Part shown: piece after piece, positions 1-64,000 of the stretch
Position numbering within the stretch: position 1 is the first letter of the stretch
How the letters are laid out: the number at the start of each line of letters is the position of its first letter
Origin: Sinohyriopsis cumingii
Taxonomy: Eukaryota > Mollusca > Bivalvia > Unionida > Unionidae
Assembly: GCA_028554795.2 (NCBI GenBank)
Contig: JAPYKE020000263.1
Coordinates: forward strand, 868,001 to 932,000
Length of the DNA: 64,000 nucleotides
Direction: 5' to 3'
Notes under the pieces: generated by a model
Told to the model about the DNA's origin: nothing
The model's database searches: none
Seen by the model: the letters and a program-made list of their open reading frames with translations, nothing else
Made by a program: the position numbers and the translations under genes

Positions 1-180
1 ACTCCAGACCAAGGCAGCGACGAGGGACATTTCCACCCTATAAAATCCGGCCAGATTCGTGTGGAAATTCAGTTTGCGAGTGCACTACGCCCAGAGAACA
101 CAGTCAACGTCATCGTGTATGCGGAATTTGACAATACCATAGAAATCAACAGTTTGAGAGAAGTCATTCTAGATTATTAG
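1..180 (+). CDS. C-terminal end of an adintovirus-like structural protein (partial)
   Basis: Reading frame 1 is open from the first base to TAG at 178-180 (59 residues) and is cut by the window edge. The tail is a beta-strand-rich segment (IRVEIQFASAL, then VNVIVYAEFDNTIEI) with the feel of the last strands of a jelly-roll-like domain. From memory of the family it resembles the C terminus of the proteins annotated 'F54H12.2-like' that travel with protein-primed PolB and adenain genes in invertebrate adintovirus-like elements; the exact role (capsid is the usual guess) is uncertain. It is followed 5 bases later by the small conserved gene at 186 and then by a protease gene, which supports a virion-gene module. 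Which protein it belongs to is inference; the coding status of the frame is fairly secure. Confidence 0.55.
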   Translation, partial: TPDQGSDEGHFHPIKSGQIRVEIQFASALRPENTVNVIVYAEFDNTIEINSLREVILDY

Positions 181-185
181 AAGCT

Positions 186-599
186 ATGGAAGACTGTTAT
201 CCCTCTGTACCTAGTGGAGAAACTTTGAAGATGGAATGTGAGGAAACTGTGGAAGAAGAATCCCAAGACAAAGACGAAGAAGTTATCATGATGAAGTCAA
301 GATGGCCAGAACAAGAAGTCCATTTAGTTTCCTGTTTTGCTACAGTCCTGACAAATGTAATGAAAGAATTGATCAAGGAAGAGTGCTGTGGATGTCGCAA
401 CGATCATCCCAGTCAAATTCAACACGACAAATGTCTGATGTTGAGCCAAGAAGAAAAATTGGACGAATATCTGGACAAAGCTTGGTGTGTCATCGAGATA
501 GAATTCGTGTTGAACGAGTGGTATAAAGGCTTGGATAAACATTCTTCTCCTCCATTAACGTCTCTGGAGTGCCGTCGCATCGAATCTCTCTTTGACTAG
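186..599 (+). CDS. conserved small adintovirus-like protein, Cys/His-containing, unknown function
   Basis: A 137-residue protein starting at ATG 186, only 5 bases after the stop of the upstream gene, and ending at TAG 597-599. It has an acidic N terminus (residues 15-35) and a Cys/His block around residues 66-83 with the pattern CCGCRNDHPSQ, then H-x3-CLM, then an acidic helical C-terminal half. Two Cys, two His and a later Cys could bind a metal, but this is not proven. From memory, small proteins with the HPSQ...CLM block recur next to the F54H12.2-like and protease genes in invertebrate elements; no function is known to me. No TATA box is visible within the 5-base gap, so it either shares a transcript with the upstream gene or uses a promoter inside it. 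The frame is intact, unlike the polymerase at the other end of the window. Confidence 0.6.
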   Translation: MEDCYPSVPSGETLKMECEETVEEESQDKDEEVIMMKSRWPEQEVHLVSCFATVLTNVMKELIKEECCGCRNDHPSQIQHDKCLMLSQEEKLDEYLDKAWCVIEIEFVLNEWYKGLDKHSSPPLTSLECRRIESLFD

Positions 600-715
600 A
601 GTAAGAAGTCGGATCTAAGCGCCTTTTACTTGTGAGATATTTTCAAGCAAAAAGTCTGGATCGAATTGATCACTTATCATTACCTGTGAAGAAGAAGAAA
701 AAAACCATACAAAAC

Positions 716-1276
716 ATGGATACCTGGGAACTTTATTACCTTTTGAACCACAGTTCGTATATGGCTTCTTGGAATCCTGTCGTCTGTGCTAAAGATGAAC
801 TCCCTCATCGCAAACCTCAAGACCATCTAGCTTATGTCATCAACACGGACGACAGTCATCTCCCAGGAACCCACTGGGTAGCCGTCTACTTTCCTCAAGA
901 AGGATGTGTGGAATATTTCGATTCGTATGGATTGCCTCCTTTGGAAGACGATATCATTGACTTTATGAGAAGAAATGCTCAGACCACCCAATTCAATAAT
1001 GTGAAATTACAAGGCACAGATTCCTTGGTGTGCGGACAATATTGTGTGTATTTTCTGCATCATCGCAGCCTGGGCTATTCCTTAGAACATTTAGTGACTC
1101 ATTTTGATCCTCGTTCTTCTTCTAGAAACGATGTGAAAGTAGATCAATGGTTTTGTGACCATTATGCTTATCTTTTGTCTCAAGCTAGGAAACGTAGTGT
1201 CCATCAATGGCCTAATGACTTCCAACAGTGGAAATCACAATTTCATTCACAACGTTGTCAGCCCTGTTTAAAGTAG
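716..1276 (+). CDS. PRO: adenain-type cysteine protease (virion maturation protease)
   Basis: A 186-residue protein. The open frame extends upstream to 632, but the first good ATG is at 716 (AAAACATGG context). Catalytic motifs of the adenovirus/Polinton protease family are visible: GTHWVAVYF with the His (about residue 55), EYFDSYG with the acidic residue (about 74), and LQGTDSLVCGQYCVYFL with the Gln and, seven residues later, the nucleophile Cys. This order and spacing match the C5/adenain family, which cleaves capsid and core precursors in the particle. The frame is intact. It lies downstream of the capsid-type tail and the HPSQ protein on the same strand. A canonical AATAAA follows at 1368, so this gene appears to use ordinary polyadenylation, in contrast to the two genes after it. 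A similar but much shorter protease sits in the Polinton at 44410-44748. Confidence 0.85.
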   Translation: MDTWELYYLLNHSSYMASWNPVVCAKDELPHRKPQDHLAYVINTDDSHLPGTHWVAVYFPQEGCVEYFDSYGLPPLEDDIIDFMRRNAQTTQFNNVKLQGTDSLVCGQYCVYFLHHRSLGYSLEHLVTHFDPRSSSRNDVKVDQWFCDHYAYLLSQARKRSVHQWPNDFQQWKSQFHSQRCQPCLK

Positions 1277-1367
1277 AGCGTGAATTGAAAAAAAAAATGC
1301 TTGATGTTATATTGTTGGATTGTTGTTAAAAAATGTTAGAGTTGTTGGTTAGTGTTAAGTGATTTTG

Positions 1368-1373
1368 AATAAA
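1368..1373 (+). terminator. poly(A) signal of the protease gene
   Basis: AATAAA about 92 bases downstream of the protease stop codon, in an A/T-rich, GT-rich context (TGTTGTG follows), as expected for a normal cleavage/polyadenylation site. The 1277-1500 spacer holds no other recognisable gene. Confidence 0.5.
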
Positions 1374-1503
1374 AAAAATGTTGTGTTTTGAAAAATTGCC
1401 TTTGTCTTTTGTTTGGCTATAAGAATGTTGATTCATGCTCTTTCACTTCTCTCTATCCCTCTCATGACACTCATTGATCGTTCCGGCTCGAAAACAGTAG
1501 AGG

Positions 1504-1560
1504 GATGTTTTCCTTCACGTCCGCGCGTTGACTTTAAGAACAGGGGTAGTTTCCAGTCTA
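1504..1560 (+). promoter_or_regulatory. promoter module of first small stem-loop gene
   Basis: GATGTTTTCC at 1504 is followed by TCACGTCCGCGCG and, 29 bases from the module start, by a TATA-like TTTAAGA at 1533-1539, then CAGTCTAAC near 1556. The same pieces occur in the same order and with the same 29-base spacing upstream of the next gene (2367-2402). The ATG used here (1593) lies about 60 bases beyond the TATA-like site, as in the second copy. Confidence 0.6.
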
Positions 1561-1592
1561 ACCATCCATTGTCGACTCATCCTCCTACGAAC

Positions 1593-1952
1593 ATGTGCTC
1601 CAAACTAGCTAAGCTAAACGAAGCCTACGTGAATTTGCATAGGGTCAGACACAGTCTGATACCGAAGCCAGAAGAGACAGAGAATGTGAGAATGTTAAAA
1701 GTCACTGAAGACCTGATAGAAGAGCTCTTCAGAGAAGAAGTGAACAGGGAGAAAGAAGAATGGACAGAGAAGTACAGACTTCAGAGACAGCAGCAACAGC
1801 AACAACAACAACAGCAGCAGCAGCAACCTGAACCTGACAGAGGCTTTGTCGATTGTCGTATCGACACCAAAGAGTTCTTCTTCTCTTTCCGAAGAAGCAG
1901 ACCTATCGCCAGAAAGTCTATCCTCAGAGGACATCGCATTCTTAGAAACTAA
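1593..1952 (+). CDS. small helical poly-Q protein ending in a histone-type 3' stem-loop
   Basis: The open frame begins at 1413, but the paired promoter module and TATA-like site place transcription start near 1560, so ATG 1593 is the likely start (119 residues). The first 65 residues are predicted helical and charged (FREEVNREKEEW and similar), then a CAG/CAA run encodes about 14 Gln. After the run the called frame gives a basic tail, but the +1-shifted frame gives a Ser/Glu-rich acidic tail (SPESLSSEDIAFLE) ending at TAG 1961-1963 just before the stem-loop; that frame reads the CAG run as Ser/Asn. Slippage in the repeat may have switched frames. I do not recognise the family. The distribution of charged helical residues resembles the neighbour at 2452, so the two are probably diverged paralogues. 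The histone-type 3' end suggests S-phase expression. Confidence 0.5.
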   Translation: MCSKLAKLNEAYVNLHRVRHSLIPKPEETENVRMLKVTEDLIEELFREEVNREKEEWTEKYRLQRQQQQQQQQQQQQQPEPDRGFVDCRIDTKEFFFSFRRSRPIARKSILRGHRILRN

Positions 1953-1969
1953 AAGATTACCATAGCAAA

Positions 1970-2160
1970 CAAAAAAAACAGCCCTTTTCAGGGCTACCCA
2001 ATACTCTAGAAAAGAAATAACAATCGATTTGCCAATGTATGTATGTAGAGTAGTGTGAATATGAACACTGACTCTTTTTTTATAGTGTGAGTGTATGCAT
2101 TTGTGTATAGGATTGTGTGTTTGTAAGTGCTCACGTACGTTTGTGTGGATAGTAGATTAA
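1970..2160 (+). repeat. downstream flank repeated at 2770-2945
   Basis: The stem-loop and about 150 bases after it (AACAATC.ATTTGCCAATGT, GTAGAGTAGTGTGAATAT, ACACTGACTC..., GGATAGTAGAT) are nearly identical to 2770-2945. Together with the shared upstream module this shows that a whole transcription unit was duplicated, with the coding part diverging most. Confidence 0.75.
1980..2016 (+). terminator. histone-type 3' stem-loop and HDE-like element
   Basis: AGCCCTTTTCAGGGCT at 1980-1995 forms a perfect 6-bp stem with the TTTC loop of the replication-dependent histone mRNA 3' end. It is preceded by AACAAAAAAAAC and followed by ACCCA, then by the purine-rich GAAAAGAAAT about 15 bases on, where the U7-binding histone downstream element normally lies. 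It begins 28 bases after the called stop codon and 17 bases after the alternative-frame stop. No AATAAA lies between the gene and this site. Confidence 0.8.
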
Positions 2161-2366
2161 GATCATGTTTTTTTTGCTGTTTGAGGTGTGGGGAGAGTAG
2201 ATTTGGGGATGGATTGGATCGCTTTGCGTATGTGAATAGTATATTATTTGTTTAATAAAATTTTTTAGAATAGTGATGGGTAGTATAAAAAAAGTGAGTG
2301 AGTGTTTCTTTTAGGTCCGCGCGTTGTTTTGTTATGATCTAGGTAAGGTCAATTTTGTTTTAGGGG
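2161..2366. other. spacer between the two small genes
   Basis: No gene seen. It holds an AATAAA at about 2252 and an extra copy of the GTCCGCGCGTT core at about 2310, so a further decayed promoter copy may be present. Confidence 0.35.
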
Positions 2367-2402
2367 GATGTTTTCCATCACGTCCGCGCTTTTAGTATAA
2401 AT
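2367..2402 (+). promoter_or_regulatory. promoter module of second small stem-loop gene
   Basis: GATGTTTTCC at 2367, TCACGTCCGCGC next, and a clear TATAAAT at 2396-2402, spaced 29 bases from the module start exactly as in the first copy. A CAGTCTAGCTACCC block near 2418 matches the CAGTCTAACCATCC block of copy one and may mark the start of transcription. ATG 2452 is about 50 bases past the TATA box. Confidence 0.7.
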
Positions 2403-2451
2403 TGAAACTCGCTGGGCAGTCTAGCTACCCTGTTCATTCGTTGACAAGACA

Positions 2452-2691
2452 ATGAATACCAGAATTGTGAAACTGCTAGAACTCCAGATGCACCTGGAAT
2501 ATGCCAGGCGCATACTAAATGAACTGGCCGCGGAGGCCATTGTCGAAGAGGCAAGGATGAAAGAGGAGGAGGAAAGAAAAAAAAAAAAGAAGAGGGGGAA
2601 AAGGAGAGAGAAAATTTCAGAATCCCAGAGACAGAAAATTGGGATTCTGAAGCCACTTATCCCGCCTCTGCACTCCCAAGAAGAAAGGTAA
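2452..2691 (+). CDS. small Lys/Glu-rich helical protein ending in a histone-type 3' stem-loop
   Basis: Seventy-nine residues from the first ATG after the TATA box. Residues 1-45 look like an amphipathic helix with heptad-like Leu/Ile spacing (TRIVKLLELQMHLEYARRIL) running into an acidic, then poly-Lys stretch encoded by an A-rich run (2570-2610), then a basic tail. The stop is TAA 2689-2691. The same frame continues open past it almost to the stem-loop with an acidic, hydrophobic ending, so the TAA may be a nonsense change or the A-run may hide an indel. I do not recognise the family. By promoter, 3' end and position it is a duplicate of the gene at 1593. A short basic/acidic helical protein could act in DNA binding or host control, but the sequence does not say which. 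Confidence 0.5.
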   Translation: MNTRIVKLLELQMHLEYARRILNELAAEAIVEEARMKEEEERKKKKKRGKRREKISESQRQKIGILKPLIPPLHSQEER

Positions 2692-2779
2692 AAGGAGACT
2701 GGGGAAGAAGATGTGTGTGTGGTGCCAGGCCTGGAAGGTGCCATCATTAACCAGGTGTCACTGGAGTTCAAAAACAAAC

Positions 2780-2816
2780 AGCCCTTTTCAGGGCTACCCA
2801 AACCTTTAGAAAAGAA
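2780..2816 (+). terminator. histone-type 3' stem-loop and HDE-like element
   Basis: AGCCCTTTTCAGGGCT at 2780-2795, identical to the copy at 1980, preceded by AAAACAAAC and followed by ACCCA and, about 14 bases later, GAAAAGAAAT. It fits the histone consensus (6-bp stem, TTTC loop, purine-rich HDE) and lies about 90 bases after the short-frame stop. Confidence 0.8.
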
Positions 2817-2977
2817 ATAACAATCAATTTGCCAATGTGTGTATGTAGAGTAGTGTGAATATAAACACTGACTCTTTTTTTTATAGTGTTTGTGTTTGTG
2901 TTTGTAAGCGCTGATGTAGGTTGGTGTGGATAGTAGATTTGGGGTTTCATTTTAATGCTTTGCGCGTGTAAATAGTA

Positions 2978-3200
2978 GATTGGCTTTCAGCATTAAGATA
3001 TTAGTGTTAGTACTGGTCGGTCTGGTATCAGTATAATGGTATAATGTGACTGGGTGGGACATGAAACTACTTGTCTTCGGCATGATGCCCCATTGCTAGA
3101 CATCACTCAAAACTGCCACACTGCAGACATCGTAGCTATATGACTGAACAGTTTTTAAAGCTTGGTTAAAAATCCAAATCACACGGATACACACACGCCT
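2978..3200 (+). mobile_element. SINE 3' fragment (tRNA-derived family seen in full at 27283)
   Basis: Starts at CAGCATTAAGA and runs through ...TGACTGGGTGGGACAT..., GATGCCCCA, GACATCGTAG to a CACACGGATACACACAC tail. The tRNA-like head is missing. It directly abuts the end of the adintovirus-like sequence, so it may mark the right edge of that element or a later break. Confidence 0.75.
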
Positions 3201-4329
3201 TATAGTAGTATACAGGTACTAAACTAATTTGCTAACTTTAATTATCCCACTTTATTTACGTCAAAAGTCAACCTTAGTATGAAGGTATAGATGCGAGAGA
3301 GAGAGAGAGTTATTTGGTTGGTATGTTTGCCATACCTATTTTAAGTTTTATTGGTTACCATACTAAAAAACACTTTAAAATCGACACAATATGAACAAAA
3401 TTCTTATGTTGTGCCGTTATGTCATACACATATCTACCGATATATTGTGAACCATCGTAAGAACTTCAATTCCAGTGTTTGTGAACTATATGCAACGGTC
3501 AGTTGAATTTAAAAAGAATGATGTGACATAATCAGTACATTCAATCTTACATATATTGATATGCTAATGAGTTCAAACCATACCCGGTAGTCATGGCGAA
3601 AAGAGTATCCGGTACAATGAATTGAACTATGGGATAGCTTGTATAATACAGATCTTGTTATAAACTGTTAGGACGCTACGTTGCATTACATGTAGGTCCT
3701 TTGATAATATTTATACAATATTTTAATGTCACTGATCACTTGCTTGTGATTAGATTATTCATATATCAAGTGGAGTTATGTATATACACTTGCTATGCTC
3801 ACATCAGTGTGTAGAATATCAACATTGTAGAATGTCGATAGAATGTATTCCTTTTGAAAGTAGAAAGAGAAAATCACAGTTTTATGCTTTTCCTTTAGTT
3901 AATAAACAAGACATACAAGACATGATTAAAAAATATAAGAAAAATATAAATACGAAATGACAAAGCTCTAGCATGTCCAGCGGCAATGCATGGAGGGAGA
4001 GAATATACATTTGCCATAAAGTATGTTGCGTAATGTTGATGAAAATTGCTATATCTTTCACATACGTGATTAAAATGTACTTGTATCTTTGCAGCTATGT
4101 AGATATATTAAACAAATTACGTTGATATTAGATATGTCTCATGCTTATACAGTAGGTTTACGTTTAAGCTCAGATGCTTCTCCAATGGGACCGTTTTCAT
4201 TGAGAATCTTGGGAAAATGTTGATATCGCATAATTCTCAAAAAGACAACAAACCAATACTTCTCTGATAACAGTGTTCTAAATTTTAAGGCCTCTAGACT
4301 AATATGATGGACGATATGCTATAATGCCT
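3201..4329. other. AT-rich DNA without recognised gene
   Basis: Only a short GA microsatellite (about 3294-3309) and short open frames such as 3778-3957 with no family resemblance. I see no supported gene. Confidence 0.5.
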
Positions 4330-4890
4330 ACAATTTATTTGATATTGTATATATCAGTCATTTTAGATATATAACCAGTTGTATATATGGGGATGTAGTT
4401 TATATGGTATTATTTAATCATTTTAAATAAATACCCAACCCTATATCTGGGTATGAAGTTAAATTTGGTATTAATTCATCATTTCTAACATATATCAGCA
4501 TAAAGTGCGCTATTTTATCCTTCCATTATTGTTAATATATGTTCAACCCTTTATCAGAGAATAAAGTGTGATGTTGTATGCATCCATTATATCTAATATA
4601 TACTCAGCCCTTTATCAGGGCATTAATTGTGATGTTGTATTTAGCCATGACTTCTAATATATAGCAGACCCTATACTAGAGCATGAAGCGTCATATGGAA
4701 CTCACCCGTCATTTCTTATATATGCCAGACCCTATATATGGGCCTGAAGTTTGATATTGTATAAATCTATAATTTCTAATAGATACCCAACCCTATATAT
4801 GGTCATGAAGTGTGACATGATATGTATCCATCTTTTTTCATATATACCCCAACCAATATATATGCATGAAGTAATATGGTATGATTTCTA
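4330..4890. repeat. degenerate about 61-bp tandem repeat
   Basis: Anchors of the type CATGAAGTGTGA recur at about 4500, 4561, 4621, 4682, 4743, 4804 and 4864, giving a 60-61-bp period, with ATATATACCCAACCC as the other conserved part. About nine divergent units. Related single units occur at about 5050-5110, 5180-5215 and 15795-15985. Confidence 0.7.
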
Positions 4891-6109
4891 ATTGATCGTA
4901 TATTTCATTTGTATAGTATATCTGTCTTTTGGAGTGAGTTTGACTGAGGTTTCTGAATGGAGTTAATGCCTACCTGACCTTTGTCGTGGTTTAAATAATA
5001 AGCAAGATGTTTACTAGAATTTAAGTTCAAGAGTCAGTGGAATTTCGCATCCATCAATTCTAATATACATCCGACCTTATAACTGGGCATACAACTTGAT
5101 ATGCTGTCAATACCTCATTTTATCTATCTATCTATCTATATATATATCTATTTATCTATATATATATCTATATATATATATAAACGACCCTTTATCTGGC
5201 ACAAAAGTGTGACATATCCACGTAGTATCTGGATTTCTTTTTTTAAAATAAGTTTTATAAGAACATGTCGATGTTTAAGGAGGTGTTTAAGGGATAACCA
5301 TCCCCTTCGATGTAATTGCATTCATCATCAGTAAGTTGGTTGAGTAAGAAAATTGGAAACACCGATTTCAGCATTGTTGAAAGAAGAATATGCTAAGTCA
5401 TGAACTTGTTTGCCCGTTTAACCCATTTATGTTATTTGTTATTTGATTTATCATAAATGCACAACTGGCAGCTGATTAATTTGAAATGACGATGAGAATA
5501 TCAGATATTGGTGTCTATGCAATTAGACAGAACATGGGAAAATGAATTTCTAAATTGTTTTAAAAAAGTATATAATATGATCATACGAATTTGGAAATGA
5601 TGACCAACTGTTATAACATTTAGGCGAAATTCACTGTTAAACATAGGAAGTTGTGGTTTGTGGAAGATTGAGAATATGGGAATTGGAAAAAGAACACCAG
5701 TAACGTGAGACCTTATAAAGCGGATAGTAAAATAAATACAGGACTTCATAATTTACAATTGCCTCCTTATGGCTCTTATGTTAGCTATAAACATGTACGC
5801 CTGAAATAAATGTTTGGCACCCATGCTAGAAAACACAAATAACAACCCATGTAGAATGGATCAAGTGTCGTGCTATCTATGTACAATGTTAAATAATAAC
5901 GCGAATCAGTCCTTTTGTATAGAGAACTGAATTGTGGGCAATTGTGTGAATGTGTAACTAATTTTGACACGGTTAAATGGTTCACTTAGTATGTTACATT
6001 TGAAAAATAGCGTCGTCATTATCTTATTATTTAAAGCTACTGAACTGGTGCCATTGTCTTCATTAGCCTTGATTCTATTAGGTTTGCTTGAAAGACTGGA
6101 TTAAACAAA
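4891..6109. other. AT-rich DNA without recognised gene
   Basis: Contains a TATC/TA microsatellite (about 5120-5180) and isolated satellite units. Short frames show no family resemblance. Confidence 0.45.
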
Positions 6110-6266
6110 CCGATTTTTCAAACCTTATAACGAAAATTAGTCAACAGCCTGATTTTCTGTGTTTGTTTCGGGAACATAAGTGTTTACCTCCAATTCACAC
6201 GGCTAGAAAAGGTATCAATAAAATCGAGCAAACACTAAATCATATATTTATATGTCTCATATAGTC

Positions 6267-6345
<79 letters not shown>

Positions 6346-6545
6346 GAAATCATAACTATCTACTTAATTTTTATGCATCCTGATATTGAGTACAATAATT
6401 TCGGGATTTTTCAAACCTTATGAGGAAAATTAGTCAACAGCCTGCTTTTTGTGTTTGTTTCGTGAACATAAGTGTTTACCTCCAATTCACACGGCTAGAT
6501 AAGGTATATATAAAATGGAGCAAACACTGAATCGTATAGTTTATA
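6110..6545. repeat. direct repeat pair around a TA microsatellite
   Basis: About 145 bases (TTTTTCAAACCTTAT..., TTAGTCAACAGCCTG, GTGTTTACCTCCAATTCACA, GAGCAAACACT) at 6110-6250 recur at 6400-6545. Between them lies (TA)n at about 6270-6341. A further 60-base piece at 6349-6408 (CATAACTATCTAC ... AATTTCGGGAT) recurs at 7033-7092 directly before the LINE fragment, so the whole block seems to be segmentally duplicated. Confidence 0.7.
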
Positions 6546-6561
6546 AGTCTCACATATACCC

Positions 6562-6581
6562 CTCTCTCTCTCTCTCTCTCT

Positions 6582-6628
<47 letters not shown>

Positions 6629-6629
6629 G
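6562..6629. repeat. CT and TA microsatellite
   Basis: (CT)n with one interruption followed by (AT)n, immediately upstream of a SINE. Confidence 0.9.
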
Positions 6630-6928
6630 GACCACTCCGGTGGCCTAATGGTCAGAGAGTCCGCCTCGGATGCGGGAGGTCGTTGGCTCGTACTCCGGCC
6701 GAGTCATACAAAAGACATAAAAATGGTACTAACAGCTGCCTCGCTTGGCGCTCAGCATTAAGAGGTTGCTGTTAGGACTGATCGGCCTGGTGTCAGGATA
6801 ATGTGACTGGGTGGGACATCATGCTACATGTCTGCGGCATGATGCCCCAGTGCTAGACATCACTATAAACGTTCACACTGCAGACATCGTAGCGATATGA
6901 CTGAATTTGTTTATACAGCTACGTTAAA
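6630..6928 (+). mobile_element. tRNA-derived SINE, near full length
   Basis: The head carries pol III internal promoter boxes in a diverged tRNA-like part (GTGGCCTAATGGTCAGAGAG as A box, then CGTTGGCTCGTACTCC in place of the B box). The body and the tail CAGCTACGTTAAACACAC match the copy at 27283. A CA then TA microsatellite follows (6929-6990). Confidence 0.8.
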
Positions 6929-6946
6929 CACACACACACACACACT

Positions 6947-6994
<48 letters not shown>

Positions 6995-7089
6995 TGAAAT
7001 CTATTAGCGCACTACATTATCGCTTTTAATTATTCATAACTATCTACATGATGTTTATGCACACTAATATTGAATAAAATAATTTCGGG

Positions 7090-7690
7090 ATCATCATCAT
7101 CATCATCATCATCAGTCTCTTGACCTAGTGTGGTCGTTGAGGCACTGTGCTGCTGAACATCTGACCAGTTCCCGCCACTTGTCTCGATCATGTGCCAATG
7201 CCTGTGTCTCAGCAAAACTTTTCCTGGTCCATTCTGTGATGTTGTCAGTCCACTTTTTTTTTTTCTGTCTACCTCTCCTTCTGCCACCCTGGACGCTGCC
7301 CTGCAGGACTGTTGTGGGTAGACTGTTGGCTCTAGTGACATGGCCATACCATTTCAGCTTTCTCTTTTTGACGGTGGTGAGGAGGTCCTCATATTGGCCT
7401 ACTTCGCGCCTGATGGTGTTACGCACTTCTTCGTTTGTGATGTGGTCCATGTAAGAGATGCCAAGGATGGTTCTGTAGCATCTCATTTCAAGTGACTGGA
7501 CTCTTCGTTGTAATTCTGCTGTCAGGATCCATGCCTCACATGAGTACAAAAAGACTGAGATGACTAGAGCTCGCAATAGTCTGATTTTAGTTTTCAGACA
7601 GATATTCTTGTCTCTCCAGATGGGTCTTAGCTTTGACATAGCTGCCATTGTTTGTGCTGCTCTTGACAAAATTTCAGGATACATGGGGAT
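7090..7690 (-). mobile_element. 5'-truncated LINE 3' end with reverse-transcriptase C terminus
   Basis: The minus-strand frame 7112-7684 (about 190 residues) shows the C-terminal region of a non-LTR reverse transcriptase of the common endonuclease-RT type: LKTKIRLLRALVISVFLYSC, then TNEEVR, KKRKLKWYGHV, and RRRGRQKKK followed by an ordered WTDNITEW motif. The catalytic YxDD region is absent, so the copy is truncated at its 5' end near 7685. A (CAT)n run at 7093-7113 (ATG repeats on the coding strand) sits at the 3' end, as is usual for these elements. The frame is largely open, suggesting a fairly recent insertion, but it cannot be active. Confidence 0.8.
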
Positions 7691-8685
7691 AATGAAATGT
7701 TTCTATTTACAATACGATTTATATCAATGCAACTGTTCATCCACATTTGAAGTCCTATTTTTAATACCTGAATGAACCGAACAAAGTATATTAGTATAAT
7801 CACGACCAATGGCAGTAATGTTGTGACATTGGCGTGGAATTATGTGTAAAATACGTGCAAGAGACACTGACGTAACGTTGGTGTCCAGCATCAAAGAGGG
7901 CAATAGGACCTTATGGCTCATGTGTATAAAAAATAATGTTTTAAATTTAAAATTAAAGAAAACCAAGACAAAATAGACCAGCAGCATCATGATCATAAAC
8001 AAATTAGATTTTATAATATTCAGAGAATACAAACCTGAAAATTTGGATTCTAATACAAAACTTAGATAACCAATGGGGGGGGGGGGCAGGGGCGAGGGAA
8101 CGATAATCAGTGTTGGGACACGATAATCGAAATGTTCTGAACTATATTCTATATGGAAATCCATCGCTGCTTAATATTTTAAATTACAACAAATTAAATA
8201 ACTTTCATACAGACCAAGAATAGCTAAATTAAAACAAGAATACTTCAAAAGAAACAAATACAATATAGATGTACAAGCAAACGCCAAATGAAATAAACGG
8301 TATTTGAAATAATAAGATCAATACTCGAATAAAACAATCGAGACAAAAACAAAACAGACAAATGCCATGAGAAGTAAATATTATCCAAATGAAACAAATA
8401 CACACAAAATATAATAAAAGGTATTAAAACAATAACATCAATACTCACATAAAAGAAACGAGCAAAAATTAAAAAAGCAAATCTCAATACTGTACCCCCC
8501 CCAAAAAAAAAACACAAATGAAAAAAGCAAACACCAAACGAAATAATAAGTATTTAAATAAAATAATAATTAAGCTGGTTAAGCTAAAGTAAAATGAAAT
8601 TAAGTAACAAAAAAAAGGAACAAATACAATATCCATTCACAAACTCTATTGACAGACCAACAATAATAACAATTAAACCTGCTTG
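7691..8685. other. AT-rich DNA without recognised gene
   Basis: Contains a G run at 8074-8084 and A-rich degenerate repeats around 8230-8570 (AAACGAAATAATAAGTATTT-like units). Open frames here have biased composition and no recognisable domain. Confidence 0.45.
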
Positions 8686-9130
8686 ACCAGTGACACTCGA
8701 TGTTCGATAATTTAGTTTTATTAAGGAAGAATATCTAATTAACCTACTGTAAATGGCTTCTATGGATAAGCTGAACAGAGCAAAGTACATTGTGGATATA
8801 AATTTGAACAAAAGTTTAATTGTTTTACATGGAATCATCGCAATATTCTAGAAAATAAGAACGATAAAACATCTCGGCTGCTCCACCATCAGAATGTATA
8901 TTATAATATATTACAGACAAACATTTATCGGGGAGTAATCGATGCAGAATTAAAGAATCGTTGGTAAAAGCTGAAATTGATCAAGAGAACAAATGTACCA
9001 ACCAGCACGTGATCGAAAGAGAATTGAGACAGTTGCCCTAATTTATGACTTATGACCAACTAGCATTTGATAAAATATGATCAACGAAGCTGTATAAGCC
9101 GTGTCTAATGATGCGTGATAAATGTCATAG
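8686..9130. repeat. dispersed repeat, copy 1 of 3
   Basis: Shares order and wording with 11440-11990 and 12040-12580: an ATTCGA...TTAGT start, TTCT.GA.AAGCTGAACAGA, ATATACAT.GT..ATATAAATTTG, a CATCAGAATGTAT/A block and ATATATTACAGAC. Strongly diverged; no coding capacity seen. Confidence 0.55.
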
Positions 9131-11439
<2,309 letters not shown>

Positions 11440-11990
11440 TTCGACAGTTAGTCCTATTACGAGTAAAAATACCTAATTTACATACTTTAATTGACTTTTC
11501 TGGACAGAATGCAGACAGTAATATACATCGTCTATATAAATTCGGACAAAATTGCAATTGTTTCAAATGGCATCATAGGACCATTCAACAAAACAAGATC
11601 ACTAAAGTAATTCAGCTTCATCATCAGAATGTAAGTGCACCTCAATATATTACAGACCAAAGTTGAAGATTTTAAATGTTACATAACTTGTAATAAAGAC
11701 ACAGAAACGACATTTAAAGGACACTAGGCTAGATGTATTTTATCAGGCAACAATCTGTGAGGAGTGAGATAAATCTAAGCGAACTCTGATGCCGACAAAA
11801 CAATAACAGCCCAGACGGCTCCTCGAACGTATGTGGTGGACATATCTTGCTACTGACTTGTATTGGTAAAATATGCTCAGTGAATCTGTATAAAGGGTTT
11901 CCAACAATGTGTGGTAAATAACATTTAGTATGGTGACAACTCAGTTTGCAAATGATGTAGCCAATACTAATATGCGGCAGAAGGTTATAG
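11440..11990. repeat. dispersed repeat, copy 2 of 3
   Basis: Matches copy 3 best: AGATTCGACA, AATATACATCGTCTATATAA, GGACAAAATTGCA, AGATCACTAAA, CATCAG..GAATGT, GGCA.CAATCT.TGA, and a closing GACAACTCAGT..GC and ATACTAATA.GCGGCAGAA.G.TTATA block. Confidence 0.65.
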
Positions 11991-12039
11991 AGGTATTGTA
12001 TATTGCATATAAAATAGACTTGACCGATTATACCAGAAA

Positions 12040-12580
12040 TTCGACAATTTGTTTATATTAAGGGTAAGAATATCTTTTTTTATCTACTTTAAACTGCTTT
12101 TCGGGATAAGTTGAACAGAAAAATATACATCGTCTATATAAATTTGGACAAATTGCAGTTGCTTCATTTGACATGATGGGAGCATTCTATAAAATTAAGA
12201 TCACTAAAACAACGCATGTTCTACATCAGCCGAATGTGTATATATATATATATATCTTTAAATCTTACTCAAATCGTGATAAAGGTTAGAGACACGAAAA
12301 GGAATTTAGAAGATACGAGGCTATATGCATGTTACGAAGGGATCAATTTGATCAGGCACCAATCTATGAAGAATGAAATAACTCTTTGTAAACTCTGACA
12401 CATATGAAACAATAGCAGCTCAAACTACTCAAATGACATTTATTGTGGCGACAATTCAGTCTGCTTATGATATACCCGATACTAATAAGCGGCAGAACGT
12501 TTATACAGACATTGTTCCAAACAATATATTGACCTACTTTGAATGCTCTGAAGCTCACTGTGTTATTTTAGTGTGTTCTC
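12040..12580. repeat. dispersed repeat, copy 3 of 3
   Basis: Direct repeat of 11440-11990, same strand, only about 50 bases after it, with a small TA run at 12238-12254 replacing part of the middle. Confidence 0.65.
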
Positions 12581-13995
12581 AAATACTTTTCCATGATCAT
12601 CTCGAATTTGCCAAAGATCCTCGTCTGTGTTTTCCATTTATTTTGGTTCGATTGAAATATATTGTCCAACCTTCCTCCCTTGTCACGTAGTTTACCAAAC
12701 AAATTAATTATTGCCTTTTGCAACTTTACTTTTATTTCTTTTGTCCTATTTATCTAGACTTCCTTCAACAATGTATATCTTTGAAATACTCGCTTGTGTG
12801 ACTGCACTCTGAATTTTTGAATGATAAAAGTTAGTTTTGTTCTATATCTATAACAGTTTCTTAAGCAAAATATGATACAAAAGTAATTTTAAACCTTGAT
12901 TATAAGTTTTCTAGTGTCCTTATACGAGTGAGTTGGTGTCAAAATATTATAATGTGCCAATAATTTTTAAATTAGGATTTTCATTGTTGAAAACTATGCG
13001 TTTGCCGGAACTCTGAGTATGTACTTAGCTTTGTGGTATTCTCGTATTCATTTAAGCGCTCTGGTGTACTATATAGAGCCAGTAATGTTTTAAATTCAAC
13101 TGACGATACAGATATACATCAATATGACTTCTCCAGAATTCCCAATGTATTTATTTTATTTTATTGTTATCGTAACAAATGGCGATGTGCAAACACATGA
13201 CTGTGCCAAAGCTATAAGTATGCATTTTGATCACATTATTCGTGAATTGGCTTGGGTATATATTGGAAATAACGGAGTGCATACATTTAATACCATTCTT
13301 TTTATATCGACTCTTACATGCAATCAAAACCTGACCAGTTCCATTCGTCATGATCGAAAAATGTTGACATTGCCAAAGGTTACGTTATACCAGCATATGT
13401 CGCTTTTTACCAATAAAAGTTTACTCTGTCGCGGAAAAAGATGACACTGTCGGTATTCACGTACAGACAAACTGTAAAACTTGTCTTGAAAGTTAACTGT
13501 CTCATCATCAAAGTCTGTAAGAAGCCGACTTATTCTTTTCATGCAGTCCTATAGCCCTGCCTACTTTAATCAGTGATTGTGGACAACCTCACAGCACCAG
13601 TAGGAGAGTGGGCTTTACACCTTGGTGGGTTGCAAGGGTTTGCTATTTGATTCAAGGTGAAACAATATAAATTAAAACACTCTTCTTTCTGTTTCATAGA
13701 TGATAATCCAAGACGTTAATCCAAGCAGATAATTTCTGCTTCATTCCGTTTGTTGAAGAATCATGGCACATCGGTCGATAACTTAATTTTTTTTCAAAAA
13801 GAAGTACTAATGGTAAATCTGAGCCAGTTTCCATTACAAGTACTGCAGACGAAGAAGATTATAACGTTTCAATTTCAAAGGCTCTTTATTCTTATATTGC
13901 ACATGTTTCAGAATCAAGCGCGGACAAATAAAGAACTACTGCAAAGAACTGAAGAGACAAGGAGTTTCCATTTCAAAGAACATTCATATATCTCA
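12581..13995. other. AT-rich DNA without recognised gene
   Basis: Frames 13124-13444 and 13750-14100 show no family resemblance and the latter runs into the SINE. Nothing else seen. Confidence 0.45.
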
Positions 13996-14222
13996 CGGAT
14001 GCGGGAGGTCGTGGGTTCGATCCCCGGCCGAGTCATACCAAAGACTTACAAAAATGGAACTAACTTCTGCCTCGCTTGGCTCTCAGCATTAAGAGGTTAG
14101 TGTTAGGACTGGTCGGCCTGGTGTCAGGATAATGTGACTGGGTGGGACATCATGCTACATGTCTGCTGCATGATGCCCCAGTGCTAGACATCACTATAAA
14201 CTGCCACACTGCAGACATCGTA
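13996..14222 (+). mobile_element. SINE fragment lacking the 5' head
   Basis: Begins inside the tRNA-like part (CGGATGCGGGAGGTCGTGGG, with a good B box GGTTCGATCCCC) and runs to GCAGACATCGTA, where the 3' tail is lost. Same family as 6630 and 27283. Confidence 0.8.
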
Positions 14223-14505
14223 TTGTATACTCTTGTTCGAAACAAATTAATACGCACGTGTTTGTTTGCTGGGTAACCGGCATGATTTTGATTTTGCTGG
14301 TTTCTATTTAAAGATGAATGTAATTCATGTGGAGAAACCAAAATGAAGTTGAAAGTTTCACTCAAGCAAAACCACTGAAACTAAACGTTTTATGTGGTGC
14401 TTGAAACACTTTAACTATTTACTTTATAAGTGAACTCTGAACCAAAGCTGTTAATTGTGCATGGATTAAGTTTGCGACCGACAGTGTCGATATTGGAATG
14501 GGATT

Positions 14506-14738
14506 GCACTATAGTTTGTTCTACACAGTATCGCGAATTTTATCCCATCTGTAACTCGGTATATTTTTAGCTCAGAGTCATTAAATATAGCTACAAGTAC
14601 CGACTTCGTTTTAAATATTTCGTATGAATCGATCTAGGTACTTTTATCTACATTTAATGATGCTAATCTGATAATTTACTGAGTTACAGATTGGATAAAA
14701 GTCGCGATTCTGTGTGGAACTTACTATAGTGTCGTGCT
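14506..14738. mobile_element. foldback/MITE-like element
   Basis: CACTATAGTTTGTTCTACAC and on to TCCCATCTGTAACTCGGT (about 14509-14563) is the inverted complement of 14680-14735 (ACTGAGTTACAGATTGGATA ... GTGTGGAACTTACTATAGTG), with about ten mismatches over roughly 55 bases. The 117-base centre has no coding capacity. A non-autonomous DNA transposon is the simplest reading; a target duplication was not identified. Confidence 0.65.
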
Positions 14739-15790
14739 ATTGACTTGTGATGCTTTCCATTATAAACGCAGCTCTGTAAAGGTCAAAAACTAATTCATTT
14801 CCTTTTCTTTCTCTAACGCATTATCTACAACATAATTTTCTCCACTCTCTGCAAATGATAAACCATGCATTGATAAGACTGCCTGATTAGTATTTGTACG
14901 TGTAAAATCTGATCTTGTACCGACCTTATCCGTCCTTGCCGGTACGAGTAGCCGGTAGTAGCGCAACCCTAGCGGAAACGATGTATTGAATAATGTTCAA
15001 AAGGAACTAAATAACAAACTGTTCACCACTTTTCTCGCAATAGTGTACAACATTGTAAGGACGCTAAAATAACTTGCTGGTCGGTATCCTATTTTACCTG
15101 AAATCCATTTCATAATGTATTGTAACAAATATGGAGTATGCTCATTTGGTTATAGCGCCCCGTTTTAAGGAATTCTTAGATTTGTGTGATTATTGGAATT
15201 CGGCGCAACGGAAATATTCCTAACCCGAAATAATTAGCCAATTATTAGGAGCAAATGTCACGGCGTGAAGCGTTAGTTTGTTCCCATTATGTCATGGTTC
15301 GCTAGTAGTGAATTCCGGCCAAAACCGAATGAATTTCCCTAGAAGATAGTCCTTATTAAAATCTAGCGGCGTACATTGGTGGTTTGACTGCAAGGGTAGT
15401 ATTTACAGTAGGAAACCGGTAAATTACACAAAGGAATAAATAAGAACAGATTGGCAGATACCGTTTATGTCGCCACGGGGGCAAATATGGTGCAGTTATA
15501 TTGGCGAAATGTGCCTGGAAAGCATACATTGACTGGCTTAAGGTGGCGGAGTTAAACTAGTTCCCAGTGTTAGGGGATACTCATATATATTCTAAGGCCG
15601 TGAACGGTTGGCGGTACGGAAACATGATTAGAGTAAAATTTAGGTATATAATGGACACGTCGAGCTTTCTAATTTACAACTTAAGTTGTATGGAAGTCAT
15701 TGGAAAGTTGGGGTAAACTTATGACTTCTAGCGAGAATCACGCCAGGGTTTGACAACCGCTCGGTCAAGTAAATACCCGTGTGCGTGTAA
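14739..15790. other. non-coding stretch with more CG dinucleotides than its surroundings
   Basis: From about 14930 to 15790 CG dinucleotides are commoner than in the flanks and the wording differs, but no frame or repeat is recognisable. It may be a decayed transposon or a regulatory region. Confidence 0.3.
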
Positions 15791-15985
15791 CACTATCTAC
15801 ACTCATTTCTACTATATGCCCAGCCATATCTCTAGTTATGAGGGGTGATTTTATATCCATTTATATCCATTCATCGTTTCTAATACACATCCAGTTTTGT
15901 ACCTGGGACTGAGGTGTTATATTGTATTCATTCATTATTTCTACTATATACCTGACCCTGTATACCCACCCTTACACCCTAGCCG
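15791..15985. repeat. isolated units of the 61-bp satellite
   Basis: CTACTATATGCCCAGCC..TATCT, GTTATGAGGGGTGAT, CATTTCTAC.ATATACC resemble the units at 4330-4890. Confidence 0.5.
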
Positions 15986-16444
15986 AAACGGGAATAGTCG
16001 GAAATGCGCGACAGGCATGTCACCTCAAAGTAAAACCATAGTCTGCAGTGGACTCAGATTTTTCTCGTCTATTTCTAAACTCGCATTTGTAAGCATTTTC
16101 CCTTTCCATCGGAATCAATCTTTTGTTCTAAAGCAGCTTTAGGAAAGTCATAGTCTACTATTTTAGTTCAGTCTATATCACCAGGCAACCGTTGTGCTAC
16201 TCCTCTTAAACTCATTACAAGTTGCTGAGCCCTTTCATTTTCTATTCTAATTATTCCAATATGCGACTTGCTCAAAATGAACAAATAAAACCCTGGCATT
16301 CCACGTTTTTGCCATATAATTTGTCAGGTTCTTTTTCTTTCCCGAATTGTTCGATACCTCCAAAGTATTTATTTTGCCCAAATTCATTTATTTTGTCTTT
16401 ATCTTTGTGACTGAAGTTACCGCTAGAGCTATCGTACAAAATAC

Positions 16445-16816
16445 AAGCATAATTGTGTTTTGCCAAGTTTACACAACGCCCACTTTACCTTGAAATGGAA
16501 CACAGTGACACACGAATCGGGATTCCTCGGCTTCTGACTTCACGTGACCGCTATCAGCCTCCTAAGAACAACATAAGTTGAACGCGCGGACTTACTTGTG
16601 AAACAATCATTTAAACAACGGGAAATATTGCAAAATATACTGTCGTCGCAGGCAGCATCTCGAGATATGGATTCCTAGCGTACGAATTGTTTCTGTCGAC
16701 ACGAAGGACTCCAAATTTTCTGTTTTTGCGAAAAGAAGCGCCGTTTCAGCAGTGTGCCGAGAAACAATTGTTAGGATTATTGGCATGGATGCCATTCTTA
16801 TCCTTAGTCGGTGAGT
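16445..16816 (+). other. CG-richer stretch, possible host promoter and first exon
   Basis: CG dinucleotides are clustered from about 16478 to 16770 in otherwise CG-poor DNA. A palindromic TCACGTGA E-box is at about 16540, and GAACGCGCGGAC, the inverse of the promoter core seen at 1520 and 2380, is near 16580. ATG at about 16785 opens a short frame that would reach a consensus 5' splice site, CG|GTGAGT, at 16811. There is no downstream exon I can pair with it. Coding status is speculative. Confidence 0.25.
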
Positions 16817-19238
16817 ACATTCCATATTTCCTATTCTTTAATTTCACTGCCTAGAACGCGCAAAGGTATTTCATCATGAAGATATGCTGCATTGTGCCTT
16901 TGGTGGGATTCGACCTTGATATTGTGTGTCTGAGTATCTAAATACAACCTTGACCTCATAGTGAACCGGTCCATCGAAACACCCCAAACCACCCTTAACC
17001 TTCGAAACACCACAAACTACTCCAAACCTTCGAATCACCCAAAATCCTTTTGTTACATACATAAAGAAATAAATAAAAAATACTTTTCTATGTATATAAT
17101 TTACTGGAATTAAAAGGTAAAAAAGCTCAAAGTTCTTTACAACAAATTTACATTTTTTTCTTCTTCATTTTAACAGAAAGTTTCCAGGGAAATAAATTAT
17201 TATATTTTTCAAAGCTTGCTGTTTTCACTCTTTCTTGTGTTACTGTTTATTTGAGCCTAAACACATGACAGAGCAAAGTCAATTTGAAATACTATTTTTT
17301 TTTTAGCATTTTGACACAATTAACTGGAATGGCATAAACAATTTCACATACCTTGCAAGTGTTGTCCAGGAATTATAACCTGTTCCGATGGAAAAAACCC
17401 ATTTACGTATAGATTTAAAATGTTTCGCTGACCAAGCTTTCAAATCAATTTTGTTCAGATTTGCACATGAACCATAAGCCCAGTTTAGACAATTTGAACA
17501 CTGAATTGACTCATTTTGCACACCTTAGTGCAAACTGAACATAGTCATCCATGACAGATAATAATTAACAGACAAATTAGGTTTGATGCAAAAACGTTCT
17601 TTACCAGTGAATTTATTGTCTTGGAAAAATGGTCATTTAAACAATGATAAAAATAACCCAAGACAATGAATGTGTTCCCAAAGTGATTTTGATTGTGACT
17701 TCAGTTTACTAAGTATAGAGATTAATGAAGACGATTGTGTCAGACCTTACAGTAGTCTTGAGTACCCGTAGTTAATGAAAGAGGTCCCAACTTGACAGTT
17801 GGCAGCGGCATGTTAATCCTTTAATATAGTTTTGATTGCGATTACGCTGAAAGGAGATATTTGCGTGTTTCAAAAGAATATTTTTTCACAGGTGTAGTGA
17901 ATGCACCAGATGCACAGTTTAACATGAAAGATGAAAGTGATGACTGCATGCCCAATCTGTAAGATTCCTTTGATTTGGACCGCAATTTATTGCATTCAAA
18001 GGAGTAAAGGAGATAAACGTTGCTTTTGTAAGGTGACATGTTTCTGCATAACTAATACATTTAACAAATGAAGAAAGTGGTTTATTCGCTGCTATGCCAA
18101 GTATTTTGTTTATTGTTTTCTTGTACATTTTTAAATATGCTCTATATTTAACAAAAAAATTGTTATTAAAACTCCGATATATTTTCTTGTACATTTTCGG
18201 GAATATATCTCTACCGGGTACTAACACGTTACGTAAATCAAAGTTAAAAACAATTAATAGTCCTAGAAACAATAAATATTTCCAAATCATGCATAAAGTC
18301 AGGTCATAAAATAACTATTTATTTTTATGTTCAACTGGTTTCAACAACCATCACGTGTACGAGTAACAGAATCTGTGTATTACGTCACTGCTTTTTGTTT
18401 TCTTGATGAGCCTGGTTCCTGTAGTTGTGTTTAATATTATCCTGCCAGATTGGGAGTCCACAGAGCAGGGAACTAGACTAACTGTTGGTACACCACCAAA
18501 CAAGATTCCTTTTTTTCCAAAACACGTGACATTTATTTAGTGAGACAATTATCTATGTTTAAACTCAGTTTTTGTATGGCTCAATTAGTACAATATTGAT
18601 GTCGTGAATTAATTAATTGGAATTAATAATGGAACTTCTTATCATCCTTGAGGATATCTCTAAGTGCCAGTTCAAGAATTCTTTGAAACACGCTTGCCCA
18701 CAATGGTCCGTATCTGTGAAATCAAACTCGAGCTAGGTCCTGTTAATACTATCTTGGAGTATCGAACCAGGGATAAGTATGCTTCTTTTCAGCTGACTAA
18801 GGGGGGGGGGATGGAGTAAACTTTAACTCTTGATATCTTTTCAACCATAACACATGATGATTCATTTATTAAGAAACAATGAATAAAGTCAGTTCATAAC
18901 CATGACAATCTTGTTGTTTTTGTACTAAGCCAAAATACTATCATTGTTTGGAGGTACAGTATGGTATATGATAATTTCATGCAAGGTCGGGGTACACATT
19001 AGCACTATACTATTAGTTCATTATATTATTTCTTCTGATGAGTGAAAATTTTATTAGAGTTACCATATGTGGATTTAGTTGCGATAAAGTTTACTACAGA
19101 AGAGAAACTGTGACTTGATTGTAATTGTGAAATGTAAAAATCTGCAAGGAACACACATGCTTGACTTTACACTTCAACTATAGCGTAATACTTATCTGAA
19201 GGGAATTGGTATAGATGGAAGTAAATTGGCTATTAAGT
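16817..19238. other. gene-free stretch
   Basis: Contains a degenerate repeat of AAACC(A/T)CCCC-type words at about 16975-17045 whose inverse (TTTGGGGTGGTTTGG) recurs at 23355-23435. The minus frame 17303-17521 has a CxxC...C pattern slightly like a PHD finger, too weak to call. A G run lies at about 18800. Confidence 0.4.
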
Positions 19239-19239
19239 A

Positions 19240-19757
19240 GGTGAGGAAAACACTCACAATGACTTAGACAACTAATACATTATAAAATAGAAACATAACT
19301 TACATTGTTTAGATTGCTATCATAATCAAGTATTGTTGAATTGAATTTAGGATGTCAAGTCGGTGAGGAAAGCACTCACAATGACTTAGACAACTAATAC
19401 ATTATAAAATAGACACATAACTTACATTGTTTAGATTGCTATCATAATCAAGTATTGTTGAATTGAATTTAGAATGTCAAGTCGGTGAGGAAAACACTCA
19501 CAATGACTTAGACAACTAATACATTATAAAATAGACACATAACTTACATTGTTTAGATTGCTATCATAATCAAGTATTGTTGAATTGAATTTAGAATGTC
19601 AAGTCGGTGAGGAAAACACTCACAATGACTTAGACAACTAATACATTATAAAATAGACACATAACTTACATTGTTTAGATTGCTATCATAATCAAGTATT
19701 GTTGAATTGAAGTTAGAATGTCAAGTCGGTGAAGAAAACACTCACAATGACTTAGAC
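19240..19757. repeat. 122-bp tandem repeat
   Basis: GGTGAGGAAAACACTCACAA begins at 19240, 19362, 19484, 19606 and (variant) 19728: a constant 122-bp period with four full units and a partial fifth. Units differ at only a few bases, so the array is young. A diverged partial unit (TGTGAGGACAACACTCA) lies at about 19905. No open frame runs through it. Confidence 0.95.
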
Positions 19758-19759
19758 AT

Positions 19760-21060
19760 TTTATTTTCCTAAGAACTTTGTGGGACCTATAATTTAAGAA
19801 AAAGGAATTATATATTTGTAATATAGAGAAACTTATCTGTATGTTTTTAGCTTCATAAAACTAATTAAATAAAGAAAATAAATAAAGAAATGAACAAAGG
19901 TATTGGTCTGTGAGGACAACACTCACTTGACCATATAACTGAATTTCAAATAACAAATGATATAACAATATCTTGTTTGCTTGTAAAAATAAATTAGAAA
20001 TGACTAGAATGCATATAATTTGGAAGAGAGAATGGAATTAAAAATAATAAAAATTGATTTGTACTTAAATAAACTTTAACAAACATTTACTGTCCAAAAT
20101 ATTGCCTAAAGTTACATAATTCTCTAATAAACTAAACAAAACAAAAAATAAAAAATATAAAAAAAATAAAACAATAACTGATGTACCTAGTTTGATGGCT
20201 GCTAGCTGACTGAACTCTCTCAAACAGCCCACAAAGCCTTATATACTCCTGACAAAACCCACAACGCCCACAAAACCCACAATTTTTGTTGGAATATTCA
20301 AACCAGCATGCACTAGCATTGCATGTGTATATTTCGTTAATTTTCACAATGATTATTTATAGAAATTACCAGCTGGATATTGTACACATTGCTACATTGC
20401 GATTGAATTGCCCTAAGTAAAAAAACAGAAGAAAAAAATCAGTTTTGTATTTCGTGGCACATACTGTGTTAGTCTGTCACTCATAGCAATGGTTCAGAAA
20501 CCATGTTATGCACTTTTACAATATTACCGAGGTAGACCGCATGACAGGGTAGTCAACATGTATATGTACCAAAGAAATAAAGAAGAGGAAAAACAAACTT
20601 AAATGCGATGATGTATATAAATGAAACATCAGGGACTATAAACACATTGAGTATGTACTGTAGTCTTAAGCAGTTAACTAGAAATAGCCATTAATCAAAT
20701 TCTCAAGAATGCCAGCCTCCGGCACGATGCTTCCTATTTTCGCTATCAGAAAAACATGTAGACTATACCAACTAACTATTAATCGACAAGTAAACAAAAC
20801 AAAGGATCCTAGAAAATAGTAATGTCAACTCATTTGAGCAATTCACTGCTAATGCATTGGTTTATAATTTTAAAAAAATCTCGACCGAATTGGGCGGCTT
20901 GTATGAATAGTGTTTACCGTATACACGCATGCATACCTCACTCCCTAAATGCAGGTTATTACACTCTTTATTTTACAAGGTAGTTGTTTTGCTTGGCTGC
21001 CTTTTTATCCTTGATCACAGTTATGAAAGAGTCAGTTAATTTAAGGAAATTTATGTTACA
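19760..21060. other. AT-rich DNA without recognised gene
   Basis: Only low-complexity A-rich words and a short CCCACAA-rich stretch near 20250-20285. Confidence 0.4.
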
Positions 21061-21103
21061 TACACAGTAACATTTATAAGTGTTTGATTGATCAAATGAA
21101 GTA

Positions 21104-21498
21104 GGTTCACCCACAAGAGTCTGACATTTTATCAATAAAGTACAGCAAAAACTCTGACAACATGAAATCACCTTATCGGTAATATAAATGAACACAAGGA
21201 GTGCAAGGTTGACCACAAATAAAATATAGGTTAATTCGCCAGATTGGATTCATGTGATGGTCGACCGAGAGTTATGCATTTTTACGTCACTGTCTTTTGA
21301 ATGTATAATATGTGTAGTTTTTCAGTCCTCTTGTGATTCTGAAGCAATAAAAGACGCGCAAAATAAGTTGAATAGAGCAGAGGATTGTGGTCACCTTTAC
21401 ACTCCTTGTGTTCATTTATATTACTCATAAGGTGATTTCGTGTCAGAGAATTCGCTGTACGTTATTGATAAAACATCAGACTACTGTGGTTCACCAGA
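21104..21498. repeat. long inverted repeat (foldback element)
   Basis: The left arm, about 21104-21222 (GGTTCACCCAC... GAACACAAGGAGTGCAAGGT), is the inverted complement of 21388-21498 with moderate divergence; the loop is about 165 bases. The most conserved core is AATATAAATGAACACAAGGA. It is probably a non-autonomous transposon or a solo inverted duplication. Confidence 0.65.
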
Positions 21499-21499
21499 C

Positions 21500-23860
21500 A
21501 TACGACTGGGGCTGCTAGATTTTAAGTTTGTATAATTTTCGTGCCTTTTAATTTTTCTTTTATTCCACCTCCTTTATTTGACTCAATAGACATATTTAAT
21601 GTGATAATATAAACGAGGCCAGCTTTTAATTCAGTGCAACAGTATAAATACTTCCGGAAGTCAGTTATCAAAACACAGTCAGCACTTTATTAGGTTCTCA
21701 GACAAATGCTTGCGGACATAGCTTTTACTGTAGATTGATGAATTTTACGTTTAATTACAAGAGAACACATTGCATTAATGACGATTACACTTAAAAGGAA
21801 CTAAAAGATAGAACTAGAACACAAATTTCAATTGATAATTTTTTAAATTTAATTTGTATTTATTTATTAAAATACTCCTCCACTCGGCACGAGTGGCATT
21901 TTCATTGATCGAAATTTCCTTACATATCGTTAATTGTGGTGTACTAGAATGTCGTTTGGAAAGAAAATGTACAAATTAATGTATGATCTATTTTTAAATT
22001 TGATATTTCATAGTGTTGATTAACTTTTCCAGTTCCTATCTGTTTTTGATGATAAAATGAGTGATACATCAAAGTTTCCGTTACCAATTTTGATTGTGAT
22101 ATACTTCAAGTTCAACAAATAGGGATCAGATTTGGGGTATTTTCTGGTTTAAAAAATGGGATCCACGCCTGACCCCGCATTGTAAGTGGGTTTGCGAGTT
22201 ATCAGGGTGCGAATTATCGAGGGAGTAGTGTGTTATTAGTGATCTTTGCCAGAGATGAATGATTGTCCTTTGTGTATACAATCTATAATTATATGTTTCT
22301 TGGAGTTTACTCTCCCAGTGTTTCCCTTTACCCTCATTTGTTAATTTGACCCACAGATTTGATGCACAAGTTTGTTTTCTTCTTAGTCTGACCCCCAATT
22401 CTGACATCAAGGGGTTTTTGATCTGCGTCTTTCATCCCTAAGGGATACACTGTCTACGTTTTCGTAAGTTACATACTGGTATTCTAGTTCGAGTATGCCT
22501 TCTAATGTTTCTTCTCCTGTGATTCACACATCATGGAGGTATTTATAAATAAGAGCCTTTATGGCCGTGGATTTTATACTAGCCCAGTTTTTCCAAGTTA
22601 CATCCAAGTTGTTGCGTTCTGTTTTAAAGTGTAAGTTTTGGTTAACGTATTACACTATTGACATAACAAGTTGACACTGAAAACACTCCAATAAAAATGA
22701 TGTACAGTACATTTAATTAACTTTATATACCGCTCACAAAAAAGCCCACCATTAATGGAAACATTAAAGAGCGTCAAAACAATGTCCATGTTTAATTTCT
22801 CAAATCAATAGTGAACATAAATAATAAATGGATGTATATATAAACAATCAAATGGGCAGTCTGCATCTTCACTAGCCAAGGTTCTGATATGAAAACTCTA
22901 TCTACACTGTACATGGGGGTTATCATATCGGAACCTTGGAAGCCAAGATCGACAGTTGGAACAAACAGTGAGTGCACATAATGCATTCAGTAAGCAAATG
23001 TGTGAGGGAAATTATTGATTCATAGTCTCTTTAAATTGATTAATAGATGCCACTCTGATTTCTTCAATGTATAATTTGTTATTAATGCCATTGCCAAAGA
23101 TTTCCATTTACACAAACAACATATTAACATCAGTCATGTATGTAGACTGTTACCCCGGGCTATTGTCATATTAAAAGTGATTGTCTAAATGCGATGATAA
23201 GAACATGACAGAGGAATGACTACTGTATTCATGATTGAGACAATAATTATGCTATGGGCCGAACAAATTTTTGACTGCTGGTTTACCGTAATGCCAGTAA
23301 ATTATAGAAATAAAATGTATTTTCTGTTTTATTCCTTTATATATGTAATAAAAGCATTTGGGGTTGTTCGATGGTTTGGGCTGGTTAGGATGTTTAGAAG
23401 GTTTGGGGTGGTTTGGGGTTGTTTCAATGGACCCCATACCGAACTGCTTGCCATTAGATGTGTCCAAACACTTGGTATGTGCATGTGTCTGGACGATGTT
23501 GTCCACAAGTGTCATGAAGTTCCTCATCAGGAGAATAAATCTCCACTCTTTGAGACACAGTTAGTCTACTTTCAACCATAATTTATGCAGGTTTGGGTGT
23601 ACATACATCAACAATTCTGCTACCCCAATATTCCAGTATAATCTTAGGGCAGATGACATGACTTAGTTTGATTGCTGTAAAACATTAACGATACCAAACT
23701 ACAGCAGTAGTAAATTTCACAGAATATCCTGGTCGCGTCACAAAAAAATGTAACGGGCAATTCTGTACAAAACTGAATTAGGACTTTCTCTGGTTGTTAG
23801 ACCTCATTAGTTGCCATGATTGATGGGGGGGGGGGGCCTGGTGCATATGATTGAAGTTAG
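21500..23860. other. gene-free stretch
   Basis: Contains a small hairpin at about 22874-22938 (CCAAGGTTCTGATATGA versus TCATATCGGAACCTTGG), the TTTGGGGT-type repeat at 23355-23435 and a G run at 23824-23836. No supported gene. Confidence 0.4.
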
Positions 23861-23865
23861 TGGGT

Positions 23866-25611
23866 GAACGGACAGAATGAAGTCTTCATATATTTATTTA
23901 GGTCTAATAAATTTCCACAAACATGGAAAACTGCCAAGGTTATACCATTACATAAAGCAGGAACAAAAGATGATGTAAATAACTTCAGACCCATCTCTAT
24001 CCTTCCTTGTCTTTCCAAATTACTAGAAAAACATGTACATGATTCTTTTCTCAACTATTTAAACACTTATAATCTTATTCATGATAATCAGTCTGGCTTT
24101 CGCCAGAATCACTCCTGTGAAACTGCACTTGTATCTTTGATTGATAAATGACTGAAAGCATTAGATCAAGGAGAAATGGTAGGCACTGTTATGGTTGATT
24201 TTGGTAAAGCTTTTGATCTTGTAGACCATGAAATTTTGCTTGAAAAACTAATAATCTATCAATGCAGTGAAAACTCCCTAAACTGGCTTACTTCTTACTT
24301 AACTGATAGAGTGCAAAAAGTATCTTTAAATGGTCAACTTTCTGAAAGTAAAAATATTAATTGTGGAGTGCCACAAGGCTCTATCCTTCAAGGGCCTCTC
24401 TTATTCATACTATTTATCAGTGATTTACCTCTTAAGATTGGAACTTCAGTTTCTTCCACTGACCTTTATGCAGATGATACTACACTGTCTGAGATTGGTA
24501 AAATCAAAACAGTACTTGAAAATAACTTACAAGATGTTCTCAACAGACTTCAGGTATGGTGCAAGGAAAACAGTATGATCATAAATACAGAAAGAATGAA
24601 AGCCCTACTAGTTACAACGCAACAAAAATGAGCAAGGCTAGATAGCGACAAACTCCAGGTTCTATTCGACAGTGTGAGCCTCATTATGACCTCTCAAGAT
24701 AAAATTCTTTGTGTATTCGTGGATAACAATCTTACTTGGTCTATTCACATTAATAAACATATTTCAAAAAAGGTTAACTCTTATCTTTGGCTACTGAGGA
24801 AAATCAAAACATACATTCCTCTTCAGTATAGGGTCATCTTTTATAAAAGTTATATTCAGCCATATCTGGACTACTGTAATGTAATTTGGGGTAATACCTC
24901 TCATTCAAACATAACAACACTTTTAAGACTACTAAAGAGGGCTTGGCATTTAATTCTAAATCAAAGTATAGACAATTTTCAGGATGCAATGAATAATATA
25001 AAGATTTTAACAATACATGAAAGAAAATTTCTTAGAAAGGCCAAATTGATGTATAAAGTATCCAGAAAAGACATTCCTGTCTATCTAAGCAATATCTTTC
25101 ACCATAGAGATGCTGATGGCACTCCAAATTTAAGGTCCATAAGAAGAAACAATTACATCATACCAAGGCCAAAGAAGGAATTGTTTAAAAAAGGTTTTCA
25201 ATATACTGGTTCACTGGTATGGAACAACATTCCCAGTGACATAAGGCAGGCTCCTAGCATTTCATCTTTTCACAATCACTGTCTTAAATGGATGAAATCT
25301 TTAGAAAATTGAACAGTTCTAGTACAAAAAATACTGCCTGCTTTTCTGTAATTTTACATCATTTTCATAGCTGAATATTTCAATGCAGGATTATATTTTA
25401 TGTTTTATATATATATGTTTATGTCTTCACTGATGCCTGTGAATGTGTTCCAGGCTTGATTTTTAGAATTTTAAAATTACTTAATTATTTAGTGTCAAGC
25501 CAGACTCTTCACATCATGTTGTATATACTGTATATATTGTACATAACACATAGAAGGTCTCAAGGTAGATTATTTCTGTAACTAATTGAGTTACCTTCTC
25601 TAAATTAAGTC

Positions 25612-25643
<32 letters not shown>
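23866..25643 (+). mobile_element. 5'-truncated CR1-like LINE, reverse transcriptase pseudogene
   Basis: Plus-strand pieces 23866-24151, 24176-24631 and 24674-25312 together cover most of a non-LTR reverse transcriptase: NFRPISILPCLSKLLEK, SGFRQNHSCETAL, DFGKAFDLVDH (catalytic region A), GVPQGSILQGPLLF, YADDTTL (catalytic YADD) and the thumb/C-terminal region ending in WNNIPSDIR. In-frame TGA codons at 24148-24150 and 24629-24631 break it; the fingers start close to the 5' end and the endonuclease is missing. The 3' end carries the (ATT)n microsatellite (25613-25643) typical of CR1/L2-like elements. The call of element type is strong; the clade assignment is from motif wording only. Confidence 0.85.
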
Positions 25644-25647
<4 letters not shown>

Positions 25648-27270
25648 TCCCTATGTATTTCAGCTATTCTGACCCAGGTTCATTTCTGTTAAAAGGGTAT
25701 TCGGTGATGTAATTTAGATATTGGAGAAAGAGGAAGACAGACAGAAAGGTCTAAAGTAGAACGACAGTAAGAAGAAAAAAGCTCATTTCTTAAAGTGTAG
25801 TAATTACTTACTGAAAATAAGAGGCAAAGGTTAAATTGCAATAAAAATAATAAGATTTATCTAAAGTGAATAATAAGTTAAATATACAGTCACAGTGATG
25901 GGTCTGTTTTTGATGGATGACCAAATGTAGGAGGAAAATGAGGGAAGTATAAAAAATAATTTGATAAAATAAGTAATTAAAAGTGATTCACTAAACAGCC
26001 ATGTACAGTAATGGACTTTAATTCGCTGTATTGGACAGTAAGGGAGTCAAAAATACAATATTATAACAGAAATTACAGTAATGTACATTAAATATTATAT
26101 TTTTTATTGTATGGACTTTAATAAATAAATCATATATATCTAATGTGGCTGTTGTATTGTTTTATTAGTATTCAGAATATGTTTTGATGAAAATAATGCA
26201 AAATAAAATGGAACGACTTTCACTTCTCTCTCTCACTTTATATATATTTTATATATATATATATATATAGACTATGTCAGCCAACTCAGTGTATCGGGTA
26301 ATTCTGCGTAACGATACGTAATTTCTGTAAACATTGGATCTTGTTTTGTTTTTGGTTGAAAATCCAATTCACATAAAAAAAGGAACCCAATTTTGGCATT
26401 GCTGGCTTCCGTCACTTTCCAAAGCATATTAGAGTTATGCCCACATTGTGTGCTCATAGCTACAAAGATTCTGGATTACTCTCGATTTATAAAAAAATTA
26501 TGTCCAGGTTCCCGGGATTTAAAAAAAATTGCAAAAATTTATATATTTTAAAAAACCATGAATGTTTATAAGAAAAAAACATACAAATGGTTGTATGGCT
26601 GTACATTGAAAATGGGAAAAAACAGAAATTACAGGTAAATTAACCGTACAAGTTGACAGGTATGAGGAACGATCATCCTTTAATTAAGGAAAGTGATATT
26701 CATAAAGTGTACAAATATATCCCACATTTCTGCTCTAAATGCATATGAAAATGCTATTTCTAAATGTCTACATGAAAACCCATTCCATGACCTTCTTAAC
26801 TTGTAACCCAGAAAAACCTATTTAATATTTATCATTTAGAATCATACAGATAAATACATTGTTTAAATAATGAAAATGTTTACCTTTGAACAATACAGCA
26901 TCTTAATCCAAGTTTCTAATTTTTCAAGAAGTTGTCCCACACTTTCTTTATTTTCTGCTATCCAACATGTTATGTTGTAGGTAGAATGGTCTAACAGGCA
27001 ATAGTATACCCCCAGTCCAGAGTATACTTGGGGTTAAAGTGGCCTAGGCTAGATTATACCCAGATATATTATGGCCTGGGCCAATTTATATGCTGGGGTA
27101 TATTATGGCCTAGGCCAATTCATACCCCTCAGGCCAAATTATACCCCTATTATATCAATAGCTTTGAGCGATATGCACAATAATTGCTTAATTTTTCAAC
27201 ATTTTATTGAGGATTCAGCTTTGTCTGGTAAGTTAAGTGAGAAAGCTAACTGAACTAAAATCTTAAAACT
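25644..27270. other. AT-rich DNA with degenerate TATACCC/GGCC repeats at its end
   Basis: TA microsatellite at about 26235-26270. From about 27000 to 27150 words such as GGGTATATTATGGCCT and AATTATACCCC recur; related words reappear at 29360-29520, after the interposed SINE and retroelement block. No gene seen. Confidence 0.45.
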
Positions 27271-27282
27271 CTAAACACTTTT

Positions 27283-27602
27283 GACCGTTCCAGTGGCCTA
27301 GTGGTTAGAGCGTCCGCCTCGGATGCGGGAGGTCGTGGGTTTCGATCCCTGGCCGAGTCATACCAAAGACTTACAAAAATGGTACTAACAGCTGCCTCGC
27401 TTGGCGGTCAGCATTAAGAGGTTAGTGTTAGGACTGGTCGGCCCAGTGTCAGGATAATGTGACTGGGTGGGACATCATGCTACATGTCTGTGGCATGATG
27501 CTCCAGTGCTAGAGATCACTATAAACTGCCACATTGCAGACATCGTAGCGATATGACTGAAAAATTATTAAAGCTACGTTAAAAATCCAAATCACACACA
27601 CA
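27283..27602 (+). mobile_element. full-length tRNA-derived SINE with target duplication
   Basis: Flanked by CTAAACACTTTT at 27271-27282 and again at 27603-27614, a clear 12-bp target duplication. The head has a good A box (GTGGCCTAGTGGTTAGAGCG) and B box (GTCGTGGGTTTCGATCCC, one inserted T). The body is shared with the copies at 2978, 6630 and 13996. The tail GCTACGTTAAAAATCCAAA ends in a (CA)n run. This is the reference copy for the family in this window. Confidence 0.9.
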
Positions 27603-27859
27603 CTAAACACTTTTATTATGTCAACCAGAAAAACTTTAATCAGTAAAAGTATTAGACTTCCACAAAGATCAAAGATTACTACCACACTTCTCAGTAGTGT
27701 TTACACATTAAAATAAAACCTCATATCTAAAACATTATAATGCAATTGTAACATAATGTTCAATTAATTTCACTATTCATAATATAATAAAAGTCATGAC
27801 GTCCTGAAACTTCAACTACTAAGACTGGTAAGTCCTCGCTATAATATAAATGTTCAAAG

Positions 27860-28812
27860 CTAAACACTGATAACAGCATCAAAATGATCATGCTTGTTTT
27901 CGAGATAAAGTGCATGATCTGTTGTTGACTGCAGATTGAAGCTTGCGGGATAAGTCAACCAATCCATGGAGTCACCTGCTTTTGTGTGGATGACGATGTC
28001 GCAACTCAGTAGATTCGCTGTGGCCATGATATCTGCATCTGTTGCCCAGACCCCATCATGGGAGATGCCAGAGGTGTTTAAATATTCATTCACATTTTGG
28101 TTCAAGTAGTCCTATAGTTCTTTTGTTAAGTCAGTGTTCATATGGTGGATGACTTTATCTCTGAGAAGGCAGTGGTTGTTTTCTGATCCTGACAAGATGT
28201 AGCTGATGGCCCGGAAGATGCAGTTCCCATCACCTTTGGTTTTATATATACGCTGTGGTTGTCCAAGGTCCCTTGTTCATCCATAGTACACAACCGTTCC
28301 AAACGTAAGGGCAAGAGTGGTGCTGAGCTACTTTCTTCCTGAACTTGGTAGTGGGTTGAAAGTCCTGGTCTGCTTGTGTTTCAGTGAGATATAGATGTCA
28401 TCATTGTCTGGTTCTTCATGTGGTCTTTTGAGTGTCTTTTGCTTTGGGCAGTCATTGGCAGAGTCACTGGGACAATCATCGGGGGACTGGGGTGGTGGAG
28501 AAGCCTCTTCATACTGGTAAATCTTAAGGTTGCTGGTGTGGTAGGTGTTGCTCAGTATCTTGTCAGTCTTATTGTTTTACTTGTCCCTTGGTCAAGGATT
28601 CCACAACTGTGTAGGGTCCAATCCAATGTGGTTTCAACTTTGAACCCATGCGATGAATACGGCGCTGATTCTTGATATAAATGGTACTAGTGGAGCCAGC
28701 AGTGATGTCTTTGTTGCTGTTGTGTCGGCGATCTAAGGCACGCTTACGGTGTTCCTGGGCAGAGTGGATGTTGGTACTGACTGTTGAACGGAGCTTTTTA
28801 TGGATGGTTGTC
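27860..28812 (-). pseudogene. Ty3-type integrase C terminus fused to an OTU cysteine protease, decayed
   Basis: Read on the minus strand. Residues encoded at about 28590-28790 form the GPY/F module of a Ty3/gypsy-type integrase: DRRHNSNKDITAGS, IHRMGSKLKPHWIGPYTVVE. After a linker rich in Pro/Asp/Lys (about 28380-28580, frame shifted), an OTU-domain protease follows: GDGNCIFRA with the catalytic Asp and Cys at about 28215-28245, then WATDADIMATANLL and a C-terminal HFDAV with the catalytic His near 27875. An in-frame TAG at about 28103-28105 separates the two OTU halves. OTU enzymes remove ubiquitin; fusion to an integrase suggests a retroelement polyprotein that carries a deubiquitinase. Upstream integrase, RT and LTRs are absent; the 5' end stops at a telomere-like repeat. 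The parts are securely recognised; their joining into one polyprotein is inference from order and strand. Confidence 0.6.
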
Positions 28813-28838
28813 AACCCTAACCCTAACCCTAACCCTAG
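28813..28838. repeat. interstitial telomere-like repeat (CCCTAA)4
   Basis: Four units, CCCTAA x3 and CCCTAG, exactly at the broken upstream end of the integrase fragment and just before a 41-bp tandem array. TTAGGG on the minus strand is the animal telomere sequence. Confidence 0.9.
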
Positions 28839-28858
28839 CTGCAAAATATTTATATCCT

Positions 28859-29063
28859 CAGTTAGTGGCAAAACATTTATAACTTCAGATGGTCGTATCC
28901 AGTTAGTGGCAAAACATTTAGAACTTCTGACGGTAGTGCCCAGTTAGTGGCAAAACATTTCTATCTTCTGATGGTAGTGCCCAGTTAGTGGCAAAATATT
29001 TATATCTTCTGATGGTAGTACCCAGTTAGTGGCAAAACATTTATATCTTCAGATGGTAACACC
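28859..29063. repeat. 41-bp tandem repeat
   Basis: CAGTTAGTGGCAAAACATTT starts at 28859, 28900, 28941, 28982 and 29023, an exact 41-bp period with five units plus a degenerate unit before them (28834-28858). Units differ at a few positions. Confidence 0.95.
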
Positions 29064-31435
29064 CAAAAAGTAACAACATAATATTGCTAAAGTCTCATAT
29101 TTTTTCTCAAGATTTTAGTTGAAGAGACTTCTGTTTTGCTAATTTGCACTTACATTAAAAATCATCCAAATATTAGCAAAAATGCCCCCCCGCCCCCCCA
29201 AAAACCAAAGCAAAAGCCCCCCCCCCCCCAAAAAAAAGTAAAAGCAGAAGAAAAGGCACGGTTACGAATATCAGTTTTCGATGCCTTGGTAGAAATGAAC
29301 TGAGACTTGGCATTCTTCCATGGTTGAAAACTGAAAAGTAAATATTAATTTAATATACAATGGGGCGTATTCTGGCCTGAATGGGTATGGTCTGGCCCAG
29401 GCTATTTTACACCCCCAGGCATAGTTTAGTCTAGGACACTTTATCCCCCGAAGTATACTCTGCCATGGCCAAACTATACCCGGGTTTAATCTGGGCAGGG
29501 GTTAATTTGGCCTGCTACAATGGGATTCTGAAGAAATTCCCTGGCATATAGTCTGTTTTTAAATTCTTTACTTATTTTTTCCTCATAAACGAGAAGTTGT
29601 AAGCACTTTACATCCTATTCCTTGTTGTTTCTTTTCCACATAATAACTTATTTTTATAAAATGTTAAACTTTTACTAGTTTTTTTACAAGATTGACTTAG
29701 TTTGCTTAATGTCTCTTGCCATTTAGTGGAATTGTTACATTGAATTTTGTAAAACCAGCTATAAACCAGACCTAATTACTCAACTTAAATGCTGACAGAA
29801 AGAGTCAAAGCAATTTATTTCATTTCCATAGCCCGATGTGTAAACATGAAATCTTTTCAAAGCTATGCACAGAATAAGCAGGCCTATTACAAGTCATGAA
29901 AACAGGTGTTGTGTCCCACATGTCAAAAATTAATATTGTTTTGAACAGAATTTTCTGGTGACAGTTGGCTCTCTTCAAATGGTAAGCATTGCAGTATTTT
30001 ATTTTCGTCAGTCAGCTGAATTCGGTATGCATTTTGCACCAGTAATGGAGATGGATTAAGGTCTTACTGGATAGTTTCGTATTTTGACACCTCCCTAATT
30101 TTTAAGGTAAATGGCATGAATCTAATTATCACAAGCCTAGCATTTATTAATTCACACAGAAGCTAAATCTATAATGTGGTTTAGATTTACTTTGAGTTAG
30201 GCTTGGAAATGGGTTGGCTTGTTAGTGACTACCTGTCACAGTTAGACAAGCATTGGAGATCGAATGCGTAATTTGGGCTGCAAATCAACAGCCGACTTGG
30301 CCTACATATTTACATATGTCTGCTACAGAGGTAAATATCTAAAAATCTAGATGATTGAGGGGTAATGAAAAGTATGCTAATTTGTTTGAGGGGGATGTGG
30401 GGAGGATGACGACAACTGTCAACATTGAATATATAATAGGTTCAGGTAAACAGAAAAAAACAGACATTACATATTTGTCTTTGCTTTAATAATAATAAAT
30501 ACTTTGGTTTATTACTTCTTTTTTAACATAATAATTGCAGTTTTTATGAAAACATTTTACCTAACCTATAAATCATCAACTGCAAGCTTGCGCTTATGTC
30601 TGGCCATGTGACGTTTGCCTGGAGCTGTGAAATACCAATTATTTAGAATTTTTAGCCATATTGAATACCGCTGTAAATAACAATAATCCAAATACAGGAT
30701 ATCCAGTGAAGTGGGGGACGAATAAAATACACTGTGAACACAAAATAGCAAAGAATCAACTTAAAACAAAGCACATGGAAAGTAACACACAGAATGTGAT
30801 ATCCACGTGGTGTCGGAGTGGGACAGAGTGCTTGCTGCTGATGCAGTTGACTCTTCTGAACTGATCTGAATATTGCGGAGTTACTTCGGTACCGATTCGT
30901 AGTTGACAATATGCCAAAAGGGCTGGGTATGTATGTGCTGAATATGCATCTATGTATGCCTGTCACCCATGCATGGCACGCATTTAAGACGTATAAGTTC
31001 ATCATTATTGTTATTTTAATTTTATGTTCTCTGCAGTCTTGACTTGCATTTAAACTGAAAACACTAGCCAAACTGATTGCGAGTAAATAAATTATTTTTG
31101 TAAAGGTAGATAGAAAATCATGATTTTTTGTGAAAAATATCACTATATTATAGCCTACTTGTTATTTTCTGAGCCCTCAAATGACAATTTTCCATTCGCA
31201 AATTGTCAGCTTGTTGGTTGGATTTTTGTATAATGATTCAGATTTAACCAAATTCTATTGCTTTTATGTTGTTTTACCTAATGAAAATATTAAAAATTTG
31301 ACAATTGTTTCTCTCTCGTTCCTCTATCTCTAAATTGATTAAAAATTTGACAAACTTTAATTGTATTTGTGGTTTTTATTGTTTTTCTTTTCTCTCTATA
31401 CCCCTTTCTCTCTGTCTGTCTCCCCCCCCCCTCTC

Positions 31436-31480
<45 letters not shown>
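29064..31480. other. gene-free stretch with C-rich runs and microsatellites
   Basis: Poly-C runs interrupted by A at 29184-29236, degenerate TATACCC/GGCC words at 29360-29520, and CT/TA microsatellites at about 31385-31480. Short frames (30652-31143 minus, 30661-30864 plus) have no recognisable domain. Confidence 0.45.
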
Positions 31481-31485
<5 letters not shown>

Positions 31486-31542
31486 GACTCCACTTAACTG
31501 CACATCAGTTAACTGCACACTCTGGATAACTGCACATAGTCA

Positions 31543-31786
31543 GGGGCCCCGAGTGGCCGAGTGGTCTAAGGCGTTCACTGTTACGGATCACTGCCATCTC
31601 ACCACTGTCTGCGTTGGTTCAAGTCTCGGATTCGGCTAATGTGGTTATGTGAGAAAGCTTGCCAGTAGCTTCTCATGGGTCGGTGGTTCTTTCCGGGGGT
31701 TTTCCGGGTTCTTCCTCCACCATTAATACTGGCTGCCATGTTTAGCCTGTCTTGTGCTGAAAAATGGCATTAAGCCCTACAACAAC
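31543..31786 (+). mobile_element. second tRNA-derived SINE family, nested in the Tigger element
   Basis: The head GGGGCCCCGAGTGGCCGAG with GTGGTCTAAGGCGTTC (A box of a class II, Leu/Ser-like tRNA) and GGTTCAAGTCTCGG (B box). The body ends GGCATTAAGCCCTACAACAAC. It is flanked by ACTGCACATAGTCA before and ACTGCACGTAGTCA after, a 14-bp target duplication with one change, both being Tigger sequence. Confidence 0.85.
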
Positions 31787-32220
31787 AACTGCACGTAGTC
31801 ACGCCGGTCCCGTTTTTTCCCAATGCTTTTTAATGGGAACAAACTTTGGATAACTGCACTTCGCTTAAATGCACGCTCCGGATAATAGCACGATAAATGT
31901 TCTGCCCGTGGCACATTATTCATTACAATTTTAGTCCGGTTAACTGCACAATGTATAGTCAGGATCAGTTATTGCGAGTCCACTGCTGTAGCGCTTCAAA
32001 TAAGCCGACAATTAAGCCGGTAAATGCGACTTTGTAAACGATTGACATGAAAAGGACGTCATAGGTAGTAGATACATGTATGTTCCCACTCACCAGGGAG
32101 CAGTAGCATGGGAACAATCATATTACAGCATGGGAAACCTTACTCTGAACCGTGATTTGAACCAGGGGGTAATCATCGGAAGTTCAACCTTGAATTTATG
32201 AGTGTTTATTTTAGTCTAAA

Positions 32221-33676
32221 ATGACTAGTTGCAAGTGTAAATCCCTGATGTTAGCTCAGAGGTTTGAGGTCATAAAATGTGTTGAGAACAACAAGAACAA
32301 GGAGAAGGTCACTGAAGACTGGCAAAATAACAGCAATCCTTCTCAGAAGCGCAAACGAGGTGGCAAGTCTGAAGAAGTTGAAGAAGCGCTGTTACAATGG
32401 TTCGCTCAAGCTCGCAGTCGACATTCCGACAAGTGGACCACTGTTGCTTGAAAAAGCTAATCAGTTGGCAAATGGCTCGGGTTTGCATGATTTCAAACCA
32501 ACAAATGGATGGCTGGAAAGATGGAAAATGCGCAACAGAATTCTATTTAAATGACAATACGGTGAAAAACAGGATGCAGACGACTTTGGAGCTGAGCGAT
32601 GGGTAATTAATGTTCTACCCGAAATCCTTAAAGACTACTAACCAAAAGACATCTTCAATGCCGATGAAACTGGGTTGTAATGGCAGGCGTTATCTTTTAG
32701 GACTTTGTCTTTCAAAGGAGCAGAAGCACTGGGATGTAAGATTGCCAAAGATCGTTTGACAATTTTGCTTGCATGCAATATGGATGGTAGCGAAAAATTG
32801 GATGCCTTGGTGATTGGCAAAAACAAATCCCCTCGATGTTTTAAAAATTTGAAAAAGCTGCCAGTACAGTACAAGGCAAACAGATACGTCTGGATGACAA
32901 CAGAAATTTGGAAGAGATGGCTGAAGCACATTGACAATCAAATGCGTTTGCAAAAGAGAAGCATCATTATGCTGTGCGATAATTGTGCAGCTCACGGCGA
33001 CGGTATCAAACTGTCAAATGTTAAGATTGTTTTCCTACCTCCGAACACACCTTCTCTGATTTAACCAATGGATCAAGGAATTATAGCGAATTTCAAGAAG
33101 TTCTATAGATCGCTTGTTGTTCGAAAACGGTTGTCAGACACTGATGGATCATCTCCCGAAGAAAAAGCGTCCAGCCAGACAAGGAAGCTGACAGTTTTAG
33201 ATGCACTTCATATGATTAGAAATGCCTGGAGCAATGTAACACAGTCAACCGTAGCAAACTGCTATAGGCAGGCCAGTTTGTCGGTGCCTTCTGATGACGA
33301 GTCACTTGATGACCCAAACTATATCGGCAAAACCCCATTCAAAACGCCACAGGGCATGAATGTAGAAGAATTTGAACAATATGTTGCAATAGATGACTGT
33401 CTTCAGACAGAAGGTGAAATCGACGATTCAACCATCGTTGCAGCTCTTACAGAGACAAAGCAAGAAGAAAATGACGAAAGAAGTGATGACGACGCAGTAG
33501 ATGACCAGGTTTCATCTAAAGTCGCTATTCAGTCACTCCGGAATTTACGCAGATTCATGGAACAGAGAGAATGTGAGCTGTTCGAACCATTTTACAAAAT
33601 AGAGTTGGCAATTCACCAACTTATTAGTAAAACTTGTGTACAGACATCAATTGCTGACTTTGTTCGGAAATCGTAA
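32221..33676 (+). pseudogene. Tigger-type transposase pseudogene
   Basis: The N-terminal frame 32221-32451 has the CENP-B/psq-like helix-turn-helix (LMLAQRFEVIKCVE, then an RGGKSEEVEEALLQWFAQ second domain). The frame shifts at about 32445. The DDE domain follows in 32640-33676: FNADETG (first Asp), RLTILLACNMDGSEK, IIMLCDNCAAH (second Asp) and FLPPNTPSLI with the third acidic position near MDQGII; a TAA at 33062-33064 interrupts exactly before PMDQG. After it 33068-33676 is open and encodes the usual acidic C-terminal tail. At least one frameshift and two or more stops make it inactive. Confidence 0.85.
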
Positions 33677-33925
33677 ATTTCATTGTGTTTGATTTAACAA
33701 TATGACGTTAGTGCTGTTCATTGTGGACTCTTGTTTCATTTAAGTGAACGTTGAAAGAATGGATTCTATCATCTTTATACGTTATTCTTCACCTATATTC
33801 GTGCCGTGCTGATTTAAAGCTGTACTGTACTGTACTTCGGTTAACTGCACACTCCGTTTAACTGCACAGTCTCGTGATGTGCCCGAGGCTGTGCAGTTAA
33901 TCGGAGTCGACTGTATATATATATA

Positions 33926-34173
33926 AGCAGCAGGGAAGTTTAACAGACCTTTGTGTTTCGCCAAAATAAACCTTCCTACGCGAACTTTCTCCGTAGAAGC
34001 CTCAGAATTCAAAAATAAAGCCTTCTACGTGAGCTAATTTTCATGCATTTCAAACCAAGTGCATCGAATTGGTCGCGCCGGTGTGTTAGTAAATATAGTG
34101 TTCGAGACAGGAAAAATAAAATTTAGGGATAAGTTTTTGTGTTAATTTTTTTGTTGCAACTTGGGGCTGCTTT
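33926..34173 (+). repeat. left terminal inverted repeat of the Polinton
   Basis: Starts AGCAGCAGGGAAG; pairs with 51154-51401. Differences are one base near 34082 (G/A), one near 34100 (T/C), and a short diverged patch close to the inner end. Confidence 0.95.
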
Positions 34174-34174
34174 T

Positions 34175-34825
34175 TCATGAATAAATTTGATCAAGACCAA
34201 TTCGATACCGACTTCGTGGATCGTGAAGATTTATCGTAATAAAACCATGTTGCGTTGCCTGAGCGCGGCTGAACAAATTTTTAAACTTATTTATATCCAT
34301 GTCGCCGTTACACCAAGTCTGATGAATATTTCTCAGCGTGTGCGTGTCTACGCCATTGAAGACAGATAAAATATTACAATTGTCCCTAATCACCTTTGGA
34401 ATCTGCGTATATCTCTGTGTTACGTAAATAACATCGGTGTTCTTGTGTCTGCCACACGAGAATATCCTAGCCGGGTTGGTCTGCTTGTCCAGCATAACAT
34501 CATCGAAAACAACAAGATTATTAACATTGCCGTCCAAATTCTCCACGGATGGAGCTTCATTGATATCTGTGATGAATTCGATTGTGCCTTCGTCGGTATT
34601 GTTGCTGAATTCTTTTAACACTTGATAACAACGCTGATCATCAACGGATGGTGCAACCAAATACAATTTGTCCCATTTTAGCCATCGCATGATCAAATTC
34701 AATAACAATTGTGTCTTACCAGATCCTGACGGGCCAATGATTATCATTCTAATCGAATTCGGTAATGCCGCATGATGTTTTACCTGCTCGCGTCGTTTCG
34801 TGGCTGAAAAATCAATTACATTCAT
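34175..34825 (-). CDS. virion DNA-packaging ATPase (FtsK/HerA, A32-like)
   Basis: A 216-residue protein. The open frame extends upstream to 35182, but the conserved family start and the opposing gene at 34839 point to ATG 34825. Walker A is IIIGPSGSGKTQLL (about residues 29-41) and Walker B is LVVFDDVML (about 112-120), followed by NPARIFSCGRHKNTDVIYV and TQR, the arginine-finger/sensor region of the A32-like branch. These enzymes pump DNA into preformed capsids. The frame is intact. It ends within two bases of the terminal inverted repeat, and is divergent from the PLA2-like gene with only 13 bases between the start codons, so both promoters must overlap or be very short. A decayed relative with the same NPARIFS words lies at 57241-57838. 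Confidence 0.9.
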   Translation of the reverse strand: MNVIDFSATKRREQVKHHAALPNSIRMIIIGPSGSGKTQLLLNLIMRWLKWDKLYLVAPSVDDQRCYQVLKEFSNNTDEGTIEFITDINEAPSVENLDGNVNNLVVFDDVMLDKQTNPARIFSCGRHKNTDVIYVTQRYTQIPKVIRDNCNILSVFNGVDTHTLRNIHQTWCNGDMDINKFKNLFSRAQATQHGFITINLHDPRSRYRIGLDQIYS

Positions 34826-34838
34826 GTTACTAGAATAC

Positions 34839-35347
34839 ATGGATCTATATTGTGTTAAGTGTCGCAAGCACACAGCTACGATAAATCCAACCGAAATCGT
34901 TACACGCAACAACAGGAACGCAATTGCAGGAGAATGTGAAGTTTGTAAGACGCGCAAGTTCAGATTTGTAAAAAAAAAAACTAGAAGAACCGGAGGAGAT
35001 ATCGCAGCCTCCTTGTCAAATCTACCCGGAACTCCCTGGGCAAAATATCCCGGAGAAAGCATCTGCCAGGATACAATTATTGTGGACCCGGAACGAGGCT
35101 CGATATCAGACTCGACGATAATGACCAACCAAAACAAGGTGAAGATCCGGTAAACGCAATCGATAACGCTTGTTACTATCACGACCTTGCGTATCGCAGC
35201 GGAGATTTACAACAAAGACATCTCGCTGATATCAAGCTAATTCACGCATTAGACGCGATTCCTGACAAAAGTTTCAAAGAGAAATTAGCAACATGGGTGG
35301 TAAAAGGCGCGATGAAAGGTAAATTAGTACTCGGTGCTGGTAAATAA
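34839..35347 (+). pseudogene. zinc-ribbon plus PLA2-like minor virion protein, frameshifted
   Basis: Starts at ATG 34839. Residues 1-45 form a small Cys4 ribbon (YCVKCRKH ... CEVCKTRK) of the type annotated DUF5679 in Polinton and giant-virus proteins. A G-rich hinge follows, then, in a different frame, a parvovirus-like phospholipase A2 domain: a GPGT calcium-loop motif at about 35088-35099 and the catalytic YYHDLAY near 35173-35193, ending at TAA 35345-35347. The frames are joined by a one-base indel at about 35050-35056. In related viruses this activity helps particles cross endosomal membranes. The gene overlaps nothing; the integrase starts two bases after it. An A11 run at 34970-34981 is a second fragile spot but is in frame. 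Confidence 0.8.
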
Positions 35348-35348
35348 T

Positions 35349-36299
35349 ATGGAGCAAATATATTATTCTCCGCGAGGATTTTGGCGAGGAAAATCAGCAA
35401 TTGCCAAACTCGCCAAAGCCGCTAAAGTAAAACAATCCGTCGCTGAATCGTGGCTATCGAAACAGGCAATTTGGCAAATATATCTCCCTCTGCCTAAGAA
35501 AATACCGTATGCGAGTTTCACCGTCAGCATTCCTAATGAGGTCCATCAAGCGGATCTTATGTTTCTTCCTCACGATACCGTTGACGGAGTCACATATAAA
35601 TATGTCCTGACAGTCGTTGATATCGCTAGCAGGTATAAAGAAGCGGAGCCGTTATCGAATAAAACAGCAACAGAAATTGCAAAGGCATTTAACGAAATTT
35701 ACTCACGATCCCCGTTGACATGGCCGAATCTTCTCCAGGTTGATCCGGGTCGAGAATTTCTTGGCGCGGTTACTTCATTGATGAAAAAAAATAATGTGAA
35801 AATCCGACGCGGTATCGTAGGTGTTCATCATAATCAAGCTATCGTCGAAAGATTCAATAAAACTCTCGCAGAACGATTATTCGGATACCAATACGCGCGT
35901 GAATTTATTCAGGATAATCGGTCTCATGATTGGGTATCAAGATTGCCTCATGTAATTAACGCGCTAAATAACGAGACAACTCGAACAATAGCAATGAAGC
36001 CTGCAATTGCAATTACAAAATCGAATATACCCCTAAAGCGAGATTCCACAATTCAACCTGTACTAGGTAGCGTCACAGTCAGATATTTATATAAAGAAGG
36101 CGAGGCTGAAGGAGGCAGAAAAAGAGCAACCGACCCAACCTGGAGTGTTACAACACACAAAATATCCGCCGTGACAAGATCGTCAGGAAGACCAGTGATT
36201 TATATCCTAGATTCGTTAGCGCCTCAACGCGGATTTACCAAGGAAGAATTACAAATAGTACCAGAAGATACTCAACTACCGCCAGCATCACTGATGTAA
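35349..36299 (+). CDS. IN: Polinton rve-family integrase
   Basis: 316 residues from ATG 35349 (open frame to 35334; ATAATATG context). An N-terminal helical region (residues 10-45, SAIAKLAKAAKVKQSVAESW) is the usual zinc/HTH-like part without an obvious HHCC. The catalytic core shows VHQADLMFL (first Asp, about 68), LQVDPGREFLG (second Asp, about 131) and HNQAIVERFN (Glu, 35 positions on), a DDE set of retroviral/Polinton type. The C-terminal part (residues 235-305, GSVTVRYLY and WSVTTHKISAV) looks like the SH3/chromo-like DNA-binding region. It inserts the linear element into the host genome. The frame is intact and it is convergent with the polymerase-helicase gene, whose stop lies 28 bases inside it. 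Confidence 0.92.
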   Translation: MEQIYYSPRGFWRGKSAIAKLAKAAKVKQSVAESWLSKQAIWQIYLPLPKKIPYASFTVSIPNEVHQADLMFLPHDTVDGVTYKYVLTVVDIASRYKEAEPLSNKTATEIAKAFNEIYSRSPLTWPNLLQVDPGREFLGAVTSLMKKNNVKIRRGIVGVHHNQAIVERFNKTLAERLFGYQYAREFIQDNRSHDWVSRLPHVINALNNETTRTIAMKPAIAITKSNIPLKRDSTIQPVLGSVTVRYLYKEGEAEGGRKRATDPTWSVTTHKISAVTRSSGRPVIYILDSLAPQRGFTKEELQIVPEDTQLPPASLM

Positions 36300-39292
36300 T
36301 TTACTCGAATTCGTCCTAGTTGGGATAATTTTCTTAATCTCGACACGGCTAAATATACCAAATTTGACCAAGATATTCTGTCATCGACGATCCAAACTTG
36401 TCCATCTACGGTTAATCCTTGTGACAAGTGTATCGTTGTTGTGTAGCCTAATTTCCACGGTGATTTTTCTGCATTTATCGCGTCATTAACAAGATTAATA
36501 TCAACAAAGATAATATCATTTAGGACCAAAATCTTTTCCTCTCCGCATGGCAAAATAATATTAATATTTTGTCGCCTAGTATTAGCGGGCCTATAACATA
36601 ACGGTACCTGCAGCGTTGGAAATTTCTCGCAATGCAGCTTGAATAACATTTCCTGAATAATATCACGAATAATTTTCCTACTAGCAACGATCAGATGATC
36701 GGGACGCCACAAATTTAGAAAATCGCTCATCGGGGTCTCGTCGATTATTTTTCTCATGACGTCACATTGAATCTTATTCGGTTGTAGTCGAATTAATTTT
36801 TTGAATTCGGTCAACAAAATATCTGTAGATCTATAATCAGCGTCAATTTCCTCGTAATAATCAACGAAGTTTCTGAGCCATTCGTGAGGAGATTCGCCAT
36901 CAATAGGATTAGGTTGGCCATGATCTCCGCACATTATCACAACGGTATTTTTCCCTTCCAACCAAGTCAAGATCGATTTTAATATATCTAAATTCACCGT
37001 GCAAATCTCATCAAATATAATGATCTTGTTGATATATTTGTCTCCCATACGAACCGAGTCCCATGATCCACCGCTGTATTTGAAATAACTGTGATACGTG
37101 CACGAATTAACGCCACGCTGCTTTATTTCTCGCGCTAATCTATGCGTCGGAGTCAACACAATCATATCGGAGTTCGCAAATAAGTTTATTACTCGCGTTG
37201 TTTTACCGCTACCTCCAGGCCCATTTAGGTAAACAAATTTGCTGCGTGAAATTGGATCGAACGCAGATGCTGCTGCCGAAGATTCCATCGAAGATTCTCC
37301 AAATTTACCTCGGTGGAATTCATTGCGATCTTCAACATCGGCGTCTTCGCAATAATCTAGAATATTCTCGTTTTTTATCCTCCAAGTTCCCCATGAACTA
37401 CCATCGGTGATTAAATTTTCCAGCCTACACTGGTATTTTTTATCGATATAGAACGAATCCGTCGCGACTCTTACCGCGATATCAGAAAATTTGTTTATCA
37501 TCGACAATAAATTTATACTAACATAAGCGAGCATCGATGATCGTAAATGTGTATATTGTGCTGATTCTCCATCAAGGTAACTAATCACGGTACCTAACTT
37601 TACTCCATCAATCATAATATTCTCTCTGTTGCAAAATATTCCTCGTGATACCGTATCGGCGATTATAAAATTCATCTCGGCGTCGTTGATAAATAATCTA
37701 GCGTGCCGGTGTTTATGATCAACGGATCCACCTTGAGTAAATTTACCGATTATTTTTCTTCCTATATCTTTCGCGTTGTCACAATCCGTCGGTAGCCACA
37801 CCTCGATCTGTTTCCTATACGATATAATCACCTCACTCACTGTCAACGACACTAACATCGACGAATCTAGCATATATCTTAATAACACTGTAGGAACCCA
37901 ACGGCGCTGAGATAAATGTCTGCCAAACCAAATGTAGCAAATTTTATGTAAATTTTCAGCAAACTCAAACGAAGTAACAAAAGCGAATTCGGTCATGACA
38001 AAATCAGGCAACGGTCCGTTAATTGCTACTCTTGTCATCTCGCTGGTAGGATGGCCGAATTTAGCAAAATAATCTGCACAATCGCCATATCCAAGAAAAC
38101 TTCCAGGATAACACGCGCTCATGTCAACAGAAATCATATCTTCGAAATCGTACTTGGTATTCCACAATCCGCCATGGCCATACTCGATACAGCTAAGTTG
38201 AATATCAGCGAGAAATTCGTTCCTCGTAGGCTTCCACGAGTTATTCTCTCTAGCGGCGTGAGCGGCCACAGACGGAACTGTAAAGCAATTCGTTAGTAAC
38301 TGATCGGGATTCGACGAATATTTTACCGCAAGTTTTTTCATCGACTCGTGTAATATTTCGTCTCTGTAAATATCACCGCATGGCAAAATAAATTGATCGT
38401 ATCTTTCTTCTCTCGAGAACAACCATATCGATATTGGATCAGATGCGCTTAATTTTTTGATAAATCTAAACATGGCATCGGAATTATTATTCTCAATATC
38501 CGCCGTGGAAAATTCCGCAGATTTATTATCTGTGGGATAAAATTTGACAATACGATCCCGTGGAAATATCATTACTGATTGCGACCACGCGTGGGAATTG
38601 TGATCGACAATCTCGATTGGTGCCCCTCTGGATCTATACGGCGACGAGTATAATATTTCTCCCGATAACGTTTTCACCGTAATAGGAAATTTAAGTTTTT
38701 TGCTCAGCACAGCTAAATCGTCCACCGATGCACCATCAGCAACGGTCTTCGCCCACGCGTTAATTTTATCCAACCTCAACTGGGTCAAACCAGATCCACG
38801 TCGAGCGTTTTTCATATGCTCGATTACGCGCTCAGCCACGCAATTTATCATCGGTGATTCTTTCATCGCAGGTAGGTTTTTCACATCCGGGTTGTTATTT
38901 AGTCGATAAATTCCATAAACAACAGCGCTGGCTGGATAGGATCTAGCGTAATAAGGGCCATCGATTCCAAGTAATAATCCGGGTTTAGAATTCTTATCAA
39001 GAACAACGTTTTTCTTACCGCCACGCACTGGATCTCGTTTATCGCGAATGATCCAGGTATCGTCGGGCATTTGTGCGATAAATTTTATTCCAAAGATAAA
39101 TCGCTCTTCTTTATGCTCGGTTTTTATGTGCTCGATTATTTTCTTGGCTCGTTCCAGATTCATCGTAGCATCAACAGAGTTCGTTTTCCAAGTCGACCAA
39201 GTGTGAATTGCTCCGTCGTCGAAGAATTCTTTCTTCGCTCGGTCAACTTCAGGTATAATATATTCTGCCTCATCAAGATCAAACGCATCCAT
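36272..39292 (-). CDS. B-family DNA polymerase fused to superfamily 1 helicase
   Basis: 1006 residues, one intact frame. The N-terminal two thirds are polymerase-like: SVDMSACYPGSF (motif A, about residue 390) and VRVATDSFYID (motif C, about 608), where the usual YxDTDS has Ala for the first Asp but keeps the second, metal-binding one. No clear motif B was found. The exonuclease motifs are not clear either. The C-terminal third is an SF1 helicase: LNGPGGSGKTTR (Walker A, about 690), TPTHRLAREIK, IIIFDEICTV (about 758), CGDHGQPNPI, DYRSTD, and TIHLSQGLTVDG with AVSRLRKL near the end. A helicase joined to a degenerate PolB was described as a signature of Polintons, polinton-like viruses, Tlr1 and transpovirons (Krupovic, Yutin and Koonin 2016). 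From memory, the words around residues 145-240 resemble proteins abundant in Rhizophagus fungi; this is unverified. Role: replication of the element. Confidence 0.9.
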   Translation of the reverse strand: MDAFDLDEAEYIIPEVDRAKKEFFDDGAIHTWSTWKTNSVDATMNLERAKKIIEHIKTEHKEERFIFGIKFIAQMPDDTWIIRDKRDPVRGGKKNVVLDKNSKPGLLLGIDGPYYARSYPASAVVYGIYRLNNNPDVKNLPAMKESPMINCVAERVIEHMKNARRGSGLTQLRLDKINAWAKTVADGASVDDLAVLSKKLKFPITVKTLSGEILYSSPYRSRGAPIEIVDHNSHAWSQSVMIFPRDRIVKFYPTDNKSAEFSTADIENNNSDAMFRFIKKLSASDPISIWLFSREERYDQFILPCGDIYRDEILHESMKKLAVKYSSNPDQLLTNCFTVPSVAAHAARENNSWKPTRNEFLADIQLSCIEYGHGGLWNTKYDFEDMISVDMSACYPGSFLGYGDCADYFAKFGHPTSEMTRVAINGPLPDFVMTEFAFVTSFEFAENLHKICYIWFGRHLSQRRWVPTVLLRYMLDSSMLVSLTVSEVIISYRKQIEVWLPTDCDNAKDIGRKIIGKFTQGGSVDHKHRHARLFINDAEMNFIIADTVSRGIFCNRENIMIDGVKLGTVISYLDGESAQYTHLRSSMLAYVSINLLSMINKFSDIAVRVATDSFYIDKKYQCRLENLITDGSSWGTWRIKNENILDYCEDADVEDRNEFHRGKFGESSMESSAAASAFDPISRSKFVYLNGPGGSGKTTRVINLFANSDMIVLTPTHRLAREIKQRGVNSCTYHSYFKYSGGSWDSVRMGDKYINKIIIFDEICTVNLDILKSILTWLEGKNTVVIMCGDHGQPNPIDGESPHEWLRNFVDYYEEIDADYRSTDILLTEFKKLIRLQPNKIQCDVMRKIIDETPMSDFLNLWRPDHLIVASRKIIRDIIQEMLFKLHCEKFPTLQVPLCYRPANTRRQNINIILPCGEEKILVLNDIIFVDINLVNDAINAEKSPWKLGYTTTIHLSQGLTVDGQVWIVDDRISWSNLVYLAVSRLRKLSQLGRIRVNYISDAGGS

Positions 39293-39327
39293 CGATTATA
39301 TTTTAGACAAATGTTTAAATTATAATA
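39293..39327. promoter_or_regulatory. short divergent promoter of polymerase and zinc-protein genes
   Basis: Only 35 A/T-rich bases separate the two start codons; the words TATATTTTAG and TTTAAATTATAATAATG could serve as AT-rich promoter elements on either strand. Confidence 0.4.
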
Positions 39328-39618
39328 ATGAGTAAATGCAAGTGGATATTAATTGGTTCAACAAAATTCTGTGATAAATCTTGTAGAGGCGATTATTGTG
39401 GCGCTCATAAACATGCGATTCGACGTGGCAGTAAAGGACCACAGCGATGTTTAGTTTGTCAAGTTGGCACGCGAGGAAAAACTCGGTTGTGTTTGGCCTG
39501 CGGAGGAAAGAATTATCGGGAATTGCGGCGATATTATGAAAAAAGATCCTCGTCGGTGATAACATGTGAAGAAGATTATAGTAATCGATTCAAGGCAAAT
39601 AACGATTTAGACATATAA
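39328..39618 (+). CDS. small zinc-binding protein of Polintons, unknown function
   Basis: Ninety-six residues from ATG 39328 (ATAATAATG context). Cys/His pairs are arranged as FCDKSC...YCGAH at residues 15-27 and CLVCQVGTR...LCLACGG at 42-60, suggesting two zinc-binding knuckles; the rest is basic with an acidic tail. Proteins with this two-part zinc pattern occur beside PolB-helicase genes in related elements, from memory. It may bind nucleic acid, but no function is known to me. It is divergent from the polymerase gene and is followed 10 bases later by the HNH gene. Confidence 0.7.
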   Translation: MSKCKWILIGSTKFCDKSCRGDYCGAHKHAIRRGSKGPQRCLVCQVGTRGKTRLCLACGGKNYRELRRYYEKRSSSVITCEEDYSNRFKANNDLDI

Positions 39619-39628
39619 TTATTATATA

Positions 39629-40186
39629 ATGAACTTGAAATCAGTGATTCCAGAAACAACAATGACATGCGAGTTTAAATCTCATCCAACGATCGAGGGA
39701 TACGAGGCGTCATCGGATGGTGTTGTCAGACATATCAAAACGAAGAAACATGTTGGTAGAGTTGGCAATTCGGGTTATTTGATATGTACCTTCAGCGGGG
39801 GTAGAAAAGGAAGATACACAAATTATACCCTTCATAGATTTGTGTTCGAGTGTTTTCACGGACCAATAAAAGTCAGTCTTGTTATCGATCACATCGACGG
39901 AGATAAACTTAACAACAAACTGTCCAATCTTCGCGCGGTAACTCCGAGTGAAAATTCCAAATTTGGTAATGCCGGTGGCGTACGGTGACCAGCTAAGGCA
40001 GTTAAATCAATAAATAAAGAAACAAATGAAGAAATCATATTCACATCGATGAATGCCGCTGCAAGGTACTTTGGTATTCACATGGTCTCGGTGCGACGTG
40101 CAACAGAAAAAATAATCAACGCGACATTTTCCTATCGATTTGGTGAATGGATCGAGTTTTCTTATATTCCGATAATTTCAGACTAA
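39629..40186 (+). pseudogene. HNH homing-endonuclease-like gene (NUMOD4-HNH-NUMOD1) with a nonsense codon
   Basis: From ATG 39629 the frame encodes a NUMOD4-like start (TIEGYEASSDGVVRHIKT, residues 21-38) and an HNH_3 nuclease core (LHRFVFECFHGP, IDHIDGDKLNNKLSNLRAV), then meets TGA at 39986-39988 directly after GGVR. The same frame stays open to TAA 40184-40186 and encodes a NUMOD1-like recognition segment (FTSMNAAARYFGI...VSVRRA), so a single nonsense change, probably CGA to TGA, is the break. Such nucleases are typical of phage and giant-virus homing elements; here it is free-standing between the zinc protein and an unknown gene, so it could be a captured homing gene. Without the C terminus the nuclease core could still fold. 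Confidence 0.85.
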
Positions 40187-40250
40187 AAATAAGGAATCGG
40201 AGATTCTTCAGGATTTTCTAAAAATTAATTAAATATTACAAATTTGTATA

Positions 40251-40637
40251 ATGAACGAGAAGAATATAAATAACATCATCGAGGCCATCGAGGATTTAAA
40301 AACTAAAAATGTAAATTTATCCTCAGATTTGGACACAGGTAAAATCCGGTCCGAATTTGAGACGATCGTCCAAGGAAAACTCGAATACAGATACACGCTA
40401 CCGTCAGAATATAAATTCATAAAGAAAATCCAGATTGCCATGTACCAATCGCTTGCGTCTGTCAGCGATGATCAAATCGAGAATTTTGTTAAATTATCGA
40501 CGCTGGTAGAAAAAGTTACGTCGAGTTTATCTGACGAATATGAGTCAAGAAAAATTACCAGCTCGCGCGTTAGGCAGCTAAAAAAGCTGGTCGATGAAAG
40601 TAAAATCAAAGATTCTGAAGATTCTCAAAATTCTTAA
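40251..40637 (+). CDS. small helical protein of unknown function
   Basis: 128 residues, intact, starting at ATG 40251 after TTTGTATA. It is predicted mostly helical and charged, with EDLKTKN, EYKFIKKIQIAMYQSL and RQLKKLVDES segments; no Cys, no membrane segment. It lies downstream of the HNH gene on the same strand and convergent with the penton-like gene. I do not recognise the family; a DNA-binding or scaffold role is possible but not shown. Confidence 0.65.
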   Translation: MNEKNINNIIEAIEDLKTKNVNLSSDLDTGKIRSEFETIVQGKLEYRYTLPSEYKFIKKIQIAMYQSLASVSDDQIENFVKLSTLVEKVTSSLSDEYESRKITSSRVRQLKKLVDESKIKDSEDSQNS

Positions 40638-41116
40638 AAATTTCTATCAACAAAAAAAAACAAATTTTTTTTTTTTTTTTTTAATATTTTACTGAAATTG
40701 CACAATTTTCTTATTTCTGACTACCATTTACCCCAGCAGATTTACTAAATTATATAAATTGCACAATTTGTTGGGTATTTACCCCATCAAAAACATAAAA
40801 TTACACAAATTTCTTAATTTCAAGAATCTCCGATTCTAAATTTTATTATTTTTTTTTATTATTTACTAAATTAATTTATTTACTGAAATGGTACAATTTT
40901 CTTAATTTTGACAGGTATTTACCCCATCAAAAACATAAAATTATATAAATTACTCAATTTGACGGGTATTTACCCCAACAAATTTACGAAATTATATAAA
41001 TTACTCAATTTGACGGGTATTTACCCCATCAAAATTAAAAAAATTTACTAATTTTGAAAAATTTCCTGGTTTTTGGCCATTTTTCTTTGGCGGATAGATT
41101 CAAAAATCTTCGATTT
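40638..41116. repeat. AT-rich intergenic region with palindromic iterons
   Basis: The region between two convergent genes holds five copies of a GGTATTTACCCC box, centred at about 40729 (degenerate), 40778, 40918, 40969 and 41019. GGGTA-TT-TACCC is itself a palindrome. The last two copies sit in a 50-bp direct repeat (AAATTATATAAATTACTCAA, then TTTGACGGGTATTTACCCCA). Poly-A and poly-T runs occur at 40651-40682. Candidates are an origin, a bidirectional terminator or a regulator-binding cluster. Confidence 0.75.
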
Positions 41117-42667
41117 TCACGATCTCACCAACAAATTGATACTCAGTGTTTCCCCGTGTATATCAAGTAAATTTCCGTTTTGATCCGTCAGTTTGAAATT
41201 TATCTTCGATAATAATCGATTGTGACATCGCAGATAAAACGGATTTACTGGCTCTTTTATTATCAAAAAACCCGGAGATGCGCTAGGTGAAAACGAATAT
41301 AAGATAAATCCCTGCTGTGCCTGCTCTGACACAGACGAATCTACGTTGTAGCTACCTTCGACGATATCCGCGTGAAGATAAATCGCGATAACTTCCGTTA
41401 TGTTAACGATACCTGGCGAGATATGCCGCCCTTGCCCGGCAGGATCATTATTGTGTTTGAGAATCGATTCTGATTGTATTTTTTTAGTCCACGCGGCATG
41501 TAATTTCGGAAATAAATCATCGATGGTATCAACGACAGATTTTCTCATTTCGTCAACATCATAATCGGGAAATTTGAAATTTGGTAGCGTTTCCTCGGTT
41601 AATCCAAATACTCTCATGAATTTTTGTTTTTCTCCTGAATTTCTGATCAACGTGAAGCTGCTAATAGGAAGAACATAATCGGCAATTGATATATCGTCGA
41701 TTATCGCCCGAATGAACATGTTGTGATAATATTCAACATCATTCGCTAGTTGATTTAAAATCTTCACGCGTTCGATAATTTCGCTACATGAACCTGATTT
41801 ATTTAAGATGCATTCATGAAAGGATTCCCGCAATAAATTTAAATGTAATTTATGTTCTTGAATAAATTCGTCGAGGGTTCTTCTTATCAAGATACCGTCT
41901 ATGGGGAATATTGTCCTGTTAATACTGGTAGCGTCGAAGATTTTCACGCCGGGGGGAATTTTAGGAAGAGGCAACCACGAGAGAATTCTTTCGTCCCTAA
42001 AAGTAAAAGCGAACATCACCAGGTTAAATTTGTGGTTATTCATGAGGTTGATGGCGCTGTGGATCAGAGGCTTGTGTTTGATATCTCCGTACCATCCTTC
42101 GTCGGTGGTAAAATCTGATTTTTTTGGCTCCGGTAGTTCTGGAGGAGCTTCTTCGTGCCAACCTGGAATAATAAAATCAGATTTTTCTGGTTTTGCCAGA
42201 GGTGTGATTTCGGGCCAACCTAGAACTGTCCTAATCGATGACTGGTAAATATCGACGATATATGGCGATTTTACTTCGATTATCGATGACAGCGTTGGTT
42301 CGTGTGCTAATATTTTTATTCCTGGCTTATCATCGCCGGTTATATTTGATATTCTACTGGTAAGTTCCTTATCGATTTGCTCAATTTCGTAACTGCCTGT
42401 TGGTATGCCAACGACGATCCAATTGGGAGTTCCATCGGGGCGGTTTTTATTGGCAAAAACAAGCGAATTATTCGATGATAATCTACCAAATGATTTCGAT
42501 CTAACATTGGGCCAGCTGTTATAGACGTGTAACTGTGACAGCGCAATTTCCTTGACGCTAATTGGTGTTGAAAAATCGATACTAAATTCCGGCTTTATTG
42601 AGCTTACCGATATTAGCGTTGTTGTCAGTGGGGTCGTGTTTGTCACGATTTGAGCTAGTTCGGACAT
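41117..42667 (-). CDS. penton-like minor capsid protein
   Basis: 516 residues, intact. The N terminus (FSIDFSTPISVKEIALSQL, then HVYNSWPNV) and the C terminus (INFKLTDQNGNLLDIHGETL) are the two conserved edges of the Polinton penton/minor capsid protein, a single jelly roll; the F-x-LTD-x2-G-x-LLD motif is especially typical. The middle is expanded by Pro-rich WPEITPLAKPEKSDFIIP and a helical insert (residues 250-390), longer than in simple pentons, so it may carry a vertex or spike insertion. It forms the fivefold vertices of the virion in the family model. Its start overlaps the end of the membrane-protein gene by 86 bases in a different frame, a very compact arrangement. Confidence 0.75.
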   Translation of the reverse strand: MSELAQIVTNTTPLTTTLISVSSIKPEFSIDFSTPISVKEIALSQLHVYNSWPNVRSKSFGRLSSNNSLVFANKNRPDGTPNWIVVGIPTGSYEIEQIDKELTSRISNITGDDKPGIKILAHEPTLSSIIEVKSPYIVDIYQSSIRTVLGWPEITPLAKPEKSDFIIPGWHEEAPPELPEPKKSDFTTDEGWYGDIKHKPLIHSAINLMNNHKFNLVMFAFTFRDERILSWLPLPKIPPGVKIFDATSINRTIFPIDGILIRRTLDEFIQEHKLHLNLLRESFHECILNKSGSCSEIIERVKILNQLANDVEYYHNMFIRAIIDDISIADYVLPISSFTLIRNSGEKQKFMRVFGLTEETLPNFKFPDYDVDEMRKSVVDTIDDLFPKLHAAWTKKIQSESILKHNNDPAGQGRHISPGIVNITEVIAIYLHADIVEGSYNVDSSVSEQAQQGFILYSFSPSASPGFLIIKEPVNPFYLRCHNRLLSKINFKLTDQNGNLLDIHGETLSINLLVRS

Positions 42668-43079
42668 TATTGATATTCACAGAAAATTCTAGATCGGATA
42701 TAACTCCGTCGTTGAGACTTTCAGAAAGCAGCGATGATAATTTCGAATACACCTCGTTGACCTGGGATAGTTTACTCGTGTACAGGAATAATTTTTCATT
42801 TGTGCATGAGGATATTTTTTTTGCGATAATATTAAGAACACCGGCGATTGTTGTTGTCGACGAGATTATTATCGTTGCTGCGATCGGCGCGATTGTTGTT
42901 ACCGCGGATAAGATTATTCCCGCACCGGCGACTATTGCACTTACCGCGTACACAGCAACATCGATGGCAACTAATCTACGCTGGTATTTCTTTATTTTTA
43001 TCTGATATTCGTCGAGGAGTTTTTTTAACGAATCCTGCCATGAATGCGCCTGATTGTATCGGTAATCCGATGCGGTCAT
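42582..43079 (-). CDS. small two-helix membrane protein
   Basis: 165 residues, intact. Residues about 40-85 are strongly hydrophobic (VAVYAVSAIVAGAGIILSAV, then IAPIAATIIISSTTTIAGVL), enough for one or two membrane helices, after a polar N-terminal helix. The C-terminal half is soluble and Ser/Asn-rich. Polinton and adenovirus cores carry membrane-active proteins, so a role in the virion or in membrane penetration is possible, but I do not recognise the family. The last 86 bases overlap the penton-like gene in another frame. Confidence 0.65.
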   Translation of the reverse strand: MTASDYRYNQAHSWQDSLKKLLDEYQIKIKKYQRRLVAIDVAVYAVSAIVAGAGIILSAVTTIAPIAATIIISSTTTIAGVLNIIAKKISSCTNEKLFLYTSKLSQVNEVYSKLSSLLSESLNDGVISDLEFSVNINNVRTSSNRDKHDPTDNNANIGKLNKAGI

Positions 43080-43091
43080 TTATTAAATTAT

Positions 43092-44417
43092 TTAATAACC
43101 AATTGATCCTCCGATTAAAAATTCGAAAATTACAAAATAGGGATGTGGTTCTGTCACGTGTCTGCCTGGTGGTGATAGCGTGAATGTATATTGGAAGAAA
43201 TCATATACGGGAAATATTAAAAATCCGGGATGATATTCAAAGAAGCCACGTCTGACAACCACATTGAAATTTACCGGGGAAATAACATATATTCGATATA
43301 TACCAAAAATTGGCGCGGTAAAGCTAAATGTGTTATTCTCGGGTGTCCATGTACCTTTTTGTGTTTGTACCACAAATGGTACATTGCAGGGAAGATTTTT
43401 TGTTTCTACCTCCGCTGGTATCGAAATACGCGCTATTATTCCAAGATTCATTGACGATATTTTTGTGTTAATATCGCTAATTTTTGCTGTTGCGTCAAGA
43501 AACTTCGCACTTAAATCTCGAATTTCTCCGTCGTACACAGATGTATCGACTTTTTGACGCGCCCATTCACGTACCATGTTAATTTCATCGTTAATTTTGG
43601 CAATATCCTCATTGATTTTTTTCGTTTTCTCGCTGAGATCGTCGTGTGATGTTTTATCGCTTTTCTGACTCATTACGGTATTTATTTCGGTAATATCATC
43701 GTTGATTTTAGTAATATCCTCGTTGATTTTTTTCTCGCTGAGATCATCGTGTGATGTTTTATCGCTTTTCTGACTCATTACGGTATTTATTTCGGTAATA
43801 TCGGCAAAAATATTAATAATATCCTCGTTGATTTTTCTTACTTTATCGCTGAGAACATCGTGCGATGCTTGATCGACTTTTTTCTTTGCTAGTTCGTTTG
43901 TGGCGGTGGAGATATTATCGACGGATGTTTTTATATCTTCCTCGATTTTTTTACTAAATTTAGCTAGGGTATCGTCGAGTTTTTTAAGATCTCTATTTAG
44001 CCCGTTTAATCTTTTTGTCAATCTTTCTTGAAGATCATCGTGTAATGTTTTATCGGCCTTCAGAAGCAACGTTGCTGATAGCTCGTTGTCCTTTTTTTCC
44101 ACATCCGCGATATTAGCCTTCAGGGGTAACTTCGCTATAATATGGGCGATATCAGCGATGGATTTTGATACCGAATCTGACAGGCTAGTAAATTGATCAA
44201 TGCGATCGTTATATTCGTCTCGCTTGATTATACCTGTTATTTTCACGTTGCTGGTTTGTAATCTCCCTTCGCGGCTCTGAAAAATAGCAACTTCGCCAGG
44301 ATCTACCTCTGATAGCGATAGAAGATTATTAATATCCTCCCTCGTGGCGAACTTTGATAGATCGACGTCGGCTACTTCCTTCTTCCTGTAGAGGAATCTC
44401 CCGTAAATATCAACCAT
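43092..44417 (-). CDS. coiled-coil fibre-like protein with C-terminal beta domain
   Basis: 441 residues, intact. The N terminus (residues 1-60) is a short attachment-like region. Residues about 75-320 are almost entirely heptad-rich helix with internal repeats: the unit ITEINTVMSQKSDKTSHDDL occurs twice, 33 residues apart, and KINEDI- and SHD-x-LSEK-like pieces occur further. Residues 325-441 are a beta-rich domain with many aromatic residues (APIFGIYRIYVISP, VYDFFQYTF), of the size and kind seen in C1q/TNF-like knobs. The layout (anchor, coiled-coil stalk, globular head) matches trimeric viral fibres and suggests host attachment. The start codon overlaps the stop of the protease gene by eight bases. 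The function is inferred from architecture only. Confidence 0.7.
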   Translation of the reverse strand: MVDIYGRFLYRKKEVADVDLSKFATREDINNLLSLSEVDPGEVAIFQSREGRLQTSNVKITGIIKRDEYNDRIDQFTSLSDSVSKSIADIAHIIAKLPLKANIADVEKKDNELSATLLLKADKTLHDDLQERLTKRLNGLNRDLKKLDDTLAKFSKKIEEDIKTSVDNISTATNELAKKKVDQASHDVLSDKVRKINEDIINIFADITEINTVMSQKSDKTSHDDLSEKKINEDITKINDDITEINTVMSQKSDKTSHDDLSEKTKKINEDIAKINDEINMVREWARQKVDTSVYDGEIRDLSAKFLDATAKISDINTKISSMNLGIIARISIPAEVETKNLPCNVPFVVQTQKGTWTPENNTFSFTAPIFGIYRIYVISPVNFNVVVRRGFFEYHPGFLIFPVYDFFQYTFTLSPPGRHVTEPHPYFVIFEFLIGGSIGY

Positions 44418-44748
44418 GATATTTATCTACGGCGTATTTAAATACGATCCTATGATACGGGTCGGATGATTTTGAAATTGCGTCGAGGACGTTAATTGAT
44501 TCTGGGCCGCATATCGGTGGATCCATTAGTGTCTGCGTCGGAAGTGTCGAATACCAAATTGGAATATTTAACTTTGACACGTAATCGATAAATTCTTTTG
44601 GTGGAGCTAGTCCGTACGAGTCAAAATAAACAACTTCGCGAGGATTAATCGCGTAGGCAACCCAGTGTGTGCCAGGGCCAGTATTTGAGTTGAGATTTAT
44701 TATTCCTGTCTCGGTGGAATTTGGTTTTTCTGGTAGTTGATCCCGCAT
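44410..44748 (-). CDS. PRO: adenain-type cysteine protease, short
   Basis: 112 residues from ATG 44748. Active-site words: GTHWVAYAI (His, about residue 27), VVYFDSYGLAPP (Asp), and Q-x7-CG in TQTLMDPPICGPES (Gln and Cys). It processes virion precursors in the family. The called start may be too late: the same frame continues upstream as FFRGVF directly before the Met, a stretch conserved in Polinton proteases, but then enters an A-rich run (A9 at about 44773) with no ATG, so either the N terminus is lost through an indel in that run or translation truly starts at this Met. The second Cys found in many relatives (CGxxC) is Ser or absent here. It overlaps the fibre gene by eight bases. Confidence 0.8.
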   Translation of the reverse strand: MRDQLPEKPNSTETGIINLNSNTGPGTHWVAYAINPREVVYFDSYGLAPPKEFIDYVSKLNIPIWYSTLPTQTLMDPPICGPESINVLDAISKSSDPYHRIVFKYAVDKYHG

Positions 44749-44802
44749 AAATACGCCTCTGAAAAATTTTATATTTTTTTTTCTTTGCTTCGCTTGACAA
44801 TT

Positions 44803-45261
44803 CTAAATTTGAATAGGGCGCGCTAATCTTAGGCCGGATCCGTACGGGGGGCGTCTTAGATAAAGGCCGCTTCCCTTTTTTTTACCATATCGCCCTCCCA
44901 TTACTTTGTGTACTAGTTTGTCGCCTACAGCTCCGGCCGCACCTAATCCTATCGCTTTTGCAATTGCCGGAAGAGCCCTGGATAATAATCCAGGAATAGC
45001 GGCTAGGAAAGGGAAAATTCCGCCCGTTTTGACCATGTCTCTGATGGCACCTATACTAAGATTCACATGAACGCCGGAATTCGCTGATTTGGCTTTGGTG
45101 AATCGTTCACGTTGACCCCTAGTTAGCGATAGTTTGTTAGGCCCACCATGAATTTGGTCATTTTTCAGGGTTAATTTCACACCGCATCGCTTTGCTGTTG
45201 CTGTTTGGAGTTTTTTCATCTGACCCGGGGTCAGAGTTACGCTGACGTGTTCGTATGGCAT
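44803..45261 (-). CDS. small basic virion protein with hydrophobic segment (adenovirus pX-like)
   Basis: 152 residues, intact. The N-terminal 80 residues are basic and contain SVTLTPGQMKKLQTA and KLSLTRGQRERFTKAKS, two similar 'LT.GQ' repeats. A hydrophobic Gly/Ala-rich segment follows (residues 80-115, GIFPFLAAIPGLLSRALPAI, GLGAAGAVG), then a basic Gly-rich tail. Small basic proteins with an amphipathic or hydrophobic stretch are found in Polinton and adenovirus virions, where they condense DNA or disrupt membranes. It sits between the major capsid gene and the protease. The identification is by composition and position. Confidence 0.7.
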   Translation of the reverse strand: MPYEHVSVTLTPGQMKKLQTATAKRCGVKLTLKNDQIHGGPNKLSLTRGQRERFTKAKSANSGVHVNLSIGAIRDMVKTGGIFPFLAAIPGLLSRALPAIAKAIGLGAAGAVGDKLVHKVMGGRYGKKKGSGLYLRRPPYGSGLRLARPIQI

Positions 45262-45330
45262 ATTAATAATCGTTTAATCTAAATTTAGAAATCTTAAAAA
45301 TCTTAAAAATCTTCAATTTTCATTTTAAAG

Positions 45331-46749
45331 TTACATTTTCTCGACAGGAGTGTCGATGACTCTCATTCTACCACTGATGCCTTCCAAGATCATTGTTCTA
45401 TCGCTGAGAATCACCGCAACTGCTTTATGTAAAACACCTCCAGTGTTAATTCTAGCCTTGAAATGGATATCAACGACGGATTGTTTTACCAAATCGAGAT
45501 GCTCCAGGGAAAAGTAATAGATAGGATAGCGAGTATTAAAATCTAGCTGTGATATTTGCAATCCGGTATCGATATTTTGATCACGACCCATGAAACATAG
45601 CAAGCGATGATACGCGCGGGCCATAGAATAGTTGGCAAAATCAATCGATATTTCCTCTGATGGTTCTTGTTGGCCATTTACTCTCAGTGATACGTTTGTT
45701 GCGCCGATACTATCAAATATCATGTGATTGTACATTTGATGATATCTACTGGTACGCAAAAAAGCGATAAAGATATGCCTAGGCGCAGAGGTACCTTGCT
45801 GCGATGCAATACGCCAGGTAAAATCACCATTAATATTGGTATTTATGGAATCTGTTGTTGTTGTCAGCCATGACATGACAGATTTACCGCCTTGGTTCAT
45901 AAATGACAATAATTTTTCTTCTTCAAGCATTGATGGGGTTATCGCTGGCATCCACAAGGTAAATTTGAGTAATTTTACCTGGCCGCCATTATTCGCCACA
46001 TCATTGGCATGTGGCAAATTAGTAGCAGGATCAATAGTACCTTGTCGCCAGATAGCATCATCGCTATTTCCTTTTCTGACAAACGTTACGGTGTGTTTCG
46101 CTCCGTAGATAATTTTCCTGAAATGCCTACAAAATCCGAATATATGGGATAACGGAATAGCACAAGAGAATCTTCTGTTATCTCCTTCTAGCATAAGTTT
46201 TCGCGTGGCAAATCCGAGATTGTAATCAGGATTAGTATTAATAATCATATCTTCGATATCAATGGGAGCAGCAGGAGTGGCGCGATCAACCGGTCTTCTA
46301 ACAATAAACGGATTACTATCGGGATTATCAGAATTATCCTTGGCAAACATCATACTAGGGCCAGCTGATCTAGTAAAATCATCCGAGTATCTAGCTAGGC
46401 CTATTATCGTCGTTGCTAAGTCAACATCATTAGTAATTGACTCAATCTCTCTTCCGTCGATCATGTAAGTGGCGTTTTTGAGTAATGCCATAATGCCGTT
46501 GTTAACAAATCCGACCCTAAAATCTGCTGCATAGGCGGTATTATCCGTTTTAATAACTTCCCCGACAACTTCGATATATGCCTCAGATGGAAGAAAATAT
46601 CTTGTTGTATCGTGAACTTGAATTTCTAAGCGATTAGATGTATTTGGTTCAACTGCGTCGTATGAGAAATACTGGAAATCGCGCACGGATGTGTCTCTAC
46701 CTACAGGCTCGTCCATGTCGAACACTTCGTTTGACACTTGTGCGAACAT
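45331..46749 (-). CDS. MCP: major capsid protein, double jelly-roll (hexon-like)
   Basis: 472 residues, intact, ATG 46749 in an AATAAATG context. It contains long alternating beta words spread over two halves: the N-terminal part (SNRLEIQVHDTTRYFLPSEA, ATYMIDGREIESI) and the second half (FTWRIASQQGTSAPRHIFIA, VSLRVNGQQEPSEEISIDFA, SQLDFNTRYPIYYFSLEHLD, VVDIHFKARINTGGVLHKAV). The size, position next to the protease and penton, and the word style are those of Polinton major capsid proteins, which trimerise into pseudo-hexameric capsomers. The family assignment is by pattern and context; no alignment was run. Confidence 0.85.
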   Translation of the reverse strand: MFAQVSNEVFDMDEPVGRDTSVRDFQYFSYDAVEPNTSNRLEIQVHDTTRYFLPSEAYIEVVGEVIKTDNTAYAADFRVGFVNNGIMALLKNATYMIDGREIESITNDVDLATTIIGLARYSDDFTRSAGPSMMFAKDNSDNPDSNPFIVRRPVDRATPAAPIDIEDMIINTNPDYNLGFATRKLMLEGDNRRFSCAIPLSHIFGFCRHFRKIIYGAKHTVTFVRKGNSDDAIWRQGTIDPATNLPHANDVANNGGQVKLLKFTLWMPAITPSMLEEEKLLSFMNQGGKSVMSWLTTTTDSINTNINGDFTWRIASQQGTSAPRHIFIAFLRTSRYHQMYNHMIFDSIGATNVSLRVNGQQEPSEEISIDFANYSMARAYHRLLCFMGRDQNIDTGLQISQLDFNTRYPIYYFSLEHLDLVKQSVVDIHFKARINTGGVLHKAVAVILSDRTMILEGISGRMRVIDTPVEKM

Positions 46750-46764
46750 TTATTAATAAGAAAT

Positions 46765-47214
46765 TTATCTAAAATGAAGACCGCTACCCGATATGAAGCT
46801 TGTGTTTGCGACTTCCTGTGCTAGATTTGTGTTAGCAACTTCCTGTGCTAGCTCATTTATTTTTTTATTTGCTGCGTCGTTTATAGCTTTACTGACCTCG
46901 GGGGGCATTTCGCTGGTGCTAGGTAATTTGACAGGCTGCTTTTTTTTGCGCATTAAATTTGATATTTTACCTTTGACAAAATCGAAGCCTTTAGTGGCCA
47001 AATTACCAACACCAGAGATGACAGTCTTGCCAATCTTTCCTATTGCCTTTGATGCGATTTGCTTAGCTGCGGGTCCGATTTTAGGGACTACCCGCGTGAC
47101 AAAGCTTCCAACGATGTCGCCGAGTCCGTTACCGTGAATATATTTATATACAGGCAATCGAGAGTTAACTATGCGGACCTGTCTAGGTCTGCGCTGATGT
47201 TTGTGAACAATCAT
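46765..47214 (-). CDS. small basic virion-type protein with internal repeat
   Basis: 149 residues, intact. The basic N terminus (VHKHQRRPRQVRI) is followed by a Gly/Ile/Lys-rich amphipathic stretch (residues 30-80: VGSFVTRVVPKIGPAAKQIA) that could interact with membranes or DNA, then a KKKQPVKLP hinge. Near the C terminus LAQEVANT occurs twice in tandem, a 24-base duplication in the DNA at about 46795-46850. By place (just upstream of the major capsid gene on the same strand) and composition it is probably a minor core or pVI-like protein. I do not recognise it with certainty. Confidence 0.65.
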   Translation of the reverse strand: MIVHKHQRRPRQVRIVNSRLPVYKYIHGNGLGDIVGSFVTRVVPKIGPAAKQIASKAIGKIGKTVISGVGNLATKGFDFVKGKISNLMRKKKQPVKLPSTSEMPPEVSKAINDAANKKINELAQEVANTNLAQEVANTSFISGSGLHFR

Positions 47215-47234
47215 GTTATTTCAATTGTGTTGTT

Positions 47235-47930
47235 TTAATCGATGAGTTCGTCAACGAGTTCCTTGTAAATATAAGAATCGATGACACAACCGCGGAATAA
47301 TCGCTGGCAAATATCTGAGGCCTCGTTGATTATTTCACGAGAGTTATTTCCGGCTCGCTTTCCTCCGATCAATATTTCGAGGCGAGATACATCGTTGACG
47401 ACGCTGTCAGGGCAAACGGTATATCCGCTTCCTGTTTTTGGTTCGTCATCGTCCTCGGGGGCATATTCAGGATCCTCGGGAACATATTCAGGATATTTTT
47501 CCATCCGCTCCGTCAATTTTATTTCTCTCATGAATTTTTTATAATCGGGATCGTCGATATTAGCAATTTGTCTTTTTGAAGCAAAATATACCGCGGGAGC
47601 CGATTTTATTTTTGTTACTTTGTCTTGAAATCTTGGTTTTAGATATTTTTCCTTTTCATCAAATCCGAATCTAATGATTTCAATTAATTTATCTTTGTCA
47701 TCGATTAATTTGAGACCATCATCGGTAAAGTACAATTCTGGTTTGAAATTGAGTCCAAATGCAGGTCTCTCTGGTTTGGATTTAGTTTCTTCTACTTTTA
47801 TTTTTGTAGGAGAAAATACCGAAGATGTATCAACGGGTTTTGTTTTTGGTCTTGCCCCTAATTCCCAAGGTTGTGGCTCCTCCGAGGATTTAGATTTTCC
47901 TCTTGCCGGGGGTTTTCTCCTATTATCTCT
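47235..47930 (-). pseudogene. C-terminal part of a Polinton-specific protein, split by piggyBac
   Basis: Open on the minus strand from the TTAA at 47931-47934 down to TAA at 47235. There is no ATG near the upstream end: the coding frame starts abruptly after the transposon boundary, so this is the 3' half of a gene whose 5' half lies at 50300-51110. The C-terminal block (GSGYTVCPDS, RLEILIGGKRAGNNS, then EIINEASDICQRL) is characteristic of a protein found in most animal Polintons (probably the group annotated DUF8207, sometimes called PY). Its function is unknown to me; a virion role has been assumed. The middle is Pro/Glu-rich. Confidence 0.75.
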
Positions 47931-48317
47931 TTAACTTCTAGTGATACTGTAGTGGCTCACTGCTATGCCTAGCTGCTGGGGTCACTACTGCAGCTGATTT
48001 GTGGGCTGACTACCAGAGCCTAATGCTGCTGCAGCCAAATCTCAACTTTTTAGCTGATGATGTGGGGATATGGGCTAATTGTGTTAGTTATTTTCTGATT
48101 TATAGACTAAAACCATGCATATATAAAAGCTATAACTACCTTATATCTGTTTGATTATTTTATCCTGCTGACATCCACATGAATGATATAAAATCCAGGA
48201 ATATAACACAAAACACTGTTTGTAAAAACACTAAAATTTATCTGTGAGTCTTTTATACAAAGTTATTTATCAAATATATACATGTAATTACTAAAAATGC
48301 CTAGTCACTGTGTTCTA

Positions 48318-49988
48318 CTATTTCTTAAGTAGTTCCTCATGGTATCTAGAGAAACAGTTATGTTTTATACATAGACGGATATCACACTGTTTGCACATGA
48401 TGGACACCTCATGCCGCCTTTTTTCTCTGGTACACATTTTGCATCGCCCTGGTTTCTCTGCTTGTATGGGCCAATGTGCATTTCCACAGTTATCAATTGC
48501 AGATACAACCTTTCTCTTTCTCGATCCTCGGAATGTCCCTATCATCTGCTGTGCAAGTGCAATTCTAAAATCAAGTTGTCTCCGTCTGATTTCTTTATTT
48601 TTTTTGGTGACAAGTTTGTGGTTGGGCGACTCCTGCATAGTTATTAATGCATTAACTAATGCAACATCAAAGCAGAACCAAAACAGATATTTCCACCATT
48701 TGGTAGCTTTGCGACAGGTAGAGTACTGCATTCTTTTCTGGTCTGCCAGGTCAACCCCAAACATGTATTTATTATAAAGTTCAGAGACAATCGGAGCTGG
48801 CACTTCCTGGTAGGTTCCATTTTTTTGTCTCCTACGCACCATCTTGCTCTCGCTTGGATTGCAACTTGTTGAAAGATAATGGACAATTTTTTTGTCCTTC
48901 CAAGCTATAGCACACAGGCTTCCTTTTGTCATCAGGACACTGTCGCCTCTGTTCTTTAATTTGGCAGATTTTATTTCCTCTGGCATTCCCTTTCTATTTG
49001 CTCGCACTGTACCGAGACAATAAATTTTTTCTTTCCTGAGTGCTTCAAAGAGTGCTGGACTGGAGAAAAAATTGTCCATGTAAACTACATGTGATTTCCC
49101 ACGTATTTTTGATGTAAGATCAGTTATCACACGTGCACCAAGGCCCTCTTCTTTTGTGCGTCCAGCCTGGCTTTCTTCTCTTCCAGTGTACACTTGAAAC
49201 TCGTGCACATAACCATTGTGTGGGTCTGCCCGCTCCCAAACTTTTATTCCAAACTTTGTTGGCTTCGCAGGCAAATATTGCTTGAAGGATAATCTACCTT
49301 TATATGCTATCATCCCTTCATCCACACTCTGCTCTTTATGACCATTGTAATTTTCGAGACACGTTTTGGAAATTGCGTCTAAAACTGGTCTTACATGACA
49401 CAATTTGTCATGCCCGGGCTGGCGTCTTGGAGGATTCTGCCTGGTGTCATTTACATGGAAATACTTCGACAACTTTTCAAAACGTACTCTGGTCATAATT
49501 GTGGGAATACTTATTATCTGGAAGGGCCATATTGATCGCCAAGCTAGACTGTATTCTGGAAGTGCCAGGATTGACATAATCAAATGTATTCCTAGAAAGG
49601 CCAGCATTTCGTCCATTGTCGTGGGTTGCCAGAGTGAATCAGGCTTTTCTTCGATACATCTTGCCGCATATCCATTCGTTTGTGCAACAATGCTTTCAAT
49701 CATTGCCAGGGAAAAAAATTTATAGAAAAAATCAATTTCTTTTTTCCCCTCATCCAAAACAAAAGTTGAACCGACGCTTTCCGTAAACTCTGTGACTCTC
49801 GGGGCACGTCGATCTCTTGTCCACAATTCGTCGTCTTCATCATCGGATTCTGTCTCAATTTCTGATAGACTTGACAAAGAAGATAGATCAATGTCACTAC
49901 CAATGCTTCTTAATTCAATGTGGTCAAATTCGTCCTCAGAAAAACCAGAAAATTCGGAATCTGAATCACTATCATAAGCTAACGCCAT
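48318..49988 (-). CDS. piggyBac-type transposase (DDE_Tnp_1_7)
   Basis: 556 residues, uninterrupted. The open frame begins at 50003, but ATG 49988 is the first Met. The acidic N terminus (SDSDSEFSGFSEDEFDHIEL) is typical of piggyBac proteins. Catalytic Asp positions appear in QSVDEGMIAYKGR (about residue 225), VYMDNFFSSPALF (about 304) and GVDLADQKR (about 410). The C-terminal Cys-rich finger (CKMCTREKRRHEVS, CKQC, CIKHNC) recognises the transposon ends in this family. An intact frame inside a recent Polinton implies that this piggyBac family was active not long ago. It uses the same strand as the interrupted gene. Confidence 0.92.
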   Translation of the reverse strand: MALAYDSDSDSEFSGFSEDEFDHIELRSIGSDIDLSSLSSLSEIETESDDEDDELWTRDRRAPRVTEFTESVGSTFVLDEGKKEIDFFYKFFSLAMIESIVAQTNGYAARCIEEKPDSLWQPTTMDEMLAFLGIHLIMSILALPEYSLAWRSIWPFQIISIPTIMTRVRFEKLSKYFHVNDTRQNPPRRQPGHDKLCHVRPVLDAISKTCLENYNGHKEQSVDEGMIAYKGRLSFKQYLPAKPTKFGIKVWERADPHNGYVHEFQVYTGREESQAGRTKEEGLGARVITDLTSKIRGKSHVVYMDNFFSSPALFEALRKEKIYCLGTVRANRKGMPEEIKSAKLKNRGDSVLMTKGSLCAIAWKDKKIVHYLSTSCNPSESKMVRRRQKNGTYQEVPAPIVSELYNKYMFGVDLADQKRMQYSTCRKATKWWKYLFWFCFDVALVNALITMQESPNHKLVTKKNKEIRRRQLDFRIALAQQMIGTFRGSRKRKVVSAIDNCGNAHWPIQAEKPGRCKMCTREKRRHEVSIMCKQCDIRLCIKHNCFSRYHEELLKK

Positions 49989-50159
49989 TGTTTTCACTGT
50001 CAACTACAAATGCATGTATTAACAAACACGCGGTACATATTTGAAAAAGAAACCCGGATTTAGTCAGAACAATCATTTGTTAACTCTATTTTGATTGGTT
50101 GAATATCCTTTTACTTCCATATATTGACCAATAAGACCAATTGTAACATGAACATACAG

Positions 50160-50312
50160 AGCGGATCTATCCGTCACTAGGGTATAGGAAGCATAAAAGG
50201 CAAGCGGATATATCAGTCACCGGGAGTAATAGTGCTCTGTTTACAAGCGGATTTATCAGTCACTGGTGAGGCTAGGCACATTTATACAGCGGATATACAC
50301 GTCAGTCGAAGT
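50160..50312. repeat. repeated CGGATATATCAGTCAC motif at the piggyBac right end
   Basis: Four copies at about 50162, 50204, 50249 and 50290: GCGGATCTATCCGTCAC, GCGGATATATCAGTCAC, GCGGATTTATCAGTCAC and GCGGATATACACGTCAG. Spacing is 41-45 bases. They lie between the transposase start and the Polinton gene and are likely subterminal transposase-binding repeats. Confidence 0.8.
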
Positions 50313-51110
50313 GAAAGAGTTATACAAGTATCTTCCACGTACAAGTTCCAAAAATCTAGAATAAATTGGTTCATTCTTATTCGCCCGGGGTAAATTAAAT
50401 CTAGCTCGAAATATCGTATTATACCAAGTTTCTCGATTATTAATTTTTTTTAATCCTTCCTTTGTTAAATAAGCTTGCTTATTACTGAAAGAATCTTCCA
50501 CGAATGTGGCAAATATAAAAATATCATCTTCACCAGATTTTCTAAATTTATCAAATTCTTTAAATTGTTCCATCAATGAATTCCAACCGCTATTGGTAAA
50601 ATTTTTCCTTATTTTATCGCGAGGACTTTCCTCTTGGACTACTTCTTCTTTTTCTTCTTCTTCTTCTTCTTCTTCTATTTGCTTCTTCTATTTCTATTCT
50701 TGTTGCTCTTGTGCTTGTTTTTGTTCCCTTGCCTGCCGTAATTCTTCTTGAAACTTCTCCCGCCGCGCTTGTGCTTGTGCTCGTTCTTGTGCTTGTTCTT
50801 GGCGAATTTGACCAAGCTGATCTGGCACCAATCGAGTGTGTTCCTCAATATTTTTCAACGTGGGATAAATTCCACTTTCCATGATATCCTTATCTTTTTT
50901 CTTACCATATACGACTCGCTCGGTTGTTTCGGTAACTGGCTTTAACCATTTTGACGATAACTCGGTGATTCCATATTGCGTATCTTCGTAATCACGAACT
51001 TTTTTCTTATATAATTTTTTTGCTGGAATAAGTTTCTTTACCGCCGCTAATTGTTCTCGCGCTGATCTAGCAGAATGAGGCTCTCCAACTGTACTAGTTT
51101 TCTGACTCAT
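50313..51110 (-). pseudogene. N-terminal part of the split Polinton-specific protein
   Basis: Starts at ATG 51110 (AAAATAATATG). The N-terminal 85 residues contain AREQLAAVKKLIPAKKL and SSKWLKPVTETTERVVYG, words typical of the Polinton protein whose C terminus lies at 47235-47930. A Gln/Glu/Arg-rich coiled coil follows (residues 90-138), then two in-frame TAG codons six bases apart (50694-50696 and 50688-50690) within a CAA/GAA-rich run, after which the same frame continues through a poly-Glu run (eight GAA) and FTNSGWNSLMEQFKEF-type sequence to about 50313, where piggyBac begins. The three defects (two TAGs and the transposon) show the gene is dead in this copy. Confidence 0.75.
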
Positions 51111-51153
51111 ATTATTTTCAAGTATATTATTTTAATGCGACGTAAAATTGGCC

Positions 51154-51399
51154 AAAGCAGCCCCTAATGACAACAAAAAAATTAACACAAAAACTTATCC
51201 CTAAATTTTATTTTTCCTGTCTCGAACGCTATATTTACTAACACACTGGCGCGACCAATTCGATGCACTTGGTTTGAAATGCATGAAAATTAGCTCACGT
51301 AGAAGGCTTTATTTTTGAATTCTGAGGCTTCTACGGAGAAAGTTCGCGTAGGAAGGTTTATTTTGGCGAAACACAAAGGTCTGTTAAACTTCCCTGCTG

Positions 51400-51401
<2 letters not shown>
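51154..51401 (-). repeat. right terminal inverted repeat of the Polinton
   Basis: Inverted copy of 33926-34173, the same 248-bp length, ending ...CTTCCCTGCTGCT. Confidence 0.95.

Positions 51402-51453
<52 letters not shown>
51402..51453. repeat. TA microsatellite at the right Polinton edge
   Basis: (TA)n directly after the element end; a shorter (TA)n lies at the left edge (33913-33925). It probably represents the expanded insertion site. Confidence 0.9.
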
Positions 51454-51459
<6 letters not shown>

Positions 51460-51692
51460 AATTGTAGAACTTCTTAACTTAGTCTGTCCATCAATATTAT
51501 TTTGCTCTAGTAGTCCGATTTCACTTTGCTCTTATACTTTTTTTCTGGTGAGGTTTTTTCGCTCCTGAAGGTGTCTTTGGTATAGTGATTTTACCATTTA
51601 TAGAAGTTACTGTTTGCTTTTTTGTAACCTTGTTGTTGAGTAATTTTTTAAGCAATGCTTCTCTTTAATTTTCATTTTTTTGACACCACACA

Positions 51693-52020
51693 TCAGTAGA
51701 AACTCTGGCATGTATAATCGATTGCCACCTTGAAATTGTGTCTTCCAATCAATGATCTTTCAGTGTATTTGTACTGTGAACTGACAGTAGATTGTAGTTT
51801 GTCTATAACATCAGATATATCTTTTTGCTTCCATTTGGTTCCAAGTTTCATGATATTGGCAGACTCTGCTTTATTATTTGTCCAGTGGGCATCCATACAT
51901 TTTACCCTCGCAGGAAACTTAACATCATCTTTAAGAATTGGTAATATTTGTTTTTCAAAAGTATGGCTGGAAACCTGATGCTTTTTCCGAAATGACATCT
52001 GTTGCATGTTTTTTTCTTGT
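51693..52020 (-). pseudogene. fragment of a mobile-element protein, family uncertain
   Basis: The minus frame (about 105 residues) contains RVKCMDAHWTNNKAESANIM, KLGTKWKQKDISDVIDKL and VSSQYKYTERSLIGRHNFKV. The words recall the C-terminal part of transposase-like proteins that are repeated in invertebrate genomes (the WTNN...ES motif), perhaps MULE-like; I cannot name the family. Frames downstream on the same strand (51480-51690) are Lys-rich and broken. No partner domains were found. Confidence 0.35.
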
Positions 52021-52975
52021 TTATAATACTACAGAATTATTGGCCTGCAAAATTCCTTCACCACCGAAATGGGTGTTTAGCAGCAGGAGTGGGTCAACGA
52101 ACCAGGGGGTGGCCAGACATGGGTGAAAAAATGACGTAAAACAAAAATACTTGGAACTGTTGGAATGACTGATGAACAGTATCGTAAACTCTATGTGACA
52201 CATCATGATACTTTTTTATGTGCTGCAAAATGTGAATATTTTTATTCATGATATGAACAAAATTGGGGGAGGGGGTGACATACACCCCTTAATAGCCTTT
52301 TTGATTTTGATGCTTTTATTAACATTTGTGATTTAATGCCTTAATGCTTTAATGCTTTTATTAGCAGTTAAAAAAAAAAAATCGAGGCTTGTCAGCCATG
52401 CGCTCTACAGTCAGGACATTCACTGATAATTGTTTTACACCCACCCACCTCCCAACGAAATCCCTGGGGTAAAACCCCAACCTCGAACTATTAATTATCA
52501 GTGAATCTCCGGTTAACTTTCAAGACTTTGCTTGAGCCCCCCACCATAATAGCATCAGTCACAGATGCTGACAATATTTCTATATCATATTTTTCATTTT
52601 CTAGACTTGAACCCATGAAGATGTGATCAAAAGTTTGTCTGTACGCTTTACAACTTTGGCCATTAGACTCTTACAAATATACAGCTGAAATTTAATATAT
52701 AACTATATCAAATAGACAGACATTAAGCATGCAAATGTATTTAGATCATATAATTATTTATAGAGTGTTCTAGTATTTTAATTTTTCTGTTTAATGTAAA
52801 AAATACTTTAGAGCGTGTGTTGTGAAATATTCAATGATCTTTTTTTTTTAACCTGTAAATTCCAGCAAGTTATTAATAGAGTATTCAACCACATGACCTC
52901 ATTGGAAATCCCAGCGAGTTATTACTTGCATAGGTATTTTTAGTGGCTTGACACATGACCGCGACAATGTCTAAA
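52021..52975. other. gene-free stretch
   Basis: Contains a small inverted repeat (ATTCACTGATAATT at about 52418 and AATTATCAGTGAAT at about 52492). No gene seen. Confidence 0.4.
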
Positions 52976-53111
52976 CTGCTGAGTCAGATTGAGATCCCGG
53001 TAATTTATTGTATTTGGAAAAATGATGCTATGCTACTGTAATACAGTAGAACCTTGTATATCTTCTGACTTAGTGATCTGTAATTAAATCATTGTTGTAA
53101 TAACAATAATG

Positions 53112-53557
53112 AGTGATTCTGTGCTATGGAATCTCCTATGGCATAATTAGCTCGACAACGACTGGATGTGATTAAGAAGTATCTTCCAGACTGCGATTCT
53201 GTATAACAGCTGCAACAATGCCTGGATGCTCATGTGGAATTTACAGAGGGTACAGAACAGTTATTTAAACCAGTCACAAAAGTCACCAAAGATCTTCTGT
53301 CACTGGAACAAACAGCTAAATTAACTGAACAAACAGTTAAATCATCCAAAAAAATAGCAAAAACTAAACAAACCAAAAAGATTCTCAAAAAGCTTCCAGC
53401 TGGGATAGTTACTGCTCAGCCACAATTATGGCAAGATATGCAGCAAGCAATAAAGGGTATGGAACAAACCGATGCTGAGACTGGCGATATAAGGGATCTT
53501 GTTGAACCAGAACCTTCTAAAAACCACATTCCCAATTTACCAAAAAAGGTTGTATAA
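53112..53557 (+). pseudogene. decayed N-terminal piece of a Polinton-specific protein
   Basis: After two in-frame stops (about 53140 and 53202), the frame 53234-53557 is open. The words DVIKKYLPD, TEGTEQLFKPVTKVTKDLLS mirror the N-terminal layout of the protein at 51110 (AVKKLIPA ... SSKWLKPVTETTERVV). This points to a second, unrelated copy of a Polinton-type element in this region, together with the remnants at 55876 and 57241. The rest is Lys/Thr-rich and short. Confidence 0.45.
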
Positions 53558-54164
53558 AACTTCAAAAAAGCACTAATGGGGTTGCTGCAGCATGTTATCA
53601 AATTTGCCAGGAACTATTAGATACAACTACCTCTGCTGTTCCAGAAACAAAATGGGTTCATTTTGTGTTTTGAGAATACTATGGTATAAAATTTTTTTTA
53701 TAATTATAGACCACCTCATATTTATTTATAAGAGGTTGTTCAGAGTAATTCAGATAGCAAACTTTCTTGTTTTCACCTAATAGTTTATCATTTTGAATGC
53801 TGAGAGAGGGAATCTAACCATTTGATACCAGCCTCCCCCAAATGGATTTCTTCATGGAAGTAAATTACTAGAACATTTCCAAAGCCTTACAGAACAAAAC
53901 TATAAAGAGTTTCCTCACATATATTCATATGCTCATATATTTTTATCTGATTAAATATTAAATGATTTGATGACTTCATTCTTTTCTTTCATTGTGACAG
54001 TAAGATCTCATGCTAATTAATGTTCACCATATATTAACATTTTCATTTTAATATTTAATATTACATTTTTTGCACATCAAGGGCTAGAAAAATGGAGGTA
54101 TGGGACCATGTATACAATAATTTTTCAATGCCATATCAGTTCTTCTGATGCAGCTAGCTAGGTC
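53558..54164. other. AT-rich DNA without recognised gene
   Basis: No frame or repeat recognised. Confidence 0.4.
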
Positions 54165-54405
54165 AGCTTTGTTTGCAAGCTTGTAATTAGTAAGCTTGCC
54201 ACAAGCTTACATGACAAGCTTGCGCAAGCTTATATGACAAGGTCGTGCAAGCTTGCCGCAAACTTACATGACAAACTCATGCAAGCTTACTTATTTGCAA
54301 GCTTCCCTGTTACTAGCTTGCGCAAGCTAGCCGCTGTTTCAAATCTAAGCTTGCTGCAACCTTACTTAACAAGCTTGCAGCAACCTTAAAAACAAGCTTG
54401 CGATT
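54165..54405. repeat. degenerate palindromic AAGCTTGC repeat
   Basis: About twelve copies of (C)AAGCTTGC or GCAAGCTT, often as CTTGCGCAAGCTT, are packed in 240 bases with TTACATGACAAG spacers. Because the core is self-complementary the DNA can form many hairpins. Confidence 0.8.
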
Positions 54406-55000
54406 TTGGTTTGGGTATGTCAGTGATTTCATCAGCCATTGCTGTCACAAATAACGTATTTTGCATGTCACATATAAGACTATCCTCAACAACATTTGAT
54501 AGACACTCCAGTAACTCTGAACAGGTAGTAGCCAAGTCATACTGATTGGCAGAATTCTTCAAAATGCCAATGCATGGCATCAGAATGTATTTAGCTGATA
54601 AGTCGTGTATTAAATTAAGAAGAGATTTGTATTTTAAAACAAGTGATGTCTTCTGCACTCAGCCAATGTACACTCTTAAGTTCCACTTTCACTGCTACGT
54701 CTTGTTTGGAAGAATGTTTTTGTAACCTTTCATTCAAGTCTGCCAGCTGTTGTGGACCTTCAATCAGCAGTTAGTGTTCTGGCAACCCAGCATGCCTTGC
54801 TAGTGTACTGTTCTTAAAGTTATTTGTTTTTTGCACAATTTTTATCCTCTGTACATATATGGCAAAACATAAAGGCATCCTATCTTAACTGTCACAGTCA
54901 TCAATCAACTTCTTTATTAAAAACGTAGCCAGCTATGTTTCCAATCATTGCTGCACAAACTACGTTTTATCTTACGAGTAACTGTTACCTCATCTTTGGA
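54386..55000 (-). pseudogene. decayed hAT/ZNF862-like transposase fragment
   Basis: The minus frame 54386-54658 reads LLECLSNVVEDSLICDMQNT then ADEITDI, resembling the start of the hAT catalytic region (the ...DESTDI block). Upstream, broken frames contain MFCHICTEDKNCAKNK, reminiscent of the TTF-type zinc finger in front of hAT catalytic domains. Many stops; the similarity is by eye. Confidence 0.35.
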
Positions 55001-55875
55001 TGACGAAGGCTCCACCAGTTTGATAACAATACTATTATCATCGGTCGGTCATAAATGCAGTCAAAAAGATAATTTTGCTTGTTTCAGATATATTTTAGTT
55101 TTTTTTGCATTAGACTCCATTTTCAATCAAATGATAACAGTATATTGGAACAACGCAAGGCATAAAATTGAGCGAGTGCAAATTGTTGCTTCATTGCGTG
55201 ACAAAAGTGCGCATAAAATAGTTTCTTGTGAGAATCACTTTAAAATCACTTGTTTATTTTGTGCCTTTTTCTTGGTTTATAATGGTGATTATACCGTTCT
55301 AAGATTCTGTTGCTACAAATGATGTGACAGTTACAGGTCACATAAGGTCAGCTCCAGGCTCCACACTCAGTTCCAACCCTATGTGTTATGATAACATTAG
55401 TGTAAGAAACTGATGTGTGCATGTTTTCCATTTGGGAGAGTTGGAATATAGTCATTAAATTACTTAGACCAAACCTTAATTTTGTTTTAATCAGCAAAAC
55501 TTAACATTGGGGGGTGTCAGTTTACCTACCGGTGACAATTTTTTAGACTGATCATTTGTTTTTTGTTAATGATTAAAACGTAACATTGGGGTGTGTCAAT
55601 TTACATATCAGTGACTATTTTTGTGCATCAATTCGGAAAAGTCTGCATATTTTGTGCATGATCCATGGGTAGATAAAACAGTATATCATCAGGAATATTA
55701 GCTCTTATAAATATTATTATTTGTCTGATTCTGAATACTATTACAAGAGTTGCTTGTGAAGAAATTGTTAAATGTTTCCAGATGTTGCTATATCATCATT
55801 TTGCTTAAGTCTATGTGGAAAACAAGTTCTTGGGTGGGTTCAGCTCTTTTAGATGTTTCCACAATGTCCTGCTAC
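55001..55875. other. gene-free stretch
   Basis: Short frames only. Two imperfect direct repeats of AACATTGGGG.GTGTCA.TTTAC lie at about 55504 and 55581. Confidence 0.4.
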
Positions 55876-56830
55876 TCAGACTTTCATCAATAGCCCATTT
55901 ATACTGTAGTTATTTTTTGCCTTACCTATCAGGTGCTTAGCTTTATTCCTCCATTTTCTATAGCTTTTCATGTCTTTTTTTCTTGTTGAAATTACCTCTG
56001 ATGTCATTTGCATTCCAATAGCATCATATCGAATTGAACAAATCAATAATGTTCGATCAGGGTCTGTTAGCAATTCTAGTTTTACTTTGCTGTGTTTCTG
56101 TAATGCATCCTTCGACAATATGGGTGCCAAATAATACCAAGCTGGGTCGAGTCCGTAGTTATCTTTGCTGATATATCTGAGATTTTCAAATATATCTGCG
56201 AAAAACAGCACATCTTTAATAAGATACAAATCATGATAATCACCGAAGATTTTACAGCTGAATGAGTCCCCTATTGATTAAGCATAGTCATAATCATCAT
56301 CACTGACACTCTTAAGGTTTAACAGAGAATAATACTCTTCAGGTAAACAGGTTTCATCAGATCTGCTCCAGTCATCAAGATACTAATATGGAAAAATTCC
56401 TTTTCATGTTAACAAGCTCAGCAAATCTGGCTTGCTGCCAAAATGCTCTATCAAATTATCAAACTTACCACAGCTTTTTACAAGCTCATCTAGTGATGAA
56501 GCCATAAACTGCAGACTATCAATACATCTTATCTTATCTAGTGTCAGTGATATATACTTGTCAGTGTTATTTGGAATGCACTTTATTTTATTGTTGTTAT
56601 TCAATTTCAGATGGCTTATTATACTTTTATTGCTGAATGCTTCAGCTATATAACATAAGAATCATATCCTCTGTAATTGTGAAAGACAACAGGAACAAAA
56701 TCTGGTGCAGTTTATTTTAAATTAAATTTATCATGTGCTGGGCCACAATACTTACCAATAAAGTGACAATGATCTTTTACAGTCAGATCCAAGCTCAAGT
56801 ACACAAATATGACATATTTCTGCTGAAGAA
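55876..56830 (-). pseudogene. protein-primed PolB pseudogene fragment (adintovirus-like)
   Basis: Minus strand, broken by several stops. From about 56810 downwards: CGPAHDKFNLK and VVFHNYRGYDS (exonuclease II region), IPNNTDKYISLTLDKIRCID, LPEEYYSLLN, then LYLIKDVLFFADIFENLR and YGLDPAWYYLAP (frame 55876-56229), followed by KLELLTDPDRT. These are diagnostic for type-2 PolB of adintovirus and related elements, different from the PolB-helicase in the Polinton at 36272. The catalytic YxDTDS region is not present. Together with 53112 and 57241 it marks a decayed element here. Confidence 0.75.
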
Positions 56831-57240
56831 AATTCGGCTTCTTGTTTTACTGTCAGAGGTCTCATTGCTACAGTCTTAACGAGTAACATCAGGATGAAAT
56901 AAGTTTTGTTGAGAAGGTCTTATGGAAGCAAGACAGCAGGATTTGCGTGGGTTCTTACCCCATGGAGTTCCTGTTAGTCCTACAAGTGCCACAGCAATTA
57001 TCACCGAACAGGTGATGCACACTTGGAATGCTCACAAACTTTTATGTTTTCTGCCACATTTTACACATTTCGCCTGTAAGTGCTTGCCTGTTATTCATTG
57101 TTGTTGCTTTTATCCAGTAGTAACCGTGATCGCCTTGCATTGAACACAATATAGACTCATGATTATAAATAATACATATTCCTATTATACGAATGTAATT
57201 GACTTTATAGTGACACAAGAGCAAGCACCTGTTAAAGATA
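56831..57240. other. no supported gene
   Basis: A short plus frame (56922-57143) has no recognisable domain; it lies between the PolB and ATPase remnants and may be decayed element DNA. Confidence 0.35.
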
Positions 57241-57838
57241 TCCAACATCACCAAATTGTATTAGAGCCATTATCATTGGTCTATCAGAGTCTGGTAAAAT
57301 TCAGTTGTTGCTCAACCTGATATGAGATGGCAGAAATGGGACAAACTTTAATTTGTAGCACCAGCTGCACATGACCAATGATGTTACGATGTCCTCAAGG
57401 AATTCAGTGAAGTTGCAGATGATTCCTTGTTGTCAGACACAGGTGTTGTTGAATTTATCACTGACACCAATTATGCACCATTGGTCGAAAATCTTGATAG
57501 TAGTGTTAATAGGCACGTGTTTTTTTTTATGATGATGTCATGCTTCACAAACAAACAAATCCAGCCAGAATATTTTCACTAGGCGGGCACAGATGTCATT
57601 TATGTTACACAGCAGTATGCTTATGTCCCTCAGAGTGATCAGAGATAACTGTAATTGTTTGATTATCTTTATTGGCGTTGATACACACACATTGCAAAAT
57701 ATTTGTTAGACTTGATGCCCAGATGATGTGAACATAAATAAGTTTAAAAACTTCCTTGCACATGCTCAGAGAACCCCACAGATTCATTACAATCAATTTA
57801 CATGATCCAGCAACATGATATCACATTGGTCTTAATAA
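57241..57838 (+). pseudogene. decayed Polinton-type packaging ATPase
   Basis: The plus strand, read across several frames, shows a Walker A remnant (IIIGLSESGKIQLLLNL at about 57268-57318), a Walker B remnant preceding DDVMLHKQTNPARIFSLGGH (about 57529-57590), and FITINLHDPA at about 57782-57810. The intact ATPase at 34175-34825 has the matching words DDVMLDKQTNPARIFSCGRH and FITINLHDP, so homology is visible inside this window. At least seven stops and several frameshifts. It is much older than the 34-kb element. Confidence 0.8.
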
Positions 57839-58269
57839 AATCTTTAAACCTTTGGTTGAGCACTTTGTTTTAAAATACAATTTATTTTGTTATGGATCAC
57901 TCAGTGTTTGGAACAGCCCAGACTCTGCGGGGTAACCCCAGGCCAGGTTTGGTCGTAAGCAAGATCAGTTCACCATACAAGGCTCAGATGGGCTTTTTGC
58001 ACATCACTTTGCCTAGAGTAGATACAAGGCTCATATTGGTTTAATTTCAGATATGAACATTTTATTCAAGCCCTTGATGCTAGAAATGTTTCAAACAAGT
58101 CTTCTGTATAAAACAGCATTAAACTTTATACCATTCTTTTGGAATATCTGCCAGAGATTGGTCAGTCTTGTGGGGGGGGGGGGATAATTGTGGTCTGTGG
58201 TCAGTTAGACCAAAGTAAAAATGGTGATGTATCTTGATATCCAGCATGGTCACCATCATATGCATTTTG
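57839..58269. other. no supported gene
   Basis: A G run lies at about 58172-58183. Possible further decayed element DNA; not recognised. Confidence 0.35.
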
Positions 58270-58980
58270 AAAATCATGTTATTGCCACTCTTCTTGAATA
58301 AAAGTCATATAGACATAGGGTTTTTGCTAGAAGACTTCTAAGTTCTTGTGATATTTAATTGGCATGAAATGAAACCGGTGATGCATGGACATGACTGCCA
58401 CATGATATTGATAATCTCCAGAATATCTGATATTCATTAAAAGACCCATGAAATTTATGTTGAAAGTTTTGTTTTGCTACTTCTGAATAGAAAGCCATTG
58501 ACATGAAATATCCACGGGTAGACTTCCCGTGATATCTAGGTGGAACTGCTGGGATATTCAAAATTGCCAGAATGTTGCAACTTCTGAATGATTCATTATA
58601 TCGGCATAGGGTTTTCACTGCCTATATGTTGTCTGTTTGGTCTTAAATGAACATGGTCATTATCTAACATCAAATATGGCCTTTACAATAGCTATGTTGA
58701 AAGTTTGATATGTCTATTCTGCCAAATTGGAATATAATCAACTGGGATTTTCATCAATAGACTGAATTCTTTTGTAGTCTAGTTGGTCTTAAATAAAAAG
58801 AGTTCTGATCTGACATTAAATGTGGCCATGATGGTTGCTATCTGAAATTCTTTTTGTTGCTACTTCTCCTATGTGGAGAGTTATAATAGCATGGGGTTTT
58901 AATAAGAAGGATAACTAGTTGCGTCTGATTGAAAATGGTGTTGATCTGACCTCACCATAACATCCCAAGATGATTAAGTA
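58270..58980. repeat. degenerate tandem repeat, about 140 bp
   Basis: TTGC.ACTTCT.AAT, CATAGGGTTTT, AGTCTAGTTGGTCTTAAAT, GATCTGACAT.AAATATGGCC and TGTTGAAAGTTT recur in order about every 140 bases (starts near 58277, 58572, 58706 and 58850, some units incomplete). Confidence 0.55.
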
Positions 58981-59228
58981 TCCCAGTAAGGGATATAACT
59001 TGTCAGAAGTGAATGAAAGTAAGTTTGAACATTACCATATTGTCACTTGTTGTCAATATTGGTGTTTCTAGTATCATAGAGAATAAAATAAAGATCTGTC
59101 TTAAAATTTATCCTTAATGGTTGATATTTGTATTTATCTACAGTTAAAAGTATACTGGTTTTTTAGACAGAAATTGTTTTATCTAGAGCACAAAGTATAC
59201 TAGTTTACATAATTTTGCTTTGTTTCAG
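58981..59228. other. no supported gene
   Basis: Ends in a polypyrimidine-like TTTGCTTTGTTTCAG at about 59214-59228, a possible 3' splice site for the next entry. Confidence 0.35.
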
Positions 59229-59353
59229 AATATTTGGCTTCACATTTTGGTTCTGGCATAGCAACAACCCAAGCAGCCTCTTCAACTGCAGGGAAGCCCA
59301 GTCGAAGTCTGGGCCCAAAATTTCCATTCAACAACTTCCCACTGCCATTTGGT
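59229..59353 (+). other. possible host exon
   Basis: Bounded by TTTGTTTCAG before 59229 and GTAAATG after 59353; the 125 bases between are GC-richer than their surroundings and open in one frame, encoding a Ser/Gly/Pro-rich segment (SRSLGPKFPFNNFPLPF). There is no partner exon and no domain, so this is a weak candidate. Confidence 0.25.
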
Positions 59354-59889
59354 AAATGACTGTAAAGCATAACACCATTTTAATACTGTCATTTATTTTT
59401 GCATAACAAATGGTAGACAATAAGCAGTAAGCTTCGCTAGGATGATAATTCCAGTGTGCAGCCCTTGGTCCAAGACTGACATGTCATTGAAGGTGTGGCA
59501 AGGGACCAACTTGGATAAAGATATAGTGGAAGTTGTTGATAATTGTTTTAAATGAAATGTAACCAGCCTTTACCTTTCACAGTGGATTCTGTACATATCA
59601 CTAAGGTAGGCCATTACAATAATGTTCATTTGTGATTATTCAGTATGTGTATTTAAAGTTATTGATCTTATATTATCTACAAAATATATGGAATTTATTT
59701 ACATTGTGCACTAGTGATATAAACATAAGTATTATTTCAAAGATACATTTTAATTTTATATACTTCTGACCATACCAGTGAGAGTTTCTTGCTTTTTTCT
59801 TTGCAAAAGGGAAATTCTTTTCTATTTGCATTAGTAGTAAAGTGGGGCGATTCAGCATCAGTGGGAATTAGCATTACAGACCCCGCCCC

Positions 59890-60118
59890 CCCCGGGGCCT
59901 GTTTAGCGTCTATGTAAATTTAACATGGGAAAAAAATTGTGGGCCTGTTTAGCGTCAAGGGAATTTAACATGGGAAAAAAATAATCTTGGGCCTGTTGAG
60001 CATCAAGGGAAATTGAACAGGGTGGGTCTGTTGAGCATCATGGGGAATGGAACATGGGAATAAATCGTGGGCCTGTTGAGTGTCACGGGAAAATGGAACA
60101 GAGATGGGACCCTATTTT
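59890..60118. repeat. degenerate GGGCCTGTT(T/G)AGCGTC tandem repeat
   Basis: GGGCCTGTTTAGCGTC at about 59897, 59941, GGGCCTGTTGAGCATC at 59990, GGGTCTGTTGAGCATC at about 60021 and GGGCCTGTTGAGTGTC at 60069; each is followed by an A-rich GGGAAT.TAACATGGGAAA piece. Unit size 31-50 bases. Confidence 0.75.
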
Positions 60119-60171
60119 AATAAGGTCCCGACCTTATGGGTCTATAGAAATGGAACAGGGGAGAGGGATAG

Positions 60172-60173
<2 letters not shown>

Positions 60174-60202
<29 letters not shown>
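60174..60202. repeat. CA microsatellite
   Basis: (AC)n of 14-15 units. Confidence 0.95.
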
Positions 60203-60205
<3 letters not shown>

Positions 60206-60251
60206 AGACAACAGACATTGTTTTAAAAAAATGGGGCAGGCAATGAAAGTC

Positions 60252-60291
60252 AAGGTCTTTTCGAGACCTATGAGTGGCCCTGAAAAGGGTC
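60252..60291 (-). terminator. histone-type 3' stem-loop, minus strand
   Basis: On the minus strand GACCCTTTTCAGGGCC (60291-60276) has a TTTC loop and a stem with one A/C mismatch, followed by ACTCA and then CTCGAAAAGACC about 13 bases on, at the HDE position. It lies 13 bases after the TAA of the minus-strand remnant gene. Confidence 0.65.
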
Positions 60292-60303
60292 TTTGGTTTT
60301 ATG

Positions 60304-60548
60304 TTAATATACCCTTAATATTAACATAAAGGGCATCTGTGAGATCTTCTTCTCAAGCTGCTCCTGACTGCAGGGCCATATTCTATTACTCTCTTTAGGC
60401 ATCCTTGCCTCTCCACATATATTCTCCTTATCCACAGGCTGGTGTCTGTCCTGTGGACAACTGTCCACTTGGATCAGACATACATTGGTATGTCTGTCCG
60501 GAGCATCATGGAAGACACAAGAGTTGATGATTGCATGTCGGTCCACAT
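60304..60548 (-). pseudogene. remnant of a small stem-loop gene with TATA box
   Basis: A minus-strand TATAAAT at 60601-60595 is followed by ATG at 60548, about 50 bases on, the spacing seen for the genes at 1593, 2452 and 61516. From that ATG the frame stops after 24 codons. Another frame is open to TAA at 60304, ending in QEQLEKKISQMPFM, and has several Cys/His (CSRHPQH, INSCVFHD), but has no ATG. A frameshift near the start is likely. Upstream on this strand GGATTGGTCAATG (about 60651-60639) contains an inverted CCAAT box like those of histone promoters. The family is not recognised. Confidence 0.4.
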
Positions 60549-60838
60549 GTTGGGGGTGCCGAGAACAGGTGAAGGAATGCAGTGAACTGTGCTTATTTAT
60601 AGGGAGAGGAAGGATTGAAATGGATTGAGTTCATTGACCAATCCAAACATGTGTTACAAAATTCAGTCAGCCCATATCCTGAGCTAAACACTCCAACTCT
60701 ATGACTAAGCCTACCATACCACCCTTAGTGATTTCAATCAAATCATCATCATCAACAGTACGCAGTTCAGAAGTAGGCCTTGGCCGTGGCTTAAGGCAAA
60801 TAAAGTTGATTGTTTAAGCTCACCCCTACACCAAAAAA

Positions 60839-60876
60839 GGCCCTTTTCAGGGCCACCCATGTCTCTCGAAAAGAGA
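60839..60876 (+). terminator. histone-type 3' stem-loop, plus strand
   Basis: GGCCCTTTTCAGGGCC at 60839-60854, a perfect 6-bp stem and TTTC loop, preceded by ACACCAAAAAA and followed by ACCCA and CTCGAAAAGAGATAG, then CAATTGCCAA as in the left copies. No open gene is recognisable just upstream on the plus strand, so this is an orphan 3' end. Confidence 0.75.
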
Positions 60877-61015
60877 TAGTCTTTCAATTGCCAACATCCA
60901 TTCAAAGTAAAAAGAAGCCCCATTTTACCCTATAGTACATGTTTGTGTATGAGTGTGTGAATGCATGTTCTTATTTTAAAATCAAAACCCAAAGACACTT
61001 ACCTTTTATACCTGA

Positions 61016-61021
61016 TTTATT
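61016..61021 (-). terminator. poly(A) signal of the zinc-knuckle gene
   Basis: AATAAA on the minus strand about 80 bases downstream of the stop of the CCHC gene. Confidence 0.5.
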
Positions 61022-61099
61022 CTTTTATAAATATTTACAATCCAATTCACAATCACAACATAACACTTTAAAAAGTTCAAACACTTTAATTCTTCTGTC

Positions 61100-61516
61100 T
61101 CATTGTTCACTCTGTTTTCTAAATTTCTTCACCTCTTCCTCCTCATTTTCTTCCCTTCTTTTCTTCTCCTGTTTCTTTTTCTTCACCTGTCTGCTTTCTT
61201 CCTCCTCTTCTTCCTCTCCATCACTCCCCTCTTCTTGCTTCTGTTGTTTCTTAGGGCAATCTGGAGACCAATGTCCTTTTTCTTGACAATGATAACAGGT
61301 ATCTTGACTTTTGTCTCTTTTAGCCCCTGTTTTGCTTTTTTGACAGTCTGGACACTCTAAAGACCAATGCCCTTTCTTCTGACAGATATAGCAAGTATCT
61401 TGACTTTTATCTCGAAAGGAAGGAGAGTAGTCCCTTGACTGGTCTGAAGAAAATTTTCGGATGACCCCTCGCAAAGCTCTGATGAAATGTTCGAGTTGTA
61501 TAGTCTCGTCCATCAT
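61100..61516 (-). CDS. CCHC zinc-knuckle protein
   Basis: 138 residues from the first ATG (61516) after a TATA box; the open frame reaches 61561 but starts without ATG. Two zinc knuckles of the form C-x2-C-x4-H-x4-C are present: CYICQKKGHWSLEC and CYHCQEKGHWSPDC, about 31 residues apart. The C-terminal third is an extreme run of Glu then Lys/Arg (EEEEEESRQVKKKKQEKKRR) encoded by purine-only DNA. Such knuckles bind single-stranded nucleic acid; as in retroviral nucleocapsid proteins, this may serve genome binding or a regulatory role. The gene is divergent from the polymerase gene with about 130 bases between starts. The frame is intact, in contrast to its neighbour. Confidence 0.7.
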   Translation of the reverse strand: MMDETIQLEHFIRALRGVIRKFSSDQSRDYSPSFRDKSQDTCYICQKKGHWSLECPDCQKSKTGAKRDKSQDTCYHCQEKGHWSPDCPKKQQKQEEGSDGEEEEEEESRQVKKKKQEKKRREENEEEEVKKFRKQSEQ

Positions 61517-61565
61517 TGTGCTTGGTTTGAGAGTGAAATGAATAGTGAAAGGCCAAGACACATAC

Positions 61566-61599
61566 CCTTTATATACGTTGGTCTGTCATGACTATAAAG
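61566..61599. promoter_or_regulatory. divergent promoter with two TATA boxes
   Basis: TATATAAAGG on the minus strand (61575-61566) serves the CCHC gene at a distance of about 50 bases from its ATG; TATAAAG on the plus strand (61593-61599) lies 48-54 bases before ATG 61647 of the polymerase gene. The matching distances support both starts. Confidence 0.65.
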
Positions 61600-61646
61600 T
61601 AGCCCATGGTGTTTAAATTTTAGTCATTTGATGTTTTGCTATCCAG

Positions 61647-64000
61647 ATGAAACGATCCAGTTCATTCAAGAAGAAAAAAGAAAGTAAGAGGCAGAAACGT
61701 GATCTATTGCCTCATACCAGGGCTGAAGTCTTGGCACAAATTCATGCCAGTGATTTTGAAGAGGACATGAGTGAACCAGAATCCAAACCCAGAGAGTTTT
61801 CCTCCAAACAAAGTTCACCAAACTTAGTCAACCCTGAAAAATACTATTCCATTCGAGAGACGGAAAAGCGTCCCTCTGGAAAATTTACAACCACGGCTTA
61901 CAAATGCATGGTGAAGTTTAAAGATTTCAAGTCCGACGTACCGTTAGAGAAAGCAGAAGGGTTCATCACCGAGGTGTGTGATTCTTTGCTCACGTCACTC
62001 AAGTGATAATGTCAACCCAAAGAAGACGATCGCTTGAGACTTTCCATACAACATGACGGTTTGAAATCCCCTGTTTGGATCGAGTTTAGCAGACCTGCAG
62101 AATTGACTGCTTGCAAAGTCATGGACAAGATTCAACACGTGCAACAATCCAGTGACCAGTTTGACATCACCGATGGAAAAGCCCCACTGTCCATGACCTA
62201 CGTCTCTCCCCCGCAAGGGACCAGACAACGCAATAAGGTGTTATTGGTGAATGACCTTCGCAGCACCAAAAAGAGCCTCGTCCAAATTCACAATTCTCAA
62301 GACCAGATGTGTTTAGCCAGGGTCATCGTGGTGGGATGAACCTATGCCGACAAAAACAACACGGCAGAATGGAAAAGAGCCTGGAAAACTATTCAACAAT
62401 CGGACCAAGCCAAACAACGAAATGAAGCAGAACTCCTGTTACAACAAGCCGGCTTGCCCAAAGACAAACCCTGTGGCATTCCTGAAATGCAAAAATTGCA
62501 AGATGTCCTAGCTACACTCTACACCTTGAAAGTGCACCCACAAGAAGTGCGCGGGCCTCTGTTGTTTCGAGGGAAAGACTTTAAGGATGGAAAATACATT
62601 CACCTCTATCATCACGACGAACATTTCAATACCATTACCAGTATCACCACATTCCTGGGATACAGTAATTACTGTAAGAAATGTGAATATGGCTATAACA
62701 ATCGAGAGCAACACAAGCTTTGCGGATCGAAATGCTCAGGATGTTTGGCCTCTCAACCCTGTCTGAAAGAAGGGCAAGAACGAGTGCATTGTCCTGCTTG
62801 TCTGTGCACGTTTGTCAGCCCTGCCTGTTAACAACAACATCTGAAGATGCAAGGTTCACAGAAGAAATGTGCTTGTCAGCTCCTGAAATTGTGCCCTGTG
62901 TGTGGACAAGGTCTATGTACCAATAATGTCAAGACACACGTATGTTGAGGAAAGAAAAAATGTCACATTTGTCACCATATCGTGGACTTGGAACACCAAT
63001 GCTACGTGCAAAAATTACAACCCCAACCAGAGAAAGAGGACGGTCAAAAGAAGAAAGGCATTTTCTTCTTTTTCGATTTTGAATGCATGCAAGAGACCGG
63101 CATTCACATTCCAAATTTCTGCATGGTTCATCGAGCGAGAAGTGCATTCAAGAACCTATTTTCAGTTATTGCCCTCACTGCAGTAAGATTCCTGGAGGAC
63201 GTGAACAAATCTTTCGAGGACCGAATATGCTAGCCTATTTCGCTCAATGGGTCTTAGACCCATCGACAAGACGTGGAGCCAAGAGGATATTGAACGTTAC
63301 GGAGATTGTAAACATCATGCCACAGTGATGGCTCACAATTTCTCCGGATACGATGGACAGTTTCTTTTGAGGTACTATACAGAACATGGCACCAAATGTC
63401 CTAAAGTGACTTTGAATGGAGCCAAAATCATTTCATTTGCAAGTGGGACAAGTGCATTTTAAAGATTTGATTTGTTACTTGGCCATTCCTTTGAGTCGAA
63501 TGCCTAAAACGTTTGGAATGACAGAAATGGCTATAGGGTACTTTCCACACTTTTTCAATACAGAAGCCAATCAACTTGTCGTTCTACCTCATTTGCCTGA
63601 GGCTCACTATTACGACCCCGACAACATGCGTACCAAACAATGAGAAGCTTTCTACGCTTGGTACCAGGTCCACGCCTCAGACCTTTTTGACTTTCAGGAA
63701 GAAATGCTAAAGTATTGTCGTTCCGACGTGGACATTTTACGGTGATGCTGTGGAAAATTTCGAGAACTATTCATGGAACACGGAGGGGTCGATTCTTTGA
63801 AAGAAGCTTGCACCATTGCCAAAGCATGTTCCTTAGTGTACTGGCAACGATTCATGCCTGAAAACACCGTGGCTGTCATCAGTCCTTGAATGATCAACTA
63901 TGTCAAACATCTGTACTCGGTCAAAGCCCTACACTGGTTACATTACTTGTGCGACAAGGAAGACAAATGGATTCAGCATGCCCGCAACAGAGGGGGCGAA
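61647..64000 (+). pseudogene. protein-primed-type DNA polymerase B, 5' part, broken (runs off the window)
   Basis: Starts at ATG 61647 after TATAAAG. The basic N terminus (residues 1-25) and a long N-terminal region are followed by a Cys cluster at about 62670-62880 (YCKKCEYGYNNREQH, CSGCLASQPC, CPVCGQGLC), as in adintovirus-like PolB. The exonuclease I motif FFFDFECMQ is at about 63064-63090; the exonuclease II region AHNFSGYDGQF at about 63330-63362; a TDI-like SDVDILR at about 63725. In-frame stops occur at about 62004, 62337, 62827, 62947, 63640, 63743 and 63888, mostly TGA, and frames change near 63135, 63240 and 63430. The remaining polymerase and catalytic Asp motifs lie beyond the window. 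It replicates the element in intact relatives; this copy is dead. Confidence 0.85.

Follow-up and report, generated by a model that had tools for sequence, protein, structure and literature searches.

The signals described here most closely resemble the 3' ends of replication-dependent histone mRNAs (Rfam RF00032; SLBP, U7 snRNP), and the DNA that carries them most closely resembles the Polinton/Maverick elements and the adintoviruses. A 6-bp stem, a UUUC loop, an ACCCA-type flank and a purine HDE 13-14 nt from the stem are common to the histone mRNAs and the present locus, which differs in that the signal follows non-histone genes of a mobile element. Likewise, the locus is comparable to Polintons and adintoviruses in possessing an adenain gene preceded by a capsid gene, an order also seen in the tubeworm-derived contig L006, and polymerase-like pieces in a second copy, and is distinguished from them by histone-type promoters and 3' ends on its small genes. 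Another link between an animal DNA virus and histones is seen in the adomaviruses, for which one study, with one clam dataset included, describes histone-like genes ("Histoid") (PMC11071296); as described there, these viruses encode a histone-like protein, whereas the present element appears to use the regulatory signals of histone genes instead. The preliminary description of this locus knew of no such 3' ends in adintovirus-like elements, and we likewise found no report of histone-type ends in Polintons or adintoviruses in the open-licence PubMed Central literature.

The window, by which we mean the whole stretch of 64,000 nucleotides analysed here, begins within one copy of the element. Its first 180 nucleotides (1-180, + strand) encode the final 59 residues of a protein cut by the window start, which match, at 41% identity (E 6e-12), the C-terminus of the L006 ORF adjoining adenain, which we take to be the capsid protein. 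The L006 contig itself (1-3607) is filed under a tubeworm endosymbiont bacterium and carries adintovirus-like capsid, adenain and polymerase-like ORFs; it is probably host DNA rather than bacterial. The adenain-like protease of the window (716-1276, +) is recognized by comparison of a family profile with the adenoviral proteinase (E 1.8e-6), its match to Pfam Peptidase_C5 (E 0.018) being below the Pfam cut-off. No hairpin follows this gene; in its place stands a poly(A)-type signal, the AATAAA at 1368-1373 (+), and an AATAAA or ATTAAA lies in the same interval between adenain and the next gene, 215-228 nt before the ATG of the latter, in 30 of 30 copies. That next gene, sg1 (1593-1952, +; 119 aa), is matched in the genome at least 150 times, at 97-100% identity, and is taken as a real gene because nine homologues retain 71-83% identity over residues 1-70, most of them stopping at the same place. 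It is followed by sg2 (2452-2691, +), which locus comparison shows to be shorter in the window (79 aa) than in several other copies.

The right end of the window (60-64 kb) contains a broken second copy of the element. Locus comparison identifies in it remnants of sg4 (60366-60548, -; residues 1-61 of 77) and sg5 (60683-60814, +; residues 146-190 of 190), which are accompanied by a zinc-knuckle gene (61100-61516, -; Pfam zf-CCHC, E 1.1e-11), an ORF of 119 residues, ORF119 (61647-62006, +), and three polymerase-like pieces in broken frames (62487-63643, +), one of which gives a weak match to DNA_pol_B_2 (E 0.042, below the cut-off). By the hairpin scan neither the zinc-knuckle gene nor ORF119 of this broken copy is followed by a hairpin. 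Pfam detects no histone domain in the small proteins of the element. Judging by its genes, the element is a Polinton/adintovirus-like family scattered through the genome.

The intervening DNA contains other mobile sequences. A second, different Polinton-like element occupies 33000-47200, with a helicase-domain ORF (36272-39292, -; Pfam AAA_19, E 3e-9) and integrase-, capsid- and protease-like ORFs recognized by eye; no gathering-level Histone3 match was found in it (33-47 kb). A long intact ORF on the minus strand (48318-49988, 556 aa) has, by eye, the look of a piggyBac-type transposase. Copies of a short repeat are present at 2980-3184, 6745-6953, 14076-14222 and 27401-27597, the first directly after the last unit of the left element.

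Beginning 27 nt past the stop of sg1, the sequence reads AGCCCT-TTTC-AGGGCT (1980-1995, +), then ACCCA (1996-2000), and then, 13 nt past the stem, the purine-rich HDE GAAAAGAAAT (2009-2018), as the preliminary description had it. Based on PMC7026596, the ACCCA flank is the expected cleavage region. The hairpin is recovered by both a pattern scan and the Rfam Histone3 model, its score of 31.0 bits (E 6e-6 when 6 kb are searched) being below the curated cut-off of 34 bits, as is that of the paralogous sg2 unit (31.1 bits at 2775), in which the pattern scan also finds the hairpin (2780-2795, +) and the same GAAAAGAAAT 13 nt past the stem (2809-2818). The sole gathering-level match in the window (60834; 37.2 bits) is the perfect hairpin of sg5 (60839-60854, +), with the HDE GAAAAGAGAT again 13 nt past the stem (60868-60877), and other copies of the family score up to 45.6 bits. 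A fourth site, detected by the pattern scan at 60291 on the minus strand, is the hairpin of sg4 (60276-60291), with one stem mismatch and the HDE GAAAAGACCT (60253-60262, -). The window thus holds four histone-type sites, at 1980 (+), 2780 (+), 60839 (+) and 60291 (-). Folding of the four corresponding 46-nt stretches predicts the canonical hairpin in three (-9, -9 and -17.6 kcal/mol) and a different lowest-energy fold for the 60291 stretch. The sequence common to the two left units, sg1 and sg2, is limited to 40 nt of promoter (85%) and 189 nt on the 3' side (82%), and between the left and the right element only the hairpin-HDE stretches, of approximately 46-56 nt, can be aligned. The HDE of sg5 lies within a small predicted hairpin of its own (60855-60879), of the UCUC-GAAAA-GAGA type, which sg1 and sg2 lack; such a structure, as modeled, could either hide the HDE from U7 or present it to U7.

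The absence of AATAAA after sg1, also claimed in the preliminary description, stands in part: the hairpin does come right after the stop, but an AATAAA is present at 2254-2259, 301 nt past the stop, and therefore poly(A) signals are not wholly lacking after sg1.

The host's own histone genes provide the yardstick for these signals. They form tandem H3-H4-H2B-H2A-H1 repeats, and a first look at the genome yielded 662 histone-fold candidates, 150 of which were scored. The repeats (L045, L046) are about 8.3 kb long, with all five genes in one orientation, and occur on numerous small contigs as well as on contig C14. The named relatives of the host's histone H1 are molluscs, mostly bivalves, and the host is thus probably a mollusc. 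In the two stretches read, their hairpins have the form GGCCCT-TTT[T/C/A]-AGGGCC, with GGTCCT-TTTC-AGGACC in H1, and all hairpins of the quintet score above the Rfam Histone3 cut-off. GAAAAG is found 13, 13, 13, 14 and 14 nt past the stem in the five genes, and CTAGAAAAGA in four of them; the HDE of the element's sg1 reads CTAGAAAAGAAAT. The hairpin, the GAAAAG core and the spacing of 13-14 nt past the stem are thus the same in the element and in host H3, H4, H2B, H2A and H1, which bears out the view that the element carries the 3' end type of replication-dependent histone genes. Differences are seen in the basal stem pair, A-U in sg1 and sg2 as opposed to G-C in the host genes, and the flank, ACCCA in the former and ACACA, ACAAA, ATACA or ACTTT in the latter. 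A search of the host genome with the U7 snRNA model (RF00066) gave no match at E 0.001 among the 65 candidates scored out of 801,960, nor did the control give any; a pattern search for U7 gave 43 matches versus 80 in the control, its best candidate being weak. That candidate (L095), which has the right anti-HDE letters, is not convincing as U7 in view of its weak 3' hairpin and of the three extra matching letters, which are expected in about 0.7 of 43 matches. For mollusc HDEs, the literature searched offers a treatment of Lucina histones, without usable HDE letters.

A search of the genome with the Histone3 model yielded at least 75 scored matches on many contigs (best 45.6 bits), and all of the 26 loci read from these 75 proved to be copies of one Polinton/adintovirus-like family. 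The hairpins in them follow five gene types, sg1, sg2, sg3 (in two unrelated-looking variants), sg4 and sg5, each of which ends in a hairpin of histone type, mostly followed by ACCCA, and in a purine HDE like that of the host in core and spacing. The preliminary description had missed four further gene types with hairpins of their own, and also the shared histone promoter boxes. A hairpin scan of related copies shows the hairpins recurring after the same small genes: across the 26 loci and the window, 54 of 54 hairpins with at most one mismatch (45 perfect) lie on the sense strand after sg1-sg5, and 53 have [GA]AAAAG 13 nt past the stem. The anchor hairpins are not independent evidence because each of the 26 loci was chosen for one strong hairpin; the neighbouring units, in loci chosen by another hairpin, provide a fair test. 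Among these, a recognizable hairpin and HDE are present in 12 of 12 sg2 units (9 perfect) and 13 of 14 sg5 units (9 perfect), the exception (L051) being a truncated sg5 without a hairpin. One sg4 anchor hairpin (L008) is without an HDE. The hairpin signal is kept after sg2-sg5 though their proteins differ widely between loci. Beyond these five types, no hairpin was found within 300 nt after any of eight genes (three zinc-knuckle, four ORF119 and one adenain).

At the scale of the whole 2.9-Gb genome, the pattern GCCCTTTTCAGGGCYACCCAN{6,10}GAAAAGA occurs 27,547 times in exact form (13,604 + 13,943), and its reversal, the control, does not occur; none of the five host histone hairpins fits the forward pattern. 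By extrapolation from the 26 loci, all 27,547 matches would be copies of the element. The same counts led us to reject a chance hairpin, as did the near absence of comparable sequences from IMG/VR, where GYYCTTTTCAGRRCNACYCA has one match and GGYYCTTTTCAGRRCCAC three, none of the four loci with a Histone3 match; the sole GYYCTTTTCAGRRCNACYCA match in all of IMG/VR lies inside a phage reading frame. A histone pseudogene was also rejected, given that the genes before the hairpins are not histones and that the canonical histone repeats lie elsewhere. The spacing of hairpins on contig C1 suggests that the elements are roughly 13-18 kb long. At two loci (L054, L061) the outer units of two copies are about 1.1 kb apart, as if elements had been inserted side by side or joined end to end.

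Thirty genomic copies of sg1, fetched by protein and not by hairpin, bear on the concern, raised in the preliminary description, that related elements might lack the stem-loop at this place. A recognizable hairpin is present just after the stop in all 30: 27 are perfect, one has a single mismatch and two are damaged. The hairpin scan is passed by 28 of the 30 copies (27 perfect), with the hairpin 26-37 nt past the stop, and finds no hairpin in the 1.5 kb upstream of sg1 in any copy. At these 30 loci, the perfect hairpins of sg1 and sg2 have the HDE at 13 nt in 41 cases and at 14 nt in 12. The adenain-bearing relatives L005 and L006 count against the preliminary interpretation. A single-sequence search of IMG/VR with adenain returned no relative, and an alignment search returned only L005 in IMG/VR (24% identity) and L006 in the genome collection (40%); in these two, the sole adenain-bearing relatives with DNA at hand, there is no Histone3 match.

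The comparison of the 30 sg1 copies also points to constraint on the signals. Variable sites number 5 of 39 from hairpin to HDE. The proportion is higher in the interval separating the stop from the hairpin (12 of 27; p 0.009) and in the downstream flank (40 of 94; p 0.001), and the excess at four-fold sites is borderline (11 of 34; p 0.053). Since the 30 copies are related to one another and have the highest similarity among the 150 scored, these p-values are only a guide. The spacer and GAAAAGA are invariant in all 30. Divergence amounts to 4-6% at third codon positions and in the flanks and to 1% from hairpin to HDE, and the second codon positions of sg1 are almost invariant. In a set of 20 hand-picked element and host hairpins, two of the six stem pairs change on both sides, with two cells unpaired.

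The resemblance to histone genes is not limited to the 3' ends: at their start sg1-sg3 carry a promoter box that host H2B and H1 likewise possess, and a stretch of the H4 promoter is present in sg2 besides. The box of sg1, GATGTTTTCCTTCACGTCCGCGC (1504-1526, +), is one letter off the host H2B box. Upstream of sg2 are 21 nt identical to the host H4 promoter (2305-2325, +), 24 nt identical to the host H2B promoter (2367-2390, +), and a TATA-like TATAAAT (2396-2402, +) followed by TTCATTCG (2433-2440), both of the latter being also present in host H2B. The 24-nt GATGTTTTCCATCACGTCCGCGCT is common to sg2, both sg3 variants and the host H2B promoter. In 300 mononucleotide shuffles of sg2, the longest match to host histone promoters does not exceed 16 nt (mean 9.6), and it is 9 nt for the region upstream of adenain. 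The promoters of sg4 and sg5 lack the box and have at most 10 nt in common with host histone promoters; CCAAT boxes are present in them, as in H3. Genome-wide, the GATGTTTTCNNTCACGTCCGCGC box has 31,228 matches, a count that includes host H2B and H1, versus none for the control. For 38 of the 66 boxes listed on contig C1, an exact hairpin follows on the same strand at a distance of no more than 1.5 kb, as against 0.7 expected by chance, and the remaining 28 have no hairpin near; none has a hairpin on the opposite strand only.

The signals are thus present in the DNA, in the order and with the match to the host signals described, and they recur after unrelated genes. Very probably, the element family relies, for its set of small genes, on these host-type signals of histone expression, and the reading that best accounts for the signals is that the element borrowed them from the histone genes of its host. 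Other readings accept the same signals and assign them a different role. The hairpin could have come along with histone regulatory DNA and be vestigial, or one of two alternative ends, while the functional mRNA end, at any rate outside S phase, would be a poly(A) site farther downstream. In favour of such a reading, 18 of the 30 copies have an AATAAA past the hairpin, 107-130 nt from the stop of sg1, so that the contrast with adenain is not strict; 3 copies have one farther off, and in the window it lies at 301 nt. The reading is nevertheless unlikely, since 9 copies have no AATAAA within 900 nt and since the hairpin and HDE vary less than their flanks and recur after unrelated genes. At a position some 109 nt from the sg1 stop, the copies (L065-L094) have either AATAAA or other letters, and a possible explanation for this AATAAA is that it serves as an optional poly(A) fallback. 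A decoy function, in which the main effect of the hairpins would be to bind SLBP or the U7 snRNP and so divert the histone mRNA machinery, with expression of the small proteins secondary, would fit the several hairpins per element and the 27,547 patterns set against the 662 first-look histone-fold candidates. This we regard as decidedly unlikely: the small proteins are conserved, with second codon positions almost invariant, and the units therefore look like genes.

The apparent conservation of the signals could also be a mere consequence of the youth of neutral copies, given that the proteins of the 150 sg1 matches scored show 97-100% identity; the excess of divergence at third codon positions and in the flanks over that from hairpin to HDE, and the persistence of the hairpin signal after sg2-sg5 despite their widely differing proteins, render this very improbable. 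Lowest in probability, and scarcely credible in our view, is a signal acting at the level of DNA, with the hairpins belonging to the end repeats of the element and serving integration or replication rather than RNA processing. It draws on the likeness of the outermost units beyond the hairpin, and is countered by the internal position of the sg1, sg2 and sg5 hairpins, their sense orientation to a gene in 54 of 54 cases, the equality of HDE core and spacing with host histone genes, and the covariation of the stem pairs.

If the histone signals were indeed borrowed, the mRNAs of the small genes would probably be non-polyadenylated S-phase transcripts processed by SLBP and U7. In such a scheme, transcription would start from the histone-type promoter box, the transcripts would be bound by host SLBP, and the HDE would be paired by host U7 snRNA; cleavage a few bases past the hairpin would then leave an end without a poly(A) tail, and both production and retention of the transcripts would fall largely within S phase, which would time the small and perhaps early proteins to host DNA synthesis. 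Extending this, we tentatively propose, with somewhat less than even confidence, that the element has adopted the replication-dependent histone programme (promoter box, SLBP hairpin and U7-type HDE) for several unrelated small genes. Since its copies may number in the tens of thousands and its hairpins tens of times the host histone genes, it might then track S phase and at the same time draw on the histone mRNA machinery in competition with the histone genes.

Should this reading be correct, there would be non-histone mobile-element mRNAs ending in a histone hairpin, and SLBP and the U7 snRNP would have, in a DNA-virus-like element, a second and independent user. That sg1-sg5 might escape ordinary sequencing of poly(A)-selected RNA would then be understandable as well. 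The small genes would offer natural non-histone substrates for asking what histone signals do. On the whole, the arrangement would suggest a way in which an integrated virus may tie its genes to the replication of host DNA.
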